Made by a program: the position numbers and the translations under genes. The notes beneath the pieces are model-generated. The model saw only the letters and a program-made list of their open reading frames with translations, made no database searches and was not told the origin of the DNA. Source: Aerococcus viridans (GTDB taxonomy: Bacteria > Bacillota > Bacilli > Lactobacillales > Aerococcaceae). From it: a stretch of DNA of 64,000 nt. Of the stretch, positions 1 to 64,000 are shown one piece after another. Positions within the stretch are counted from its first letter, which is position 1; each line of letters opens with the position of its first letter. Location of the stretch: positions 1,240,001-1,304,000 of the forward strand of contig NZ_NBTM02000001.1 of assembly GCF_002083135.2 (NCBI RefSeq), read 5' to 3'.

Positions 1-146
1 GGATGGCGAAACTTGAGAATTTGATAAAATACTTATATAAGATTAGCTAGTCTGAAAGGTAAGTATTGGTGTCTACCAGTTCATCGATTAGACAAGTATT
101 ATATGAACCCAATCAATTGATTATTTTTATGAGGAGGTGACCGTGA

Positions 147-980
147 TTGCGAAAAAATTTAAAAGTGAAAGCTAAAGAGACGCTAAGCCAAAATGCAGGT
201 TGGTTTGTCTTATTTACCATTATTTATTGGGCAATCGTATGGATAATTGGGACTGTACCAATTGCAGTATCCTTCGTCCTTTTCCCCATCAGCATCCTGA
301 TTATAATCATCGAGATCATTTTTATTGCCGGAGCTGAAATGGCTTATCTACGGTCATTAATGGTGAAGAATAACCAACGACCGATACGAATCCACCGTGA
401 CATCATTGGGCCAATTATGCGTGATTCAATCAAATTTGCTTGGGCAAGATTCCTACGAGGCTTTTACCTACTCATGTGGTCATTATTGTTATTTTTCCCA
501 GCGGTTTATAAAAGTATAGGATATGCATTGACCGATTATTTAATCGTCGACTTTCCAATCCTAACAGCATCCGAGGCCATCACAGAGTCCCGACGGATGA
601 TGCGCGGACGGAAATGGCGATTTATCTGGCTAAATCTCCGCTTTATAGGATGGTACATATTGATTCCATTCACGCTAGGATTAGCCTACTTCTACGTCAA
701 ACCCTACCACAGCCTAGCCTTAATCAACTTCTACGAAGAAGCATTAGATGAAACTGGCTACCCGGAAAAAGTATCCCGACTAAGCCAAGCTAGAAAGCAC
801 CGGACCAAAGAAATCCTTGTAGAAGAAGACGAATACACGCTGAGACCAGACCGCAAAGCCAAAAAACAAGGCAACACATACCGCGGATTTACAAGAAAAG
901 AAAGAATCTCCACATACAAAACCAACTACAACTTTGTGAATGACAAGTATACAGACGACAAAAACTGGAACGACTTTTAA
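147..980 (+). CDS. DUF975-family integral membrane protein
   Basis: A 277-residue membrane protein of unknown function. The segment around residues 140-170 (TASEAITESRRMM, then a basic GRKWRF stretch and LRFIGWYIL) is the conserved core I associate with DUF975 proteins. Hydrophobic helices lie at about 19-40, 42-66, 103-122 and 163-185. The C-terminal 75 residues are hydrophilic and rich in Lys and Arg, so probably cytoplasmic. The start is TTG at 147: a strong GAGGAGGTGA lies at 131-140, and the GTG at 143 is in another frame that stops quickly. It stands alone, followed by a hairpin-rich gene-free stretch. The family call is fairly firm; no function can be assigned. Confidence 0.8.
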   Translation: MRKNLKVKAKETLSQNAGWFVLFTIIYWAIVWIIGTVPIAVSFVLFPISILIIIIEIIFIAGAEMAYLRSLMVKNNQRPIRIHRDIIGPIMRDSIKFAWARFLRGFYLLMWSLLLFFPAVYKSIGYALTDYLIVDFPILTASEAITESRRMMRGRKWRFIWLNLRFIGWYILIPFTLGLAYFYVKPYHSLALINFYEEALDETGYPEKVSRLSQARKHRTKEILVEEDEYTLRPDRKAKKQGNTYRGFTRKERISTYKTNYNFVNDKYTDDKNWNDF

Positions 981-1208
981 AAAGAGGGTGCGAGCTTTGG
1001 CGCTAAGGCATGCATCACTGGAAGACTAGTTCCGTGGGAAGATTAGGGCAGTGGCTGACACAGTCAGTCCAACCTAGGCTAAAAAGCAGTACTTTTCTAA
1101 CGCATTTAGGCGAATAAACGCTAAAGCGCGAACTCACCCATAATCTGTGGGCTTAAACCCAATTAAAGGGTGCAACATAAGCCATTAAAAAATCAATAAC
1201 CAATTTTA
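981..1208 (+). other. Hairpin-rich intergenic stretch, possible structured RNA or dispersed element
   Basis: About 230 bases follow the DUF975 stop without a supportable gene. They are more GC-rich than typical spacers here and hold several self-complementary segments: GGAA/TTCC near 1020-1034, GGCTGA/TCAGTCC at 1053-1070, and CCCA/TGGG around 1137-1151. GGGTG near 986 could pair with CACCC near 1135, closing a long-range stem. A strong terminator follows. The reading frame after the DUF975 stop stays open for 21 codons before TAG, too little to call a gene. I matched it to no RNA family by eye; tmRNA, RNase P, SRP RNA and the ydaO riboswitch do not fit. Confidence 0.35.
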
Positions 1209-1250
1209 AACGCATGATCTGGACTCCTCTCTAGGTCATGCGTTTTTTTA
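1209..1250 (+). terminator. Rho-independent terminator
   Basis: A 12-base stem (AACGCATGATCT with AGGTCATGCGTT, one mismatch) is followed by a T-run. It ends transcription from the DUF975 gene and the hairpin-rich stretch behind it. Confidence 0.85.
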
Positions 1251-1261
1251 TTCGTATACAA

Positions 1262-1297
1262 TTAAAAAACACGACTTAGCTTGAGCCAAGTCGTGTT
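1262..1297 (-). terminator. glnA terminator
   Basis: The arms AACACGACTT and AAGTCGTGTT pair perfectly. Read on the minus strand, a T-run follows the stem, just after the glnA stop. Confidence 0.85.
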
Positions 1298-1310
1298 CAT
1301 TTTTACAAAA

Positions 1311-2645
1311 TTAATATTGTTCTAAGTATGTATTTAATTCCCAGTCAGTTACTTGGTGTAAGTATTCTTGGCATTCAATACGTTTGCTTGAGATGAAGTT
1401 TGCAGTGATGTGTGCACCTAAAGCATCTTGTACAACGCTGTCGATTTCTAATTCGTCTAAAGCGCGAGATAGAGAGCTAGGTAATTTATCAATACCACCG
1501 TTAACTAATTCATCAGCAGTCATTTTGTATACGTTACGAGAAATTGGTGCAGGTGCAACCATTTCGTCTTCGATACCTTTAAGACCAGCGCCTAAGATAG
1601 CCGCAAGTGCTAAGTAAGGGTTAGCAGCTGGGTCAACTGAACGTAATTCAACACGTGTTGATTTCCCGCGAGCAGCTGGGATACGGATTAGTGGTGAACG
1701 GTTACGAGTAGACCAAGCAATATTTACTGGTGCTTCGTAACCTGAAACTAAACGTTTATATGAGTTTACAATTGGGTTAGCAACTGCAGTGATCGCTTTA
1801 GCATGTTCTAAGACACCGGCGATAAATTGCATAGCTGTTTCAGATAATTGTGTTTCAGAATCTGCATCAAAGAAGACATTTTCGCTTCCTTTGAATAGAG
1901 ACATGTTACAGTGCATACCTGAACCATTGATACCGTATATAGGTTTTGGCATGAAAGTAGCATGCAAGTTGTATTTACGCGCAACAGTTTTAACGATTAA
2001 CTTGAATAATTGAATCTTATCGCAAGCATCAACAACATCAGTATATTTAAAGTCGATTTCGTGTTGCCCAATCGCAACCTCATGGTGAGAAGCTTCTACT
2101 TCAAATCCAAGATCTTCAAGTATCAATACGATTTCACGACGACAGTTTTCACCTAAATCAACAGGCGCAACGTCGAAGTAACCACCAACATCATTTACAC
2201 GAGTCGTTGGGTTGCCGTCTTCTGCAAGTTTAAATAAGAAGAATTCTGGTTCAGGTCCCAAGTTGAAAGCTGAGAAACCAAAGTCGTCTAATTTTTCAAC
2301 CATGCGTTTTAAGTTACCACGAGGGTCTGCCGCAAATGGTTCACCATCAGTTGTATAGATATCGCAAATTAAGATGGCAACTTTTCTATCATCAGAACCC
2401 CAAGGGAATACTGTCCAAGTATTTAAATCTGGGTATAGCTTCATATCTGCTTCTTCGATGCGGACGAAACCGTCAATTGAAGAACCATCGAAAGCCATTT
2501 CGTTGTCTAAGGCCTTGTCTAGCTGTGATACTGGGATTTCAACGTTTTTCAAAATACCGTTAACATCCGAAAAAGCTAGGCGAATAAAATGTACATTTTT
2601 TTCTTGTGCGTCTTCAAAGATTGCTTCTCTTGTCCATGTTGGCAT
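1311..2645 (-). CDS. glnA: Glutamine synthetase, type I (GSI-alpha)
   Basis: Cytoplasmic ATP-dependent synthesis of glutamine from glutamate and ammonium. At 444 residues it has the Gram-positive GSI-alpha length and lacks the adenylylation region of the longer GSI-beta enzymes. Visible motifs are FDGSS (52-56), EPEFFLF (132-138), the [13 protein letters not shown] metal and substrate segment (187-199), [10 protein letters not shown] (238-247) and NRSPLIRIP (315-323). Arg62 and Glu304, the feedback-inhibition residues known in the Bacillus subtilis enzyme, are both present. GGAGC lies just upstream of the ATG. In many Lactobacillales glnR directly precedes glnA; here no regulator gene is adjacent, but two GlnR-type operators lie upstream. 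Divergent from the DUF554 gene. Confidence 0.97.
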
Positions 2646-2689
2646 AAATTTTGCTCCTTTATTGTCGTCCTAAATTTAACTACTTTTGT

Positions 2690-2718
2690 ATTATGAATGT
2701 ATTTTTAATAGAATGCAA
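2690..2718 (-). promoter_or_regulatory. glnA promoter
   Basis: On the minus strand, TTGCAT (2713-2718) and CATAAT (2690-2695) are 17 bases apart, a good sigma-A arrangement about 45 bases from the glnA start. Confidence 0.75.
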
Positions 2719-2736
2719 GGGTAAATTGACGTTTTG

Positions 2737-2753
2737 TGTCACAAAATATAACA
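2737..2753. promoter_or_regulatory. GlnR/TnrA-type operator, site 1
   Basis: An exact match to the GlnR/TnrA consensus TGTNA-N7-TNACA (TGTCA, seven bases, TAACA). It sits just upstream of the glnA -35 element. GlnR binding here is inferred from the Bacillus and Lactobacillales consensus. Confidence 0.75.
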
Positions 2754-2774
2754 TGGGAATCGAGTTTTATAAAA

Positions 2775-2791
2775 TGTTAACAAGTTCCACA
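2775..2791. promoter_or_regulatory. GlnR/TnrA-type operator, site 2 (one mismatch)
   Basis: TGTTA, seven bases, CCACA matches TGTNA-N7-TNACA except for one T-to-C change. Its centre is 38 bases from site 1. It also falls near the -35 position of a possible promoter for the divergent DUF554 gene (TATAAT at 2811-2816), so one repressor could act on both genes. Confidence 0.5.
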
Positions 2792-2854
2792 TAAAAATCT
2801 CATTATTTGTTATAATCAAATTCAAAAGATAACGAAGATAAGAGGAGTTAGGAC

Positions 2855-3547
2855 ATGGTCATATTTGGGGCAATCGTGAACGCGATTAGCGTAGTATTTG
2901 GGGCAGGTGTGGGAACGATATTCGGTCATCACTTAAAAAACAACACGCGAAAAGGCATAATGACAGCCGTCGCCTTGGTTGTTATATTTATTGGTATCCA
3001 GGGTGCTCTTGAAACAGACGACTTAATCGTCATGGTACTCTCCTTAGTGATTGGGACCTTAATCGGTGAAACAGTTGACTTCGACGGGAAATTGAACCAT
3101 TTTGCCTTAAGACTCCAAGAAAGAGTAGCTAACGAAGGTGAATCGACTTTTCAAGAAGCCTTTGTATCGGCCACCTTATTCGTTGTAGTCGGCGCAATGG
3201 CCATCATCGGGTCCCTGCAGTCTGGTCTATTCCTAGACCACACCACCATGTACGCCAAATCCATCTTAGACTTTGTGTTCGTCTTTGTCTTGTCGTCAAC
3301 GCTTGGGATCGGGTCAGCCTTTGCCGCTATCCCATTATTTTTTTATGAAGCAGCCTTATCGCTATTATCCGCATCCATCGCGCCCTTATTAGGTGATGTC
3401 GTAACCACAGAAATCGGTGCAGTAGGGTCCCTCATTATTATGGGATTAGGCTTCAATCTCTTACAAATCACAGACATCAAAGTCATGAACATCGCACCAT
3501 CTATGTTCGTACCAATCGTTTTAATTCCACTATTCAATTTGTTTTAA
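2855..3547 (+). CDS. DUF554-family membrane protein
   Basis: A 230-residue, almost wholly hydrophobic protein with about seven membrane segments. The opening MVIFGAIVNAISVVFGAGVG, a glycine-rich stretch followed by a Lys/Arg patch, is characteristic of the DUF554 (YdfK/YqgA-like) family. Its biochemical role is unknown to me. The start ATG has AAGAGGAG at 2838-2845. A TATAAT at 2811-2816 probably belongs to its promoter, and a GlnR-like site nearby raises the possibility of nitrogen control. The next gene follows after 62 bases with no terminator between, so the two may be cotranscribed. Confidence 0.85.
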   Translation: MVIFGAIVNAISVVFGAGVGTIFGHHLKNNTRKGIMTAVALVVIFIGIQGALETDDLIVMVLSLVIGTLIGETVDFDGKLNHFALRLQERVANEGESTFQEAFVSATLFVVVGAMAIIGSLQSGLFLDHTTMYAKSILDFVFVFVLSSTLGIGSAFAAIPLFFYEAALSLLSASIAPLLGDVVTTEIGAVGSLIIMGLGFNLLQITDIKVMNIAPSMFVPIVLIPLFNLF

Positions 3548-3609
3548 TATTATATAGAAGAATTTATTCAAATTATCACTCAAAAAATCATTTAAAGGGA
3601 GAAATTATC

Positions 3610-4215
3610 ATGGAAATGTACACTTATATCGAAGCATTAGCCTCAAGCCAATCAGCACCAGGGGGTGGGTCAGCAGCAGCATACGCCGGAACAATGGGCG
3701 CAGCCTTAGGTAACATGGTCCTAAATATTACTATTGAAAAGCAAAAAGGGGCGGACCTTGATTTGCTGACGGGTCTAGGCAATCAAATGACTAGCCACCA
3801 AGAAGCACTGTTCGCTTTGGTGCAAGGGGATGAAGACGCATCAAACCAACTATTCGGTGCATTCAAATTACCAAAAACCACTGACCAAGAAAAAGCTGAC
3901 CGTGTACAGGCAATTCAAGCAGGCTTAAAAATTGCCACAGAAGTGCCATTGGAAATCATGGACCATGCAACACAAGCCTTAGAAATTATGACCCAAGTCG
4001 CTAGCCTAGGACGCAAGTCTGTGATGGCCGATGTCACCGTTGGTACAACCATGCTGAAAACGGCTATCCAAGCAGCCAACGAAAACGTTGAAGAAAACGT
4101 CTTATTATTAAAAGACGAAAACCTACAAGCCGCATTAGGCGCCAAAGGAAAAGACTTGATTCAAAGAAGTGAAGCCGCAATTAAAACAATCACAGAAACG
4201 GTAGCCAGTCGTTAA
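3610..4215 (+). CDS. Cyclodeaminase/cyclohydrolase family protein (FTCD_C, FchA-like)
   Basis: A 201-residue, mostly helical protein of the formimidoyltetrahydrofolate cyclodeaminase / methenyltetrahydrofolate cyclohydrolase family. The signature is the N-terminal SAPGGGSAAAYAGTMGAALGNMV (about 15-37), which forms the glycine-rich folate-binding loop, then a long helical region with DHATQALEIM and ADVTVGTTML. Known relatives interconvert one-carbon tetrahydrofolate species; which reaction applies here cannot be told from sequence. GGGAG precedes the ATG. The downstream AbgT transporter handles a folate breakdown product in known cases, so a shared folate theme is plausible but inferred. Confidence 0.8.
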   Translation: MEMYTYIEALASSQSAPGGGSAAAYAGTMGAALGNMVLNITIEKQKGADLDLLTGLGNQMTSHQEALFALVQGDEDASNQLFGAFKLPKTTDQEKADRVQAIQAGLKIATEVPLEIMDHATQALEIMTQVASLGRKSVMADVTVGTTMLKTAIQAANENVEENVLLLKDENLQAALGAKGKDLIQRSEAAIKTITETVASR

Positions 4216-4581
4216 AAGTCCTATGATTTACAAACCCTTCTTTCACAGGAAATACAAATCCAATAGAGAAAGGAGGTGAACATTACGAACAAAAACAATT
4301 AAAAATTATTAGGATTCATACGTCGGTACGGTAGGGTTGAAACAAATAAATGTGACTTATATTAAAAAAACGGTATCTAGTCGTCAATAAATCTAACAAG
4401 ATTGATCCATATAAAGATGATATGGGTCTTTTTTGTTTGAAAAATGGAGATTACCTTCTGAAGAAAGTTTAAAAATTATGCAAAATTTAACAAAGACTTG
4501 AAGAAATTTAATGGAATCTTTATAATCTAAACAATAGTGAAAAGATAGGCAAGAATTACAATAAGAAAAGAGATGAAATAA
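4216..4581 (+). other. Gene-poor spacer with orphan Shine-Dalgarno, tail-like duplicate and terminator
   Basis: This 366-base gap holds a perfect AAAGGAGGTGA at 4269-4279 with no ATG, GTG or TTG at usable spacing; the only frames are an 8-codon ORF from the GTG inside the motif or a 6-codon one from ATT. At 4368-4388 an ACGGTA..TAGTCGT string resembles the last codons of the preceding gene (ACGGTAGCCAGTCGT), possibly a relic duplication. A terminator follows at 4404-4437. Leader sequence for the AbgT gene fills the rest. Confidence 0.45.
4404..4437 (+). terminator. Rho-independent terminator
   Basis: GATCCATAT pairs with ATATGGGTC around a short loop, then TTTTTTGTTT. It separates the cyclodeaminase gene from the AbgT gene. 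Confidence 0.8.
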
Positions 4582-6117
4582 GTGGAAGAAAAACAACAAG
4601 AATCACGGTTACTCCGTATTCTTAATGCAATTGAACGTGTAGGGAACAAAATGCCTTCACCAATTATGATCTTCATTTACCTAAGTATTCTAGTCATTCT
4701 AGCGTCATGGGTAATGAGTATGTTTGGGGTATCGGTTGTCAATCCAGTAGATAATTCAGAGGTTGCAGTAAATAACTTGCTAACTGGTGAGTACTTTGCC
4801 CGCATGATATCAGAAGCAGGCGCAAACTTTGCTGGATTCCCAGCCTTGTCAGCCGTATTAGTTATTATGCTTGGTGTTGGTATGGCTGAAAAAACAGGTT
4901 ACTTTGAAGCCGTTTTAACTAACGTAGTGGAAAAAGCGCCGAAGCAATATATCTTGCTAATCATCATTTTTTCAGGGGTAATTGCCAATATCGCTGGGGA
5001 CGCTGGTCCAATCGTATTGCCACCGTTAGCAGCCTTAACCTTCTTAAAAATTGGTTTAAACCCAATGGCCGGTGCAGTTCTAGGTTATGTATCATCACTT
5101 GCAGCCTTTGCGGCCAACGTGATGTTGGGGATGTCTGATGCCTTAGTATTCCCCTTTACAGAATCAGCAGCACAGACTATTTTGCCAGATATTGAACTAA
5201 ATGTTGCGATGAACTACTATTTCATCTTCGCTTCAACATTTGTATTAGTACCAGTTATTTACTTCGTACTGACTAAAATTTCATTACCACAAATGGGTGA
5301 GTATCAACCTGAATTTGCCGGCGAGAAAACACCAGCAGTTCACAATGGTGGGTCATTATCAGACCAAGAAATCGAAGCAGTCAAATATGCAAACTGGTCA
5401 TTACTAGCGACAATCGCAATTGTTGCAGTTTTAGCCTTGATGCCAAATTCATTCTTAGCAAATGCTGAAACAGGCTCATTAATTTCTGATTCGCCATTTA
5501 TGGACGGGATCACAGTCTTGATGACAATTATGTTCTTCGTGCCAGGTTTCGTGTACGGTAAGATGACCGGTCAAGTCAAAGACTCACACGACTTGTCTCG
5601 GATGTTATCTTCGTCAATGGCTGATATGGGTAGCTTCATTGTGATCATCTTCTTCTCAAGTCAAATGATGGCTTACTTCTCATGGTCTAATATGGGGACA
5701 GTCATTGCGATTTCAGGAGCAGCCTTACTAGAAAGCGCCAATGGTATCGCCTTAATCATCGGATTCATTTTATTATCAATGTTTGTTGACTTTTTTATTG
5801 GCTCAGCTTCGGCAAAATGGGCAATCCTGGCACCAATCTTTGTCCCAATGTTCATGCTATTAGGTTACCACCCATCATTCACCCAAATTCTTTACCGTAT
5901 TGGTGATGGGATTATTAACCCGTTAACACCAATGCAAGCTTACATTCCGGTAGTTCTAGCAGTATTATACAAATACGACAAGCGTTCTGGTTTAGGAACT
6001 TTAATGTCTAACGTATTACCTTACTCAGTAGCCATCGGTATTGCGTGGATTATTATGGCAGTCATCTGGTACCTAATCGGTATCCCAGTTGGACCAAATT
6101 CACCAGTTTTATTATAA
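4582..6117 (+). CDS. AbgT-family transporter
   Basis: A 511-residue polytopic membrane protein (about 11-13 helices) of the AbgT family, whose characterised members move p-aminobenzoyl-glutamate, or export sulfonamides, using an ion gradient. Diagnostic segments are LLRILNAIERVGNKMPSP at the N-terminus, NIAGDAGPIVLPPLAAL (about 134-150) and FFIGSASAKWAILAPIFVPM (about 397-416), followed by NPLTPMQAY. The start is GTG at 4582; an upstream ATG is followed immediately by a stop. Monocistronic, bounded by terminators on both sides. The position after a folate-family enzyme suggests use of folate breakdown products, but the substrate is not provable here. Confidence 0.9.
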   Translation: MEEKQQESRLLRILNAIERVGNKMPSPIMIFIYLSILVILASWVMSMFGVSVVNPVDNSEVAVNNLLTGEYFARMISEAGANFAGFPALSAVLVIMLGVGMAEKTGYFEAVLTNVVEKAPKQYILLIIIFSGVIANIAGDAGPIVLPPLAALTFLKIGLNPMAGAVLGYVSSLAAFAANVMLGMSDALVFPFTESAAQTILPDIELNVAMNYYFIFASTFVLVPVIYFVLTKISLPQMGEYQPEFAGEKTPAVHNGGSLSDQEIEAVKYANWSLLATIAIVAVLALMPNSFLANAETGSLISDSPFMDGITVLMTIMFFVPGFVYGKMTGQVKDSHDLSRMLSSSMADMGSFIVIIFFSSQMMAYFSWSNMGTVIAISGAALLESANGIALIIGFILLSMFVDFFIGSASAKWAILAPIFVPMFMLLGYHPSFTQILYRIGDGIINPLTPMQAYIPVVLAVLYKYDKRSGLGTLMSNVLPYSVAIGIAWIIMAVIWYLIGIPVGPNSPVLL

Positions 6118-6140
6118 AAATCATTCAATATAAATTGTGC

Positions 6141-6170
6141 AAGCAGTCTACTTGGTTAGGCTGCTTTTCT
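6141..6170 (+). terminator. Terminator after the AbgT gene
   Basis: AAGCAGTCT pairs with AGGCTGCTT, with a short T-rich tail. Confidence 0.7.
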
Positions 6171-6242
6171 TATGTAAAATAGTCTTATGATAAAATGACT
6201 AGAAATGCATGGAAAAATATAAATGAGAAAGTAGGCGAATCA

Positions 6243-6923
6243 ATGACAAGCGTAATCTTTGGTGGTCATCCAGAAATGGAGACCTCAGCGTCCCACCAAT
6301 TCCTGTATGAAGCAAGACCAAATACCATTCCTTTTATCCAAATTGAACGACCATTCACTGAAGCAAATGTGACAGCTTATCAAGAAGCTATCCTAGCATC
6401 AGACAGATGGTTGCTTCAATTTCCATTATTCTGGTATCAAGCACCCGGTTTAGTATCAGACTTTATTCAGAAAGTCTTTAGCAAAGAATTTTTAGATACC
6501 TATAGTAAAAATTTAAAAGGCAAAGAATTTGGTGTAATCATCTCGGTGGGTGTACCTTTAAGACAATACCAAGCAGGTGGCCGGGAACAAGTAACCATTT
6601 CAGAATTACTTCGACCTTTCCAATCCTTTGCACGTGCGATTGGCTTAGATTACCTGCCACCATTTGTCCTTGCCCAACATTCCTACCAACCAGAACATAT
6701 CCAGCAAGACAACCTAGTCCTTTTTAGACAATACCTAGAACTACCAACCCAGGCAAAATTTGCCGAGCGAAACGCTTGGTTGATTGCCCAATTAAAAGAT
6801 ATTGCAGGCGATTTTGATCAACCATTACAAGAGCAATTAAATCTGGTTGCTGAAGAATGGGCAGGTGAAATGGACAATCTAGGCGACATTGAAGCGCAAC
6901 TACCTAAAACAAGCTGGCGTTAA
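6243..6923 (+). CDS. NAD(P)H-dependent oxidoreductase, flavodoxin-like fold
   Basis: A 226-residue protein of the flavodoxin-like NAD(P)H quinone/nitro-reductase group (MdaB, KefF and YwrO relatives). It begins with a beta strand and a nucleotide loop (SVIFGGHPEME), followed by WLLQFPLFWYQAPGLVSDFIQKVF (about 74-97), the typical region after strand 3 that contacts FMN. I prefer the ATG at 6243 over the one 16 codons earlier because the family fold starts right there and the extra residues look non-coding. The flavin assignment is family knowledge; the physiological substrate is unknown. A small gene follows 13 bases later. Confidence 0.8.
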   Translation: MTSVIFGGHPEMETSASHQFLYEARPNTIPFIQIERPFTEANVTAYQEAILASDRWLLQFPLFWYQAPGLVSDFIQKVFSKEFLDTYSKNLKGKEFGVIISVGVPLRQYQAGGREQVTISELLRPFQSFARAIGLDYLPPFVLAQHSYQPEHIQQDNLVLFRQYLELPTQAKFAERNAWLIAQLKDIAGDFDQPLQEQLNLVAEEWAGEMDNLGDIEAQLPKTSWR

Positions 6924-6936
6924 GGGGGCACATCAT

Positions 6937-7149
6937 ATGACGGCATTAAACAAGGAGACTAGAAGCGGAATGGAAAATGACTTGAAATGGACCGAGGCGA
7001 TCATTGATGAAGCCATCGAAACGGCAACAGACTATGCAACAATCGCCATACTAAAAAAAGTGAAAGCTGAAATCGCTGAAACCGACAAACGTTTATTCCA
7101 AGCCCAAGGCCAATTAGACGGCCTAGCATGGAACCACGAAGAATGGTAG
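6937..7149 (+). CDS. Small helical protein of unknown function
   Basis: A 70-residue acidic protein, unrecognised. From about residue 12 to 65 it is predicted by eye to be two long amphipathic helices (WTEAIIDEAIETATDYATIAILKK, then a Lys/Glu-rich helix ending NHEEW), suggesting a helical hairpin or dimer. No Cys and no signal peptide. The ATG at 6937 has AAGGGGGC about 10 bases upstream; an in-frame start 16 codons earlier would overlap the preceding gene and lacks support. It is probably cotranscribed with the oxidoreductase. Confidence 0.6.
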   Translation: MTALNKETRSGMENDLKWTEAIIDEAIETATDYATIAILKKVKAEIAETDKRLFQAQGQLDGLAWNHEEW

Positions 7150-7209
7150 TTGGATAGAAAAGATAGCATATCAGTATCAATCGATAGTAGAAAAAGACTT
7201 CAAAACTCC

Positions 7210-7237
7210 TTGACTTATCCAATGACTTTGATAAAAT
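7210..7237 (+). promoter_or_regulatory. tyrS promoter
   Basis: TTGACT (7210-7215) and TAAAAT (7232-7237) are 16 bases apart, placing the start of transcription near 7244 at the head of the T-box leader. Confidence 0.7.
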
Positions 7238-7243
7238 TCAGTG

Positions 7244-7538
7244 AGAAGCGAAAGTTTCACACGCAAATAATCTTGTGCAAGGAATGCACTATGGCACCAA
7301 TTTAATTGGTGGAGTAGCGATGAATCTGGTAATTAGCGAACTAGTGGTGGGTGAGAACTAGTCAAGGATTGATAGTGAATTACACATAGTAGTACAAATT
7401 CCGCCGGCTAGTGCCCGATAACGCACAAAGAGAGGTTGTAAACTAAATGTTTATAACAATTTGGGTGGTAACACGGTAATTGATCGTCCCTGTCTAAGTT
7501 TTTCCAATTGGAAGAGCTTAGACAGGGGCTTTTTTATT
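7244..7538 (+). promoter_or_regulatory. T-box leader of tyrS
   Basis: A tRNA-sensing T-box riboswitch. The conserved T-box sequence GGGTGGTAACACGG is at 7463-7476, followed by a terminator whose arms (CCCTGTCTAAG and CTTAGACAGGG) lie between 7488 and 7529, with a T-run to about 7538. The long Stem I region precedes it. Tyrosine UAC triplets at 7381-7383 and 7393-7395 are candidates for the specifier codon; I cannot decide between them without folding. Uncharged tRNA-Tyr would stabilise the antiterminator and allow tyrS transcription. Confidence 0.93.
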
Positions 7539-7566
7539 TTTATAAAAGGAAAAAGGAGCGAAAAAC

Positions 7567-8832
7567 ATGAATATTATTGAAGAATTAGAGTGGCGTGGCG
7601 CCATCAACCAGCAAACTGATGAAGACGGCCTAAAAGCCTACATCAAAGACAACAAAATCAGCCTATACTGCGGTGTTGACCCAACTGGTGACTCACTACA
7701 TATCGGTCACTTAATTCCATTTATGGTCCTTAAACGATTCCAATTAGCAGGACACCGTCCAGTTATCTTAATTGGGGGAGCGACAGGTTCAATCGGTGAC
7801 CCTTCAGGTAAATCGGAAGAACGTAACCTACAATCTATGGAGCAGGTAGAAGAGAACGCTCGCAAATTAGCTAGTCAAATGGAAAACTTATTCCTGAAAG
7901 AAAAAGACGCCGATTTCCGTATGGTCAACAACTACGACTGGACTAAAAACCTGACTTTACTTGATTTCTTACGTAATATTGGGAAACGTTTCAACGTGAA
8001 TACCATGATCAAAAAAGACATCGTTGCTTCACGTTTAGAAACAGGGATTTCATTTACAGAATTCTCATACCAAATCCTTCAATCAATGGATTTCCTGCAC
8101 CTATTTGAAAACGAGGACGTTCGTCTACAAATCGGTGGGGCTGACCAATGGGGGAACATCACATCAGGTTTAGAATTAATTCGTAAAGAAGCTGGTGCCG
8201 ACGCAGAAGCCTTTGGATTAACTATTCCATTAATGTTGAAATCGGACGGTACTAAGTTCGGTAAAACAGCCGGTGGTGCGATTTGGCTAGACCCAGAAAA
8301 AACGTCACCATACGAATTCTACCAATTCTGGTTAAACCAAAACGATGCAGACGTCGTGAAATACTTGAAATACTTTACCTTCTTAAGCAAAGAAGAAATC
8401 GATGCCCTAGAAGAAAAGGTAGCTACTGAACCAGAAAAACGTGAAGCACAACGTCGTCTAGCAGAAGAAATGACTACCTTTGTTCACGGTCAACCGGGCT
8501 TACAAGATGCCCAAACCATCACAGAAGCCTTATTCTCAGGCAATATCGCAGACCTATCAGCCAAACAAATTGAGCAAGGTTTCGGTAACATGCCAGGATC
8601 AACAATGCCTAAAGAAGGCAACAATTTAGCCGTTTGGTTAGTAGACGCAGGCATTGAAGGATCACGTCGTCAATCACGTGAAGACATTAACAACGGCGCC
8701 ATCTACATTAACGGTCAACGCCTGCAAGACGTCGACTACGAAATCTCAGCAGCAGACGCCATCGAAGGCAAATACATCGTCGTTCGTCGCGGTAAGAAAA
8801 AATACTTCTTAGTTACCATCGAAGGCGCGTAA
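7567..8832 (+). CDS. tyrS: Tyrosyl-tRNA synthetase
   Basis: Charges tRNA-Tyr with tyrosine in the cytoplasm. The 421 residues match bacterial TyrRS. The class I HIGH motif is at 45-48 within CGVDPTGDSLHIGHL, and the KMSKS-loop equivalent is KFGKT at 230-234. The tyrosine-binding region YQILQSMDFLHLF and GGADQWGN follow the family. The C-terminal 75 residues form an S4-like RNA-binding domain (GSRRQSREDINNGAIYING). An AAAGGAG precedes the ATG. Expression is controlled by the T-box immediately upstream. Confidence 0.98.
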   Translation: MNIIEELEWRGAINQQTDEDGLKAYIKDNKISLYCGVDPTGDSLHIGHLIPFMVLKRFQLAGHRPVILIGGATGSIGDPSGKSEERNLQSMEQVEENARKLASQMENLFLKEKDADFRMVNNYDWTKNLTLLDFLRNIGKRFNVNTMIKKDIVASRLETGISFTEFSYQILQSMDFLHLFENEDVRLQIGGADQWGNITSGLELIRKEAGADAEAFGLTIPLMLKSDGTKFGKTAGGAIWLDPEKTSPYEFYQFWLNQNDADVVKYLKYFTFLSKEEIDALEEKVATEPEKREAQRRLAEEMTTFVHGQPGLQDAQTITEALFSGNIADLSAKQIEQGFGNMPGSTMPKEGNNLAVWLVDAGIEGSRRQSREDINNGAIYINGQRLQDVDYEISAADAIEGKYIVVRRGKKKYFLVTIEGA

Positions 8833-8853
8833 ATATTGAGGTAGAAACGATGA

Positions 8854-8885
8854 AAGACTTGGACCCCGGTTCAGGTCTTTTTTTG
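8854..8885 (+). terminator. tyrS terminator
   Basis: AAGACTTGGACC pairs with GGTTCAGGTCTT, followed by a T-run. Confidence 0.8.
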
Positions 8886-9018
8886 ACGCATTTTGAACCC
8901 ACAACGTATACGTAAAAACACCAAAAAAATGCTTGGTAAAAATTGTGTAAAGCCTATAGAAACAAGGATTTCAACCTGATATGATAGCCCTGTTATAACC
9001 AATAAAGGAGTGATCAAT

Positions 9019-9540
9019 ATGTTTAGAAAAAGAAGTCTCTTGTACTTGCTGGCCGCCTTATATACAGTGGCTGCACTCGCCTTTCCCGCACAAACCATTC
9101 ATGCCAAGGGGAAGGGCACAATAGAGTCTCTACCAGTTAGTGACCAAAATGCGCACCTACCATACAATACGGCAACTACTAAACGGCAAGCCATCCTGAC
9201 CACAGCCAATGACTTAATTGGAACCCCTTATGTTTGGGGTGGTAACGACCTATCTGGTTTTGATTGCTCCGGTTTTATTGAATATATTTTCAAGGCAAAC
9301 GGCTTATATATGCCACGCACAACCAATCAACAGCAATATTTTGGCCAGCCTGTAGACTTAAACAATGTTCAACCAGGCGACCTGTATTTTTTTGAAGAAG
9401 ACGACCAGGTTTACCACGTCGCCTTGGCCCTTGAGGATGGTTATTATTTACATGCTCCAAGCCCAGGAAAGGCTGTTTCATACGGCCATGTTGGCCGATT
9501 TGCCCCACAGTTCGCTAACCGGGTGATTAATGATCTGTAA
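9019..9540 (+). CDS. Secreted NlpC/P60-family peptidoglycan hydrolase
   Basis: A 173-residue exported cell-wall peptidase. A signal peptide covers residues 1-29 (RKR, a hydrophobic core, then a likely cut after IHA). The NlpC/P60 domain fills the rest: catalytic Cys83 in FDCSGF, His133 in VYHVALAL and polar His145 in LHAPSPG, with the preceding GTPYVWGG strand. It is a minimal single-domain enzyme with no LysM or SH3 anchor. I chose ATG 9019 because AAAGGAG at 9004-9010 is well spaced from it; a GTG at 9010 overlaps that site. Family members usually cut the D-Glu to diamino acid bond of stem peptides. Confidence 0.92.
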   Translation: MFRKRSLLYLLAALYTVAALAFPAQTIHAKGKGTIESLPVSDQNAHLPYNTATTKRQAILTTANDLIGTPYVWGGNDLSGFDCSGFIEYIFKANGLYMPRTTNQQQYFGQPVDLNNVQPGDLYFFEEDDQVYHVALALEDGYYLHAPSPGKAVSYGHVGRFAPQFANRVINDL

Positions 9541-9710
9541 ATAATTAGTCTAGTAAGTAGACTAGTGAATCAACTTAGGGTAGATTTGCCATTTTTCAAA
9601 TTGAATCATTAGCATATTATCAATTATTCGTGACACGAGTGATCTTAAATGTCGTCGAACCCCATTAAAATACTGGTAAATTATGATATACTATTACGGA
9701 AAGAGAATAG

Positions 9711-11753
<2,043 letters not shown>

Positions 11754-11766
11754 TGATAACGCGATG

Positions 11767-11796
11767 AAGGGGCTGGTTGTCACAGTCCCTTTTTCT
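11767..11796 (+). terminator. Terminator between metG and tatD
   Basis: AAGGGGCTG pairs with CAGTCCCTTT, followed by T residues. It lies within the conserved block and may only reduce readthrough into tatD. Confidence 0.65.
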
Positions 11797-11815
11797 AAGT
11801 TAAGAAGGGAAAAAT

Positions 11816-12613
11816 ATGTTATTTGATACGCACACACATTTAAATGTAGATGATTTTGATGACGACCGCGATGAAACCATCACTCGGGCTAGACATGCTG
11901 GAGTAAGGGGATTTGCCCTAGTAGGTTTTAACTATAATACCATTAACCGAGCCCAAGAAATGGTCAAGGAAAATGGGGACATGGTAGGGATTTACGGCTG
12001 GCATCCAACTGAAGCGGTGGATTACAATGCTGATGCTGAAAAATACCTATTATCTACTTTAGAAGATGAACGGGTAGTGGCGCTTGGGGAAACAGGCTTG
12101 GATTATTACTGGGATACTAGTCCCCGTGACGTACAAGAAAAAACTTTCCGCCGTCAACTAGCGATTGCCCGCGAATTACAGTTGCCTATTGTCATCCATA
12201 ACCGGGACGCGACGGCTGATTGCTACCGCATTTTAAAAGAAGAAAAAGTGGGCGACTTCGGTGGCATTATGCATTCCTTTGGTGAAACACCTGAATGGGC
12301 CGAGAAATTCCTAGATTTAGGCATGCACGTCTCTTTTTCCGGGGTATCGACTTTTAAAAAGACAGTCGAAGTGCGGGAAGCTGCTAAATTGGTGCCTGAT
12401 GATAAGATTTTGATTGAGACGGATTCGCCGTATTTAGCGCCGGTACCAAAACGAGGCAAACGTAATGAGTCAGCCTTTGTAGCCTATGTGGCAGAGACTT
12501 TGGCAGCAACACGTGAAAGTTCAATTGCAGACTTTGAAGCGCAAACCTTCCAAAATGCTTTGGATGTATTCGCACTGGATTTTGATGGCCAACAATTGGT
12601 TAAGAGAAAGTAG
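11816..12613 (+). CDS. tatD: TatD-family metal-dependent hydrolase (YabD-like)
   Basis: A 265-residue TIM-barrel hydrolase of the TatD/YcfH family, known members of which act as metal-dependent DNases. Metal ligands are visible in DTHTHLN (His6, His8), GETGLDYYWD (Glu near 94), PIVIHNRDA (His near 130), IMHSFG (His near 155) and ETDSPYLAP (Asp near 204). The length is typical. AGAAGGG precedes the ATG. In Bacillus subtilis the orthologue yabD occupies the same place between metS and rnmV. The cellular substrate is not settled for this group. Confidence 0.93.
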   Translation: MLFDTHTHLNVDDFDDDRDETITRARHAGVRGFALVGFNYNTINRAQEMVKENGDMVGIYGWHPTEAVDYNADAEKYLLSTLEDERVVALGETGLDYYWDTSPRDVQEKTFRRQLAIARELQLPIVIHNRDATADCYRILKEEKVGDFGGIMHSFGETPEWAEKFLDLGMHVSFSGVSTFKKTVEVREAAKLVPDDKILIETDSPYLAPVPKRGKRNESAFVAYVAETLAATRESSIADFEAQTFQNALDVFALDFDGQQLVKRK

Positions 12614-13243
12614 ATGCGTGATATGACAGCTGAAGACAAACAGGGAGAGATGGCGAAAGCTGAAAAACCATTTGCAAAACAAAAGAAACAGATTAAACAG
12701 GTGATTGTGGTTGAGGGCAAGTCAGATACCCAACGGTTAAACCGGCTCTACCAAGTCACAACTATTGAAACTAACGGGTCAGCGGTTAATGAACGGACCT
12801 TGCTTGAAATCAAGAAAGCTCATGAACTCCATGGGGTGATTGTCTTTACAGATCCAGATATCTCAGGTACTAAGATTCGTCAAGCGGTTGTGGATGCTGT
12901 ACCTGGTGTTCAACATGCCTTTATTGAACGAGATGAGGCGAAGCCAAGTCATAAGGGAAGTTTAGGGGTTGAGCATGCCTCTGATACAGCGATTGAAAAG
13001 GCGCTGGCCAATGTTTACCAGCTGGCTGATCCAGAAGGAAATGCGGTTGAACCTATCGCACAAAAAGACTTGATTGCCTTAAGATTGATTGGGACGCCGG
13101 ATGCCAAAGACAGAAGAGAATACTTATCTAGCCAGCTACACTTGGGTTATGTCAACGGCAAACAGCTTGCGAAACGGTTAGCCCTTTTCCGGATATCGTT
13201 AGACCAAGTGGCAGCAGTGCTTGAAAATTACCAAAAGAAATAG
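12614..13243 (+). CDS. rnmV: Ribonuclease M5
   Basis: Performs the final maturation of 5S rRNA in low-GC Gram-positives. The TOPRIM domain is clear: VVEGKSDTQRL with Glu34, then FTDPDISGTKIR with Asp80 and Asp82. Its C-terminal region (DLIALRLIG onward) matches the DUF4093 extension. It abuts the tatD stop codon, so translation is probably coupled. The start is uncertain: ATGs at 12614, 12623 and 12650 are in frame, and 12650 would give a protein nearer the usual family length. The gene order tatD-rnmV-rsmA supports the identity. Confidence 0.95.
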   Translation: MRDMTAEDKQGEMAKAEKPFAKQKKQIKQVIVVEGKSDTQRLNRLYQVTTIETNGSAVNERTLLEIKKAHELHGVIVFTDPDISGTKIRQAVVDAVPGVQHAFIERDEAKPSHKGSLGVEHASDTAIEKALANVYQLADPEGNAVEPIAQKDLIALRLIGTPDAKDRREYLSSQLHLGYVNGKQLAKRLALFRISLDQVAAVLENYQKK

Positions 13244-13252
13244 GTGAAAATT

Positions 13253-14149
13253 ATGAATGAACCATTTAAATATATCGCAACGCCTTCAAGAACGGGTGCC
13301 ATCTTAAAGAAATTCAATTTAGATGCGAAAAAGTCTTTGGGGCAAAACTTCCTGACTGAACCGCAAATCCTACAACATATGGTGGACGTAGCAGGGGTGG
13401 ACAAGGATACCAACGCCATTGAAATCGGACCGGGGATTGGTGCTTTAACGGAGTTCTTAGCCATCAACGCCAAGGAAGTATTGGCTTTTGAAATTGACCA
13501 ACGCTTGTTGCCAGTTTTAGCCGATACCCTAAGTGATTACGACAACGTAACAATCAAGCATCAAGATATCTTGGAAGCGGACTTGAATGCGACAATGGCG
13601 GCTTTCCCACCTGCTGAGCGGACGGTTGTAGTGGCTAACTTGCCGTATTATATTACAACGCCAATCATCTTCAACTTGCTTGAAGCTAGCTTCCACTTCG
13701 ACCAATTCATCTTGATGATGCAAAAAGAGGTAGCAGAACGATTGACAGCAGCCCCAGGAACAAAGGCTTACGGGTCATTATCAGTGGCTATTCAATACTA
13801 CTGTGACGCTGAAATCGCCTTTACCGTACCACGGACTGTTTTTAACCCGCAGCCTAATGTAGACTCGGCTATCTTAGCTTTAAACAAGCTGGAGAAACCA
13901 AGAATTACTGTTCAAAATGAAGCATTTTTCTTCCAATTAGTACGGTCGAGTTTCAAACAACGACGTAAGACCATTTGGAATAACTTACGGGCTGCCTTTG
14001 GAAAAGAGGAAGCCGTTGTTGAAAAAATGTTAAAAGCCCTTGAGATTGCAGGTATTGACCAAAAACAACGGGCAGAAACGTTAACGATTGCAGATTTTGG
14101 ACACTTGGCAGACGCCCTGTATAAAGAAGACTTAATCTTCCAAGATTAA
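13253..14149 (+). CDS. rsmA: 16S rRNA dimethyladenosine transferase
   Basis: Dimethylates two adjacent adenines in helix 45 of 16S rRNA using S-adenosylmethionine (RsmA/KsgA). SAM motif I is EIGPGIGALTE (57-67), the acidic FEIDQRL follows strand 2, and the catalytic NLPYY is at 129-133. The C-terminal helical part carries RSSFKQRRKTIWNNL, a typical substrate-contact stretch. I chose ATG 13253 because AGGTGA at 13242-13247 sits at good spacing, while the GTG at 13244 lies within it. Loss of this enzyme gives kasugamycin resistance in known bacteria. Confidence 0.97.
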   Translation: MNEPFKYIATPSRTGAILKKFNLDAKKSLGQNFLTEPQILQHMVDVAGVDKDTNAIEIGPGIGALTEFLAINAKEVLAFEIDQRLLPVLADTLSDYDNVTIKHQDILEADLNATMAAFPPAERTVVVANLPYYITTPIIFNLLEASFHFDQFILMMQKEVAERLTAAPGTKAYGSLSVAIQYYCDAEIAFTVPRTVFNPQPNVDSAILALNKLEKPRITVQNEAFFFQLVRSSFKQRRKTIWNNLRAAFGKEEAVVEKMLKALEIAGIDQKQRAETLTIADFGHLADALYKEDLIFQD

Positions 14150-14193
14150 GATTATCTGGCTAAAATTCTCACCTATTTCTACCATTATAATTG

Positions 14194-14222
14194 TTGACAA
14201 TAAAAGACAAAAATGGTATTTA
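14194..14222 (+). promoter_or_regulatory. Likely veg promoter
   Basis: TTGACA (14194-14199) is 17 bases from TATTTA (14217-14222). A second -10-like TATACT lies at 14242-14247, close to the veg ribosome-binding site. The exact start is uncertain, but the consensus -35 fits the strong veg promoter known in Bacillus. Confidence 0.5.
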
Positions 14223-14268
14223 AATATCTTGCATTTTATGGTATACTGTGTGGCAGAGAGGTGAGGGC

Positions 14269-14502
14269 ATGCCAAATAATATTGCAACTATTAAAGCGGA
14301 ACTTGAAGGAAAAATCGGTGAACGCGTCCATCTAACACAACAGATTGGTCGTAAACGCGTGATGAAACGCCAAGGGGTGCTAAGTGACACTTTCCCTGCT
14401 GTTTTCGTGGTTGAACTAGACCAAGAAGAAAACAAATTTGAACGCATCTGCTATAGCTATTCCGATGTGTTAACTGAATCAGTCGAAATCGAATTCGAAT
14501 AA
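14269..14502 (+). CDS. veg: Veg protein
   Basis: A 77-residue protein matching Veg of Bacillus: MPNNIATIKAELEGKIGERVHL, the GRKRVMKRQGVL basic stretch and a C-terminal SYSDVLTESVEIEF. Bacillus Veg is highly expressed and has been reported to stimulate biofilm matrix genes; no biochemical activity is settled. I start at ATG 14269, with GAGAGGTGAGG directly upstream; the GTG seven codons earlier would include that site. Its place between rsmA and ispE is the conserved position. Confidence 0.93.
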   Translation: MPNNIATIKAELEGKIGERVHLTQQIGRKRVMKRQGVLSDTFPAVFVVELDQEENKFERICYSYSDVLTESVEIEFE

Positions 14503-14537
14503 GCGATTGAAATGATATATATATTATATACGACATT

Positions 14538-14597
14538 GAAAACCGTCAGTATCTTGCTTCATCTGTGAAGTGCTTGATATTGTGGTTTTTTCTTTTT
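14538..14597 (+). terminator. veg terminator
   Basis: A long interrupted hairpin (AAAACC with GGTTTT, GTATC with GATAT, and an inner CTTCA/TGAAG) ends in a T-run. Confidence 0.75.
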
Positions 14598-14665
14598 AAT
14601 CCGAGATTTTTTTGGTAAACTTATTAGTAATTATACGGAAAAAATATTGGACGGGAGGTTTGCTT

Positions 14666-15571
14666 ATGATCGTGGGAGAAGTAGCACCGGCAAAGATCAA
14701 CCTTGCTCAAGATATATTATTTCGTCGTTCAGACAATTACCATGAAGTAGCCATGGTAATGGCGTCAATCGATTTGTCAGATTACCTAACTTTTGAGCTG
14801 ATTCCAGAAGACAAGATTATCGTAGAGACAAGTCGCGCCTTTTTGCCAGAAGATAACCGCAACCATGCCTATCAAGCGGCCCAACTCATGAAAAAAGTGG
14901 GCAATATCAAGACGGGTGTTCATATCTCGATTGAAAAGCGGATTCCTGTCGCAGCAGGTTTGGGGGGTGGGTCAACGGACGCAGCAGCAGTCTTTCGTAA
15001 ACTCAACACCCTATGGGATATCAACTTGCCCTTGAAAGAATTGCAGGCGTTGGCTAATCAGGTTGGGTCTGATGTGGCTTATTCGATTGCGGGCGGCACG
15101 GCTTTAGTTGAAGGTAGAGGGGAAAAAATCCGCCAAATTCAACCAGCTCCTAAATGTTGGATTATTTTAGCTAAGCCAGCTATCTCGGTTTCAACACGAA
15201 AAATTTTCAACCAACTAGATGTTGAACGATTAAACTATGAACCCAATGCGCCAAAAGTACTGGCAGCCCTAGAGTCAGGGTCTTATGAAGACCTCATGGC
15301 AGCAATTGGGAATTCCTTGGAACCGGTGACTTTTAGCCAACACCCGAAATTGGCTAAGTTGAAACAACAGATGCTCGATTTTGGTGCAGACGGGGTCACT
15401 ATGTCTGGTTCAGGTCCAACAATCATTGGCTTTACCCAGGTTTATAGCCGTGGTCAACGGATTTATAACGCCTTAAGAGGATTTTGCCAAGAAGTTTATA
15501 TGGTACGTGTCATGCCAGAAATTAATGATGTCTTTAGAAACGAATCTAATGAGGAAAGTAAACCATCGTAA
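14666..15571 (+). CDS. ispE: 4-diphosphocytidyl-2-C-methyl-D-erythritol kinase
   Basis: A 301-residue GHMP kinase. APAKINL (7-13) with Lys10, the ATP loop PVAAGLGGGSTDAAA (94-108) and GSDVAYSIAGGTA (134-146, Asp136) follow the IspE pattern, and the C-terminal TMSGSGPTIIGF is GHMP motif III. The known reaction phosphorylates CDP-methylerythritol in the MEP isoprenoid pathway. Many Lactobacillales keep this gene while using the mevalonate route; no other isoprenoid gene is in the window to decide. The start ATG 14666 is preceded by GGGAGG; an upstream GTG adds 18 unrelated residues. Confidence 0.93.
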   Translation: MIVGEVAPAKINLAQDILFRRSDNYHEVAMVMASIDLSDYLTFELIPEDKIIVETSRAFLPEDNRNHAYQAAQLMKKVGNIKTGVHISIEKRIPVAAGLGGGSTDAAAVFRKLNTLWDINLPLKELQALANQVGSDVAYSIAGGTALVEGRGEKIRQIQPAPKCWIILAKPAISVSTRKIFNQLDVERLNYEPNAPKVLAALESGSYEDLMAAIGNSLEPVTFSQHPKLAKLKQQMLDFGADGVTMSGSGPTIIGFTQVYSRGQRIYNALRGFCQEVYMVRVMPEINDVFRNESNEESKPS

Positions 15572-15578
15572 GTATTGG

Positions 15579-15610
15579 AAAGGGGTCGAATTACTAATCG
15601 ACTCTTTTTT
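15579..15610 (+). terminator. ispE terminator
   Basis: AGGGGTCGA pairs with TCGACTCTTT, followed by a T-run. It isolates ispE from the zinc operon. Confidence 0.8.
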
Positions 15611-15612
15611 AC

Positions 15613-15641
15613 TTGCTAGCTTTTTGTAAGTATGCTATATT
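15613..15641 (+). promoter_or_regulatory. adcACB promoter
   Basis: TTGCTA (15613-15618) is 17 bases from TATATT (15636-15641), placing the start near 15648, immediately before the Zur-like operator. Confidence 0.6.
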
Positions 15642-15651
15642 AGCTTTTATC

Positions 15652-15672
15652 AAATCGTACCGATTACGATTT
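15652..15672. promoter_or_regulatory. Zur-box-like operator
   Basis: A perfect inverted repeat: AAATCGTA (15652-15659), a 5-base spacer CCGAT, and TACGATTT (15665-15672). It differs at two positions from the Zur operator consensus of Bacillus subtilis, an inverted repeat of AAATCGTAAT. It lies just downstream of the promoter -10, a good position for repression when zinc is ample. Confidence 0.8.
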
Positions 15673-15724
15673 AATGAAGGAGTATTCATATATACAGATA
15701 GTAATTTTTAAAAAGGAGGACATT

Positions 15725-16720
15725 GTGAATAAATTTAAACGTTTAGTTGGGCTGCTATCTTTATCAGCCATCGCCTTTTTGGCAGCATGTGGCAACGGGG
15801 CGTCCACTTCAAGTGATGATGACAGCTTACAGATTGTGACAACTTTTTACCCAATGCAGGCCTTAACCAATGCAGTGGTTGGGGATAGTGCTGAGGCAAC
15901 GGTCATGTTGGAGAATGCAGATGCCCATGAATATGAGCCGAGTGCGCAAGATATTGCGACTTTAAATGAAGCAGATGTCTTTGTTTATAACAGTGAAGAC
16001 ATGGAAACCTTCGTACCAACTTTATTAGAATCGATTGATAACCCAGATTTAGTCATTATTGAAGCAGCTTCAGAAGTTGAATTAATCGATGGTGACGTGG
16101 AAACAGTCGGAGAAACGACTTCTGAAGAAGAACATACAGATGAGGATACTGATGCTGAAACAGAGGAAGACCACGACCATGAAGGTCACAGCCACGAAAC
16201 GGACCCACACACTTGGTTAGACCCAGTCAACGCGGTCACTGAAGCACAGACAATTGCCAATGCATTAACAGAGGTAGATCCTGATAACACTGAAACCTAC
16301 CAAGAAAATGCCGGACAATTTGCTAGCGATATGATGACCGTTCACGATGAATACGACAGCCTATTTGAATCAGCTGAAACAAAAACTTTCCTAACCCAAC
16401 ACGCATCCTTTGGTTACCTAGCAAATCGCTACGGCTTACACCAAGCAGCAGTTACAGGGGTAACTGAGTCAGCTGAGCCATCGCCTAAACGTATTGCAGA
16501 AATCGTGTCTTATATGAAAGAAAACAATATCTCAGTGATTTACGGTCAAGCTGGTGGTGCTACTGAAATTTCCAAAACAATTGCCTCAGAAGTGGGCGGT
16601 ACAGTAGGTGAATTGCAGTCAATGGAGAGTGTTGACACTAGTCAATATCCAGGTGATGGCACCGGTTTTATTGCAATCATGAAAGATAATTTAGAGAGTT
16701 TAGCAGAAGGTGTCCAATGA
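15725..16720 (+). CDS. adcA: Zinc ABC transporter, substrate-binding lipoprotein
   Basis: A 331-residue ZnuA/AdcA-type metal receptor on the outer face of the membrane. A lipoprotein signal ends in LAAC with Cys22. Metal ligands are expected at His68 (DAHEYEPS), His162 (DPHTWLDP), a His in LTQHASFG and an acidic residue near the C-terminus. The His/Asp/Glu-rich loop (about 134-160, HDHEGHSH) is the zinc-specific signature. There is no C-terminal ZinT domain, so it is shorter than many streptococcal AdcA proteins. The start is GTG at 15725 after AAAAGGAGGA; upstream in-frame codons are untranslated leader. First gene of the operon. Confidence 0.95.
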   Translation: MNKFKRLVGLLSLSAIAFLAACGNGASTSSDDDSLQIVTTFYPMQALTNAVVGDSAEATVMLENADAHEYEPSAQDIATLNEADVFVYNSEDMETFVPTLLESIDNPDLVIIEAASEVELIDGDVETVGETTSEEEHTDEDTDAETEEDHDHEGHSHETDPHTWLDPVNAVTEAQTIANALTEVDPDNTETYQENAGQFASDMMTVHDEYDSLFESAETKTFLTQHASFGYLANRYGLHQAAVTGVTESAEPSPKRIAEIVSYMKENNISVIYGQAGGATEISKTIASEVGGTVGELQSMESVDTSQYPGDGTGFIAIMKDNLESLAEGVQ

Positions 16721-16751
16721 GGTATTTAAATATAGAAGAAGGAGGGATACA

Positions 16752-17447
16752 ATGCACTACATAGAGGTGAAAAAATTAGGCTTTTCCTGGGACAACGAAC
16801 CCGTATTAAACGACATTTCCTTTACCGTAGACCAGGGTGAATTTGTCATCCTCACTGGGGAAAACGGCGCAGCAAAATCAACTTTATTACGCAATATACT
16901 TGGCCTTTTATCACCTGATCAAGGGTCCGCTACAATTTCTAAAACCAATGCTTTTGGTCAAAAATTACAAATCGGCTATGTGCCGCAAACTTTGAACAGC
17001 TTTAATGCTGGTTTTCCAAGTACAGTCTATGAATTTGTGGCTTCTGGTCGTTTTCAACAAGATCGGTGGTTTAAAAAACTAGATGATAACGATAAATCAC
17101 ATGTCGAAAGGGCCTTAAAATCAGTCGGTATGGAAGAACAACGCAATAAGAAAATTGGGGACCTTTCTGGTGGACAGAAACAACGAGCAGGTTTGGCGCG
17201 CGTCTTCGCGACCGATCCAGATTTATTCATTTTAGATGAGCCGACAACAGGGATGGATAAGAATTCCCGAGCGGCCTTTTATGACCTATTACGTCACAAC
17301 ACAGAAAAACATGGGAAAGCTATTTTGATGGTAACCCATGACGATAATATTATAGATGAATACTATGATAAACGTGTGCATTTAGTAAGAGAGGAGAATT
17401 CGCCGTGGAGATGTTTCAGTATGAGTTCATGGGACGGGCATTCATAG
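16752..17447 (+). CDS. adcC: Zinc ABC transporter, ATP-binding protein
   Basis: A 231-residue ABC ATPase. Walker A is GENGAAKST (36-44), with Ala replacing the usual second Gly, as I recall from streptococcal AdcC. The signature LSGGQKQR and Walker B LFILDEPTTGMD follow, with the H-loop in MVTHDD. NSFNAGFPSTVYEFV and the ending SPWRCF also match AdcC. AAGGAGGG precedes ATG 16752; an earlier in-frame start lies inside adcA. Its 3' end overlaps adcB by 43 bases, indicating tight coupling. Confidence 0.96.
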   Translation: MHYIEVKKLGFSWDNEPVLNDISFTVDQGEFVILTGENGAAKSTLLRNILGLLSPDQGSATISKTNAFGQKLQIGYVPQTLNSFNAGFPSTVYEFVASGRFQQDRWFKKLDDNDKSHVERALKSVGMEEQRNKKIGDLSGGQKQRAGLARVFATDPDLFILDEPTTGMDKNSRAAFYDLLRHNTEKHGKAILMVTHDDNIIDEYYDKRVHLVREENSPWRCFSMSSWDGHS

Positions 17448-18205
17448 CCGCGACCGCTATTTCATTTATTTCCCCAATCCTAGGCCTCCTATTAATCATG
17501 CGCAAGCAATCATTAATGGCGGATACCTTAGCCCATATCTCATTAGCCGGAGTGGCTTTCGGTTATTTACTAGGGGTTGAACCAACCATTACGACCATCT
17601 TGTTCGTAGCGGCAGCTGCCTTAATCTTAGAATACTTGCGGGTCGTCTATGCCCACTATTCAGATATTTCGGTTGCCATGATGATGTCTGGTGGGATGGC
17701 TTTAGCCTTACTCCTATTGAACCAAGTGGATTCAGCAGCCTCTATTAACGCCTACCTATTCGGTTCTATCGTGACCGTTTCGTCATTACAAGTCTATATC
17801 TTGGTTGGATTAGCGGTATTTATTGTAGCTGGCTACTTCATTTTTAAACGGCCTTTATACCTCGTTTCATTTGACGAAAACACCGCCTATACGGCAGGTT
17901 TGCCAGTTCGAATGATCTCAGTCATTTTTTCAATTATCACGGGTATGGCCATTGCCTTAATCATGCCAATTGCAGGATCACTACTAGTATCAGCAATCAT
18001 CGTTATGCCAGCAGCCATTGCACTACGACTAGTGAAAAACTTTGATTCAGTCATCATCGTCGGTGTGATTATTGCCATGTTTGGGATGTTTGCTGGGCTG
18101 ACAACGTCTTATTATTTAGACACACCACCAGGTGCAACAATTGTCGCCATCTTCGTTTTAATATTCATTATCGAAAGTGGTTTTCTTAAAATCACTAAAG
18201 GCTAA
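17405..18205 (+). CDS. adcB: Zinc ABC transporter, permease
   Basis: A 266-residue ABC-3 family permease with about eight membrane helices (first at 11-33, last at 235-258). MADTLAHISLAGVAFGYLLG (about 36-55) and MPIAGSLLVSAIIVMPAAIAL are typical of ZnuB/AdcB. Two subunits would form the channel that AdcC powers. The start is GTG at 17405 (ATG 17411 is possible), with GAGGAG at 17391-17396. Overlap with adcC indicates one transcript. No regulator gene lies in the operon, unlike adcRCBA of streptococci. Confidence 0.95.
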   Translation: MEMFQYEFMGRAFIAATAISFISPILGLLLIMRKQSLMADTLAHISLAGVAFGYLLGVEPTITTILFVAAAALILEYLRVVYAHYSDISVAMMMSGGMALALLLLNQVDSAASINAYLFGSIVTVSSLQVYILVGLAVFIVAGYFIFKRPLYLVSFDENTAYTAGLPVRMISVIFSIITGMAIALIMPIAGSLLVSAIIVMPAAIALRLVKNFDSVIIVGVIIAMFGMFAGLTTSYYLDTPPGATIVAIFVLIFIIESGFLKITKG

Positions 18206-18220
18206 TTACGAATGTTTAGG

Positions 18221-18258
18221 AAATGAGCTAGTTATTTCGAGAATTAGCTCATTTTTTT
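18221..18258 (+). terminator. adc operon terminator
   Basis: AAATGAGCTA pairs with TAGCTCATTT, then a T-run. Confidence 0.88.
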
Positions 18259-18271
18259 GTCATTTACAAAA

Positions 18272-18286
18272 AATAAACGAACATTA
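18272..18286 (+). promoter_or_regulatory. Putative PurR box upstream of purR
   Basis: AATAAACGAACATTA resembles the AWWWCCGAACWWT PurBox core of Lactobacillales. Nearly the same sequence occurs inverted upstream of guaC (43630-43644), which supports a shared regulator. Autoregulation is inferred. Confidence 0.5.
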
Positions 18287-18365
18287 TCACAAATAATCCT
18301 TTCAAATTGACTATTTTCAATATATAATAAATATCAATATAAAAGAATTTGAGAGGTTGGACTAT

Positions 18366-19184
18366 ATGAAAATCAAACGTAGCCCGCGACTAGTGGACAT
18401 GACACAATATTTATTATCACACCCGCATAAGCTAGTGTCTTTAACATTTTTTGTGTCACGTTACGAATCAGCGAAATCATCCATTTCTGAAGATTTGACG
18501 ATTTTAAAAGAACAATTTGAATTAAGTGGATTTGGGAGAATCGAAACTGTAGCTGGAGCTGCTGGTGGTGTCATCTATATTCCAACAATGTCAAAAGAAG
18601 ACGCGATTGTTGAAGTGGAAAATCTGATTTACCAATTAGAAGCTTCAGATGACCGGATTCTACCAGGTGGATACTTCTACCTAACTGACTTATTAAGTGA
18701 CCCAGATCAGTTACGCAAAATAGGTAAAATCATTGCAAGCTATTATGCAGAATCAAAAGCAACAGCTATCATGACGATTGCGACAAAAGGTGTGCCAATC
18801 GCACAAATGGTTGCACTATACCTAAACATTCCATTCGTTATTGTGCGTCGTGACTCAAAGGTAACTGAAGGCTCAACGGTTTCTATTAACTACGCTACAA
18901 AAGGGACAACCCGCGTAGAAAAAATGGAACTAACAAAATCTTCACTACCACAAGGCTCACACGTATTAGTCATCGATGACTTCTTGAACGGTGGGGGAAC
19001 CATTACAGGGATGAATTCAATGTTAAAAGAATTCAACTCAACATGTGCTGGGATAGCCGTATTGTGTGAATCTGATACCCCAGACCGTGAAATCGACTTT
19101 GAATACGAGTCACTGATTAAAGTGCAAAAAGACCCTTCATTTGCCAAAGGATTCGAATTAACATTAGGTACAATGTTTAATTAA
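18366..19184 (+). CDS. purR: Purine operon regulator PurR
   Basis: A 272-residue DNA-binding protein. An N-terminal winged helix (about 1-75: RLVDMTQYLLSHP, SAKSSISEDLTIL) is joined to a phosphoribosyltransferase-fold domain whose PRPP loop is LVIDDFLNGGGT (201-212). It senses PRPP to control purine genes, as a repressor in Bacillus and an activator in some lactococci. I start at ATG 18366 after GAGAGG; a TTG three codons earlier is the alternative. In the usual gene order purR follows ispE directly; here the adc operon separates them. Confidence 0.96.
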   Translation: MKIKRSPRLVDMTQYLLSHPHKLVSLTFFVSRYESAKSSISEDLTILKEQFELSGFGRIETVAGAAGGVIYIPTMSKEDAIVEVENLIYQLEASDDRILPGGYFYLTDLLSDPDQLRKIGKIIASYYAESKATAIMTIATKGVPIAQMVALYLNIPFVIVRRDSKVTEGSTVSINYATKGTTRVEKMELTKSSLPQGSHVLVIDDFLNGGGTITGMNSMLKEFNSTCAGIAVLCESDTPDREIDFEYESLIKVQKDPSFAKGFELTLGTMFN

Positions 19185-19202
19185 TATAAATTATAAAAAA
19201 TT

Positions 19203-19237
19203 TCCTAGCCTAACTGAGTTAGTCTAGGATTTTATTT
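19203..19237 (+). terminator. purR terminator
   Basis: TCCTAG-C-CTAAC pairs with GTTAG-T-CTAGGA, followed by TTTTATTT. Confidence 0.8.
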
Positions 19238-19300
19238 AATAATTAAAAAATAATGCTATAACTCAAGTAAGGGTTATATTTTAGAAGGGGAGAATAATCT

Positions 19301-21880
19301 TTGAAAAATATGAAAAGGTATTGGCCAATTATATTGGCAGGAATACTTGCAATTGTTATACAGGGTGTAGTGTATTACCAGTTAGAAATAGCTCCATTTG
19401 GAGAAAATACAATACTTACAACCGACTTGAAGGGACAGTACATTAGTTTTTTTTCTTATTTGAAAAATAGTCTTCAAGGAGAGGATAACTTATTATATTC
19501 AATGTCCAAAACTATGGGTGGGAACATGGTTGGATTAACGAGTTATTATTTGTTAAGTCCTTTAAATATTATTTTTTTATTTTTCAAACTGGAACATTTT
19601 CCAATCGCTATTACCTTACTTACACTCTTAAAAATAGGATTAATGTCCTCAAGCTTCACTTGGTTGATGAATAAAAACAAACTTCCTGCTTGGGGGCAAA
19701 TTGTTCTAGGTATATCTTATGGACTGATGTCATATTCTGTTGTTTATCAGCAAAACATAATGTGGCTAGATACTCTGATTCTTTTACCTCTACTAATTTG
19801 GTCGCTTGATAAGCTAGTGAAGAGTGGTTCATGGATATTATACGCAATAACTTTAGGTTATATTATATTGCTCAATTATTATATGGGTTTTATGATTTGT
19901 ATTTTTTCTAGCATATATTTTATATCAAGTTTAGTGGTTAATATATATGAAAAATCTAATCCAGATTCTAATTTATCGAATATAACAGTGTTTAGAAATT
20001 TTGTTATAGGTTCGGTAGTTGGTGGTGCGTTATCTATGGTTAGTTTGTTACCTAGTATCATGTCACTACAGGGCGGTAAGGCAGGATTTGCATTACGCGA
20101 ATTTCTTAATACAAATCAATTATTTACATTAGGAGAATTTATCAGTAAATTTATTCCTGGAGCATATGTAACCTCAGATATTCAACATGGATTACCTAAT
20201 ATCTATGTTTTTTCAGGTATATTACTTTTATGTTTATTATTTTTCTTCAATAGGAATATAAATTTAGGCAATAAAATGCAATATTTTGTAATGTTATTAC
20301 TGATATTCTTTTCATTAAAATACTCACTTCTTAATGTAATTTGGCATGGATTTAATGAACCTACATGGTTTCCATATCGTTTCTCATTTTTATTTACGAC
20401 AATTTTATTGTTAATAGCGGCACAGCAAATTAAATATTGGAATATTGATAGGATTACTAGTTTATTGTCATTGTTCATTGTAATCATCTCTATTTATTAT
20501 ATTAATGCACAAAATTTCGAATACATCACTATAAAAAAGCTGGTGCTTATTCTTATTGTGCAAGTTATTTTATTTACCTTATTCTGGATGTTAGACAAAA
20601 ATAAAGGTGGTATTTCCAGAAAAGTTATTCTAACGATAATTGTGTGTATAACAGGGATTGAAACGGGGCTGAATGCTTATATAACGCAAAGTAAGATTTC
20701 TTATCAACCTTATGAACCATATTCTAATGTTGTAAGCCAATATTCTACAATTATGGAAACTTTAAAGCCAAATGAAATGTCATTATATCGAATAGAGAAA
20801 AATCAGCACTATGATAATAATGATCCACTCTTATTGAATTATCCAGGTTTATCCCACTATTCATCTAATGAAACTTCAAATATCTTAAAATTTATGGAAA
20901 ATTTAGGTTTTACACGTACTGCAAACTGGTCCAGGTATAGTTATGGTTCTACTTCTTTTGCTGATTCACTAATGGGCGTTAAATATATTGTAAGTAATAT
21001 GCCATTATATAATCAAAATTTAAAGATCAATGATGTAGTTACCGTAAAAGAAAATAAAAAATACATCTATATGAATACCTCAGCTTTTCCTTTAGGTTTT
21101 ACGATCCAACAAAATAAAAACTTAAATATTTCGGAAAATAACACAATGGCGTCTCAAAATAGACTTATTTCGGAGATATTTGATATAGATCATTATTATA
21201 CACCTATTTCGAGTGATAAAATTCGAATGGAGTTTGAGAACGTAGAGCGTTTAAACACAGGATCTGAAGTGATTTTACAGAAAATAGATAGCAAAAAATC
21301 TGGTAAAATCCATATATATATTGAAAATCCGGATGGTCAAACGATAAATTACTATTTTGATGGAGAAAATAAGTATGGTGTTGATATATATCATGATAAT
21401 GAGTTTAATAACACAAATTTACAAATAAAAAATCATACTGCGCATTCATTCGATTCTAATAAAGATGTTGCTAAGTTAACTTTAGAACTTAAAGGGGATT
21501 TAATACCTTTTGATAATAGTTATTTTTATTACAGTTCATATAATAGTTTGGTAAAAATGAATTCTTATGCGGAAAATAATAAGTTAGAATTGACTAAGGT
21601 TTCTCCTACAAAAATTGAAGGAAATCTTCCTAGTTCTTACGAAGGTAACAGTTTATTATTGACCATACCATACGATCCTGGATGGAAAGTTAAGGTAGAT
21701 GGTAAAGAAGTAAGCACCTATGAGTACGCAGATGCTCTTTTAGGGATTGAGTTACCAAGTAACAGTAAACGAGTTTCATTAACTTTTATGCCGAAAGGTT
21801 TAATTATTGGCATACTAATATCTTCGTGTGCTTTAATTAGTATAATAATTTTGATTTTATACAAAAGAAAGTCTACATAA
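19301..21880 (+). CDS. YfhO-family membrane glycosyltransferase (copy 1)
   Basis: An 859-residue YfhO-family GT-C-like protein. The N-terminal half carries about 12 membrane helices; the first outer loop has TTDLKGQY with Asp42, the likely catalytic acidic residue in GT-C folds. A large extracellular domain (about 470-830) and a final helix (about 835-855) follow. In Bacillus and Listeria, YfhO-type enzymes move sugar from an undecaprenyl-phosphate donor onto lipoteichoic acid; that role is inferred here. The start is TTG 19301 with GAAGGGGAG upstream (ATG 19310 possible). Strikingly AT-rich compared with the genes before it, suggesting transfer. No GtrB partner is adjacent. Confidence 0.85.
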   Translation: MKNMKRYWPIILAGILAIVIQGVVYYQLEIAPFGENTILTTDLKGQYISFFSYLKNSLQGEDNLLYSMSKTMGGNMVGLTSYYLLSPLNIIFLFFKLEHFPIAITLLTLLKIGLMSSSFTWLMNKNKLPAWGQIVLGISYGLMSYSVVYQQNIMWLDTLILLPLLIWSLDKLVKSGSWILYAITLGYIILLNYYMGFMICIFSSIYFISSLVVNIYEKSNPDSNLSNITVFRNFVIGSVVGGALSMVSLLPSIMSLQGGKAGFALREFLNTNQLFTLGEFISKFIPGAYVTSDIQHGLPNIYVFSGILLLCLLFFFNRNINLGNKMQYFVMLLLIFFSLKYSLLNVIWHGFNEPTWFPYRFSFLFTTILLLIAAQQIKYWNIDRITSLLSLFIVIISIYYINAQNFEYITIKKLVLILIVQVILFTLFWMLDKNKGGISRKVILTIIVCITGIETGLNAYITQSKISYQPYEPYSNVVSQYSTIMETLKPNEMSLYRIEKNQHYDNNDPLLLNYPGLSHYSSNETSNILKFMENLGFTRTANWSRYSYGSTSFADSLMGVKYIVSNMPLYNQNLKINDVVTVKENKKYIYMNTSAFPLGFTIQQNKNLNISENNTMASQNRLISEIFDIDHYYTPISSDKIRMEFENVERLNTGSEVILQKIDSKKSGKIHIYIENPDGQTINYYFDGENKYGVDIYHDNEFNNTNLQIKNHTAHSFDSNKDVAKLTLELKGDLIPFDNSYFYYSSYNSLVKMNSYAENNKLELTKVSPTKIEGNLPSSYEGNSLLLTIPYDPGWKVKVDGKEVSTYEYADALLGIELPSNSKRVSLTFMPKGLIIGILISSCALISIIILILYKRKST

Positions 21881-21953
21881 GAAAGAATAAGCTTTATATC
21901 TATTGTAGTTTAACTCAATTTTTAACACTTATTCCTTTAGAAAGGCAACTATT

Positions 21954-22997
21954 ATGGAAAAGAGACAACAGAACTTTGAATTGCTTAGAATTATTGCGAT
22001 GTTCATGATTGTAGTATCACATGTAATTACCCACTATATCATGAAAGCAGATATTGAAATAAGTAGCGTGAATAATTTCTTACTAAGCCTACTGCGAGCC
22101 GTCATATATGTTTGTGTAAATGTTTATATTATTATTACAGGATATTTTTCAGTTAATTCTAAACAGTTAAAAATAAAGAAAATAATGAATGCAGCTTTGT
22201 TACCAGGATTTATTTCGGCGATTTTGCTTATGGTATTAATGGTATTTGGGGTTATTGATTTTGATATCTGGCGGATAGTAGGCAAATTATTTGCTACTTT
22301 TAGAGGTGAATACTGGTTTATTTCAACTTATTTTGCCCTATGCTTATTTATTCCTTTTTTAAATAAAATAATTCACACGTTAAGTCAAAAAGAGTTTCAA
22401 CAATTTCTCTTTTTACTTACGTCAGTTGGTATTATATGGCCATTCTTTGTAGATAGTAAGGAGTTTGTAGCCTTTAATTCAGGTTTTTCCTTAATATTCT
22501 TTTTCTTTTTATACTTTGTCGGTGCTTACATTCGTTTATATGGCGCTTTCTTCAAAGACTTTACACGCAATCAATATTTAATAGGTTATTTGATGCTTGC
22601 TTTAGTGACAGGTATATTACAATTTGCTTTACCAGAGATAGATTTTTTAAATTATAATGGTCCATTTGAGTTCACAATGTCTTATTTTATCTTTATGTAT
22701 ATCAAAAATGTAAAAGTTAACTCTGTTAAAATAAACACAATTGCTACCTATACTTTAAGTGTATATTTGGTGCATGAGCAAGCAGAAATACGTGAATTTA
22801 TTTGGAATTTGCCATTTATTCACCAAATTATACAGTGGTCGCCATTTACATTTATACCAGCTATCATCTTTGTGGCAGTAATTGTATTCACAGTATCATG
22901 GATTATCGGCTATACGCTAACCAACTTATATAACAAGGTTGAACAGTTTGTGTTTTATGTATTAGAGACTAGAGCGGGCAATCCGACAATTGAATAG
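21954..22997 (+). CDS. Acyltransferase family 3 membrane protein
   Basis: A 347-residue protein with about ten membrane helices. The N-terminal NFELLRIIAMFMIVVSHVI is the acyltransferase-3 signature with the catalytic His in VVSH, and FRGEYWFISTYFALCLFIPFLN (about 117-138) is typical of the WecH/polysaccharide O-acetyltransferase branch. Members transfer acetyl groups from acetyl-CoA to surface polysaccharides. There is no SGNH extracellular domain as in OatA. It lies 73 bases after the YfhO gene with no terminator, so the two may be cotranscribed. Target polymer unknown. Confidence 0.88.
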   Translation: MEKRQQNFELLRIIAMFMIVVSHVITHYIMKADIEISSVNNFLLSLLRAVIYVCVNVYIIITGYFSVNSKQLKIKKIMNAALLPGFISAILLMVLMVFGVIDFDIWRIVGKLFATFRGEYWFISTYFALCLFIPFLNKIIHTLSQKEFQQFLFLLTSVGIIWPFFVDSKEFVAFNSGFSLIFFFFLYFVGAYIRLYGAFFKDFTRNQYLIGYLMLALVTGILQFALPEIDFLNYNGPFEFTMSYFIFMYIKNVKVNSVKINTIATYTLSVYLVHEQAEIREFIWNLPFIHQIIQWSPFTFIPAIIFVAVIVFTVSWIIGYTLTNLYNKVEQFVFYVLETRAGNPTIE

Positions 22998-23011
22998 ATG
23001 AATAAATAAAG

Positions 23012-23050
23012 AAAAATGTGCGCTGGCTATCAACCAATGCACATTTTTTT
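23012..23050. terminator. Bidirectional terminator
   Basis: AAAAATGTGC...GG pairs with CC...GCACATTTTT between the convergent acyltransferase and GT4 genes, with A- and T-runs on both sides. Confidence 0.8.
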
Positions 23051-24164
23051 AGTTTTGTAATATTCTATTATAGATATCGATATAGTCTTGATGAATATCA
23101 TCCCATTGGAATTTTTTGGATTCTTTTAATGCATTTTTAGAAATTTCTGGATAGTACTTTTTGATGTAGTCGACAGCGTCTTTAAAGGCAGCAACATCAA
23201 ATCGATCTACCGAAACACCAACTCTTTTATTGGGGAAGAAACCATCAAACCCTTCGCCTTTTGTGTAAATTACTGGTAAAGCTTGGCTCATCGCTTCAAC
23301 ATACACCAATCCAAAGGTTTCTGGAGAAGACAGCAGGGCAAAGATATCTGCCGTTCGGTAAAAAGCAATTAATTGATTTTTATCCATTGGCTCGTGGTAA
23401 TTCACGTATGGTTTTTTAATTAATTCATCAAAAATACCCTGGTCCCAATTAGGACCGATAATATGTAATTCAGCTGGCGCTACATCCTGGTTATAGGTAG
23501 CAACATAATCTGCTAAAGTAAGTAAGTTTTTAGCCTTTTGAACTTTTGCGGTCGCAACAATTTTTAAAGGCTCATTTAAAGTCCCTTGGCGATTTTCAAA
23601 GGCATGTTCATGCCAGAATTGATCGATACCGTTTGGCATGACCAGAGTTTTTGCTAGTAATTCTTTTTTTAGCTTTTTGGGAATATATTTTTCAAAGGTA
23701 TTCTCAAAATTATTTTGTGAGATAAAAATAATTTGACTAGCATTTTTCAAAATATTCAAACCAATGGGTCTTAACCAAAAAGCTTTTTTGAAGAAGTCAG
23801 CAACTTCATTGCTTCTAACGGCTACGACATAGGGTGTACCATATTCTTTGTGAATTTGGTAGGCCATATATCCGTTAGTAAATAATGAATGGGCGTGAAT
23901 TAAGTCGTATTCGCCCGTTTTATAGCGGCTTTTTAAATCTTGATAGATTTTGTTTTGCTTATAGAAGTAAAAAAATCGCTCGATTTGGTTAAAGACACGA
24001 ACAGTCTCTGCATAGGGTGCTTTAGAAGCAATCCGTTCTTCAGGATACTGGTTTGAAATAGGGACGTATACATTAATATCATGTCCGTCAGCTACTTGAC
24101 GATCAAATAATTGCTGAAACAAGGGTGATGTTGAATAGTAAGAACAAGTATGTAAGATTTTCAT
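23049..24164 (-). CDS. Glycosyltransferase family 4 protein
   Basis: A 371-residue GT-B fold retaining glycosyltransferase. The N-terminal domain (MKILHTCSYYSTSPLFQQLFDRQ, then YDLIHAHSLFTNGYMAY) binds acceptor. The C-terminal half carries the nucleotide-sugar site: VVATAKVQKAKN (about 205-216) and the EX7E-type LLSSPETFGLVYVEAMSQALPVI (about 286-308). GAGGAG lies before the ATG. It is the only gene of this polysaccharide region on the minus strand and is divergent from ugd, so it may have its own control. Donor and acceptor sugars cannot be read from sequence. Confidence 0.88.
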   Translation of the reverse strand: MKILHTCSYYSTSPLFQQLFDRQVADGHDINVYVPISNQYPEERIASKAPYAETVRVFNQIERFFYFYKQNKIYQDLKSRYKTGEYDLIHAHSLFTNGYMAYQIHKEYGTPYVVAVRSNEVADFFKKAFWLRPIGLNILKNASQIIFISQNNFENTFEKYIPKKLKKELLAKTLVMPNGIDQFWHEHAFENRQGTLNEPLKIVATAKVQKAKNLLTLADYVATYNQDVAPAELHIIGPNWDQGIFDELIKKPYVNYHEPMDKNQLIAFYRTADIFALLSSPETFGLVYVEAMSQALPVIYTKGEGFDGFFPNKRVGVSVDRFDVAAFKDAVDYIKKYYPEISKNALKESKKFQWDDIHQDYIDIYNRILQN

Positions 24165-24337
24165 GGGTAAAACTCCTCAATTTATGTTATACCTAGTATA
24201 CCAAAAGGCTATTTAATTTTTTTTTAAATATTGGGTAAGTATAGGTATGATATAATTTATTTCAGAGTATTAACGACAAGTGTTACAATGGAAGTATGTA
24301 AAAAATTAAATATATACATTCGCAGGAGGCAATTTGA

Positions 24338-25504
24338 ATGAAAATAACGGTAGTGGGAGCAGGATACGTAGGATTGGCGAATGCCATTTTACTAGCACAA
24401 AACAATGAGGTAGTAGCGTTAGAAGTGAACCCAACAATTGTAGACATGTTAAATAATAAACAAGCACATATCGCTGATAAAGAAATTGAGCAATACTTAG
24501 CAACAAAACCTTTAAACTTACGAGCAACTTCTGATAAAGACGATGCTTATAAAGATACTGATTTTGTCATTGTTGCAACACCAACTAATTACGATGAAAC
24601 AACAAATTCATTTGATACATCAACAGTTGAAGGTGTAATTGACGATGTCTTATTACAAGATACTAAAGCGCCAATTATTATTAAATCTACAATTCCAGTT
24701 GGCTTTACCCAAGAAATGCGTCAAGCTAAAGGTACAGACCGTATCCTATTCTCGCCAGAGTTCTTACGTGAAGGACAAGCCTTATACGATAACTTAAATC
24801 CTTCTCGTATTATTGTTGGGGACCACACTGATCAAGCAAAACAATTTGCTAACTTATTAGCTGAAGGTGCCGAAAAAGAAGATATCGATGTCTTGTTTAT
24901 GGAACCAACAGAAGCTGAAGCCGTAAAATTGTTTGCAAATACATATTTAGCGATGCGTGTAGCCTTCTTCAATGAATTAGATACTTATGCACAAATGAAA
25001 GGCTTAAATAGCCAATCTATTATTGATGGTATTTCACTAGACCCACGTATTGGTACACACTACAACAACCCTTCATTTGGGTATGGTGGATACTGCTTAC
25101 CGAAAGATACGAAACAATTGCGTGCGAACTTTGAAGGTGTACCAAATAACATTATTTCAGCTATCGTTGAAGCAAATAAAACGCGCAAACACTTTATTGC
25201 GGATGCAGTTGCTGAAAGATCACCTGAAACAGTTGGTATTTTCCGTCTAACAATGAAATCATCATCTGACAACTTCCGTGAATCAGCTGTCCTAGACATC
25301 ATGCGTCAACTTGAAGCGAAGGGTCTAGAAGTCATTATCTATGAACCAACTTGGAAAGAAGCAACATACGATAATTATCAAGTAGTTGCTGACTTAGCTG
25401 ACTTTAAAGATAAAGCGGACGTTATCATTACAAATAGAATGACTGATGAATTAGCTGATGTTCCGAACAAAGTATTTACACGGGACGTTTACCACAACAA
25501 CTAA
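24338..25504 (+). CDS. ugd: UDP-glucose/UDP-sugar 6-dehydrogenase
   Basis: A 388-residue NAD-dependent dehydrogenase oxidising a UDP-hexose to the uronic acid. The Rossmann loop is VGAGYVGLA (6-14), and the catalytic Cys253 lies in [24 protein letters not shown] (138-146) contacts substrate. The short length groups it with streptococcal and Klebsiella-type Ugd enzymes. It implies a uronic acid in the surface polymer made by the neighbouring genes. GGAGG precedes the ATG. A terminator follows, so it is probably a single-gene transcript. Confidence 0.93.
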
Positions 25505-25526
25505 TTTTTAAATGGATAGATTAAAC

Positions 25527-25562
25527 AATGTATCTAGAGTTTTCTAGATACATTATTTTTTA
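25527..25562 (+). terminator. ugd terminator
   Basis: AATGTATCTAGA pairs perfectly with TCTAGATACATT around a 4-base loop, then ATTTTTTAT. Confidence 0.88.
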
Positions 25563-25644
25563 TCCGTTTATACTTTTTAAATGTATAGTATAATAGTTAA
25601 GATTCTGAAAATGAGCGTTAATAGAACTCAGGGAGGAGTATCAG

Positions 25645-26814
25645 ATGCAAGAAGCGAAAAATAAAAAACAATTACGCATTTTACATGTGATGAGTGGCTT
25701 TGGTGGAGGCATCTCCTCGTTTATTTTAAATAAAGCCAAGCAAATGCCTAAGTATAATGTGACCTTTGATGTGGCCACCTATGATGAATGTAGCGAAGAA
25801 TTTGAACAAGCTATTCAAGCGACTGGCGGTCGGATTTTCCGTCTGGTTAATCCAAAAAAATATGGATTCAAAGCCTTTAAATCTTCTTTTTCAAAACCAT
25901 TTGAACAGGAGACCTATGATTTAGTTCACTGTCATATTGAAGGCTATCGTGCAATTCCCTATTACCGTATAGCAAAAAAATATGGCGTTAAACAGTTCTA
26001 TATTCATGCCCATCTAGTGAATGATTATAAAATCAAAAATAAGAAAGACCAATTTGTTCATGGTTTTAATCAAAAACTAAACACCCGGATTTCTACTGAT
26101 ATTGTTGGTTGTGGTCGCTTAGCCATTAAATCCGTATTTGGTCCAAAGACCAATTTAGATACTTCTATGGTTATTCCAAATTCTATTGATTTGAAGGAGT
26201 ATGCGAATCCGGATAATGTCTATGCACAACATAGAGAAGCGGGGCGCAAGCGATATAACCTTGATGAAAATACCCTTGTAATAGGCCATGTTGGGCGTTT
26301 AATGCCTGTGAAAAATCACGATAAAACATTTGAAATTGCAAAAGCCATTCAAGAAAATAATCTTAATGCAAAGATTCTAATTATCGGGTCAGGCAACTTA
26401 GAAGAAGAATTGAAGGCGAAAGCAGCAGACTTGGATATTCTCGATACCGTTATTTTTACTGGTAGAATCAGTCCAATTTCTGAATTCTATCCAGCTTTAG
26501 ATGTTTTACTGCTACCGTCCTTTACTGAAGGCTTGCCAACGACTGTTGTCGAAGTGCAAGGCGCAGGTGTGCCAACAGTGATGTCAGATATAATTACTTC
26601 TGAAGTTGACTTAGACTTGGGTATGGTTGCTACTTGTAGCTTAGACGATGATGGACAGGTATGGCTTGAGTCATTACAACAAATGGCCAATTCATCAGTT
26701 CCATCAGTAGAAAAACGGTTAGCTGCTTTGGAGAATAATTATTTTTCAAATGAGGCATCAGCGAAACTGTATGTAGATTTCTTTGTGGAGAAAATCGATG
26801 ACTTTAAACTTTAA
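25645..26814 (+). CDS. Glycosyltransferase family 4 protein
   Basis: A 389-residue GT-B glycosyltransferase resembling the EpsF/CapM group. RILHVMSGFGGGISSFILNKA (about 10-30) is the N-terminal glycine-rich loop. VIGHVGRLMPVKNHD (about 212-226) and the EX7E segment LLPSFTEGLPTTVVEVQGAGVP (about 290-311) form the donor site. GGGAGG precedes ATG 25645. It starts a run of closely packed genes (next starts 42 bases later) that continues through the polymerase and Wzz-like genes. Sugar specificity unknown. Confidence 0.9.
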   Translation: MQEAKNKKQLRILHVMSGFGGGISSFILNKAKQMPKYNVTFDVATYDECSEEFEQAIQATGGRIFRLVNPKKYGFKAFKSSFSKPFEQETYDLVHCHIEGYRAIPYYRIAKKYGVKQFYIHAHLVNDYKIKNKKDQFVHGFNQKLNTRISTDIVGCGRLAIKSVFGPKTNLDTSMVIPNSIDLKEYANPDNVYAQHREAGRKRYNLDENTLVIGHVGRLMPVKNHDKTFEIAKAIQENNLNAKILIIGSGNLEEELKAKAADLDILDTVIFTGRISPISEFYPALDVLLLPSFTEGLPTTVVEVQGAGVPTVMSDIITSEVDLDLGMVATCSLDDDGQVWLESLQQMANSSVPSVEKRLAALENNYFSNEASAKLYVDFFVEKIDDFKL

Positions 26815-26856
26815 AATTCATTATCGTGCTTTAAATAGTCAGGAGGCGATTAAACC

Positions 26857-28143
26857 TTGCTAGCATATCTTATTATTTTGGTATCTAGTGTTTTCCTTGG
26901 GTCCAATTTAATTGCCGTTACTTTACCAGTAGGTCAGATTTCAATATATCGGATATTTTCGCTATTAGTGATTCCAATGGTCATCTTTTTCTTAGTTAAA
27001 GATAGAAAAGCTTTTAAAATCCACCGTAATTCCTATGCTACCGGAATGGTAGCTGTTTATCTACTTTGGTGGGTATGGGCCTTATGCTCGGTCCTTTGGG
27101 CGATGAGCCTAGGGTCTTGGCTTCAAGCGATGGTCTTGTTGACTTTAGGGATATCCAGTATCGTTGGTATCTTTTTATGGACTAGAGATTATGTCCAATG
27201 GCGGACTTTAATCAAAGCAGTATGGATCATGATGACCTTTTTAAGTATTTGGGGATTATTTGAAATCACCACAAATATTTATTTACTTGCCGATCTGGGT
27301 AAATTGGACAAATATTCGACCTTCGTGACGCAACCGTGGACGAGGATACCAATCACTTATCTTGCCAACCAAAATGACTATGCAACAATATTATTAGCGA
27401 CATTACCAATTAACTTAATTCTTATGAATACAACGAAGGATAGTTTGAAGAAATTATTAACGCTTTTATGTATGCTTTTATCAACGTTTTTAATTTTCCA
27501 ATCCGGCTCACGGATGAGTTTACTAATGGCACTGACCTTTTACGGTATATATGTCTTATTAGGCGTTCGTTGGGATTTCACAAGAAAGCAAGTGTTAACT
27601 ACCGGAAGTATTGTCTTAACACTAGCTATACTCGCTTTTGCTTTCGTCCCGCCAATTAGAGGGATGGTTACTGACTTAATTTATATTTTACCTAGACCGG
27701 TAATTTCTGGAGATGTGGGTAGGATGAATATGTGGCGAAATGGGTTAATGTACTTAGGTAAGACTTTCGGTCTTGGTGTAGGTGCTGGTAATATAGAAGT
27801 GTGGATGGAGATATTTGGACCATTACCAACCAATAATATCTTTAATATTCACAATTGGTGGTTAGAAATCCTCGTGGGCTATGGCGCCTTCATATTTATC
27901 GCCTATGTCTTAGGATACGCCTTGATGATATATCGTCTATTCAATTTGAAAAAATTTGTCAATAGAATGCACCAGAAGATTATGAATGCATTCATTTCAT
28001 TTTTACTTGTTTTTATTGGTGCAAGTATTACAAGTGCTAATAATATGTTAATTGAATGGCATTGGGTATTCTTCGGATTAATTATTGCCTACATTGGTAT
28101 TATGGAAGCACAAGTTTTTGGAAAGAAAAAGAGGGTAGAATAA
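26857..28143 (+). CDS. Wzy/O-antigen ligase-like membrane protein
   Basis: A 428-residue protein with about 11-12 membrane helices of the Wzy_C (O-antigen ligase/polymerase) superfamily. Its large outer loop, LGVGAGNIEVWMEIFGPLPTNNIFNIHNWWLEILVGYG (about 307-344), has the conserved HNWWLEILVGYG ending. By context it polymerises lipid-linked repeat units in a Wzx/Wzy pathway. The start is TTG 26857, with AGGAGG at 26841-26846. Its stop abuts the next gene's ATG, so translation is coupled. Confidence 0.85.
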   Translation: MLAYLIILVSSVFLGSNLIAVTLPVGQISIYRIFSLLVIPMVIFFLVKDRKAFKIHRNSYATGMVAVYLLWWVWALCSVLWAMSLGSWLQAMVLLTLGISSIVGIFLWTRDYVQWRTLIKAVWIMMTFLSIWGLFEITTNIYLLADLGKLDKYSTFVTQPWTRIPITYLANQNDYATILLATLPINLILMNTTKDSLKKLLTLLCMLLSTFLIFQSGSRMSLLMALTFYGIYVLLGVRWDFTRKQVLTTGSIVLTLAILAFAFVPPIRGMVTDLIYILPRPVISGDVGRMNMWRNGLMYLGKTFGLGVGAGNIEVWMEIFGPLPTNNIFNIHNWWLEILVGYGAFIFIAYVLGYALMIYRLFNLKKFVNRMHQKIMNAFISFLLVFIGASITSANNMLIEWHWVFFGLIIAYIGIMEAQVFGKKKRVE

Positions 28144-29253
28144 ATGAGTTTATTAACAATAATTGCTGAACTATGGCGATTTTTCATCAATAACATCATC
28201 AAAATTATAATCGGCGCAATCATTGTCATGGGATTGACCTTAGGTGCTCGGATGCTTTTAACCAATTACATTGAAAACTCTGCAATTGGTGAAGCAACTT
28301 CTGAAACATCTGCGAATGCAGAATTAACACCAGAAGAAATCGAAGCATCATATAACCATTTAGCAACGGTATATGAACAAGAGCCAGCAGAATTCTCTTT
28401 TGTGGGCATCAATCCAGAAGGGTTAATTTTAGGTAATTCATTTATTTTAGATGAATTATTATCTCGTCCAGATATTGTGGCTGAGTTAGAAGAGATTTCT
28501 GGTGTCGATATTACCACTACGCTAGAAGCACAAGAAAATGTTGGACTAGAAAAATCACGCGACTTCCGTGGAGGACTTGCAGCCGTTCGAAATACCTCTA
28601 CGGATGAAATCACTATGCGTGTCTTAGTGGGGCAAACTGCAGAAGAAAACTTAGCTGTGGCAGAAGCTATCTATCAATATATTGTTGATGGCAATGTACC
28701 AATTTATGAAAATTACGACATTACTTTCTTATCTACACCAGATATCGGTGAAGATTTAATTGTTGAAGAAAATATGATGATTCCAACACCTGAGACATTA
28801 TCAGGGCTTCAACCACAAGAAACTGGTGGCTCATTACTCATCTATGCTGTTTTAGGTGGGGTTCTAGGTGTGATTTTATCAACAGTCGTATTATTTGTCT
28901 TACATTTCTTCAGTAAGAAAATTACCTATGCGTATGATTACATTTGGGATTTTGATGACTACCAATGGTTAGTAGATAGCAAAAAGGTTAATACAGAAAA
29001 TTTAAATAACTGGTTAATGATTCCAGCTGATAAAAGTAGAGTTGCCTTAGCGCAAACGACAGATAATGAAATTGTCCAAGCTTTCTCAAACACACAGCTA
29101 CCAGTTAGCAATCAATTAAATGTTGAAGATCAAGCGCCTGAAGAAGTGATTATCTTTGTTGAATCAGGTACTACTGATAAAGATTGGTATCAAAATCAAT
29201 TTGAATTGAGTAAGTTGTATGAATCAAGAGTGAAGATTATTCACTTGAAATAG
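28144..29253 (+). CDS. Wzz-like two-helix membrane protein with unusual cytoplasmic tail
   Basis: A 369-residue protein with Wzz-type topology: helix 1 (about 15-37), an acidic extracellular region (about 40-230), and helix 2 (about 232-256). Unlike CpsC it has a further 110-residue cytoplasmic part. That ends in EEVIIFVESGTTDKDWYQNQ and then helix and VKIIHLK, which looks like the last strands of a Rossmann or BY-kinase fold but has no Walker motif. The likely role is chain-length control or polymerase partner for the abutting Wzy gene; this is inferred from topology and position only. A separate CpsC lies at 54.9 kb. Confidence 0.6.
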   Translation: MSLLTIIAELWRFFINNIIKIIIGAIIVMGLTLGARMLLTNYIENSAIGEATSETSANAELTPEEIEASYNHLATVYEQEPAEFSFVGINPEGLILGNSFILDELLSRPDIVAELEEISGVDITTTLEAQENVGLEKSRDFRGGLAAVRNTSTDEITMRVLVGQTAEENLAVAEAIYQYIVDGNVPIYENYDITFLSTPDIGEDLIVEENMMIPTPETLSGLQPQETGGSLLIYAVLGGVLGVILSTVVLFVLHFFSKKITYAYDYIWDFDDYQWLVDSKKVNTENLNNWLMIPADKSRVALAQTTDNEIVQAFSNTQLPVSNQLNVEDQAPEEVIIFVESGTTDKDWYQNQFELSKLYESRVKIIHLK

Positions 29254-29265
29254 GAGGCAAAGCAG

Positions 29266-30027
29266 ATGACTTTCCAATCCAATTTAATCTCAATAGTAAC
29301 ACCGGTCTATAATGCTGAACGATTCATTGGTGAAACGATTAAAGGTGTTCAAGCCCAAGAGTATGCTAATTGGGAGATGTTACTAGTGAATGATCAATCG
29401 TCAGATAACAGCCTGGAAATTATCGAACAGTTTGCAGCAGAAGATAGCCGAATTAAACTGATTAATTTAGCCGAAAATAGTGGTGCCGCTGTAGCTCGAA
29501 ACACTGGTATTGAAGCGGCCCAAGGTCAATATATTGCCTTCGTCGATTCAGATGATGTGTGGGATAAGGATAAATTAATCAGACAAATCACATTCATGAA
29601 AAAAGGTGACATCGCTTTTTCTTACACGGACTTTCGTCTTGTTGATGAAACGGGTCAAGTGCTGAAAGAAAAAGCCAATGTACCCATTTCCTTGGACTAT
29701 ACTGGTTTATTGAAAAATACGGCTATTGCTTGTTCAACAGTGATGATTGATCGAAATATCATTGGTGATTTCCGGATGCCTCTTGTACGAAAAGGTCAAG
29801 ATACTGCAACTTGGTTACAGATCATGCGGGAAACGGGCATTTCAGCCTTTGGTATTACTCAACCTTTAAATTCTTATCGACAAGTTGCAGGGTCAATTTC
29901 AAGTGACAGAGTAGGTGCCTTAAAACGTACTTGGAATACCTATTACAATTTAGAAAAATTACCACTACCAAAAGCAAGTTACTATTTCGCTTCCTATGTT
30001 GTCAATGCGATATTAAGAAGATTATAA
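29266..30027 (+). CDS. Glycosyltransferase family 2 protein
   Basis: A 253-residue GT-A fold inverting glycosyltransferase. SIVTPVYNAERFIGETI (9-25) begins the nucleotide-binding region, VNDQSSDNS (41-49) follows, and the metal-binding DSD is at 94-96. GAAVARNTGIEAAQG is the usual helix before it. No membrane helix is present, so it acts on a lipid-linked sugar at the inner face of the membrane. GGAGG lies before ATG 29266, 12 bases after the preceding gene. A perfect hairpin and a tRNA gene follow. Confidence 0.9.
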   Translation: MTFQSNLISIVTPVYNAERFIGETIKGVQAQEYANWEMLLVNDQSSDNSLEIIEQFAAEDSRIKLINLAENSGAAVARNTGIEAAQGQYIAFVDSDDVWDKDKLIRQITFMKKGDIAFSYTDFRLVDETGQVLKEKANVPISLDYTGLLKNTAIACSTVMIDRNIIGDFRMPLVRKGQDTATWLQIMRETGISAFGITQPLNSYRQVAGSISSDRVGALKRTWNTYYNLEKLPLPKASYYFASYVVNAILRRL

Positions 30028-30032
30028 TGATG

Positions 30033-30059
30033 AATGTAAGTGGCCTATCCACTTACATT
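30033..30059. repeat. Perfect 11-bp inverted repeat before the tRNA gene
   Basis: AATGTAAGTGG (30033-30043) pairs with CCACTTACATT (30049-30059) around a 5-base loop. No T-run follows, so it is not a standard terminator; it ends four bases before the tRNA. It may stabilise the upstream mRNA end or guide processing. Confidence 0.7.
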
Positions 30060-30063
30060 ATCT

Positions 30064-30136
30064 GGTCTCGTAGCTCAGGGGATAGAGCACTCGTTTCCTA
30101 AACGAGGTGTCGGAAGTTCGAATCTTCTCGGGACCG
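30064..30136 (+). tRNA. tRNA-Arg (CCU anticodon)
   Basis: A 73-base cloverleaf can be drawn by hand. The acceptor arms GGTCTCG and CGGGACC pair (one G-U), with discriminator G at 30136. The D arm is TAGCTCAGGGGATAGAGCA. The anticodon stem CTCGT/ACGAG encloses TTCCTAA, giving anticodon CCT, which reads AGG arginine codons. The T arm has GTTCGAATC. CCA is not encoded. It sits in the same direction between two polysaccharide genes, with no clear promoter or terminator of its own. Confidence 0.95.
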
Positions 30137-30173
30137 TTAACAAAATTAAAGCAGAAATATTGTGAGGATAAAA

Positions 30174-31541
30174 ATGAAGACTTTAAAGAACATTTTAAGC
30201 GTTGCAATGTCTAATATTGTCGGTTTCGGGACTAGCTTTATCGTTGGTTTCATCTTGCCGGGGATCTTGACTGTCGCGCAATACGGGTCTTATAGGCAAT
30301 ATACCTTGTACCTGAGTTTTACCTACCTTTTCCATTTAGGATTTGCGGATGGAATTTATATTAAGTATGGTGGTAAGGAATTAAATGACTTAGATCAAAA
30401 TGTTATCAGAGATGAACATAATTTTGCCAACTTTTTCCAATTTATTATGTTTATAGGGATGTTTCTGATTTCTTTAATCACAAAAGATCCGGTACTGATT
30501 CTATTTTCTATCGTTACTTTCTTTTCTAATGTGACAACGTATCAATCAAATTTTTTACAAGCAGTTGGTCAATTTAAAACATTTACCGTAGCATCAATGT
30601 TCCGGTCAGTATCTTATATCGCACTGTTGTTGATCGGAATTTTTATTTTTAAATCGGAAGACTACGTATTCTATATCATATTAAATGTATTGTCTTATGT
30701 GTTAATGTACATCTATTATGAATTCCGATTTGTTAAGCAATTAGGTTTTAATCCCGCCTTTACTGTAAAAGATAAATTTGAAATTTTTAGAGTCGGATTT
30801 TTAATCTTGTTAGCAAATATGTCGTTAACTTTTGTTGGGAATATTGGTTCGTGGATTGCTAACTGGGGATTCCCAATTGAAGAATTCGCACAATATTCGT
30901 TCCAAAACTCAGTGTTAAACGTTATTATTCTAATCGTTAACGCTGTGGCTCTAGTTTTTTATAATTTAATATCAAAGACGGATTCACCTCGAGTTGCTAA
31001 TGTAATCAAACAATTGACGCTATTACTAGGTATTTTTGGTGGATTAGGATTCTTTGTATTTAAGTGGATTATTGAGTATTTCTTACCTAACTATGTTGCT
31101 TCAATCGAGTTATTATCCATTACCTTTGTATCGATTCCATATATTATGATTTCAAAAATCGTTGTGGCCAATCTATACAAGGCTAAACGAAGTGAGCGAA
31201 AATATATCCGCGACTCAATTTTATATGCGGTATTGGCCTTTGCTTTTGTAGCCATCGTATTCTTTATCACTAAATCATTATCTGGTATTGCATGGGCGAC
31301 AACCTTATGTTATTTCTTGTGGTACATTTATGCTTCACGGCGTGAGTTTACGGCTATGAAGGGTGATACCAACGAGTGGTTGTTGATCATAAGTCATGTA
31401 CTAGTATTTTACTTTACGGCGAATGTATTAAATACTTACATTGGATTCTTTGCATATGCCATTTTCTTAGCTATTATTTTGGTTATGAAGCGAGTAGAGT
31501 TACAAGATATTTTCCAACAAATTGTAAAGATGGAAGATTAG
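30174..31541 (+). CDS. Wzx-type polysaccharide flippase
   Basis: A 455-residue membrane protein with about 12-14 helices, of the MVF/MATE polysaccharide exporter superfamily. The N-terminal half begins with KNILSVAMSNIVGFGTSFIVGFILPGILTVAQYGSYRQ, the typical Wzx opening in which a YG motif follows helix 1. It would flip undecaprenyl-diphosphate repeat units to the outer face. I prefer ATG 30174 (GAGG seven bases upstream) over GTG 30162. It starts 38 bases after the tRNA, so it may depend on readthrough from the upstream genes. Confidence 0.85.
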   Translation: MKTLKNILSVAMSNIVGFGTSFIVGFILPGILTVAQYGSYRQYTLYLSFTYLFHLGFADGIYIKYGGKELNDLDQNVIRDEHNFANFFQFIMFIGMFLISLITKDPVLILFSIVTFFSNVTTYQSNFLQAVGQFKTFTVASMFRSVSYIALLLIGIFIFKSEDYVFYIILNVLSYVLMYIYYEFRFVKQLGFNPAFTVKDKFEIFRVGFLILLANMSLTFVGNIGSWIANWGFPIEEFAQYSFQNSVLNVIILIVNAVALVFYNLISKTDSPRVANVIKQLTLLLGIFGGLGFFVFKWIIEYFLPNYVASIELLSITFVSIPYIMISKIVVANLYKAKRSERKYIRDSILYAVLAFAFVAIVFFITKSLSGIAWATTLCYFLWYIYASRREFTAMKGDTNEWLLIISHVLVFYFTANVLNTYIGFFAYAIFLAIILVMKRVELQDIFQQIVKMED

Positions 31542-31584
31542 AAAAGATATTTTCGTAGTTTATTTTGGGGGAGAAAAGGAATAT

Positions 31585-34215
31585 ATGAAAATAAAAAAAA
31601 TAAATAAGCAGATAATTTTTAAAGAATTTTTTGTGATTTTATTATTGATAAGTGCATCAATTTTGATGCATTTTTTCTTTATTAACAATCAATGGCACGA
31701 TAATTTATTAATGGCTGGGCCGAATGACCAGACGCAACAAATGTTAATTTTCAAAGATTTCTTATATAAAGAATTTACTAAAGGTAATTTTTTCTACAGT
31801 TTTAACTACAGTGGAGGTGGAAACTTTCTAACCAAATTAAGTTACTATTATACAACTTCTATATTTTATTATATGACGGTATTGGTAACTTGGATATTGG
31901 AAAAATGTCAGATAATTAGCACTCCAGATATTGTATACTGGGGAGAAATCTCCTTATTTCTTTCGGTTATCAAATCTAGCTTAATTGCATATTTCGCAAG
32001 TATAAGCATCTCGAAATTTAAAGTACGCAGATCCGTGTCTATCTTTGCAGCTACATTCTATGCATTTGCTCCTATTTATTTCAGACATGCTGTTCTCTGG
32101 GATTTTTTTACAGATGCCATGTTATGGTTGCCGATTATCTTGTTAGGAGTAGAATGGATTTTTGAAGGCAAAAAGGGTTGGTTATTTAGTTTAGGTGTAG
32201 CTTTGACCTTATTTAATAACGGATACTTTGCCTTTGCAAATTTATTGTTATGTGGTTGCTATGCTATTATGCGATTGTTCATACCATTAAATAAAGATGA
32301 AATAGCCTGGGATAAAAAATTAAAGAAAATAATAATATATGGGATGCTTGGAGTAGGTATTTCATCTATAGGTTTTATAGTATTTGTTAAAGGATTTCTC
32401 GATAACAGTAGAAGTAGTGTAGATGTAATCGCACCACTTTGGGATAAAGAGAATTTTTCATTTGAAAGGATATTAATTTCAGACCCCATACAAGTTGTTT
32501 CTTTTATATATTTACTCGTAATTTTTAATGTTAAAAATTATCGATCAAAAATATTTCAATTTTTTAGTTGTTTCACGACAATATTAATTATCATTCGTTA
32601 TAGCCCTAAAGTGGCTAGTATTTTCAACGGATTAAGTACACCACAATATCGGTGGCACTACATAACTTATTTATTTATTGCTATTACAATTGGCATTGGT
32701 ATTGAACAATTATTGAAACATAAATCTCTAAAATCAAGTATCTTGGCTTCGGGGCTTACATTATTGATTTATTACAGTACTTTAAAATCTATGGATAATA
32801 GTTATAACATTAATAGAAAATATTTTATGATGCTTATAGGTATTGCGATGCTATTCTATGTAGTTCTTGGATATACAAAAGAAGCTAGAACACAATTCAT
32901 AGCTTTGGTAGCATTATTCTTATTCACAATACCGTTCATCAATCAGTTTAATTTACGACTATTTGAACAATATAATATGGAAGCAGTCACTAAAGATTAT
33001 TTATTTGATACATTTGAAAATCCAAACACGAATATATCACAAGCTATTAACTTTATTGAGAATGATGCAAATAGCTTTTATCGTATAGAATATGCGGGCA
33101 TGGCTAATTTAGGCATAGCATATGAGCAAAGTACCTTTAATAATTATTCGAGCTTTCAAAATAAATATGAACAGGATTTTATAGATTTTTTCGGTTTAAC
33201 TAATATTAAGGATAGCAGTGTTTCTATCGATGGATTGGGTGCTAGACAGATAACAAATAGTTTATTTCAAATTGATTACGTTATCGCTAAAGAAGATGAG
33301 CAATATATTGTACCTGCTGGATATGAGAAAATTAAAAGTTTTGGTGAATTATCCGTTTATAAAAATAAATATCCTTTTGCTTTTATACATCCAGTAAAAA
33401 ATCAATATCAAATAACTAATAATACATCCCTTGACTTCAAGGATTTACAATTAATTGATGGCGTATATACTACTTCTAGTAAAAATCAGCCGCTATCTAT
33501 AGACCTAAAAAATGACCTAAATTTTAGTATAGAAAAGAATAATTTCTATCACGATAATTATATTTCAAAATCGGATGAAGGTATCAAATTAGTTGCTAAC
33601 ATCGATGCAGGTCAATCCTATGATGAGCTTATAATTGATTATACGTTAAAAGCTGATACAGATTATTATACTGGTAACTATAACTATTTAATTAATGGCA
33701 TGGAACTTCAAATGAAATCACCAAAGGATAAATATGCTCTGCAACAATTTCATCACCAAGTAACTATCCCATTTAATGACCAAATTTTATTTGATTTTGC
33801 TGGTGGTAGCGGCTACGATTTTGAAATCAATCATATTTATGGACTATCATATGATCAGTTGGAAGCAAGAAGTAATGAAGATAAAAAATTAGATTACAAT
33901 TTGGAACTAGCACAAGATAAATTAGAGATTAACTTTGATAACAGTGATGGTTATACCTATTTAGTATTACCAATATTCTATGAAGACGGTTGGCAATTAG
34001 AGATCAATAATGAAAAAATCACAATAGAAAATGTTAACAATGGTATGATAGGATTTAAAATACCAAAAGGTCAATTAAATATCAAAATGAAGTTTGTACA
34101 ACCATATTTATATAGTTCAATAGTTGTGAGTCTAGTGTCTCTATTGATCTTAATTTTGCTAGACAGCAAAATATTCAGTAAGTTGTTTAAAATCACTAGT
34201 CAAAAGGTCAACTAA
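31585..34215 (+). CDS. YfhO-family membrane glycosyltransferase (copy 2)
   Basis: An 876-residue YfhO-family protein with about 12-13 N-terminal helices, a long outer domain (about 475-845) and a last helix (about 848-868). The first outer loop has GPNDQTQQ with Asp48 at the presumed GT-C catalytic position. Little sequence is shared with copy 1 beyond the fold and the closing pattern YEDGWQLEIN near the C-terminus (copy 1: YDPGWKVKVD). GGGGGAGAAAAGG precedes the ATG. The gene is very AT-rich. It is followed by GtrB- and GtrA-like genes, giving a complete candidate lipid-linked sugar transfer set. Confidence 0.85.
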   Translation: MKIKKINKQIIFKEFFVILLLISASILMHFFFINNQWHDNLLMAGPNDQTQQMLIFKDFLYKEFTKGNFFYSFNYSGGGNFLTKLSYYYTTSIFYYMTVLVTWILEKCQIISTPDIVYWGEISLFLSVIKSSLIAYFASISISKFKVRRSVSIFAATFYAFAPIYFRHAVLWDFFTDAMLWLPIILLGVEWIFEGKKGWLFSLGVALTLFNNGYFAFANLLLCGCYAIMRLFIPLNKDEIAWDKKLKKIIIYGMLGVGISSIGFIVFVKGFLDNSRSSVDVIAPLWDKENFSFERILISDPIQVVSFIYLLVIFNVKNYRSKIFQFFSCFTTILIIIRYSPKVASIFNGLSTPQYRWHYITYLFIAITIGIGIEQLLKHKSLKSSILASGLTLLIYYSTLKSMDNSYNINRKYFMMLIGIAMLFYVVLGYTKEARTQFIALVALFLFTIPFINQFNLRLFEQYNMEAVTKDYLFDTFENPNTNISQAINFIENDANSFYRIEYAGMANLGIAYEQSTFNNYSSFQNKYEQDFIDFFGLTNIKDSSVSIDGLGARQITNSLFQIDYVIAKEDEQYIVPAGYEKIKSFGELSVYKNKYPFAFIHPVKNQYQITNNTSLDFKDLQLIDGVYTTSSKNQPLSIDLKNDLNFSIEKNNFYHDNYISKSDEGIKLVANIDAGQSYDELIIDYTLKADTDYYTGNYNYLINGMELQMKSPKDKYALQQFHHQVTIPFNDQILFDFAGGSGYDFEINHIYGLSYDQLEARSNEDKKLDYNLELAQDKLEINFDNSDGYTYLVLPIFYEDGWQLEINNEKITIENVNNGMIGFKIPKGQLNIKMKFVQPYLYSSIVVSLVSLLILILLDSKIFSKLFKITSQKVN

Positions 34216-34234
34216 AAGGAGGAGTCAGAGATAT

Positions 34235-35185
34235 ATGTTATCAGTAATTGTACCGTGTTATAATGAAGAAGAATCTATTCATCTTTTCTACAAAGAAATG
34301 GAAAAGGTAAAGCAATTGATGGATCAAGATATTGAATATATTTTTGTGAATGATGGTTCATCGGATAATTCTTTAAATGAAATGAGAAAGCTAGCCAAAG
34401 AGAATGATCAAGTGCGCTATATTTCGCTTTCAAGAAATTTCGGTAAAGAAGCAGGGATTTATGCAGGTTTAAAACAAGCTAAAGGGGACTTTGTTACTTT
34501 AATGGATGTAGACTTGCAAGATCCACCTGAATTACTGCCAGTAATGCTTGATAAACTATACCAAGATCCAACCCTTGATTGTGTTGGAACGAGAAGAGTA
34601 GACCGCGGTGGGGAACCGCCTATCCGTAGCTTTTTTGCTAAAAAATTTTATTCCCTCATGAATAAAATTAGTGATACGGAATTTGTAGATGGGGCACGTG
34701 ATTATCGGTTAATGACCAGACAGATGGTGAATGCTATTCTTGAGTTGACAGAGTACAACCGCTTTTCAAAGGGATTATTTTCGTGGGTAGGATTTAATAC
34801 TATCTATCTTGAATTTGAAAATAGAGAAAGAGTCGCTGGTAATACTACTTGGTCTTTCTGGAGCTTGTTTAAATATTCAGTAGAAGGAATCATCAATTTT
34901 TCTGAAGTACCTTTGTCAATTGCTTCATATTCTGGAGCCTTGATGTTCGTCATTTCTATTATTGCAGGATTGATCATAATATTACGCGCTTTAATATTCG
35001 GAGATCCAACTGCGGGGTGGCCTTCTCTAGTAGTGATTATCTTGTTTATCGGCGGTATTCAGTTATTGTGTCTCGGTATCATCGGAAAATACATTAGCAA
35101 AATTTTCCTAGAAACTAAAAATAGACCCATATTTATTATTAAAGAAACTGAAGCAGATTTAAGAGAAGAGTGGAACGAGGATTAA
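34235..35185 (+). CDS. GtrB/CsbB-type polyprenyl-phosphate glycosyltransferase
   Basis: A 316-residue GT2 protein of the DPM1/GtrB group: an N-terminal catalytic domain (SVIVPCYNEEES 3-14, FVNDGSSDNS 37-46, MDVDLQDPPE 90-99 with the DXD) and two C-terminal helices (about 228-252 and 264-288). Characterised relatives link glucose or GlcNAc from a nucleotide sugar to undecaprenyl phosphate on the inner face. AAAGGAGGAG precedes ATG 34235, 19 bases after the YfhO gene. Its stop overlaps the GtrA start. In Bacillus csbB and yfhO are likewise adjacent and act together on lipoteichoic acid. Confidence 0.92.
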   Translation: MLSVIVPCYNEEESIHLFYKEMEKVKQLMDQDIEYIFVNDGSSDNSLNEMRKLAKENDQVRYISLSRNFGKEAGIYAGLKQAKGDFVTLMDVDLQDPPELLPVMLDKLYQDPTLDCVGTRRVDRGGEPPIRSFFAKKFYSLMNKISDTEFVDGARDYRLMTRQMVNAILELTEYNRFSKGLFSWVGFNTIYLEFENRERVAGNTTWSFWSLFKYSVEGIINFSEVPLSIASYSGALMFVISIIAGLIIILRALIFGDPTAGWPSLVVIILFIGGIQLLCLGIIGKYISKIFLETKNRPIFIIKETEADLREEWNED

Positions 35186-35592
35186 TGATGGCATTTATAG
35201 ATAAGTTGAAGAAACAGTTATTTAATCAAGAATTTGTTATCTATGTAGTTTTTGGCGTATTAACAACATTAGTCAATATTGTGTCATTCTTTCTAATGAG
35301 ACAAGTATCAAGTCTTTTTGTTTCTAATACAGTGGCTTGGATTTTATCTATTATATTTGCTTATATTACCAATAAGATTTGGGTGTTTAAAGCAAGAGAA
35401 TGGTCAATACGTATAATTCTTAAAGAATTTGCCAGCTTTGTCACTTTCCGTTTATTATCTTTTTTGATTGACATGTTGTTAATGTTTTTATTAACCTACC
35501 TAAGTATAGGAGAAGGTTGGGCAAAACTTGTAACACAAATTGTGGTCGTCTTGTTGAATTATATTTTTAGTAAAGTATTTATATTCAAATAA
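35185..35592 (+). CDS. GtrA-like flippase
   Basis: A 135-residue protein with four membrane helices (about 16-37, 40-60, 77-98, 107-130), of the GtrA family. The FVIYVVFGVLTTLVNIVSFF opening and the ending LLNYIFSKVFIFK are typical. Known members move undecaprenyl-phosphate-sugar to the outer face for use by a GT-C enzyme, here presumably YfhO copy 2. The start ATG 35185 overlaps the preceding TAA by one base, indicating coupling; ATG 35188 is the alternative. Confidence 0.9.
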   Translation: MMAFIDKLKKQLFNQEFVIYVVFGVLTTLVNIVSFFLMRQVSSLFVSNTVAWILSIIFAYITNKIWVFKAREWSIRIILKEFASFVTFRLLSFLIDMLLMFLLTYLSIGEGWAKLVTQIVVVLLNYIFSKVFIFK

Positions 35593-35610
35593 ATTATGAT
35601 GTTAATCACT

Positions 35611-35663
35611 AAAAAATCGCTACCAATGTACTTAGTTTTCTAGGTACTTGGTAGCGATTTTAT
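35611..35663. terminator. Bidirectional terminator
   Basis: AAATCGCTACCAA pairs perfectly with TTGGTAGCGATTT. An A-run before it and T-rich bases after it serve both the gtrA-like gene and the convergent minus-strand gene. Confidence 0.85.
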
Positions 35664-35671
35664 TGTTTATA

Positions 35672-35989
35672 CTAATTATTTGCTTCTTCTAAACTGTCGA
35701 CTTGGCCCTCTAAGGCTTCGATACGAGATTCCATCTCTTGGATTTGAAGATTGATTTCTTTAGAACTATCGATTGTTGGCGCCACATCTTCATTAGGGTT
35801 CATTACCATAATTAACCAAATTAAAAGAAAAATAATGGCCACGGCAAGGGTGATATATAACCAGTTTAACTTGGGCGACCCTTTGTCTAGATATTCCAGG
35901 GTTTCCTCAACTTTTTGTCGGTCCATGTTCTTTAAACGATTATATAGTTCATTCAAGTCGTTTTCGTTATTTTTTTGATCGCGTGACAT
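35672..35989 (-). CDS. Small single-pass membrane protein with coiled coil
   Basis: A 105-residue protein I do not recognise. The N-terminal 40 residues are charged and helical (NDLNELYNRLKNMDRQKVEETLEYLD). One membrane helix lies at about 44-63 (WLYITLAVAIIFLLIWLIMVM). The C-terminal part (about 75-105) is a likely coiled coil (INLQIQEMESRIEALEGQVDSLEEANN). I chose ATG 35989 because AAAGGAGG is well spaced; the TTG two codons earlier overlaps that site. It follows the aminopeptidase by 48 bases on the same strand and is probably in its operon. Confidence 0.7.
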   Translation of the reverse strand: MSRDQKNNENDLNELYNRLKNMDRQKVEETLEYLDKGSPKLNWLYITLAVAIIFLLIWLIMVMNPNEDVAPTIDSSKEINLQIQEMESRIEALEGQVDSLEEANN

Positions 35990-36037
35990 GGTCAACCTCC
36001 TTTAACTTGTGTGTAAAAGTAATTAATGACTAGGTGA

Positions 36038-37279
36038 TTAGAAAGCCCATTCTCCTTGACGGAAGATAGGGAATACGTTACCATCTGCGTCAATACCATC
36101 GACATCCATTTCAGCTGATCCAATCATGAAATCAACGTGAACATGGCTACGGTTGACACCAGCTGCCTGTAATTCTTCTTCTGACATGTCAGTTCCACCT
36201 TTAACATTAGTTGGGTAAGCAGCACCGATTGCCAAGTGGTTTGAAGCATTCTCATCAAATAGGGTATTGTAGAATGTTAGGTTACTTTGAGAAATTGGTG
36301 ATTTATGAGGCACTAGGGCAACTTCACCTAAACCTTGTGCACCATCATTGTTGAAGACTAAATCTTTCATGATTTGCTCACCTTTATCAGCTGTAACGTC
36401 TACAATTTTACCGTCTGCAAAGGTTACTTTGATGCCTTCAATCGTAGAACCCGCGTAAGATAGTGGTTTTGTTGAAGTCACATAGCCATCCATCACGTTT
36501 GTATCTGGTGCTGTGAAGACTTCTTCAGTTGGCATATTAGCGATAAATGGTGAACCTTCAGGGTTAAAGCTTTGAGCAGATACCCAGATGTGACCTTCAG
36601 GTAAACCCAATGTTAAATCTGTACCAGGTGCAGTGTAGTGTAATTTTTTGAATTGTTTATCGTTTAATTTTTGTGCTTTTTCGTCTAACAAGTCACGGTG
36701 GTTGTTCCAAGCTTCTACTGGATCAGCTTCGTATACACGACTAGCTTTGAAAATGGCATCCCATAATGCATCTGTTGCTGCTTGTTTATCTTCAGCTAAT
36801 TCAGGGAAAACGTGTTTCGCCCAGCCGTAGTCAGCAGCTGCTGCAACTGTCCATTTAACTTGATCATTCATTGTCGCAGTACGGACAACTTTTAATTTTT
36901 GACCGTGGTTGGTTTGTACTGTGTCAATCTTACTTGGATCAATACCGTTTAATAAATCTGGGTCACCAGATACGATTGAAAGGCGTGACACTTTTTGATT
37001 TAAAATTAAATCTTCTTGGCGGGCTACAGTATAGTCTGCAACTTCGGCTAAATCTTCTGTAGTTTGGTATTCGAAGTCTAAGCGATTAGTGTAATCATCT
37101 TTCCAAGTGAAGTGTACACGACGAGCTCCGTTTTCATAAGCATGTTTTGCTAAGAAGTGGGCTAGAGGGGCTTGGTCGACAGCAATGTAAATCATTACAT
37201 TGTCACCTTTTTGTACATTAATGCCTTTTTCGATTAATAGGTTTGCATATTTGTCTAATAATTGGTCAAAATTTTTCAT
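36038..37279 (-). CDS. pepS: M29-family aminopeptidase (AmpS/PepS type)
   Basis: A 413-residue cytoplasmic metallo-aminopeptidase of family M29. The metal-binding regions known for the family are visible: MPTEEVFTAPD (about 250-260), GEVALVPHKSPIS (about 314-326), LFDENASNHLAIGAAYP (about 333-349) and NRSHVHVDFMIGS (about 376-388). The N-terminal DNVMIYIAVDQAPLAHFLAKHAYENGARRV is also typical. Members release N-terminal residues from peptides with broad preference. TAGGAGGA precedes the ATG. It lies 22 bases after the flavodoxin gene. Confidence 0.93.
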   Translation of the reverse strand: MKNFDQLLDKYANLLIEKGINVQKGDNVMIYIAVDQAPLAHFLAKHAYENGARRVHFTWKDDYTNRLDFEYQTTEDLAEVADYTVARQEDLILNQKVSRLSIVSGDPDLLNGIDPSKIDTVQTNHGQKLKVVRTATMNDQVKWTVAAAADYGWAKHVFPELAEDKQAATDALWDAIFKASRVYEADPVEAWNNHRDLLDEKAQKLNDKQFKKLHYTAPGTDLTLGLPEGHIWVSAQSFNPEGSPFIANMPTEEVFTAPDTNVMDGYVTSTKPLSYAGSTIEGIKVTFADGKIVDVTADKGEQIMKDLVFNNDGAQGLGEVALVPHKSPISQSNLTFYNTLFDENASNHLAIGAAYPTNVKGGTDMSEEELQAAGVNRSHVHVDFMIGSAEMDVDGIDADGNVFPIFRQGEWAF

Positions 37280-37301
37280 ATAGATTAAATCCTCCTAATA
37301 C

Positions 37302-37757
37302 TTATTGTTGTTTTTGATAGGTATTTACACATTGCTGAGCAAGTTGTTCAATTAGAGGGATATCCTCATCTTCAGGATACAACTCAATCTTCACAGCTTC
37401 ACCAGCTTGGGTTGCACCGGTTTTTTTGAATTGTAAGGTAAAATCATCAACGGATTTACAGAACTCTTCGTAATCATACTCACCAGACCCTAATGTTGCA
37501 AATATTTTTCCTGTTAGATCTACATCCGCCAATTCTTCATAAAGATCCACTATTTCATCTGGTAGATCTGCTGCAGCCCCATAAGTATAAGTAACGACAA
37601 CGCAGATATCTTCTTCTAGAAAATCAGTCGCATATACAGATTGGCATTCTACCATACGTGCATCTACGCCCAAATTAACTAAGGATGTGGTCATAATATT
37701 TGCTATTTCTTCATCATTTCCAGTTAAAGAAGCAAAGGTAACTAGTGCCTTTGGCAA
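37302..37757 (-). CDS. Flavodoxin
   Basis: A 151-residue short- to medium-chain flavodoxin. The FMN phosphate loop is FASLTGNDEEIA (8-19), the TYTYGAAADLPDE stretch (about 56-68) forms the 60s loop, and ATLGSGEYDYEEFCKSVDDF (about 88-107) is the 90s loop. It would shuttle electrons in the cytoplasm; no partner oxidoreductase is next to it. GGAGC precedes the ATG. First gene of a likely minus-strand operon with the aminopeptidase and the small membrane protein. Confidence 0.93.
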   Translation of the reverse strand: MPKALVTFASLTGNDEEIANIMTTSLVNLGVDARMVECQSVYATDFLEEDICVVVTYTYGAAADLPDEIVDLYEELADVDLTGKIFATLGSGEYDYEEFCKSVDDFTLQFKKTGATQAGEAVKIELYPEDEDIPLIEQLAQQCVNTYQKQQ

Positions 37758-37807
37758 TATGGTTCGCTCCTTTCAATTATAATTTTCATTCCCAATTAAA
37801 TTATAGC

Positions 37808-37843
37808 AAAAAAAGCACTCTTTGACGATATAGAGTGCTTTCA
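37808..37843 (-). terminator. Terminator of the GntR gene
   Basis: AAAGCACTCT pairs with AGAGTGCTTT; read on the minus strand a run of seven T follows the stem. Confidence 0.85.
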
Positions 37844-37863
37844 TTTAATATATAGGCAATTGT

Positions 37864-38571
37864 CTAAGCCAATCGATAGCTATCAATGTTTTCAAATGCT
37901 ACTTGAGTCTCTTCAGGTAGTTGAATTTTTAAATAGTTAAAGATAATTTCAAATAATACACGAGCATCGTTAAAGCGGTTTTCTGAAATCAACCGTACGA
38001 TATCACCTAAGTACATCATAAATGGATACATATCCAAAATGAAATCAGTAGGTTCATCCGACTGGTATCTTTCTAAAATAGCTGTCATGACAGTCCGAGA
38101 GCATTCTAATGCTTCTTTGACTAAAAAGTCGTGGTTACCAATATCCAATATTGTCTTCAATATGGCTTCGCTAGTAGTTAAGAAATCGTCGAAGTTTTTT
38201 TCATCGTAAGCTTTTCTAACTGCTATCACTTTTTCTTCTAAGAGGGTCTTGTATTCTTCACCTTTTACTTTTTGTTTAATCATTTGGTCTAACATTCTGT
38301 AGCTAATGATTAGTTCATAACGTAAACGATGGGCAACAAAGTCAATTTTTGGTGGGTTTTCGGCTACAAAGAATCCACGATATGGAATCATGTCTACATA
38401 ACCTTCATCCGCTAGCGTACTTAAAGAAGCACGAATCGGACTACGACTAATGTCTAAATCTTCAGAGATAAATGCTTCAACAATATGGAATCCTGTTTTC
38501 CAGTTTTCGCTAAGTATTTGATCTTTTATGTGTAAGTAGGCAACTTGTTCTAGTTTCTGTGTTTTTCCCAT
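37864..38571 (-). CDS. GntR-family transcriptional regulator (FCD/FadR subfamily)
   Basis: A 235-residue regulator. A GntR winged helix-turn-helix occupies about 5-72 (AYLHIKDQILSENWKTGFHI, then DLDISRSPIRASLSTLADEGYVDMIPYRGFFV). An all-helical FCD-like effector domain fills the rest. The effector is unknown. I chose the second ATG (38571) because GAGGTGA lies eight bases upstream; the ATG three codons earlier directly abuts that site. It has its own terminator and is divergent from map, with an imperfect inverted repeat between them that could be its operator. Confidence 0.88.
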   Translation of the reverse strand: MGKTQKLEQVAYLHIKDQILSENWKTGFHIVEAFISEDLDISRSPIRASLSTLADEGYVDMIPYRGFFVAENPPKIDFVAHRLRYELIISYRMLDQMIKQKVKGEEYKTLLEEKVIAVRKAYDEKNFDDFLTTSEAILKTILDIGNHDFLVKEALECSRTVMTAILERYQSDEPTDFILDMYPFMMYLGDIVRLISENRFNDARVLFEIIFNYLKIQLPEETQVAFENIDSYRLA

Positions 38572-38602
38572 GCCATTCACCTCGCTCAGGTCATTGGTTG
38601 AT

Positions 38603-38640
38603 ACGTTTCATATTTGCCTGTTAAAAATATGCAAAAACGT
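38603..38640. repeat. Imperfect inverted repeat upstream of the GntR gene
   Basis: ACGTTT-CATAT (38603-38613) faces ATATG-CAA-AAACGT (38627-38640). It lies 30-70 bases upstream of the regulator start and is a candidate operator. Confidence 0.35.
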
Positions 38641-38808
38641 TTTATTACTAACTTAATCATACCAGTTTAATAGGGGAAAAGCCAAATATTATCATTAAAA
38701 GTTATAAAAAACTAAAACGGTTACATGGTAGAATGGGTTATTGATTAATTTTATTCCGTTTGATTTTAGGGTATAATGAATGTGAATATAAAGGAAGGAC
38801 GAGAGTGA

Positions 38809-39564
38809 ATGATAACATTAAAATCTGCCCGTGAAATAGAAGGCATGAAAAAAGCAGGAGCTTTACTAGCTAGTATCCATGAACAATTGCGTCCAATGAT
38901 GGTTCCTGGTGTAACCACAATGGAAATAGAAGCCTTTTTCGATAAGAAAATTACTGAAGCAGGTGGTATTCGGGAACAAGTAGGCTTTGAAGGTTATGAA
39001 TATGTAACTTGTATATCTATTAATGATGAAATTTGTCATGGCTTTCCATTTCCTGATCGCGCATTAAAAGATGGGGACATTGTTAGTGTAGATACTGTCT
39101 TATCATTAGATGGATACTTTGCCGACTCTTGCTGGACTTATGGTATCGGTGAAGTGGACGAAGAAGGTCAGCGTTTAATGGATGTTACTAAGAAAGCATT
39201 AGCATTAGGTATTGAACAGGCACGTGTAGGTAACCGTATTGGAGATATCGGTGCGGCAATTCAAGCATATGTCGAAGGGGAAGGTTTCTCTGTGGTGCGT
39301 GAGTTCGTGGGTCATGGTATTCAACCAACAATGCATGAAGGACCATCTGTACCACATTACGGCGTAGCAGGTAAAGGACAACGTTTACGCGCTGGGATGA
39401 CGATTACCATTGAACCAATGGTGAATACTGGTAAATGGCAATCCAAAATGGATGCCAATGGATGGACTGCGCGTACAATTGACGGCGGGCGTTCAGCACA
39501 GTATGAGCATACTTTAGCCATTACTGAAGATGGGCCGATTATTTTAACGCAACAAAAAGATTAA
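38809..39564 (+). CDS. map: Methionine aminopeptidase, type I
   Basis: Removes the initiator methionine from nascent proteins. The 251-residue pita-bread enzyme shows its metal ligands in order: Asp in VSVDTVLS, Asp in YFADSCWT, His in FVGHGIQ, Glu in TIEPMVN and Glu in QYEHTL. The substrate His is in EICHGFP. Its length matches the single-domain bacterial form. GGAAGGACGAG precedes the ATG, and a TATAAT lies at 38772-38777. Monocistronic, closed by a terminator. Confidence 0.97.
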   Translation: MITLKSAREIEGMKKAGALLASIHEQLRPMMVPGVTTMEIEAFFDKKITEAGGIREQVGFEGYEYVTCISINDEICHGFPFPDRALKDGDIVSVDTVLSLDGYFADSCWTYGIGEVDEEGQRLMDVTKKALALGIEQARVGNRIGDIGAAIQAYVEGEGFSVVREFVGHGIQPTMHEGPSVPHYGVAGKGQRLRAGMTITIEPMVNTGKWQSKMDANGWTARTIDGGRSAQYEHTLAITEDGPIILTQQKD

Positions 39565-39576
39565 TCACAATAACGG

Positions 39577-39614
39577 AACCATTAAGGGCTGTCATGCAAA
39601 CTTAATGGTTTTTT
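39577..39614 (+). terminator. map terminator
   Basis: AACCATTAAG pairs perfectly with CTTAATGGTT, then a T-run. Confidence 0.85.
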
Positions 39615-39667
39615 GCCATAAATAATTATTAAGATTATTTAAATTGAAATGAAGTTAATTTTCATTA

Positions 39668-39676
39668 TGCTATAAT
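39668..39676 (+). promoter_or_regulatory. Extended -10 promoter of the first LCP gene
   Basis: TGCTATAAT is a full extended -10 element about 100 bases before the start codon. No good -35 is needed for such promoters and none is obvious. Confidence 0.55.
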
Positions 39677-39775
39677 GTAAATTGGTAAAGATTGCTTAAG
39701 TTTCACAAGATAAACCAGATATTTTTAGCAAAGAGAACCCAGCAATTTTCCTAATAATTCTCCAGAGGAGCGCTT

Positions 39776-41389
39776 ATGACAAAGCAAGATAATCAAAACA
39801 ATCAGGGCACTAGCCGGCGCAATAATAGAAAAGAGAAATCATTCAATTTAAAAGCTCTAAGATCTTCAAAATGGTTACCTAAAGAAAAGAAGACCTATTG
39901 GATTTTAGGCGTCGCGGCTTTGGTAGTCGTTATATGTGCGGTTGCCTTTAAAGTATATGCTGATATTTCTGGATTCGGTTCTGATATTTATGAAGATGTG
40001 AATTCAAAGCAACTTCGTGATGCGGATACCCAATTAAAAAATGGCGAACCGATTACTATTTTACTAACAGGCCTTGATAGTGGGGCACTTTATTATGAAG
40101 ATGTTGAGGAGACACGGACGGATGTAATGATGGTCTTCACCATTAATCCAAAGACCAACGAATCAACTGTCGTTTCTATTCCAAGGGATGCCTTAGGGGT
40201 CCAAAGTGATAGGGATGAATTTGATAAATTAAACCACGCTTATATGAATTATGATGGGATTGAAGGGACAATCAACTCTCTACAGCGCTATTTAGATATG
40301 CCAATTGATTATTATGTGAATGTCAATATGCAAGGGTTTATGGATGTGATTGATGCCCTTGGGGGTGTGGATATTACACCAACTTTAACTTTTACTCAAA
40401 ACGAGGTTTCTTTTACAGAAGGCGAAACACGTACCTTATCTGGTTTAGAAGCCATACAATACGTACGGATGCGTAAATCGGATCCTGAAGGCGACATTGG
40501 CCGTGAAAAACGACAACAACAATTAATCGAAGAGGTAGTAGATAAGGTCATTTCACTTGGGACCATTACCAATTACAATGACATCTTAGATGCCGTAGGT
40601 GACGATATCAAAACAAATATTACAGTGGATAATATGTTTGCCTTACAAGCCAATTACCTGCCAGCTTTGGATAATTTAAATAAATTAGTCTTTGATGACT
40701 ATGTTGACCTAAACCTTGATTTTGGTTACTATATGTTAATTCCAGAGCTAGAACGTTTAGAAATTGTATCCATCATGCAAGACAATTTAGACTATGAAGC
40801 AACTAACTCAGCTATTGTTTACCCTGTAGAGTATGGGGTTGAATCAACCTACTTCCCAGTGTCTGACTTGAATTGGGACGGCGTCTTAACAGATGACGAA
40901 ATGGCCATTGAGGCAGGGGTATATTCAAGGGAAGACTTGAACGAACTAGTCAAATACATATTTGGTTATTCAATTAATGACTACTTAGAATCAACAGGGA
41001 ACACAGCCTTAATCGATGAAAATGAAAATCAAACAATTCCAACTACTTTAGATGATGAATTGCTAGAACATATTACTGCTGGCTTTGACCCAAGTGGCAC
41101 TGTGACTGAGGATACAAGTACTGAGTTAGATACTTACAGTGACACAGCTACGGAAAAAGACACGGGAACATATTACGATTCATCTACTTATTCAGAAACA
41201 TCAGATTATACAGATACCTATAGCGACACTTATAGTAATGAAGCGGCGGCGACATCAGAATCAACGACAGTACCTGAAGAAAGCGTGCCAGAAACGGGTC
41301 AACAAGCACCTGCCACGTCAGAAGCGCCGGTTACATCTGAAGAACCTGTGACCGATATGCCTGTTGAAGAAAGTACCGTTACAGAATAA
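39776..41389 (+). CDS. LytR-CpsA-Psr family protein with Ser/Thr-rich tail
   Basis: A 537-residue LCP enzyme, a type expected to move undecaprenyl-linked glycopolymers onto peptidoglycan. It has a basic cytoplasmic start, one helix (about 42-61) and an outer LCP domain (about 90-290) with ILLTGLDSG, RTDVMMVFTI, VVSIPRDA and IQYVRMRKSDPEGDIGREKRQQQ, which carry the conserved Asp and Arg residues. The last 100 residues are low complexity (TDTYSDT, TSEAPVTSEEPVT), a likely wall-spanning or glycosylated stalk. AGAGGAG precedes ATG 39776. A second LCP gene follows after 69 bases. Confidence 0.92.
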   Translation: MTKQDNQNNQGTSRRNNRKEKSFNLKALRSSKWLPKEKKTYWILGVAALVVVICAVAFKVYADISGFGSDIYEDVNSKQLRDADTQLKNGEPITILLTGLDSGALYYEDVEETRTDVMMVFTINPKTNESTVVSIPRDALGVQSDRDEFDKLNHAYMNYDGIEGTINSLQRYLDMPIDYYVNVNMQGFMDVIDALGGVDITPTLTFTQNEVSFTEGETRTLSGLEAIQYVRMRKSDPEGDIGREKRQQQLIEEVVDKVISLGTITNYNDILDAVGDDIKTNITVDNMFALQANYLPALDNLNKLVFDDYVDLNLDFGYYMLIPELERLEIVSIMQDNLDYEATNSAIVYPVEYGVESTYFPVSDLNWDGVLTDDEMAIEAGVYSREDLNELVKYIFGYSINDYLESTGNTALIDENENQTIPTTLDDELLEHITAGFDPSGTVTEDTSTELDTYSDTATEKDTGTYYDSSTYSETSDYTDTYSDTYSNEAAATSESTTVPEESVPETGQQAPATSEAPVTSEEPVTDMPVEESTVTE

Positions 41390-41458
41390 ATCATATAATA
41401 CTAAACAGCATAAAATTTGTAAAAGTTTTTATATCTATCTTTGAGGAGGAGGGATTAT

Positions 41459-42451
41459 ATGGCAAATAGAGAAAGTCGCCATCGTAGAAGTCAAGGGGAA
41501 GCGTATCATGAGGAGCGTCCTCGTAAGAAACGTCGTGGCTTATTGGGTTGTTTTGGTTGGGTTTTGTTAGCCTTTTTAATTATTGGGGGTGGGATTCTTG
41601 CATACTCATACTACCGAATTGACCAAACAGGAGACGCGATTTATCAACCTGCGGACGCCGATGGTGCGGAACCGGTAGAAGAAGTCCGTGAAAAAGAAGT
41701 GACTGTTTCGGATAAAGAGCCAATTTCTATTTTACTCATGGGGATGGACTCAGGGGGGACGAGAACGACTGGTGAACAAAATACTGACGTCATGATTCTT
41801 GTGACCATTAACCCGAATACACAAACTGCTAAAATGGTATCCATTCCACGTGATACTTATGTTTCAAGTATTGATTTCAAGATTAACGGTGCTTATGCTA
41901 TGGCCGGTGGGGCATCTGGTTCAATCAATGCAGTTCAAAACCTATTGAACGTGCCGGTTGACTACTATGCCTTAGTGAATATGACGGGCATGATGAACAT
42001 CATCGATGCAATTGGTGGGGTATCCTTATACAATGATTTCAGTTTCTCTCAAGATGAATATACCTTCCCAGAAGGTCAAATCACCTTGGAAACAGGTGCT
42101 GAAGCCCTAGCATACGTTCGTAACCGTTACGATGATCCAGATGGTGACTATGGTCGCGCTGACCGTCAACGTCAAGTTTTATTAGCCATCTTAGATAAGT
42201 ATTCTGATGTATCAAATATTGGGTCTCTAGGTAGCTTGTTTGACACAGTACAAGCCAATGTGGTTACTGACTTAACTGTTTCAGATATGACCCAATTAGC
42301 TTTGAACTACCGAGTTGACTCTGAAAATGTTGAATCTACTACTTTAGTAGGTACGGGCGATATGTCGACAGGTATTTACTACAATATCCTATCTGAATCG
42401 CAAATTTCAGAAACCTCTACAGAACTTAGAGAACATTTAGAATTAGAATAG
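41459..42451 (+). CDS. LytR-CpsA-Psr family protein
   Basis: A 330-residue LCP enzyme, second of a tandem pair. A strongly basic cytoplasmic segment (PRKKRRG) leads into one helix (about 31-52) and the outer LCP domain (about 85-290): ILLMGMDSGG, NTDVMILVTI, MVSIPRDTYV and LAYVRNRYDDPDGDYGRADRQRQ. It lacks the long low-complexity tail of the first copy. The start is ATG 41459, preceded by GAGGAGGAGGG; an upstream TTG lies within that site. The pair may serve different polymers, for example wall teichoic acid and capsule. Confidence 0.92.
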   Translation: MANRESRHRRSQGEAYHEERPRKKRRGLLGCFGWVLLAFLIIGGGILAYSYYRIDQTGDAIYQPADADGAEPVEEVREKEVTVSDKEPISILLMGMDSGGTRTTGEQNTDVMILVTINPNTQTAKMVSIPRDTYVSSIDFKINGAYAMAGGASGSINAVQNLLNVPVDYYALVNMTGMMNIIDAIGGVSLYNDFSFSQDEYTFPEGQITLETGAEALAYVRNRYDDPDGDYGRADRQRQVLLAILDKYSDVSNIGSLGSLFDTVQANVVTDLTVSDMTQLALNYRVDSENVESTTLVGTGDMSTGIYYNILSESQISETSTELREHLELE

Positions 42452-42469
42452 TTGAATATCTGTACAATG

Positions 42470-42500
42470 GGAGTCGTGTGTAGTGCGCGGCTTCTTTTTT
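42470..42500 (+). terminator. Terminator of the LCP pair
   Basis: GAGTCG pairs with CGGCTT(C), with one G-U pair, followed by a run of T. Confidence 0.6.
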
Positions 42501-42573
42501 TGGAAAAATTCTGTTTAGCTGGCATGAATAACGTATAATAAAGGTAATAGTGCTACATGAGGGGGAATTATAA

Positions 42574-43470
42574 ATGATTGGTGTAATTGGTAGTATTTCA
42601 ACAGACTTCGTGGTGACGACAAACCGTGTGCCAAAGCAAGGTGAAACGGTTTATGGTCAAGCTTTTGAAACAACTTTTGGTGGTAAAGGAGCCAACCAAG
42701 CGGTAGCAGCAGCAAGACTAGGTGGACAGGTGCAAATGTTTGGTTGCGTTGGTAGCGACCAATTTGGACTAGAAACTAAGGCCAATTTAGCGCGAAATGG
42801 TGTGGATGTGACAGCTATTAGAACAATTGAAAATACGACAACAGGTTCAGCTCATATTACCGTTTTTGAAGGGGATAATGCCATCGTTTATGTGCCTGGT
42901 GCTAACCAAGAAGTGACCGTTGACTACTTGAAATCAGTGGAAGCGGACTTGTTAGCTTGTACCTATTTCGTGATTCAAAATGAAATCCCTATGCCATCTA
43001 TTCAGTATTTAATCGATTTGGCAGACGCGCATGACATTAAGGTGACTTATGATCCAGCCCCTTTTATTGAAATTGACAAAGGCTATTTAGAAAAAGTGGA
43101 CTATTTATTGCCAAATGAAACAGAAGCCAAAGAGATGTTTGGTGATTTGGATACGGATGTATTATTGGGGCAATACCCAGCCCAGTTATTGATTACAATG
43201 GGTGGTGACGGGGTGCGTTACCATGATGGAGAAGTGGCTGTCCATGTGCCAGCGATTAAAGGGAATGTAGTCGATACAACAGGTGCTGGCGACACCTTCT
43301 CAGGTGCTTTTACCGTGGCCTTATCTAAAGGTAATAGCTTAGCTGACGCCATTCAATTTGCCTCAATTGCAGGTTCTTTATCAGTTCAAAAATTTGGGGC
43401 CCAAGGTGGGATGCCAACGATTGATGCCTTAAAAGCGCATGAAAAATTTAATGATAGCTGGCAAGTATAA
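42574..43470 (+). CDS. rbsK: Ribokinase-type sugar kinase
   Basis: A 298-residue PfkB-family kinase closest to ribokinase. MIGVIGSISTDFVV at the N-terminus, FGGKGANQAVAAARLGG (35-51) with the PfkB-1 motif, and VDTTGAGDTFSGAF (about 227-240) with the catalytic Asp and anion hole. It would phosphorylate D-ribose at O5, feeding the pentose phosphate and nucleotide pools. No rbsD or ribose transporter is nearby, so an intracellular salvage role is as likely as uptake. Single gene with its own terminator; GAGGGGG lies before the ATG. Confidence 0.92.
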   Translation: MIGVIGSISTDFVVTTNRVPKQGETVYGQAFETTFGGKGANQAVAAARLGGQVQMFGCVGSDQFGLETKANLARNGVDVTAIRTIENTTTGSAHITVFEGDNAIVYVPGANQEVTVDYLKSVEADLLACTYFVIQNEIPMPSIQYLIDLADAHDIKVTYDPAPFIEIDKGYLEKVDYLLPNETEAKEMFGDLDTDVLLGQYPAQLLITMGGDGVRYHDGEVAVHVPAIKGNVVDTTGAGDTFSGAFTVALSKGNSLADAIQFASIAGSLSVQKFGAQGGMPTIDALKAHEKFNDSWQV

Positions 43471-43492
43471 AGGTAGATTTTTTTGCAAGGGG

Positions 43493-43521
43493 GAGACTAG
43501 TGAAAAGCTAGTTTCTTTTTT
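43493..43521 (+). terminator. rbsK terminator
   Basis: GAGACTAG pairs with CTAGTTTC (one G-U), then TTTTTTG. Confidence 0.75.
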
Positions 43522-43629
43522 GTTTAAATAAAAATTCTGTGAGATTAAAAGTTCGTCTTTCAATACAAATTTTGCGGAGGTAAAACTGCTTGTTTTGAAT
43601 TTAGTAATGTTCCGGTTAGTTTTAGAGTT

Positions 43630-43644
43630 TAATGTTCGTTTATT
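43630..43644 (-). promoter_or_regulatory. Putative PurR box upstream of guaC
   Basis: Read on the minus strand this is AATAAACGAACATTA, identical over 15 bases to the site upstream of purR at 18272-18286. A related half-site, AAAACGAATAAAT, overlaps the guaC -10 at 43702-43714. Confidence 0.55.
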
Positions 43645-43686
43645 AGTGAAAAAAGCAGTCGATTTATGCCTTGGTTCGGATAAAAT

Positions 43687-43715
43687 TTGACAAATTACTG
43701 AAAAACGAATAAATA
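43687..43715 (+). promoter_or_regulatory. guaC promoter
   Basis: A consensus TTGACA (43687-43692) is 17 bases from TAAATA (43710-43715). Confidence 0.65.
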
Positions 43716-43816
43716 AAACTTGCAATTCAGAAAGTAAGTGTGTAGAATACGAATTGGTGTTTACGGACACCTTTTGTTGTTGAAGATATTGATAGAGAGA
43801 AAGGCGAGTTGAATTC

Positions 43817-44785
43817 GTGGAAACTTTTGATTATGAACAAGTCCAATTAATACCTGCTAAATGTGTGATTACAAGCCGTAGCCAGGCAGACACTTCAATT
43901 AAATTTGGAGGTCGTGAATTTGAAATACCAGTTGTGCCAGCAAACATGCAAACTGTATTAAATGAAGCGTTAGCTGAAGAATTGGCCCGCAAAGGTTACT
44001 TCTATATTATGCACCGTTTTGAACCAGAAAAACGTATGCCATTTATCAAGCATATGAATGCTGAAGGTTTATTTGCTTCAATTTCTGTTGGTGTAAAACC
44101 AGAAGAATATACTTTCATCGATGAAATCAAAGCAAGTGGTGAACGCGTAGACTACATTACAATTGATATTGCTCATGGTCATTCTGAGACTGTTATCGAT
44201 ATGATTAAATACATTAAAGAACAAATTCCGGAAACATTTGTGATTGCTGGTAACGTGGCAACACCTGAAGCAGTGCGTGATTTAGAAAACGCTGGTGCTG
44301 ACGCTACTAAAGTAGGGGTTGGACCAGGTCGTGTATGTATCACTAAAATCAAAACTGGTTTTGGTACTGCTGGTTGGCAATTACAAGCGATTAAATTATG
44401 TGCTAAAGCAGCGCGTAAACCTATTATCGCTGATGGTGGTATCCGTACAAATGGTGATATCGCTAAATCTGTACGTTTCGGTGCATCAATGGTTATGGTC
44501 GGTTCATTATTAGCTGCCCACGTTGAATCACCAGGTGAAACTGTAGAGCAAGATGGTGTAACTTACAAAGAGTACTTTGGTTCAGCATCTCAATTCCAAA
44601 AAGGTATCTACAAAAACGTTGAAGGTAAGAAAATGTTGATTGAAAGCCGCGGTAGCTTATGGCACACAATGCGTGAAATGCAAGAAGATTTACAATCAAG
44701 TATTTCATACGCAGGTGGTCGTGACCTAGGTGCTTTACGTACGGTTGACTACATGATCGTACCAACTATTTACAACGGTGACTAA
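43817..44785 (+). CDS. guaC: GMP reductase
   Basis: Reduces GMP to IMP with NADPH and release of ammonia, in purine salvage. The 322 residues form a TIM barrel of the IMPDH/GMPR family without the CBS insert. The catalytic Cys174 is in [12 protein letters not shown], and the [27 protein letters not shown] phosphate-binding stretch follows at about 205-231. The length and the [22 protein letters not shown] start match the Bacillus-type GuaC rather than IMP dehydrogenase. The start is GTG 43817, with GAGAAAGGCGAG upstream. PurR-like sites upstream suggest purine control. Confidence 0.95.
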
Positions 44786-44829
44786 TTTTAAGCCCGATAC
44801 TATAACCATCGTTAATCATAAAATTTTAC

Positions 44830-44860
44830 AGGGGCTGTGGCTAAAAGCTACAGTCCTTTT
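44830..44860 (+). terminator. guaC terminator
   Basis: AGGGGCTGTGGCT pairs with AGCTACAGTCCTTTT. Confidence 0.85.
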
Positions 44861-44978
44861 CTTGACGAAAAATTCGGATAAATTGGCTTGTCAGCCATGA
44901 AAGTTCTGGCCCTTTTGCCCAGAAAAAAGGGAAATATGGTATGATAAAGGGTAGATATTTTGTGAGAGGGAGGTGTTG

Positions 44979-45962
44979 ATGGTGGCGAGAAAGCAGCAGA
45001 ATGGACCTAAGGATAAGCGGTTATTGGCCATGCTGGTCCTGGCGGGATTGATTCTATTTCTATGGGTAGGTAACCGGATGGCGGAAGAGCGGTTGGGTGA
45101 GCCGGTTGAGGTGGCTAAAGAGGTGTCCCGGACGTCGTCGATTTACCAGGAGATTTTGGAGGACCACCAATTAGCGTCTGAGTCGTCGCGGGTGCGTCAA
45201 GCAGATGAAGGGAACAAGAATGACCAAGCATCTTCTTCTATAGAAGACAGTAGTTGGGATGGGGCAAGTTCTTCATCTGAATCAGAATCTGGTGGTGAAT
45301 CGGCATCTGAAAGCCAACAAGGGGCTTCCTCGCTAGAGGAGGCTGAGGATCTAGGTCAGCTCTACCACCAGAACTCGCCTAGTGTGCCGGATGGGCAGGC
45401 TTATGTTGAAGTCAATGACAATGTGCCGATTTTTACGGATGCGGATTTGACGGATGTTGAAGAATCTTGGGAGCGGTATAGCCCTTTGGATGATTTGGGG
45501 CGGGTGTCTGAAGCCAGTGCCTTGTTAGGGGCGGACTTGATGCCGGCTGAATCGGAACAACGAGAAGCCTTGACCGCAATTACCCCAACTGGTTGGCAAC
45601 AAAACCGGTATGATATAGTGTCGGCTGGCTGGCTGTATAACCGAAGTCATTTAATTGGTTTTCAGTTGACTGGTCAGCAGGATAATTTGCTGAACTTGAT
45701 GACTGGGACCCGGTATTTCAATGTGGAAGGTATGCTACCTTTTGAAAACTATGTGGCTGCCTACGTGGAAGATAGTGAAAATCATGTCCGCTACCGGATT
45801 ACCCCTTTATTCATGGGGGATGAACTACTGGCGCGCGGGATTTTCATGGAGGCTTATTCCATTGAGGATGGTGGTGAATTGCAATTCCATGTCTATATTC
45901 CAAATGTTCAACCAGGGATTGAAATTGATTATAGCGATGGGTCCAATCAATTAGCAGTATAA
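44979..45962 (+). CDS. Membrane-anchored DNA/RNA non-specific endonuclease (EndA-like)
   Basis: A 327-residue protein with one N-terminal helix (about 16-33), a long Ser/Glu-rich linker (about 65-120, SSSSESESGGESASESQQ), and a C-terminal nuclease domain of the EndA/beta-beta-alpha-metal type. The active-site stretch is WLYNRSHLIGFQLTGQQDNLLNLMTGTRYFN (about 220-250): His in NRSHL stands for the DRGH general base, and Asn in DNLLNLMTGTR for the metal ligand. In pneumococcus EndA degrades one DNA strand during uptake and also extracellular DNA. AGGGAGGTG precedes ATG 44979. Single gene between terminators. Confidence 0.9.
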   Translation: MVARKQQNGPKDKRLLAMLVLAGLILFLWVGNRMAEERLGEPVEVAKEVSRTSSIYQEILEDHQLASESSRVRQADEGNKNDQASSSIEDSSWDGASSSSESESGGESASESQQGASSLEEAEDLGQLYHQNSPSVPDGQAYVEVNDNVPIFTDADLTDVEESWERYSPLDDLGRVSEASALLGADLMPAESEQREALTAITPTGWQQNRYDIVSAGWLYNRSHLIGFQLTGQQDNLLNLMTGTRYFNVEGMLPFENYVAAYVEDSENHVRYRITPLFMGDELLARGIFMEAYSIEDGGELQFHVYIPNVQPGIEIDYSDGSNQLAV

Positions 45963-45966
45963 AATG

Positions 45967-46013
45967 AAAAGTCTGACTTGATTTAAGAAGCATTGCAATC
46001 AAGTCAGACTTTT
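45967..46013. terminator. Bidirectional terminator
   Basis: A perfect 17-base stem (AAAAGTCTGACTTGATT with its complement) between convergent genes, with A- and T-runs on both flanks. Confidence 0.92.
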
Positions 46014-46015
46014 AT

Positions 46016-47539
46016 TTATTTATACGCTTTTACTTGCCGATCTAGAAATTGTTTTGCGACTTGTTGTCCAAAGGCAAAAGACATTTGTGCATTGTTGTTT
46101 CCGTATTGTGTGGTCATAATCCAACGTCCTGTCAAGAAGAGGTTGTCGAGTGTTCCATACCGTTGAGAAATGACTTGTCCTTGAGGCCAGGTGACTAGCA
46201 CACCACCGTCTAAGGCAGGGGTAAATATGTCACGGTTAACCATGTTTTTTATGAATACAACTTGTTGTGTTGCCGGTAGTAATTGACTTTCAAATCCAGC
46301 TGCATTCACTAAAATATCCACATGCTTACTTGAACCGTTCTCAAAAATCAGTTCAAACCCACCGTCACTACACGGTTTGATATCCGCCAGTTTACTGTGG
46401 AAGGTCACCTTCCCCTCATCATACCACTGCATAATATCCTCTAGGGCTTCATGTATCATTTGGCTTCTGAAATGTTCAAAAATAGGCATATATTCTTGCT
46501 TGTATCTATTGCGGTCCAGTACCGACATGCCCATGTATATATAAGGCAAATAAGGCGTGACAATACCTGCATAAATTTGGAATATATGTAAATCGCGATC
46601 GTAGTGGGCTAATTCTTGACGAATCTGCGTGATAGAGCCACTACTATATCGGTCAATTACGCGTTTAACATCTACATTATTAACTGCCATATCTCCCATA
46701 AAAGTTTCCAAAATATTATCTAGCGGGATATAACCATTATGGGCTGACTGCTGATTTTTAATCCAATCCATATTAAACGTAGCCTGAATATAACCATCAT
46801 ATGGCCCTTGTTTGACAGAGGAGAATGGTGTAGATCGTGTAAAGAAGGTGATTGAACGAGCGAGCTGATTAGCATAGTGATATTGCAGGTAACGCATAAC
46901 ATCTAGACCAGTTAAGCCGGATCCAATGATGCCAATCTTTTTATTTGGATGAATGGCGGCAAGTTTCTCCTTTACCGGGTATGGATCATGGATATATCCA
47001 CTGTGCCCCATTAAGTGATAGCGATCTGCATAAGGTGGATGCCCAATATTTAAGAAAACGACGTTATAGATGGTGTTCTGCCAATGACCATCAGCTGTTT
47101 GTAATTGATAGTGGTAATTCTTTTCCTGGCTGCCTGTAATATGACTACCTGCTTGATCTACAACTTGGATGTCTTGAATACGTTGGTAATGGATATGAAC
47201 GTGGTCATTGTCTAAATAATGTTTCATACGGTCTTTTAGATAATCACCGTACATTGCACGGGGGATAAAGGCTCCTGGATTACAGTATTCTTTGTGGTGG
47301 TATGACAACCAGTCTAATAAATCATTAGGATTATCTGCTTCGATAGACAAATCTTTCGCATATGAATTCATTACTAACTTATGGTCGTCCTCTTGATAGG
47401 GGAAACCACTGCCTAAGGACGTAGATTCATCATAAATATCAATTGTTAAGGACTGCTTTGGATGTTGGTTTTTAAAATCAATTAGGGCTTTTAGGGTGCC
47501 ATTTCCAGCTACACCTAATCCTACAATCGCGATTTGCAT
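46016..47539 (-). CDS. FAD/NAD(P)-binding protein (NAD_binding_9 type)
   Basis: A 507-residue flavoprotein-like enzyme of unknown substrate. The first Rossmann motif is IAIVGLGVAGNGTL (3-16), where the usual GXGXXG is GLGVAG. LGSGFPYQ (43-50) is typical of the NAD_binding_9 group. A second dinucleotide fold starts at KKIGIIGSGLTGLDVMRYL (about 201-219). ILVNAAGFESQLLPAT (about 417-432) is the ATG-like C-terminal FAD strand. Members have been grouped with hydroxyacylglutathione- or lysine-monooxygenase-like proteins. GGAGAAC precedes the ATG. It stands alone, divergent from brnQ. Confidence 0.8.
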   Translation of the reverse strand: MQIAIVGLGVAGNGTLKALIDFKNQHPKQSLTIDIYDESTSLGSGFPYQEDDHKLVMNSYAKDLSIEADNPNDLLDWLSYHHKEYCNPGAFIPRAMYGDYLKDRMKHYLDNDHVHIHYQRIQDIQVVDQAGSHITGSQEKNYHYQLQTADGHWQNTIYNVVFLNIGHPPYADRYHLMGHSGYIHDPYPVKEKLAAIHPNKKIGIIGSGLTGLDVMRYLQYHYANQLARSITFFTRSTPFSSVKQGPYDGYIQATFNMDWIKNQQSAHNGYIPLDNILETFMGDMAVNNVDVKRVIDRYSSGSITQIRQELAHYDRDLHIFQIYAGIVTPYLPYIYMGMSVLDRNRYKQEYMPIFEHFRSQMIHEALEDIMQWYDEGKVTFHSKLADIKPCSDGGFELIFENGSSKHVDILVNAAGFESQLLPATQQVVFIKNMVNRDIFTPALDGGVLVTWPQGQVISQRYGTLDNLFLTGRWIMTTQYGNNNAQMSFAFGQQVAKQFLDRQVKAYK

Positions 47540-47798
47540 AGTGTTCTCCTTAAATGTTGTTAAAAAATTTTTTGTACGGACGAAAGTATATTGAAATATA
47601 TTTGATTATTGCGTCTACTTTCCCCACTCTATTATCGCTATAAATTATAGCACATTCCTATATTTTATAAGAAACGCCCACGAAATATTTGTAGATCAAA
47701 AGAGGATAGGATTAGAATTCCCTAAATTTTATCTTAATGTAATGTTGTTTTATGTTAGGATATGGTATTTTTGTTGAATACGAAAAGGAGTTACAATT

Positions 47799-49154
47799 AT
47801 GAAACCAAATTTAAATAAACAGCTGACAATGCGCGAGCTCATTGTCGTAGCTTCCACGTTGTTTGGCTTATTTTTTGGTGCTGGTAATATTATTTTCCCT
47901 GTTTTGATGGGACAAATGGCTGGTAACCATGTTTGGCAAGCAAGTCTAGGATTTATCATTACTGCAACTGGGCTACCTTTATTAGCAGTAGCTGCTATGG
48001 GGATGACGCACTCAGAGGGTGTCTTTCATTTAGCTAGTAAGATTTCTAGAAAATATGCATATTTTTTCACGGTAGCATTGTATTTAACCATAGGGCCGTT
48101 CTTCGCTAGTCCAAGGACGGCATCTGTATCTTTTGAAGTGGGTTTTGCGACAACAAGTTTCGCTGAGTCTCCCGTTGCTTTATTGATTTATTCAGCCTTA
48201 TTTTTCGGTGTAGCCTTAGCATTATCACTTCGGCCATCAAATATTATGGATTATATAGGTAAATTCTTAAATCCTGTGTTCCTTATTTTCTTAGCAATTA
48301 TTTTTATTCGTGCATTTACGATGCCAGAAATAAGCGTAGCTGAAGTTGAAGCGATTGCTAGCTATTCAAATCAAGCTTTTTTCCAAGGGTTTTTGGAAGG
48401 TTATAATACGATGGACGTATTAGCAGCATTGGCTTTTGGTATCATTATTATTCGCTCAATCCGTAAATTAGGCGTGAATGAACCTAAAAACTTGGCCAGT
48501 TCAACAGTAAAATCTGGTTTGTTAACTGCTATATTAATGGGTTTAATTTATTTCAGCTTAGCTATTTTAGGTACACAAAGTCGTGGCTTTATTGATGTTC
48601 AGGAAAATGGGGGCGTCGCGCTTTCATTGATCACCCAACACTACTTCGGTACAGCTGGTTCAATCTTATTAGCCATTGTGATGGTATTTGCTTGCTTGAA
48701 AACTGCTATTGGATTAATCGTAGCCTGTGCGGAAACATTTGAAGAGCTATTTCCAAGTAAATTATCATCAACACAATGGACGCTTTTATTCGCTGGCCTA
48801 TCATTTATCGTTTCAAACGTTGGTTTAACAACGATAATCGGCTTATCTACGCCAGTATTAATGTTCCTATACCCATTGGCGATCTCACTTGTGATTTTAG
48901 CCCTAAGTGAACCCGTCTACACCAGTAAGCATGTCTACCGCTGGGTAACTGGCTTTACTATGGCTGCTGCCTTGTTTGACTTCATCAAAACATTACCAGA
49001 TGGCATTTTCAACCTAATTGGTGGGGACGCAATCGGTCATTTTGCCGAAGCAGTCTTACCATTCTACGCCTACGGATTCGGCTGGCTAGTCCCAGCTCTT
49101 CTTGGACTCGTTATAGGTATTATTCTTACTGAAAAAGAAAAAAGAGCTAGTTAA
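47799..49154 (+). CDS. brnQ: Branched-chain amino acid:cation symporter
   Basis: A 451-residue LIVCS-family carrier with 12 membrane helices. LFGLFFGAGNIIFPVLMGQMAG (21-42) and LTIGPFFASPRTASVSFEVG (about 95-114) are the family signatures. It takes up leucine, isoleucine and valine with Na+ or H+. AAAAGGAG precedes the ATG. The 259-base upstream gap is AT-rich; I found no T-box and no clear CodY site there. Closed by a strong terminator. Confidence 0.95.
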   Translation: MKPNLNKQLTMRELIVVASTLFGLFFGAGNIIFPVLMGQMAGNHVWQASLGFIITATGLPLLAVAAMGMTHSEGVFHLASKISRKYAYFFTVALYLTIGPFFASPRTASVSFEVGFATTSFAESPVALLIYSALFFGVALALSLRPSNIMDYIGKFLNPVFLIFLAIIFIRAFTMPEISVAEVEAIASYSNQAFFQGFLEGYNTMDVLAALAFGIIIIRSIRKLGVNEPKNLASSTVKSGLLTAILMGLIYFSLAILGTQSRGFIDVQENGGVALSLITQHYFGTAGSILLAIVMVFACLKTAIGLIVACAETFEELFPSKLSSTQWTLLFAGLSFIVSNVGLTTIIGLSTPVLMFLYPLAISLVILALSEPVYTSKHVYRWVTGFTMAAALFDFIKTLPDGIFNLIGGDAIGHFAEAVLPFYAYGFGWLVPALLGLVIGIILTEKEKRAS

Positions 49155-49162
49155 ACGAATCG

Positions 49163-49204
49163 AAAACACCTCTACTTCTTGGTTTGAAGTGAGGTGTTTT
49201 TTGT
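49163..49204 (+). terminator. brnQ terminator
   Basis: AAAACACCTC and GAGGTGTTTT pair, extended inside by ACTTC/GAAGT, then a T-run. Confidence 0.9.
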
Positions 49205-49537
49205 TTGCAACATTCAACTATCGTTTATAAACCTTATAGAGATTATTTTTTATTGCATATATGAACTGTTACGTATTCCAACAAAAATATAATAAATGTA
49301 TATTTTCTTCTAGTGCTATGATAATAGTATCTTTTAGACGCCTATCTTCTGTGATAAAAATACTACTGAACTTGAAGCGCGTCGCAATGGCTAATGAAAC
49401 TTTACGAATGATCTAGTTATGATAACTAGTAAAAGGAGTAGTTGTTAAAACTTGCTCTTTTTTTGTCTCGCGGTCATGGTAAACTATGACGACACCATTT
49501 TTAGTACAATGATGTATTTTTAAGGAGACCCGTAAAT
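49205..49537 (+). other. Spacer with palindrome, terminator-like hairpin and possible small RNA
   Basis: A 333-base gap before the first degV gene. It contains a TATGATAAT -10-like element at 49317-49325, GACGC (49339) and GCGTC (49379) that could close a stem, a palindrome CTAGTTAT-G-ATAACTAG (49413-49429), and a weak hairpin ending in seven T at about 49436-49464. This would fit a short transcript of about 130 bases. No coding frame is convincing. Confidence 0.35.
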
Positions 49538-50407
49538 ATGAAAACAGCAATTATCGTTGACTCAACAGCAACTTTACCAGAAGACCTTAGCAATTTGGAA
49601 AATGTATTCCAAATTAAACTGAGCGTTATTTTTCCAGACGGAGAAGTCCGTGAAGATTCAAGCGATCCCCAAGTGATTTCTGACTACTACAATGAATTAG
49701 AAACAATGACAGTGCTGCCTACAACATCACAACCGACAAACGGTCAAATATATGACGTATATGAAGAAATCGTCAAAGCGGGCTACGATGAAGTATATGG
49801 CGTGGTCGTTTCAGGGCAATTAAGTGGGACTAAATCTTCATTAGAAGCTGTGTCACGTGAATTTACTGACCAAGTAACTACCCATATTATCGATGCTAAA
49901 TCGACTTCAGGGGTATCGCAACACCTAGTTCGCGAATGCCTACGTTTACTAGAAGCAGGCCACAAGGCGGAAAAAATCGTACCCGCCCTAAAACAAGTTG
50001 CTAATGAAAGTGAAACTTACATCTTGGTGGGTTCATTAGATAACTTAGTAAAAGGAGGCCGGTTATCAGCTGCCGGTGCCTTCTTTGGTAACCTATTAAA
50101 AATCACACCTTTAATTAAAATTGACCAAACGGGTGCGCTAGAAGTGATTGATAAAATCCGTACTGATCGTAAAATGAAAGAAAAATTCAAAGGGATTTAC
50201 GAGACTGCCCACGCTAAGTATGGCGACCGTTTACATGTGTCTATAGCCCACTCAAACGCTTCAGAACGCGCCTTAGAACTTGTTGCCAATATGTCAGATG
50301 ATATGGATATGTCACAAGTAACTATTTCTGCTTTAACGCCGGTTGTAGGGACCCATGTAGGGAACGGTTCGATTGGGATCTTTTTATTGGTAGATGCCGA
50401 ATTGTAA
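49538..50407 (+). CDS. DegV-family fatty-acid-binding protein (copy 1)
   Basis: A 289-residue DegV protein, closest in role to FakB: binding a fatty acid and presenting it to the FakA kinase for incorporation into phospholipid. IIVDSTATLPEDL (4-16) with the phosphate-site Asp-Ser-Thr, TSQPTNGQIYDVYEEIVKAGYDEVYGVVVSGQLSGT (about 66-101), and VKGGRLSA (about 170-177) match the family. The last strand VVGTHVGNGSIGIFLL carries the conserved His and Gly. TAAGGAGA precedes the ATG. A close paralogue follows. Confidence 0.92.
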   Translation: MKTAIIVDSTATLPEDLSNLENVFQIKLSVIFPDGEVREDSSDPQVISDYYNELETMTVLPTTSQPTNGQIYDVYEEIVKAGYDEVYGVVVSGQLSGTKSSLEAVSREFTDQVTTHIIDAKSTSGVSQHLVRECLRLLEAGHKAEKIVPALKQVANESETYILVGSLDNLVKGGRLSAAGAFFGNLLKITPLIKIDQTGALEVIDKIRTDRKMKEKFKGIYETAHAKYGDRLHVSIAHSNASERALELVANMSDDMDMSQVTISALTPVVGTHVGNGSIGIFLLVDAEL

Positions 50408-50415
50408 TATTCGAG

Positions 50416-50442
50416 AAAAATGCGATTTATCGCATTTTTTTT
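50416..50442 (+). terminator. Terminator between the degV copies
   Basis: AAAAATGCGA pairs perfectly with TCGCATTTTT around a 4-base loop, then more T. A TTGTTATAAT promoter-like element follows at once. Confidence 0.85.
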
Positions 50443-50497
50443 GTTATAATGTACCTTGAATAAACACAACACCAAGTGTTACAAGGAGGAGAATATT

Positions 50498-51370
50498 ATG
50501 CGCTCAGCAATCATTGTAGATAGTACATCTAGTTTGCCTGACGAATTAAAAAACCATCCCGATGTGTACGAGGTAACTTTAAAGGTCGCTTTTAAAGATG
50601 GCGAAGTGATGGATGATACCACAAACGAAATGAGTTTGAAACACTTTTACCACAAAATGGTGAGTGTAGACGAATTGCCAACCTCATCTCAACCCGAACC
50701 AGCGGACTATTACCGAATTATGGATGAACTAATAGCCAAGGGTTACGACGAGGTTTATGGGGTCTTTATGTCTAGTAAACTGAGTGGGACCTTCCAAACA
50801 GCCCGTATGGTCATGCAAGAATATCAAGATCGAATCAATGTCCACTTAATCGATACCAAGGCTGTATCCATTATTATTGCTCACGAAGTGAAAGAATTGA
50901 TTCGTCTGATTGAATCAGGCTATAAAGCTGAACAAATTATTCCAGCAATGAACCAAATGATTCAAGATTCAGAAATTTATATCTTTATTGAAGATTTAAA
51001 CAACTTAGTTAAAGGTGGCCGGGCCAAAGCAGCCTCAGCCTTTATCGGGTCGGTATTAAAAATCTTTCCTATCCTACGATTTGAAGATGACGGTACAGTA
51101 GACGTTTTTGAGAAAATCCGTACTGAAGGAAAGATTAAAAAATCTTGGTTGCATATCTATGAAGAAGCCCGTGACCAATTCGGTGACCGTCTGCATTTAG
51201 GCTTTGCCCACGGTGATGCTTATGATAAGGCCGTTGAATTCAGAGACTTTTTCCTAGAACACTATCCAAATGAAGACATCATTATCCGTTATTTAACACC
51301 TGTTTTGGGGGTTCACGGAGGTAAGGGCTCCTTAGGTATGGGGTTACTAGTAGACGCTGACTTAGACTAA
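50498..51370 (+). CDS. DegV-family fatty-acid-binding protein (copy 2)
   Basis: A 290-residue paralogue of the preceding gene: IIVDSTSSLPDEL (4-16), TSSQPEPADYYRIMDELIAKGYDEVYGVFMSSKLSGT, LVKGGRAKA and GVHGGKGSLGMGLLVD. The pocket regions differ from copy 1, so the two may prefer different fatty acids, as FakB1 and FakB2 do; that is inference. ATG 50498 follows AAGGAGGAG; 14 upstream in-frame codons are leader. It lies 11 bases from the Nudix gene, which is probably cotranscribed. Confidence 0.92.
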   Translation: MRSAIIVDSTSSLPDELKNHPDVYEVTLKVAFKDGEVMDDTTNEMSLKHFYHKMVSVDELPTSSQPEPADYYRIMDELIAKGYDEVYGVFMSSKLSGTFQTARMVMQEYQDRINVHLIDTKAVSIIIAHEVKELIRLIESGYKAEQIIPAMNQMIQDSEIYIFIEDLNNLVKGGRAKAASAFIGSVLKIFPILRFEDDGTVDVFEKIRTEGKIKKSWLHIYEEARDQFGDRLHLGFAHGDAYDKAVEFRDFFLEHYPNEDIIIRYLTPVLGVHGGKGSLGMGLLVDADLD

Positions 51371-51381
51371 GTGAGGGCAAT

Positions 51382-51837
51382 ATGTTATCAACACTTATTT
51401 ACTTGGAAAATGACTTAGACCAATACTTGATGCTCCACCGGACGAAAAAAGCCAACGACGTCAACCACGGGAAATGGATTGGGCTTGGCGGTAAATTTGA
51501 ACAAGGTGAATCACCTATGGAATGTTTGGAAAGAGAAGTCAAGGAAGAGGCTAGCCAAAACTTGAAATCAGCCGTTTTTCGAGGGGTAGTCACTTTTATC
51601 TACGCTGACCAAGAACCCATGTATATTTTCTTATATACGGGTCAATTAGAAAATAATGAAGTTGGGGAAACTCGAGAAGGGGACTTAGCCTGGGTAGACA
51701 AGGATAAGATTTTTGACCTAACCCTTTGGGCAGGCGACCGTATTTTTCTTAAAGAATTAATCCAAACCACCGCTCTGATAGATATTAAATTAGTATATGA
51801 TGAAAATGATGTTTTAAAATTGGTTGAGAAGCGGTAG
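51382..51837 (+). CDS. Nudix hydrolase (MutT/8-oxo-dGTP-like)
   Basis: A 151-residue Nudix protein. The box G37-x5-E43-x7-R51-E52-V53-K54-E55-E56 is complete in its catalytic residues, but the usual Gly two residues after EE is Ser58. MLHRTKKANDVNHGKWIGLGGK before it is typical of 8-oxo-dGTP diphosphatases of Gram-positives. The substrate is not certain. GTGAGGG lies before the ATG. Last gene of the degV2 transcript. Confidence 0.88.
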   Translation: MLSTLIYLENDLDQYLMLHRTKKANDVNHGKWIGLGGKFEQGESPMECLEREVKEEASQNLKSAVFRGVVTFIYADQEPMYIFLYTGQLENNEVGETREGDLAWVDKDKIFDLTLWAGDRIFLKELIQTTALIDIKLVYDENDVLKLVEKR

Positions 51838-51957
51838 AGTATATAGTAGTTGGAAATAAGTGATTGTTGTGAAATTGTAAGGTGACTATACCAATTTTTT
51901 ACATATGAATTGTTTATATATAGTATATTGTAGAAATGAAAATGCCCTATTTACAGA

Positions 51958-51985
51958 AAGATTCATGTATCCTGAATCTTTTTTA
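51958..51985 (+). terminator. Terminator upstream of cpsB
   Basis: AAAGATTCA pairs with TGAATCTTT, then TTT. It could simply end the Nudix transcript. A TATATT at 51924-51929 lies ahead of it, so it might instead act as a leader terminator for the capsule operon. Confidence 0.75.
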
Positions 51986-52037
51986 GGTATGTAGTGATCA
52001 CAATACTTCATTCACTAAATGAAAAGGAGGGAATGTA

Positions 52038-52814
52038 ATGATAGATATCCATAATCATATATTACCTGGGGTGGATGATGGTGCTAAAGATATTGAAATG
52101 TCAATAGAGATGGCGAATGTCGCTGTCCAAGAAGGGATTACCCATATTTTAGCCACACCTCACCACCGTAATTCAGAATTCGTTAATGAACGTATTAAGG
52201 TTGAAGAGGCGGTTGGTCAATTACAAGTAGAGTTGGACCGTAGAGGCATTGATTTGGTTGTATTCCCAGGACAAGAAGTAAGACTTCATGGTGAATTATT
52301 GGACCATATTGACCAAGCTGAAATTTTATTTACAGATTTAGATGACCATTATATTTTAATTGAATTTCCAAGCCATGAAGTACCGCATTATGCAGAACAA
52401 GTTTTCTTTGATCTGTTATCCCGTAATATTCGTCCTATCATCGTTCATCCGGAACGAAATCAAAGGATTATTGAAAAACCAGAAGTATTAAAACGTTTTG
52501 TGGAGATGGGTTGTTACGCACAGTTAACAGCAGCTTCATATTTAGGGGAGTTTGGTTCTGGTGTTGAAGAAACGAGTCGTTTGTTGATTGAAGAAAATCT
52601 TGTCCATATGCTGGCTTCAGATGCCCACCGTCCACATGGACCTAGGGGCTTTAATATGGAGGCAGCCTTCAATAAAATGCAGGTTGAGTATGGGACTAGT
52701 ATCGTGTTTGATTTTAAAGCCAATGCTAAAAGTTTGGTGAATGGGGATCCAATGATCACCAATTTTGTTTTAGACCAACCAAAACGTAAGAAGAAATTCT
52801 TCGGTCTCTTTTAG
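52038..52814 (+). CDS. cpsB: CpsB/CapC-type protein-tyrosine phosphatase
   Basis: A 258-residue PHP-domain phosphatase that removes phosphate from the tyrosine tail of CpsD kinases in Gram-positive capsule systems. Metal ligands are visible in IDIHNHILPGVDDG (3-16, His5 and His7), ATPHH (40-44), FPGQEVRLH (about 74-82), IVHPERN (about 135-141) and ASDAHRPHG (about 195-203). AAAGGAGGG precedes the ATG. It opens an operon with the dehydratase, CpsC and CpsD, which contains its expected substrate. Confidence 0.95.
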   Translation: MIDIHNHILPGVDDGAKDIEMSIEMANVAVQEGITHILATPHHRNSEFVNERIKVEEAVGQLQVELDRRGIDLVVFPGQEVRLHGELLDHIDQAEILFTDLDDHYILIEFPSHEVPHYAEQVFFDLLSRNIRPIIVHPERNQRIIEKPEVLKRFVEMGCYAQLTAASYLGEFGSGVEETSRLLIEENLVHMLASDAHRPHGPRGFNMEAAFNKMQVEYGTSIVFDFKANAKSLVNGDPMITNFVLDQPKRKKKFFGLF

Positions 52815-52889
52815 TTTATTGGATTTATAGTTTGTTATAAATATGTATCAGGAAAAAAGAAAAGAAAAAGTTGGGAGCGTAATGCGTAA

Positions 52890-54725
52890 ATGAATTTTTC
52901 TAAATATCAAAAATATTCGATACTAGCGATTGCTGATTTTGTATCAATATTAGTCGCTGGTTTTACGGCATATTTATTACTTGAGATGTATGTAGGTTTA
53001 ACCGTGTCAATGACGGCAGGCTTGTCTATTATATATTTCATCGCCTATATACTAGCTAGTTTAGCAACCAAAAACTACAATCTGATTATCCGCTATATGA
53101 GTTTCAAAGGGGCATCGGATTTACTAATTACCCATTTTATTGCGTCAATTTTAACTTTAGCGTCTGCAGCTATCATTTATAGAAGTTTTTCCATTCGTTT
53201 AGTATTTTTATTAACTGTATTCGCCATTGGGTTAACATTTGTGTCACGTGCGTTATGGCGATTTGCAATGGATCGTAGAAATAACGTACCGAATGGTGAA
53301 GGCGTCTTTGAACCGACATTGCTTGTTGGTGCTGGTCGAGGAGGGAATACCTTCCTTAAACAATTTAAAAATGATGGGGCTTATCGCTTTGTTGGGTTTG
53401 TGGATGACGATAAAGATCTTCTACATAAGAAGATGGATAATTTAAGTATTCTAGGTTGTGTGGATGATATTCCAGATATTATTGAACAATACCATTTACA
53501 AAATATCATTATTACTGCACCAACTTTGCCAAGTGAAAAAATTGAACAAATTTTAGATTGGGGTATTGAATACGATGTAGACGTTCGTCAGATGCCTTCA
53601 GTTGAAAAAACACTTTTAGGCTATCAAATGGATACAGTATCTGGTCCTCAAGAAATTGAAATTTCTGACCTGTTGGGTCGTGACGAAGTGGAATTAGACG
53701 ATTCAGATGCCTTCCGTCAAATCTCTGGTAAAGACATCTTAGTTACAGGTGCCGGTGGTTCAATTGGTTCTGAAATATGTCGTCAGGTAGCTAAATTCGC
53801 ACCAAAAACGATTTATCTTTTAGGGCACGGAGAAAACTCAATCTACTTGATCAATCAAGAGTTTGCTCAAAAAGACTTACCAAATACCCGGATTATTCCA
53901 ATCATTGCGGACGTTCAAGATAAAGAACATATTGAACAAATCATGCAAACCTACAAACCAGATATCGTTTACCATGCAGCAGCGCATAAACATGTGCCGT
54001 TAATGGAAGCTAATCCAACTGAAGCAGTAAAGAATAACGTTTACGGCACAATGAATGTTGCCAATGCTGCCAAAAAAGCGAATGTAGATGTCTTTGTTAT
54101 GGTATCTACAGATAAAGCGAATAATCCACCAAATGTGATGGGCGCTTCTAAAAGAATTGCAGAGATGCTAGTTACTGGTATGGATAAAATTTCGCCCCAC
54201 ACTAAATTTGCTGCTGTACGTTTTGGTAATGTACTAGGTTCGCGTGGTTCCGTTATTCCTGTATTCAAAAAGCAAATTGAAAAAGGTGGCCCAGTTACAG
54301 TTACAGACTTTAGAATGCGTCGTTACTTTATGACGATTCCTGAAGCTAGTCGCTTGGTTATCCAAGCAGGTGCCAAGGCACAGGGTGGTGAATTATTTAT
54401 CTTAGATATGGGTAAAGATGTATTGATTCTGGACCTTGCTAAGAAAATGATTAAATTATCAGGCTTCACTGAAAAAGAAATTCCGATTGTTGAAAGTGGT
54501 ATTCGTCCTGGTGAGAAATTATATGAAGAATTACTATTAACGGATGAAACAACTGGACAAAAAGTTGATGATAAAATTTTTGTTGGAAAAATTAAGAGTC
54601 GACCGGTTGAAGAAATCTATGAATTTGTTGAAACATTAGATTTAACTGCGGTAGATGATGATAGTTTAAATAAAAAATTAGTTGAATTTGTCCATCGTGA
54701 TGCAAAGACATCTGATAATGGATAA
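52890..54725 (+). CDS. CapD/EpsC-like nucleoside-diphosphate-sugar dehydratase/epimerase
   Basis: A 611-residue membrane-bound enzyme. Four N-terminal helices (about 10-110) are followed by a CoA-binding-like Rossmann domain (about 140-250, LLVGAGRGGNTFLKQF) and an extended SDR domain (about 285-580) with VTGAGGSIGSEIC. The catalytic stretch VSTDKANNPPNVMGASKR has Met in place of the SDR Tyr, as is normal for the UDP-GlcNAc 4,6-dehydratases of this branch. It makes a precursor for deoxyamino sugars in the surface polymer. A three-codon minicistron (ATG CGT AAA TGA, 52882-52893) overlaps its ATG. Confidence 0.92.
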   Translation: MNFSKYQKYSILAIADFVSILVAGFTAYLLLEMYVGLTVSMTAGLSIIYFIAYILASLATKNYNLIIRYMSFKGASDLLITHFIASILTLASAAIIYRSFSIRLVFLLTVFAIGLTFVSRALWRFAMDRRNNVPNGEGVFEPTLLVGAGRGGNTFLKQFKNDGAYRFVGFVDDDKDLLHKKMDNLSILGCVDDIPDIIEQYHLQNIIITAPTLPSEKIEQILDWGIEYDVDVRQMPSVEKTLLGYQMDTVSGPQEIEISDLLGRDEVELDDSDAFRQISGKDILVTGAGGSIGSEICRQVAKFAPKTIYLLGHGENSIYLINQEFAQKDLPNTRIIPIIADVQDKEHIEQIMQTYKPDIVYHAAAHKHVPLMEANPTEAVKNNVYGTMNVANAAKKANVDVFVMVSTDKANNPPNVMGASKRIAEMLVTGMDKISPHTKFAAVRFGNVLGSRGSVIPVFKKQIEKGGPVTVTDFRMRRYFMTIPEASRLVIQAGAKAQGGELFILDMGKDVLILDLAKKMIKLSGFTEKEIPIVESGIRPGEKLYEELLLTDETTGQKVDDKIFVGKIKSRPVEEIYEFVETLDLTAVDDDSLNKKLVEFVHRDAKTSDNG

Positions 54726-54866
54726 TGAGAATCAAGTAAAAAAATGATAGATAAATCAATATCTTATTGAAAACTTAAAAACTGGTATGGTAGACTGACA
54801 TAGTTATGATAATATATTCAAATAGGAAGTAAATAATATCAATTATATTTGCTCGAGGAGGACGAG

Positions 54867-55622
54867 ATGAACGACACCCAAGAAATCTCTTTAATTGAGA
54901 TACTGAATATTCTTACTGCGAATATTTGGAAGATTATTTCAACCACTATCATTGGGATTGTATTAGCAGCCTTAGTGACATTTTTCTTAATGTCACCAAA
55001 ATATACATCTACAACTGATATTGTTGTAAATAATACTGCTACCGCTACTACAGAAAATACAATCACACAAGCAGGCTTACAAGCAAACTTGACGCTTTTA
55101 AATACTTACCAATCATTGGTTAGTCGGCCATTGGTTTTAGATCCTGCCATTGCAAATGTACCTGAAGCAGAAGGCATGACGGCTAGTGAATTAGCAGAAA
55201 ACGTGACAGTTTCTATGGATTCCGATTCATTACTATTTACCATTTCTGTAGAAAATGAATCACCGTATGTTGCTGCTAACTTAGCCAACGCAATTGCTGT
55301 ATCTTTCTCTGAAGTTGTACAACAAGTATTACAAGTTGAGAATGTTTCAATTGTGACACCTGCGGAGCCTGGTCAATCGCCAACTTCACCAAATGTCATT
55401 TTAAATATCATTATTGGTGCATTGTTAGGATTAATTGTCGGTGTTGTATGGCAATTAGTCAATGCAATGTTAGATAATTCAGTTAAGAGCAGTGATATCA
55501 TTGAAGAGCTTGGTTGGACTTTATTAGGAACTATTCCACAAATGGATAAAAGTAAAGTTGAAGATACGCGCTTCAAAGGTAATGCAGTCAAAGATGGTTC
55601 TAGAAACCGTCGTCGTGTCTAG
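54867..55622 (+). CDS. cpsC: Capsule chain-length regulator / kinase activator (CpsC, YveK-like)
   Basis: A 251-residue Wzz-family membrane protein with two helices (about 21-42 and 175-195) enclosing an outer domain. PAEPGQSPTSPN (about 161-172) is the proline-rich motif that precedes helix 2 in CpsC/CapA. The short cytoplasmic tail (about 200-251) should activate the CpsD kinase encoded next. GAGGAGGACGAG leads to ATG 54867; an upstream in-frame TTG overlaps that site. An AT-rich 141-base gap with a TATGATAAT at 54806-54814 may hold its own promoter. Confidence 0.93.
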   Translation: MNDTQEISLIEILNILTANIWKIISTTIIGIVLAALVTFFLMSPKYTSTTDIVVNNTATATTENTITQAGLQANLTLLNTYQSLVSRPLVLDPAIANVPEAEGMTASELAENVTVSMDSDSLLFTISVENESPYVAANLANAIAVSFSEVVQQVLQVENVSIVTPAEPGQSPTSPNVILNIIIGALLGLIVGVVWQLVNAMLDNSVKSSDIIEELGWTLLGTIPQMDKSKVEDTRFKGNAVKDGSRNRRRV

Positions 55623-55633
55623 GAGGTTCAATT

Positions 55634-56383
55634 TTGTTTAAGAATAAAAGAAAACATTTTGACAAGATGAATGCAGAACAACGCCTAGGCGCTAGTTTAA
55701 TTACTGTTACGCAACCAAATGACGCCATTTCTGAATCTTTCCGTCAAATCCGTACAAATATCCAATTCTCAATGGTTGACCATGATTTTAAATCAATCAT
55801 GTTCACATCATCTGGTGTTTGGGAAGGTAAATCAACTGTTACAGCTAACACTGCTGCTGTAATGGCGCAACAAGGCTTGCGTGTCTTATTAGTAGACGCT
55901 GATTTACGTAAACCAACAGTAGCTAAAACATTCAATATCAACACAACTGTTGGTTTGACAAGTTTACTAACAGACCGTGATGCAAACATCATGGATACTG
56001 TAAACTATGTTGCGGATGCAAATATTTACATTTTAGCAGCTGGTCCAGTTCCACCAAACCCGTCTGAACTATTGGGTTCAAACCGTATGGCTGAATTAAT
56101 CGGCGAATTAGAAGAAATGTTTGACTTAGTTATTTTTGATACACCACCAATTCTAGCTGTTACCGATGCACAAGTTGTTGCAACGCGTGTAGATGGCGTG
56201 ATTGTGGTTGTGCGTTCAGGAATTGCTAACAAAAACGAAGTACGCAAAACAAAAGATTTATTGGACGTGGTAAATGCCAACGTCATTGGTGCCGTATATA
56301 ACGGTGAAGATGCCAATAAATTAGGCTACGGTTATGGTTATGGCTACGGTTATGGCTATGGTCAAAGCGAAACAAGCAAATAA
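55634..56383 (+). CDS. cpsD: Bacterial tyrosine kinase CpsD/CapB
   Basis: A 249-residue BY-kinase. It has an N-terminal ESFRQIRTNIQF (34-45), Walker A GVWEGKST (61-68), Walker A' LLVDADLRKP (85-94) and Walker B VIFDTPP (about 166-172). The C-terminus is a run of six Tyr-Gly pairs ending GQSETSK: the tyrosine cluster that is autophosphorylated in trans. Other systems usually have looser clusters. The repeat is also seen in DNA as hexamers (56324-56362). The start is TTG 55634 after AGGAGG, 11 bases after cpsC. No cpsE-type priming transferase follows. Confidence 0.95.
   Translation: MFKNKRKHFDKMNAEQRLGASLITVTQPNDAISESFRQIRTNIQFSMVDHDFKSIMFTSSGVWEGKSTVTANTAAVMAQQGLRVLLVDADLRKPTVAKTFNINTTVGLTSLLTDRDANIMDTVNYVADANIYILAAGPVPPNPSELLGSNRMAELIGELEEMFDLVIFDTPPILAVTDAQVVATRVDGVIVVVRSGIANKNEVRKTKDLLDVVNANVIGAVYNGEDANKLGYGYGYGYGYGYGQSETSK
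56324..56362 (+). repeat. Hexameric coding repeat (Gly-Tyr)x6 at the end of cpsD
   Basis: Six near-identical GG(C/T)TA(C/T) hexamers encode alternating Gly and Tyr. Such tandem DNA can lengthen or shorten in 6-base steps without changing the frame. Confidence 0.9.
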
Positions 56384-56397
56384 TAGATTTCAAACTA

Positions 56398-56430
56398 AGG
56401 GATAGAGTTTCGGCTCCATCTCTTTTTTTG
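56398..56430 (+). terminator. Capsule operon terminator
   Basis: GGGATAGAG pairs with CTCCATCTC (one mismatch, one G-U), then a run of T. Confidence 0.75.
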
Positions 56431-56573
56431 CGCTCGCGAATCGGTTTAGTCAGGAATGCTAGGGATTTCGATCATTTTTTGGATGACTTTTGATAATGCT
56501 TTTGATTCTGGGTATGTTATCCTAGTCGGAGAAGTAAAATAACTTGTGAATTTCGGCAAAGGAGAATATACGA

Positions 56574-57002
56574 ATGGATTATAGACGATTTGGTGATGTG
56601 TTAGTTGTACGACTTGATAGAGGCGAAGAAATTATTGCTACTTTGGCAGAATTAGCTAAGCGTGAGAAAATCTCTTTAGCAACTGTTCAAGGGATTGGCG
56701 CTTGTGACCAGGTGAAATACAGCCTATACAATGTGGCAGAGCGTTCATACAGCCCTAACGAACTAAGTGAAGAGTTAGAGTTAACTTCATTGACCGGCAA
56801 TATGTCGATAATGGACGGCGAACAATATAACCACCTACATGCTACATTTGGCCGTGCAGATGGGTCAGTAGTTGGTGGTCACTTGAACGAAGCCATTATT
56901 TCAGGTACGGGTGAAATTTTTGTCCATATGATTTCTGGTGAGGTGGAACGATCGAAAGACGAAGCAGAAACCGGTTTGAATTTGTTCGATTTCAATAAAT
57001 AA
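56574..57002 (+). CDS. PPC (DUF296) domain protein
   Basis: A 142-residue single-domain protein of the PPC/DUF296 family. Typical elements are LVVRLDRGEEIIATLAELAKREKI (9-32), VQGIGACDQVKYSLYN (about 38-53), HLHATFGRADGSVVGGHLNEA (about 87-107) with paired His residues, and FVHMISGEVERSKD. PPC domains form trimers and in plants accompany AT-hook DNA-binding motifs; the bacterial role is unclear. No DNA-binding extension is seen here. AAAGGAG precedes the ATG. Single gene. Confidence 0.85.
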   Translation: MDYRRFGDVLVVRLDRGEEIIATLAELAKREKISLATVQGIGACDQVKYSLYNVAERSYSPNELSEELELTSLTGNMSIMDGEQYNHLHATFGRADGSVVGGHLNEAIISGTGEIFVHMISGEVERSKDEAETGLNLFDFNK

Positions 57003-57152
57003 GGTCTATGTCCGTCTGATTGTAAAATGAATGGTGTATGACTAACAGAAAGTTCCCTAACTAACAAATTGTAAGCTAAATTCTTGTGTTAATTCGGATT
57101 TGAAATTATAATAGAGCTATCTAAAGATATATTCAAAAATGAACGGAGAATA

Positions 57153-58238
57153 ATGATGACAACAATAAAAGAGAAGTTTGGATTTAAACCAAATGAAGGC
57201 TTGCAATTTGGCCTATATTCTTTAGGTGACTATGCCCTAAACCCACATACCAACCAAGGGGTAGGGGAACAAAAAAGAATTCAAGAATTAATCGAAACAG
57301 CTCAGCACGCTGAACAAGCAGGCTTAGATATTTTTGCCCTTGGTGAATCTCACCAAGAACACTTTGTCTCTCAAGCCCATGCAGTCATTTTAGGGGCCAT
57401 TGCTCAAGCGACGAGTAAGATTAAATTATCCTCTTCATCAACTGTTGTATCGACATCTGACCCGGTTCGAATTTACGAAAACTTCGCTACTTTAGATTTA
57501 ATTTCTGACGGACGGGTTGAATTAGTAGGTGGTCGTGCATCTCGAATTGGTTTATTTGAACTATTAGGTTATGAATTACGTGACTATGAAGAATTGTTCG
57601 AAGAAAAATTTGAGTTATTGAATTACATCAACCAGCAAGTTGAAAAGGGTGAAAAAATCACTTGGGAAGGGCAATTCCGCCACCGTTTAAACCAAGCAGA
57701 AATTTTCCCTAAACCAAAAAATCACTTTATTCCAATTTGGCGGGGTGTAGGTGGATCACCAGCTTCTGCAGTGAAAGCAGGACGTGCGGGTATTCCTATG
57801 GTTCTCACTACACTAGCTGGGCCGGCTATGGCTTTTTATCCGGCTGTAGAGGCCTATCGTGAAGAATTAGCCAACCTAGGTATAGACCCAACAACCTATC
57901 CTTTAACGACAGCTAGCCCTATGTATATTGCCCCTACAGGTCAAGAAGCTTTGGCGGAATTCTACCCCCATGTAAAATCATCATTCTTACATTCAAACGG
58001 CTCAATTTTCCCTAAACAACAATTCGCTCAATCAAGATCTGTTCAAGATACGATGATGGCGGGCAGTCCAGAAACGATTGTTGATAAATTGCTTTACCAA
58101 TATGAAGTTTATGGTATGGACCGGTATATCGGCCAAATTGATATGGGTGGGGTGCCTATTGGTAAAATCAAACGAACCATTGATTTACTAGGTGAAAAGG
58201 TCATTCCTGAAGTGAAGAAATATACTAAGAAAAACTAG
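57153..58238 (+). CDS. LLM-class flavin-dependent oxidoreductase
   Basis: A 361-residue luciferase-like monooxygenase-family TIM barrel. GLYSLGDYALNPHTNQG, LDIFALGESHQEHFVSQAHAVILGAIAQATSKIKL (about 57-92), and FATLDLISDGRVELVGGRAS (about 112-131) are the usual FMN-contact segments. Characterised relatives use reduced FMN; the substrate here is unknown. GGAGAAT precedes ATG 57153. Monocistronic with a terminator. Confidence 0.9.
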   Translation: MMTTIKEKFGFKPNEGLQFGLYSLGDYALNPHTNQGVGEQKRIQELIETAQHAEQAGLDIFALGESHQEHFVSQAHAVILGAIAQATSKIKLSSSSTVVSTSDPVRIYENFATLDLISDGRVELVGGRASRIGLFELLGYELRDYEELFEEKFELLNYINQQVEKGEKITWEGQFRHRLNQAEIFPKPKNHFIPIWRGVGGSPASAVKAGRAGIPMVLTTLAGPAMAFYPAVEAYREELANLGIDPTTYPLTTASPMYIAPTGQEALAEFYPHVKSSFLHSNGSIFPKQQFAQSRSVQDTMMAGSPETIVDKLLYQYEVYGMDRYIGQIDMGGVPIGKIKRTIDLLGEKVIPEVKKYTKKN

Positions 58239-58282
58239 TGTAAAACAATAATTCAATATAACATTGTGAATATATAAAAATA

Positions 58283-58318
58283 CAAGGAGCTGAAAATAAC
58301 CAATTCAGCTCTTTTTCT
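58283..58318 (+). terminator. Terminator of the LLM oxidoreductase gene
   Basis: GAGCTGAA pairs with TTCAGCTC, followed by TTTTTC. Confidence 0.82.
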
Positions 58319-58421
58319 TTGTTTAAAAGAATACAAACTACCTTTAAAACCGCTATCTTTTTGCCGTATCATTCTCATTGTAAGAGCTTACAACAATATT
58401 TACAAAGTGAATATTCAAATA

Positions 58422-58454
58422 AGGTGCACCCAACCATCTTGAAAGGATGCACCT
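58422..58454 (-). terminator. Possible asparaginase terminator
   Basis: AGGTGCA pairs with TGCACCT around a 19-base loop; the T-run on the minus strand is weak. Confidence 0.45.
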
Positions 58455-58464
58455 GCTTTATTTT

Positions 58465-59463
58465 TTATTTCAGATAGTCATAATCAATAGGTCTTTGAAT
58501 CATAGCTTTGAAATGGTCAAAATCTTCCGAATTCCCAAGCGCCCACATAGCCTTCATAACTAGGGCTTCGCTGGTAATATTGGCTGTTTCAATAATATGC
58601 TTTTCTCCTAAAATAGACTGGCCAACTGCATAAACTTCATAATCAGACCCTTCCATTGGGACCTGTGTGGTTAAAATCACATATTTGCCTTGTTTAACGG
58701 CTGCCCAAATTTGCCCTGCATAATCAAGAGCACTCAATTGCGGAATCCCACCAATCCCAAAACCTTCAATAATGATCACATCCACCATTTGACAATAGGC
58801 TTCAATGACTTGAGCAGGAAGGCCGGGCGTTAATTTAATCAAGCCCACGCGCGGATTCAATCGGTTGTAGAATTCAACTGGCCCTAAATCATTAGATTGA
58901 TTTAAAATAGGTAAAACCCTTTGTGAACGGACAACTGCCCGGTTGGCGAAATCGATGGTTTGAAAGGCTTGATAAGACCGCGACCGGACTTTGCGCGACC
59001 GGGTGCCCAGCAAGACTTCCCCATGGAATACAATCGATACAGCGTAAGCCTGGTCAGAAATAGCGTAGGTTACAGCATCTAGGATATTTTTCACGCCATC
59101 GTTGCCAATTTTTGATAGGGGCACTTGTGACCCAGTAAAGACAATTGGTTTGGCGCTATTTTGAACCAGGTAAGATAGGGCAGCAGCCCCGTAAGCCATG
59201 GTATCTGTCCCATGCACCACAATAAAGCCATCATAAGCCTCATATTGGTCCTGGATCACTTGGGCCATATGAAGCCAATTTTCCGGCTGCATATTGGTTG
59301 AATCGATAGACAATAGATTGACTGCATCATAAGTAAAGTCTAATCCAGAAGACGCTAGGATTTCAGTTAGTTCTTGGTTGATGGTCCCGGCAACGAGCCC
59401 GTGGTCAGAATCTTGTGCCGAAATGGTCCCACCAGTTAGTATAAATAAAACGCGCTTGGTCAT
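58465..59463 (-). CDS. L-asparaginase, type I-like
   Basis: A 332-residue asparaginase hydrolysing asparagine to aspartate and ammonia. The first catalytic Thr is in LFILTGGTISAQ (about 6-17), and the second triad Thr-Asp in VVHGTDTMAYGAAAL (about 84-98). No signal peptide follows the chosen start, so it is cytoplasmic. I chose ATG 59463 because GAGGAG lies at good spacing on the minus strand; the ATG 11 codons earlier has no such site. It lies downstream of proBA behind a terminator. Confidence 0.92.
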   Translation of the reverse strand: MTKRVLFILTGGTISAQDSDHGLVAGTINQELTEILASSGLDFTYDAVNLLSIDSTNMQPENWLHMAQVIQDQYEAYDGFIVVHGTDTMAYGAAALSYLVQNSAKPIVFTGSQVPLSKIGNDGVKNILDAVTYAISDQAYAVSIVFHGEVLLGTRSRKVRSRSYQAFQTIDFANRAVVRSQRVLPILNQSNDLGPVEFYNRLNPRVGLIKLTPGLPAQVIEAYCQMVDVIIIEGFGIGGIPQLSALDYAGQIWAAVKQGKYVILTTQVPMEGSDYEVYAVGQSILGEKHIIETANITSEALVMKAMWALGNSEDFDHFKAMIQRPIDYDYLK

Positions 59464-59505
59464 GTCATACTCCTCATAAAAATCGTTTAGGGCCATTATA
59501 ACATG

Positions 59506-59539
59506 AAAAACCCTAGTAGACAGGTGTATCCACTAGAGT
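59506..59539 (-). terminator. proBA terminator
   Basis: On the minus strand CTAGTGG...CTACTAG forms a stem followed by GGTTTTTC, between proA and the asparaginase gene. Confidence 0.7.
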
Positions 59540-59569
59540 CTCTTTATTGTAATATAATCGAATTGAACC

Positions 59570-60838
59570 TTACAGACGGATTTGTCCGTCCCCATAAATC
59601 ACGTATTTATAAGTCGTTAAAGCTTCAATCCCCATTGGTCCACGGGCATGCAATTTCTGCGTTGAAATTCCAATTTCCCCACCGAATCCAAATTTATCGC
59701 CATCTGTAAAGCGAGATGAGGCATTGACAACCACCGCAGCAGCATCAATATCATCCACGAATTGACGGGCTACCGAGTAGTCTTGGGTTACAATCACTTC
59801 TGTGTGGGCAGATGAATAAGTTTGGATATGTTCAACCGCTTCATCATAGCCAGAAGTCACTTTGATCGCAATTTCATAAGCTAAGAACTCCGTCGCATAA
59901 TCTTCCTCATTGACAGGTAAGATGTCGATCTTTCCTTGCAAGATTTCCTGCGTTCTTTGGTCCCCGTGCACCACAACCTTGTCCGCCTTAAAGGATTCAA
60001 CGATTTGTGGCAAGAAGGATTCCGCGACTTTTTCGTCGACGAGTAGGTTTTCTAAAGCATTACATACTGAAACCCGCTGCAGCTTCCCATTTTTCAAAAT
60101 GGCTAAAGCCTTGTCTAAATCAGCCGCTTCGTGTACGTACAGGTGGTCGTTTCCAATACCGGTTTCAATAGTTGGCACAGTTGCGTTCTTCACGACATTT
60201 TGAATTAAGGCTGCACCACCACGTGGAATTAACACATCCAAGTATTGGTTCATCTGCATAAATTGGGTCGCTAAAGCCCGGTCAGGATTGTCGATCAAGT
60301 TGACCGCATCTGTTGTCACGCCAGCTTTTGATAAACCAGCTTTAATGGCTTCAATAATGGCTAAATTGGATTGAATAGTCTCGCTACCCCCACGCAAAAT
60401 CACGGCATTACCCGCTTTAAAGGTTAGAGCAGTAGCATCAGCTGTTACATTTGGACGTGATTCGAAAATAATCCCGATAACCCCAAGTGGTACACGTTTC
60501 TTCCCAATCTCAATGCCATCTTCAGTAAACCACATTTCATCCGTTTGCCCGATGATATCCGGCAAATTCGCCACCTTTTCAAAACCAGCGGCCATATTGT
60601 CAATCCGGCTTTCAGTTAAGGTCATGCGCTCAATAAAGCTTTCGGGGCGTCGACCAGCCTCTCGTGTATTTTCAATATCGGCCTGGTTAGCCGCTAAAAT
60701 AGCCGCTTGGTTATCCCGTAAAGACTTGGCCATTGCTAGTAAAGCCGCATTTTTTTGTTGGCTTGGCAACTTGCCTAATTCCCGTGATGCTAACTTTGCC
60801 GCTTTACCAAGATTCACTAAACCTTGTGCATCAATCAT
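59570..60838 (-). CDS. proA: Gamma-glutamyl phosphate reductase
   Basis: Second step of proline synthesis, reducing glutamyl 5-phosphate to the semialdehyde with NADPH. The 422 residues belong to the aldehyde dehydrogenase fold. PLGVIGIIFESRPNVTADATALTFKAGNAVILRGG (about 117-151) binds NADP, and the catalytic Cys is in RVSVCNALENLLV (about 255-267). The C-terminal KLHARGPMGIEALTTYKYVI matches the family. GGAGGTA precedes the ATG. It follows proB by 92 bases. No proC is nearby. Confidence 0.97.
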   Translation of the reverse strand: MIDAQGLVNLGKAAKLASRELGKLPSQQKNAALLAMAKSLRDNQAAILAANQADIENTREAGRRPESFIERMTLTESRIDNMAAGFEKVANLPDIIGQTDEMWFTEDGIEIGKKRVPLGVIGIIFESRPNVTADATALTFKAGNAVILRGGSETIQSNLAIIEAIKAGLSKAGVTTDAVNLIDNPDRALATQFMQMNQYLDVLIPRGGAALIQNVVKNATVPTIETGIGNDHLYVHEAADLDKALAILKNGKLQRVSVCNALENLLVDEKVAESFLPQIVESFKADKVVVHGDQRTQEILQGKIDILPVNEEDYATEFLAYEIAIKVTSGYDEAVEHIQTYSSAHTEVIVTQDYSVARQFVDDIDAAAVVVNASSRFTDGDKFGFGGEIGISTQKLHARGPMGIEALTTYKYVIYGDGQIRL

Positions 60839-60930
60839 GTCTGTACCTCCATTACATTAGAATTATGAGTATTTTCTCATTGTGTTCATTAATTATAACC
60901 ATTTCTCTTGAGAAAGGCTATTGGATTCGC

Positions 60931-61734
60931 TTATTTTGGTATGAAAAGTGTCCCAATTGATTCGCCCTTAACTAAGTCTAAAATCTGCATAGGATCTTCA
61001 GATGACATAATCACCGTCATTTGTCCGGATTTTAAAGATTCATTAGCAGCTGTTAATTTCGTTTCCATTCCACCAGTTGAAAAAGCCGAAACATCACCCT
61101 TAGCCATATCTATTAAATCGTCAGTCACCTCATGCAAGACATCAAAGCGAACCGCATCAGGATTTCGCTTCGGATTGTCATCATAAAAGCCGTCTACATC
61201 TGTTAGAAATATCAACAAATCCGCGTCCATCGTCGAAGCAACTAAAGCAGATAGGGTATCGTTGTCACCAAAACGGGTTTGATGGTCCAGTTCATCAACT
61301 GCTACCGCATCGTTTTCATTGATAATCGGTAAGATTTTTTGACCTAGTAAGGCATTCATGGCATTTTTGTAGTTGTTGTAAGAATCCGGGAAGTCGATAA
61401 TATCCCGTGTTAACAAGATTTGCCCGATAAATTGGCTGTAGTAGTTAAATGACCGACTATATAAATTCATCAAAGCTACTTGTCCAACAGCGGCAGTCGC
61501 TTGCTGTGATGCCATATCGGTAGGTCGGCTAGTTAAGCCCATTTTGACAGAACCAACACCAATCGCACCCGAGGTTACAAGAATTACTTCTTTACCTTCT
61601 TGAATTAAGGTAGAAAGGGCCAAAGCTAGGCGGTCAATCCGGTTATAATTAATTTGATTTTGATCATTCAAAAGAGAATGTGTCCCAATTTTCACAACAA
61701 TTCTCTCTGCGCTTAAAATTCCTTCACGATTCAT
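60931..61734 (-). CDS. proB: Glutamate 5-kinase (no PUA domain)
   Basis: First and usually feedback-controlled step of proline synthesis. The 267-residue amino acid kinase domain shows IVVKIGTHSLL (12-22), VILVTSGAIGVG (about 50-61), INENDAVAVDEL and FGDNDTLSALVA (about 134-162), and LIFLTDVDGFYD. The C-terminal PUA domain of longer ProB proteins is absent, which is common in streptococci. I chose ATG 61734 (GAGGGTGA just before it) over GTG 61749. A TGCTATAAT extended -10 lies at 61814-61822 on the minus strand. Confidence 0.95.
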   Translation of the reverse strand: MNREGILSAERIVVKIGTHSLLNDQNQINYNRIDRLALALSTLIQEGKEVILVTSGAIGVGSVKMGLTSRPTDMASQQATAAVGQVALMNLYSRSFNYYSQFIGQILLTRDIIDFPDSYNNYKNAMNALLGQKILPIINENDAVAVDELDHQTRFGDNDTLSALVASTMDADLLIFLTDVDGFYDDNPKRNPDAVRFDVLHEVTDDLIDMAKGDVSAFSTGGMETKLTAANESLKSGQMTVIMSSEDPMQILDLVKGESIGTLFIPK

Positions 61735-61813
61735 CTCATTCACCCTCACCTAAAAATTTTGTATATTAAAAGTGTTTTACTCTTTTTTAATCGAATTGAA
61801 ATCTCACTCTGTT

Positions 61814-61822
61814 ATTATAGCA
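61814..61822 (-). promoter_or_regulatory. Extended -10 promoter of proBA
   Basis: Read on the minus strand TGCTATAAT is a full extended -10 element about 80 bases before proB. Confidence 0.55.
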
Positions 61823-61883
61823 TAGAGGACCTGTGAATTTTAGGCAGGTAAAAGAGAAATGGGAAAAACGAGGAGTGACTTAA

Positions 61884-62930
61884 GTGTCAAAAATGAATAT
61901 CAGTCTATTTAACAAGGCCTACATCGCCGTCGTCTTGGCCTTTATTTTAGCCATCGGCGCCTATGATATCAGCTATAGCAAGACCAATGCCGATAAAGAA
62001 ACGACCACAAACCAGCCAACAGAAACCGCAACCACAACCACAGCCACTGAAGAGAGTGCCTCTGCTGCCTCTTCAGAAGATGGGGAAAAGGCTGAAGCAC
62101 ATAAAGCTGAGTTGGCAGAAACCATTACTACGCCAGTCGCTTCAAATGCGATAACCGATGAAGAAGTCAGTCAAATGGCCGAATATTCAGCCGACTATGC
62201 AGATGATATCCAAACTTATTCTGTGAAGGATATTGCAACAAATGTAGCTGCTGCGCTGGAACTGGACGAAACTGCAGCCTTAGCCCAGTTGCTGACAGAC
62301 CTACCTAAAGAAGTTGATGTAGATTCAGCACAAAATCAATTAGTCAATAAACTTAACCCATTACTTACCGAACCAGTGATGGATTTTGCTTATGCAAGTT
62401 CAGGTAAACCCTATAACGCCACAATCACAGATGCTTATACTGCACTAATCGACGGTGCTACAAATGCTGGATATACACTCGCTACTATTTCTGCCCACCG
62501 AACAATAGCTTACCAAGCACAAAATGTGGAGAATGGTTTTCAAGATTACTTAGCTCAAGGCTACTCAGAATCAGAAGCGCGTGACCTAACAAATGATTAT
62601 TTTGCACCAGCAGAAGCCAGTGAACATTCAACTGGACTAGCCTTTGACTGGTTAGGCACTGAATGGACAGGAATAGGTGGCAGTTTAGATGAGGCTTATG
62701 CAGACCAACCATCAGCTCAATGGCTCGCAGAAAATGCCCAAGATTATGGCTTTATTTTACGGTACCCACAAGGAAAAGAGCAGGTAACGGGGTATAGCTT
62801 TGAGCCATGGCACTACCGTTATGTTGGTGTAGAAGCTGCGCAATATATCACTAAGTATGACATCACATTAGAAGAATTCTTAGCCCTAGTAAACTATCAA
62901 ACAGCATTAACTGAAGAAGGCTTAGTTTAA
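61884..62930 (+). CDS. VanY-like D-alanyl-D-alanine carboxypeptidase (M15B)
   Basis: A 348-residue exported zinc peptidase. One N-terminal helix (about 12-30) anchors or exports it. A Thr/Glu/Ala-rich linker (about 38-90) and a helical spacer (about 90-165) lead to the VanY domain (about 170-335). Zinc ligands are His248 and Asp255 in SEHSTGLAFD, with the final Glu and His in EPWHYRY (about 307-313). It trims the terminal D-Ala from peptidoglycan stem peptides; linkage to vancomycin resistance is not implied. The start is GTG 61884 after GAGGAGTGA; ATG 61893 is possible. Confidence 0.92.
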   Translation: MSKMNISLFNKAYIAVVLAFILAIGAYDISYSKTNADKETTTNQPTETATTTTATEESASAASSEDGEKAEAHKAELAETITTPVASNAITDEEVSQMAEYSADYADDIQTYSVKDIATNVAAALELDETAALAQLLTDLPKEVDVDSAQNQLVNKLNPLLTEPVMDFAYASSGKPYNATITDAYTALIDGATNAGYTLATISAHRTIAYQAQNVENGFQDYLAQGYSESEARDLTNDYFAPAEASEHSTGLAFDWLGTEWTGIGGSLDEAYADQPSAQWLAENAQDYGFILRYPQGKEQVTGYSFEPWHYRYVGVEAAQYITKYDITLEEFLALVNYQTALTEEGLV

Positions 62931-62970
62931 AGGACTGACTTAATTGTTCACAAACTAAAAGAGTAAAGCA

Positions 62971-63004
62971 AAAAGCGCCCAAACATCATGTTCGGGCGCT
63001 TTTT
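62971..63004. terminator. Bidirectional terminator
   Basis: AAAAGCGCCC and GGGCGCTTTT pair perfectly between convergent genes. Confidence 0.9.
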
Positions 63005-63018
63005 ACGGGATATATTTT

Positions 63019-64000
63019 TTAGAAATTAAAGTCCATAGTTGCGAAGTAGTCTTCTGGTGTTTCAGGACGACGGATTTGTTTAAATGTGCCGTCTTCTTTT
63101 AACATGACTTCTGCTGACCGCAATTTGGCGTTGTATTGGTAACCCATTGAGGCACCGTGGGCTCCGGCATCGTGGATCCAGATGTAGTCGCCAATATTTG
63201 TTTTTGGTAACTGACGGTCGATAGCGAATTTATCATTATTTTCACATAGACCACCTGTTACATCGTATGTTTGGTCGGCAGTTTCGTCTTCTTTGCCTAA
63301 GACAGAGATGTGGTGGTAAGCGCCGTACATTGCTGGACGTAATAGGTCAGAGGCAGATGCGTCTAATCCTATGTAGTCTTTGTAAGTGATTTTTTCATGT
63401 AGGACTTTGGCTACTAAACCACCGTTTTCAGCTAACATCCAACGACCTAATTCAGTAAAGATGGCAACGTCACCTAAGCCAGCTGGTTCCATGATGTCTT
63501 CGTATGCCTGGCGCACACCGTCACCGATGATGTCGATGTCTGCAGGTGTTTCTTCTGGTTTGTAAGCCACCCCAACACCACCTGATAGGTTGATGAAGGT
63601 GATATTTAAATCAGTTTGGTCTTTTAATTCAACCGCTAATTCAAATAATGTACGTGCTAATTTTGGATAGTATTCGTTTGATGTCGAACCTGAAACCAAG
63701 AATGAGTGGATACCGATGTTTTTCACGCCGTAGTCTGCTAATTTTTGGAAGGCTTGGCGGGTTTGTTCTGGTGTCATACCGTATTTGGCGTCACCAGGGT
63801 TGTCCATGATGCCGTTCGCAACTTCGAATGTCCCACCTGGATTGTAACGGATACAAACAGTTTCTGGAAATTCGCCTACGTGTTCTTTGAAGAAGTCGAT
63901 ATGCGTGATGTCGTCAAAGTTAATGATCGCACCAAGTTCAGCTGCTTTTTTGAAATCAGCTGCTGGCGTTACGTTAGATGAAAACATGATATCATGACCT
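63019..64000 (-). CDS. lysA: Diaminopimelate decarboxylase, C-terminal part (runs off the window)
   Basis: The last step of lysine synthesis: PLP-dependent decarboxylation of meso-diaminopimelate. Only the 3' two thirds or so are present; the frame stays open past position 64000, with GHDIMFSSNVTP as the first residues seen. Fold-type III alanine racemase-like features are INLSGGVGVAY (the PLP phosphate glycine loop), FTELGRWML (Glu-Xaa-Gly-Arg), a GGLCENND segment (catalytic Cys and Glu-Asn-Asn-Asp in place of the usual CESGD), and LRPAMYGAYHHI. The N-terminal PLP lysine lies beyond the edge. Confidence 0.9.
   Translation of the reverse strand, partial: GHDIMFSSNVTPAADFKKAAELGAIINFDDITHIDFFKEHVGEFPETVCIRYNPGGTFEVANGIMDNPGDAKYGMTPEQTRQAFQKLADYGVKNIGIHSFLVSGSTSNEYYPKLARTLFELAVELKDQTDLNITFINLSGGVGVAYKPEETPADIDIIGDGVRQAYEDIMEPAGLGDVAIFTELGRWMLAENGGLVAKVLHEKITYKDYIGLDASASDLLRPAMYGAYHHISVLGKEDETADQTYDVTGGLCENNDKFAIDRQLPKTNIGDYIWIHDAGAHGASMGYQYNAKLRSAEVMLKEDGTFKQIRRPETPEDYFATMDFNF

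Follow-up and report, generated by a model that had tools for sequence, protein, structure and literature searches.

In Aerococcus viridans, three adjoining genes encoding a GT-C protein of the YfhO family (YfhO_A), a polyprenyl-phosphate glycosyltransferase (GtrB) and a small membrane flippase (GtrA) appear to decorate the surface polysaccharide whose cluster they terminate, with GtrB-GtrA also feeding the other YfhO enzymes and YfhO_A being exchangeable, an explanation that we consider reasonably probable as a whole. YfhO enzymes are usually treated as teichoic acid glycosyltransferases. What seems to be new here is that one GtrB and one GtrA apparently stand for three YfhO proteins, and that YfhO itself has been swapped between related species.

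According to the proposed mechanism, GtrB would act inside the cell, moving a sugar from a nucleotide sugar onto undecaprenyl phosphate, and GtrA would carry the resulting Und-P-sugar to the outer leaflet. There, YfhO_A would put the sugar on a Wzy-made, probably glucuronate-containing (teichuronic-acid-like) polysaccharide, before or during fixation of this polymer to peptidoglycan by LCP enzymes. The same supply would feed the cell's two remaining YfhO enzymes, YfhO_A being the acceptor-specific part that can be exchanged. The loading, flipping and outside attachment already proposed by a sequence-only reading of this DNA find good support in the protein families, their motifs, a predicted fold and precedent.

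The window, that is, the whole stretch of 64,000 nucleotides analysed, contains the three open reading frames where that reading had placed them (Table 1). Its spacing was also confirmed: YfhO_A and GtrB are 19 nt apart, with a Shine-Dalgarno-like GGAGGAG stretch inside the gap, while GtrB and GtrA share a single base. Provided that the ATG is used, this overlap is real, since the GtrB stop codon TAA occupies positions 35183-35185 and the GtrA ATG positions 35185-35187. A longer GtrA with a GTG start at 35170, listed by the open reading frame tool, is not needed, and relatives (loci L031 and L033) have the 135-aa form. The trio does lie at the end of the polysaccharide cluster, and a long hairpin closes the unit (dG -32.1 kcal/mol, z -9.5 for the 75-nt stretch 35596-35670).

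Table 1. Features of the polysaccharide cluster and its surroundings, in window positions.
Feature	Position	Strand	Evidence or remark
YfhO_B, second YfhO, opposite end of cluster	19301..21880	+	PF09586, 582 bits
Acyltransferase family 3, candidate for polymer acylation	21954..22997	+	PF01757
GT4 glycosyltransferase, opposite strand	23049..24164	-	PF00534
UDP-glucose 6-dehydrogenase (UDP-glucuronate supply)	24338..25504	+	NF011631, 571 bits (cut-off 757); TIGR03026 above cut-off
GT4 glycosyltransferase	25645..26814	+	PF00534
Wzy polymerase, TuaE-like	26857..28143	+	PF04932, 41 bits; NF047675 (TuaE), 126 bits (cut-off 400)
Wzz/TuaF-like chain-length candidate	28144..29253	+	Position and shape only; no Pfam or NCBIfam match
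TuaG-like GT2 glycosyltransferase	29266..30027	+	NF047683, 295 bits (cut-off 400)
tRNA-Arg(CCT), within cluster	30063..30137	+	ARAGORN
Wzx-like polysaccharide flippase	30162..31541	+	PF01943 just under cut-off; 43 nt upstream of YfhO_A
YfhO_A, GT-C glycosyltransferase with C-terminal beta-rich domain, 876 aa; candidate acceptor-specific enzyme	31585..34215	+	PF09586, 336 bits
GtrB, polyprenyl-phosphate glycosyltransferase (GT2, DxD, two C-terminal helices), 316 aa	34235..35185	+	PF00535; only GtrB of the genome
GtrA, GtrA/GtcA-type flippase, four helices, 135 aa	35185..35592	+	PF04138, 75 bits (cut-off 26); only GtrA of the genome
Hairpin terminator, probably bidirectional	35613..35661	.	Between GtrA and the convergent gene 35672-35995
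LCP glycopolymer-peptidoglycan ligase	39776..41389	+	TIGR00350
Second LCP ligase	41441..42451	+	TIGR00350

The families of all three proteins, as first read from the letters, held up. GtrB matches PF00535 (E 9.5e-32), carries a DxD motif at D91-x-D93 (DVD at 91-93) and the two expected C-terminal hydrophobic helices, and shows homology along its entire length to GtrB of Synechocystis, whose structure is solved (5EKP, E 9.5e-74); it has the make-up of membrane-linked GT-A enzymes of the GtrB/CsbB type. GtrA is a four-helix protein matching PF04138 (E 7e-21), as GtrA/GtcA-type flippases do. By pattern match, it retains every position corresponding to the residues A65, N69, V73, F74, F91, R95, K121 and N132 studied in Listeria GtcA (PMC7389260).

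YfhO_A covers the entire PF09586 model (E 7e-100). Its AlphaFold2 model (pLDDT 82.2, pTM 0.84) was compared with the PDB, and at E<0.001 the only fold matches were the GT-C enzymes AftD, EmbC, ArnT and AftA, the ArnT structure having bound undecaprenyl phosphate. PDB searches by sequence, run with YfhO_A and with GtrA, gave no match; the fold search alone worked, for YfhO_A. Had YfhO_A fallen outside the GT-C sugar transferases, the sequence-only reading would have failed by its own account; the predicted fold puts it among them. Residues D48, Q52 and R356 are invariant among 26 YfhO sequences, with D48 in the first outer loop at the conserved catalytic Asp position, as a single Asp and not a DxD. 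Model and residue together make YfhO_A a GT-C protein with an acidic outer-loop motif. Because the families are secure and the YfhO_A model matches GT-C enzymes that use polyprenyl-phosphate sugars, the trio very probably constitutes a multi-component transmembrane glycosylation system of a known kind.

The adjoining cluster resembles tuaABCDEFGH, which makes teichuronic acid in B. subtilis, in having a UDP-glucose dehydrogenase, a TuaE-like polymerase and a TuaG-like transferase. It differs by the lack of TuaA, by the extra YfhO-GtrB-GtrA tail and by Tua equivalog scores that all lie under their cut-offs (TuaD 142 of 700 bits; TuaE and TuaG in Table 1). No priming transferase, TuaA included, was recognised in the cluster, and two PF02397 candidates are found elsewhere in the genome. 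YfhO_B was dropped as part of the conserved cluster, being missing at the corresponding place in three relatives' loci (L055, L056, L032). Five related loci (L007, L017, L018, L031, L033) have the tRNA-Arg(CCT) gene in the corresponding position, according to ARAGORN.

Genome-wide, GtrB and GtrA are each encoded once, against three YfhO: YfhO_A and YfhO_B, which flank the teichuronic-acid-like (Wzy-type) cluster, and YfhO_C elsewhere. Given these numbers, the GtrB-GtrA pair is probably common to all three. The trio had been described as a complete candidate module; the three families do stand together, but the set is probably not self-contained, and the idea of one dedicated module was abandoned on the same count. 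YfhO genes outnumber GtrB in 17 of the 61 sampled genomes of the family. Donor sharing has precedents: in Listeria 4b two GT-C enzymes rely on a single GttA, and in Lactococcus three rely on a single CflA (PMC8035078). In L. lactis, CsdAB, CsdCD and CsdEF share CflA, and cell-wall polysaccharide is an acceptor (PMC8035078); there, however, every GT-C is paired with a GT-A of its own, the flippase being the sole common component, whereas the Aerococcus genome has a single GtrB as well.

YfhO is exchanged between related species together with the polymer-specific genes, while GtrB-GtrA stay constant. At the same site in the Aerococcus relative G069, GtrB and GtrA are 96% and 94% identical to those described here and YfhO only 33%; the flanking housekeeping genes are 91-99% identical, and GT4-Wzy-Wzz-TuaG-Wzx 62-84%. 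In the tree, YfhO_A groups with sequences from another genus and not with the G069 YfhO, and is distant from the widespread YfhO_C type. Three genomes of another genus (G003, G023 and G034) carry YfhO_A-type genes with no adjoining GtrB or GtrA; in the two whose gene lists were read (G003, G034), these genes lie outside polysaccharide clusters. In relatives G026, G008 and G063, the stretch from Wzx (or the contig end) to GtrA is occupied by different genes, including, in the latter two, a 402-aa membrane protein between GtrB and GtrA (no Pfam match; AlphaFold2 pLDDT 45, two sequences). Since G026 keeps the pair at this site with no YfhO there, GtrB-GtrA is independent of YfhO_A.

Could YfhO_A then be a recent, mildly constrained passenger of little effect, GtrB-GtrA serving chiefly a housekeeping YfhO_C? 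The G026 locus would fit, as would the fact that, of 16 genomes in the genus, 15 retain GtrB but only three have a YfhO_A-type gene, and a YfhO_A dN/dS of 0.24 against G064, above that of most neighbours. Yet this ratio is still well below 1, the invariant residues are all kept and the translational spacing between YfhO_A and GtrB is tight, so that we regard the passenger as unlikely.

As for the acceptor, the earlier reading had left the choice between the cluster's polymer and teichoic acid, and it is the former that is now favoured. Cluster linkage as such is no proof of acceptor, but the YfhO exchange extends to the polymer-specific genes, and relatives' genes differ at this place, which points to the cluster's own polysaccharide as the most likely acceptor. 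Polyglycerol-phosphate teichoic acid of the ordinary kind is improbable in this role, because the genome has no match to PF00884 (LtaS-type) or PF04464 (TagF/TagB-type), B. subtilis and L. lactis controls being positive for PF00884 and controls likewise for PF04464; nothing direct was found in the literature on Aerococcus teichoic acid and LTA synthase. The trio shares its three families and proposed mechanism with CsbB-GtcA-YfhO, which acts on LTA in B. subtilis and S. aureus and on WTA in Listeria (PMC7389260, PMC8035078), but here the genes are adjacent and YfhO_A belongs to a divergent clade. It also lacks the setting of both variants, namely LtaS-made polyglycerol-phosphate LTA for CsbB/YfhO and TagF/TagB for the Listeria Lmo1079 type. 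YfhO_A might still decorate a teichoic acid made without LtaS or TagF (e.g., pneumococcus-like type IV), as such systems do in Bacillus, Staphylococcus and Listeria, its cluster position reflecting mere linkage. Where a review table gives a known polymer for a YfhO system, that polymer is indeed a teichoic acid (PMC8035078), and YfhO occurs in 59 of the 61 family genomes. PF00884 is absent, however, from 27 of these (the present one included), all of which keep YfhO, and YfhO_A is both remote from the widespread type and exchanged with polymer genes, making this reading quite improbable. Retention of YfhO in those 27 genomes means that the family must have acceptors other than LtaS-made polymer.

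Surface proteins would be another target, as for the Pgf system of Streptococcus mutans (PgfS, PgfM1, PgfM2), in which one GT-A works with two YfhO-family proteins to modify Cnm and WapA (PMC5856776). PgfS is the best NCBIfam model for GtrB (309 bits), and YfhO_B and YfhO_C resemble PgfM1 (365 and 489 bits). All these scores nevertheless fall short of the curated cut-offs (PgfS 500, PgfM1 1400), YfhO_A barely matches PgfM1 or PgfM2 (45 of 1400 and 49 of 1500 bits), no adhesin gene adjoins YfhO_A and no PgfE epimerase gene was recognised beside the trio. Protein glycosylation by YfhO_A is thus very improbable.

Decoration of the cluster polysaccharide brings to mind gtrA-gtrB-gtrX of Shigella phages, in which a loader, a flippase and an acceptor-specific transferase likewise alter a polysaccharide during serotype conversion (PMC7117936). 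The likeness is functional: the Aerococcus trio is chromosomal, lies within a polysaccharide cluster and uses a GT-C of the YfhO family. Tentatively, and with somewhat less than even confidence, we propose a Gram-positive chromosomal counterpart of phage serotype conversion, in which a fixed GtrB-GtrA at the end of a Wzy-type cluster would give one lipid-linked sugar to several YfhO, and exchange of YfhO and polymer genes would set the surface serotype in cells devoid of LtaS and TagF.

As a compact test case, this locus could show how a GT-C enzyme selects its polymer and whether several decorations draw on a single pool of Und-P-sugar. A surface polysaccharide of Aerococcus viridans is also a standard ligand of human H-ficolin, bound in a strain-dependent manner (PMC6379837), and variable YfhO-type decoration might, speculatively, be a cause of these strain differences.

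The trio of YfhO_A, GtrB and GtrA lies in a 2.0-Mb Aerococcus genome (G000), and the same locus is found in Aerococcus sp. UBA6277, whose YfhO protein is 92% identical. The set is real: all three genes matched the families proposed in the sequence-only reading (see the table), and the spacing was confirmed, with 19 bases between YfhO_A and GtrB, then a 1-base overlap between GtrB and GtrA at a TAATG junction. A long hairpin facing a convergent gene ends the unit. Bacillus, Staphylococcus, Listeria, Lactococcus and the gtr genes of Shigella phage already provide examples of the general mechanism; what stands out here is that three YfhO proteins probably share one GtrB-GtrA, that YfhO is swapped while GtrB-GtrA stays constant, and that LtaS and TagF are absent.

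Features of the trio, its surroundings and related loci (window coordinates unless a locus or contig is named)
Feature	Position	Description
YfhO_A	31585-34215	PF09586, whole model, 336 bits
GtrB	34235-35185	PF00535
GtrA	35185-35592	PF04138
Hairpin	35613-35661	dG -32.1 kcal/mol, z -9.5
YfhO_B	19301-21880	opposite end of cluster from YfhO_A; GC 29%
YfhO_C	G000:C1:1566900-1569521	
Promoter-like site	29999-30028	11/12
tRNA-Arg(CCT)	30063-30137	between TuaG-like and Wzx genes
Small-protein gene	35672-35995, minus strand	107 aa, one TM, coiled-coil-like tail
Genes at the trio's place in G008	L017:6807-10154	402-aa membrane protein, GtrA, DUF6020-type protein
Genes at the trio's place in G063	L034:4420-7761	402-aa membrane protein, GtrA, DUF6020-type protein
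Extra gene in G069	L031:13539-14975	478 aa, between TuaG-like gene and tRNA-Arg/Wzx
Locus with the second cluster (L054)	G000:C1:1444000-1463900	

YfhO_A did not fall outside the GT-C transferases. At E <0.001, its AF2 model (pLDDT 82.2, pTM 0.84) matched only mycobacterial AftD (three PDB entries), EmbC2, ArnT with undecaprenyl phosphate, and AftA, all of them GT-C enzymes using polyprenyl-phosphate sugars. The model's weaker hits on CBM35 carbohydrate-binding domains, at E about 0.1, are no more than suggestive. Eight positions are invariant in an alignment of 26 YfhO proteins, among them D48 and Q52, both in the first outer loop, and R356. GtrB carries a DxD at residues 91-93 plus two C-terminal helices, and its homology to Synechocystis GtrB, whose structure is solved (5EKP, E 9.5e-74), extends along the length of the protein. 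The four-helix GtrA retains the pattern of the tested positions of Listeria GtcA (A65, N69, V73, F74, F91, R95, K121, N132), with the R95-K121 spacing off by one residue. In GtcA, R95 and N132 are required for both polymers, K121 for LTA, and F74 and F91 for WTA (PMC7389260).

The genome carries one GtrA, one GtrB and three YfhO genes, a second and weak GtrB match being the TuaG-like gene. YfhO_A belongs to a clade set apart from YfhO_B and YfhO_C (support 1.0). Across a family sample of 61 genomes, YfhO is present in 59 and GtrB in all, with YfhO outnumbering GtrB in 17. The simplest reading is that one GtrB-GtrA pair probably serves all three YfhO. Such sharing has precedents: one GttA serves two GT-C enzymes in Listeria 4b, and one CflA serves three in Lactococcus (PMC8035078). 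YfhO_B sits between purR and an acyltransferase gene; because G064, G069 and G026 lack it at that place, it seems to have been inserted recently.

Upstream of the trio are a GT4, a UDP-glucose 6-dehydrogenase, a second GT4, a Wzy/TuaE-like polymerase, a Wzz/TuaF-shaped protein, a TuaG-like transferase, tRNA-Arg(CCT) and a Wzx-like flippase; downstream are two LCP ligases. This content points to a probably glucuronate-containing, peptidoglycan-anchored, teichuronic-acid-like polysaccharide, which we infer rather than assign, because no Tua model score of the cluster genes reaches its curated cut-off and the cluster shows no priming enzyme. The tRNA, near a promoter-like site, occupies the equivalent place in L007, L017, L018, L031 and L033.

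Within the genus, GtrB occurs in 15 of 16 genomes and YfhO_A-type proteins in three. The G064 locus resembles that of the window from Ugd through the LCP genes. In G069, identity is high for GtrB (96%), for GtrA (94%) and for the housekeeping genes on either side (91-99%) and lower for the small gene after GtrA (88%) and the acyltransferase (79%), whereas the polymer genes (GT4, Wzy, Wzz, TuaG, Wzx) are 62-84% identical and YfhO only 33%. At the trio site, G026 has a UDP-sugar dehydrogenase, a 64% identical GtrB and a distant GtrA, with no GT-C there; G008 and G063 have a GtrB at about 64%, a second GT2, a 402-aa membrane protein of no recognised family, a distant GtrA and a DUF6020-type protein. 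The 402-aa and DUF6020-type proteins could be replacement GT-C enzymes. In the tree, YfhO_A clusters with proteins of another genus (G034, G003, G023), not with G069. Together, these comparisons show that YfhO is replaced along with the genes specific to the polymer, whereas GtrB-GtrA can remain as a pair. The extra G069 protein has no Pfam match.

This co-exchange is the main argument, from linkage and short of proof, for the cluster polymer as acceptor of YfhO_A. Of the two acceptors first offered, it is the one favoured; polyglycerol-phosphate LTA or WTA is unlikely here, because neither PF00884 (LtaS family) nor PF04464 (TagF/TagB family) matched in the genome, with B. subtilis and L. lactis controls positive, and because YfhO is kept in all 27 of the 61 family genomes that are missing PF00884.

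Trios of the divergent YfhO clade also occur in G012, G056, G060 and Oceanobacillus (L011, L012, L013, L008-L010); no Wzy-type polysaccharide cluster adjoins the trios of other genera in the loci read (L008-L013). The conserved 107-aa small protein adjoins the aminopeptidase gene in related loci too. The second polysaccharide cluster of the genome, which could also be decorated (near G000:C1:1452800-1463000), holds a short priming transferase, an aminotransferase-like gene, glycosyltransferase-like genes and a Wzx-like protein.
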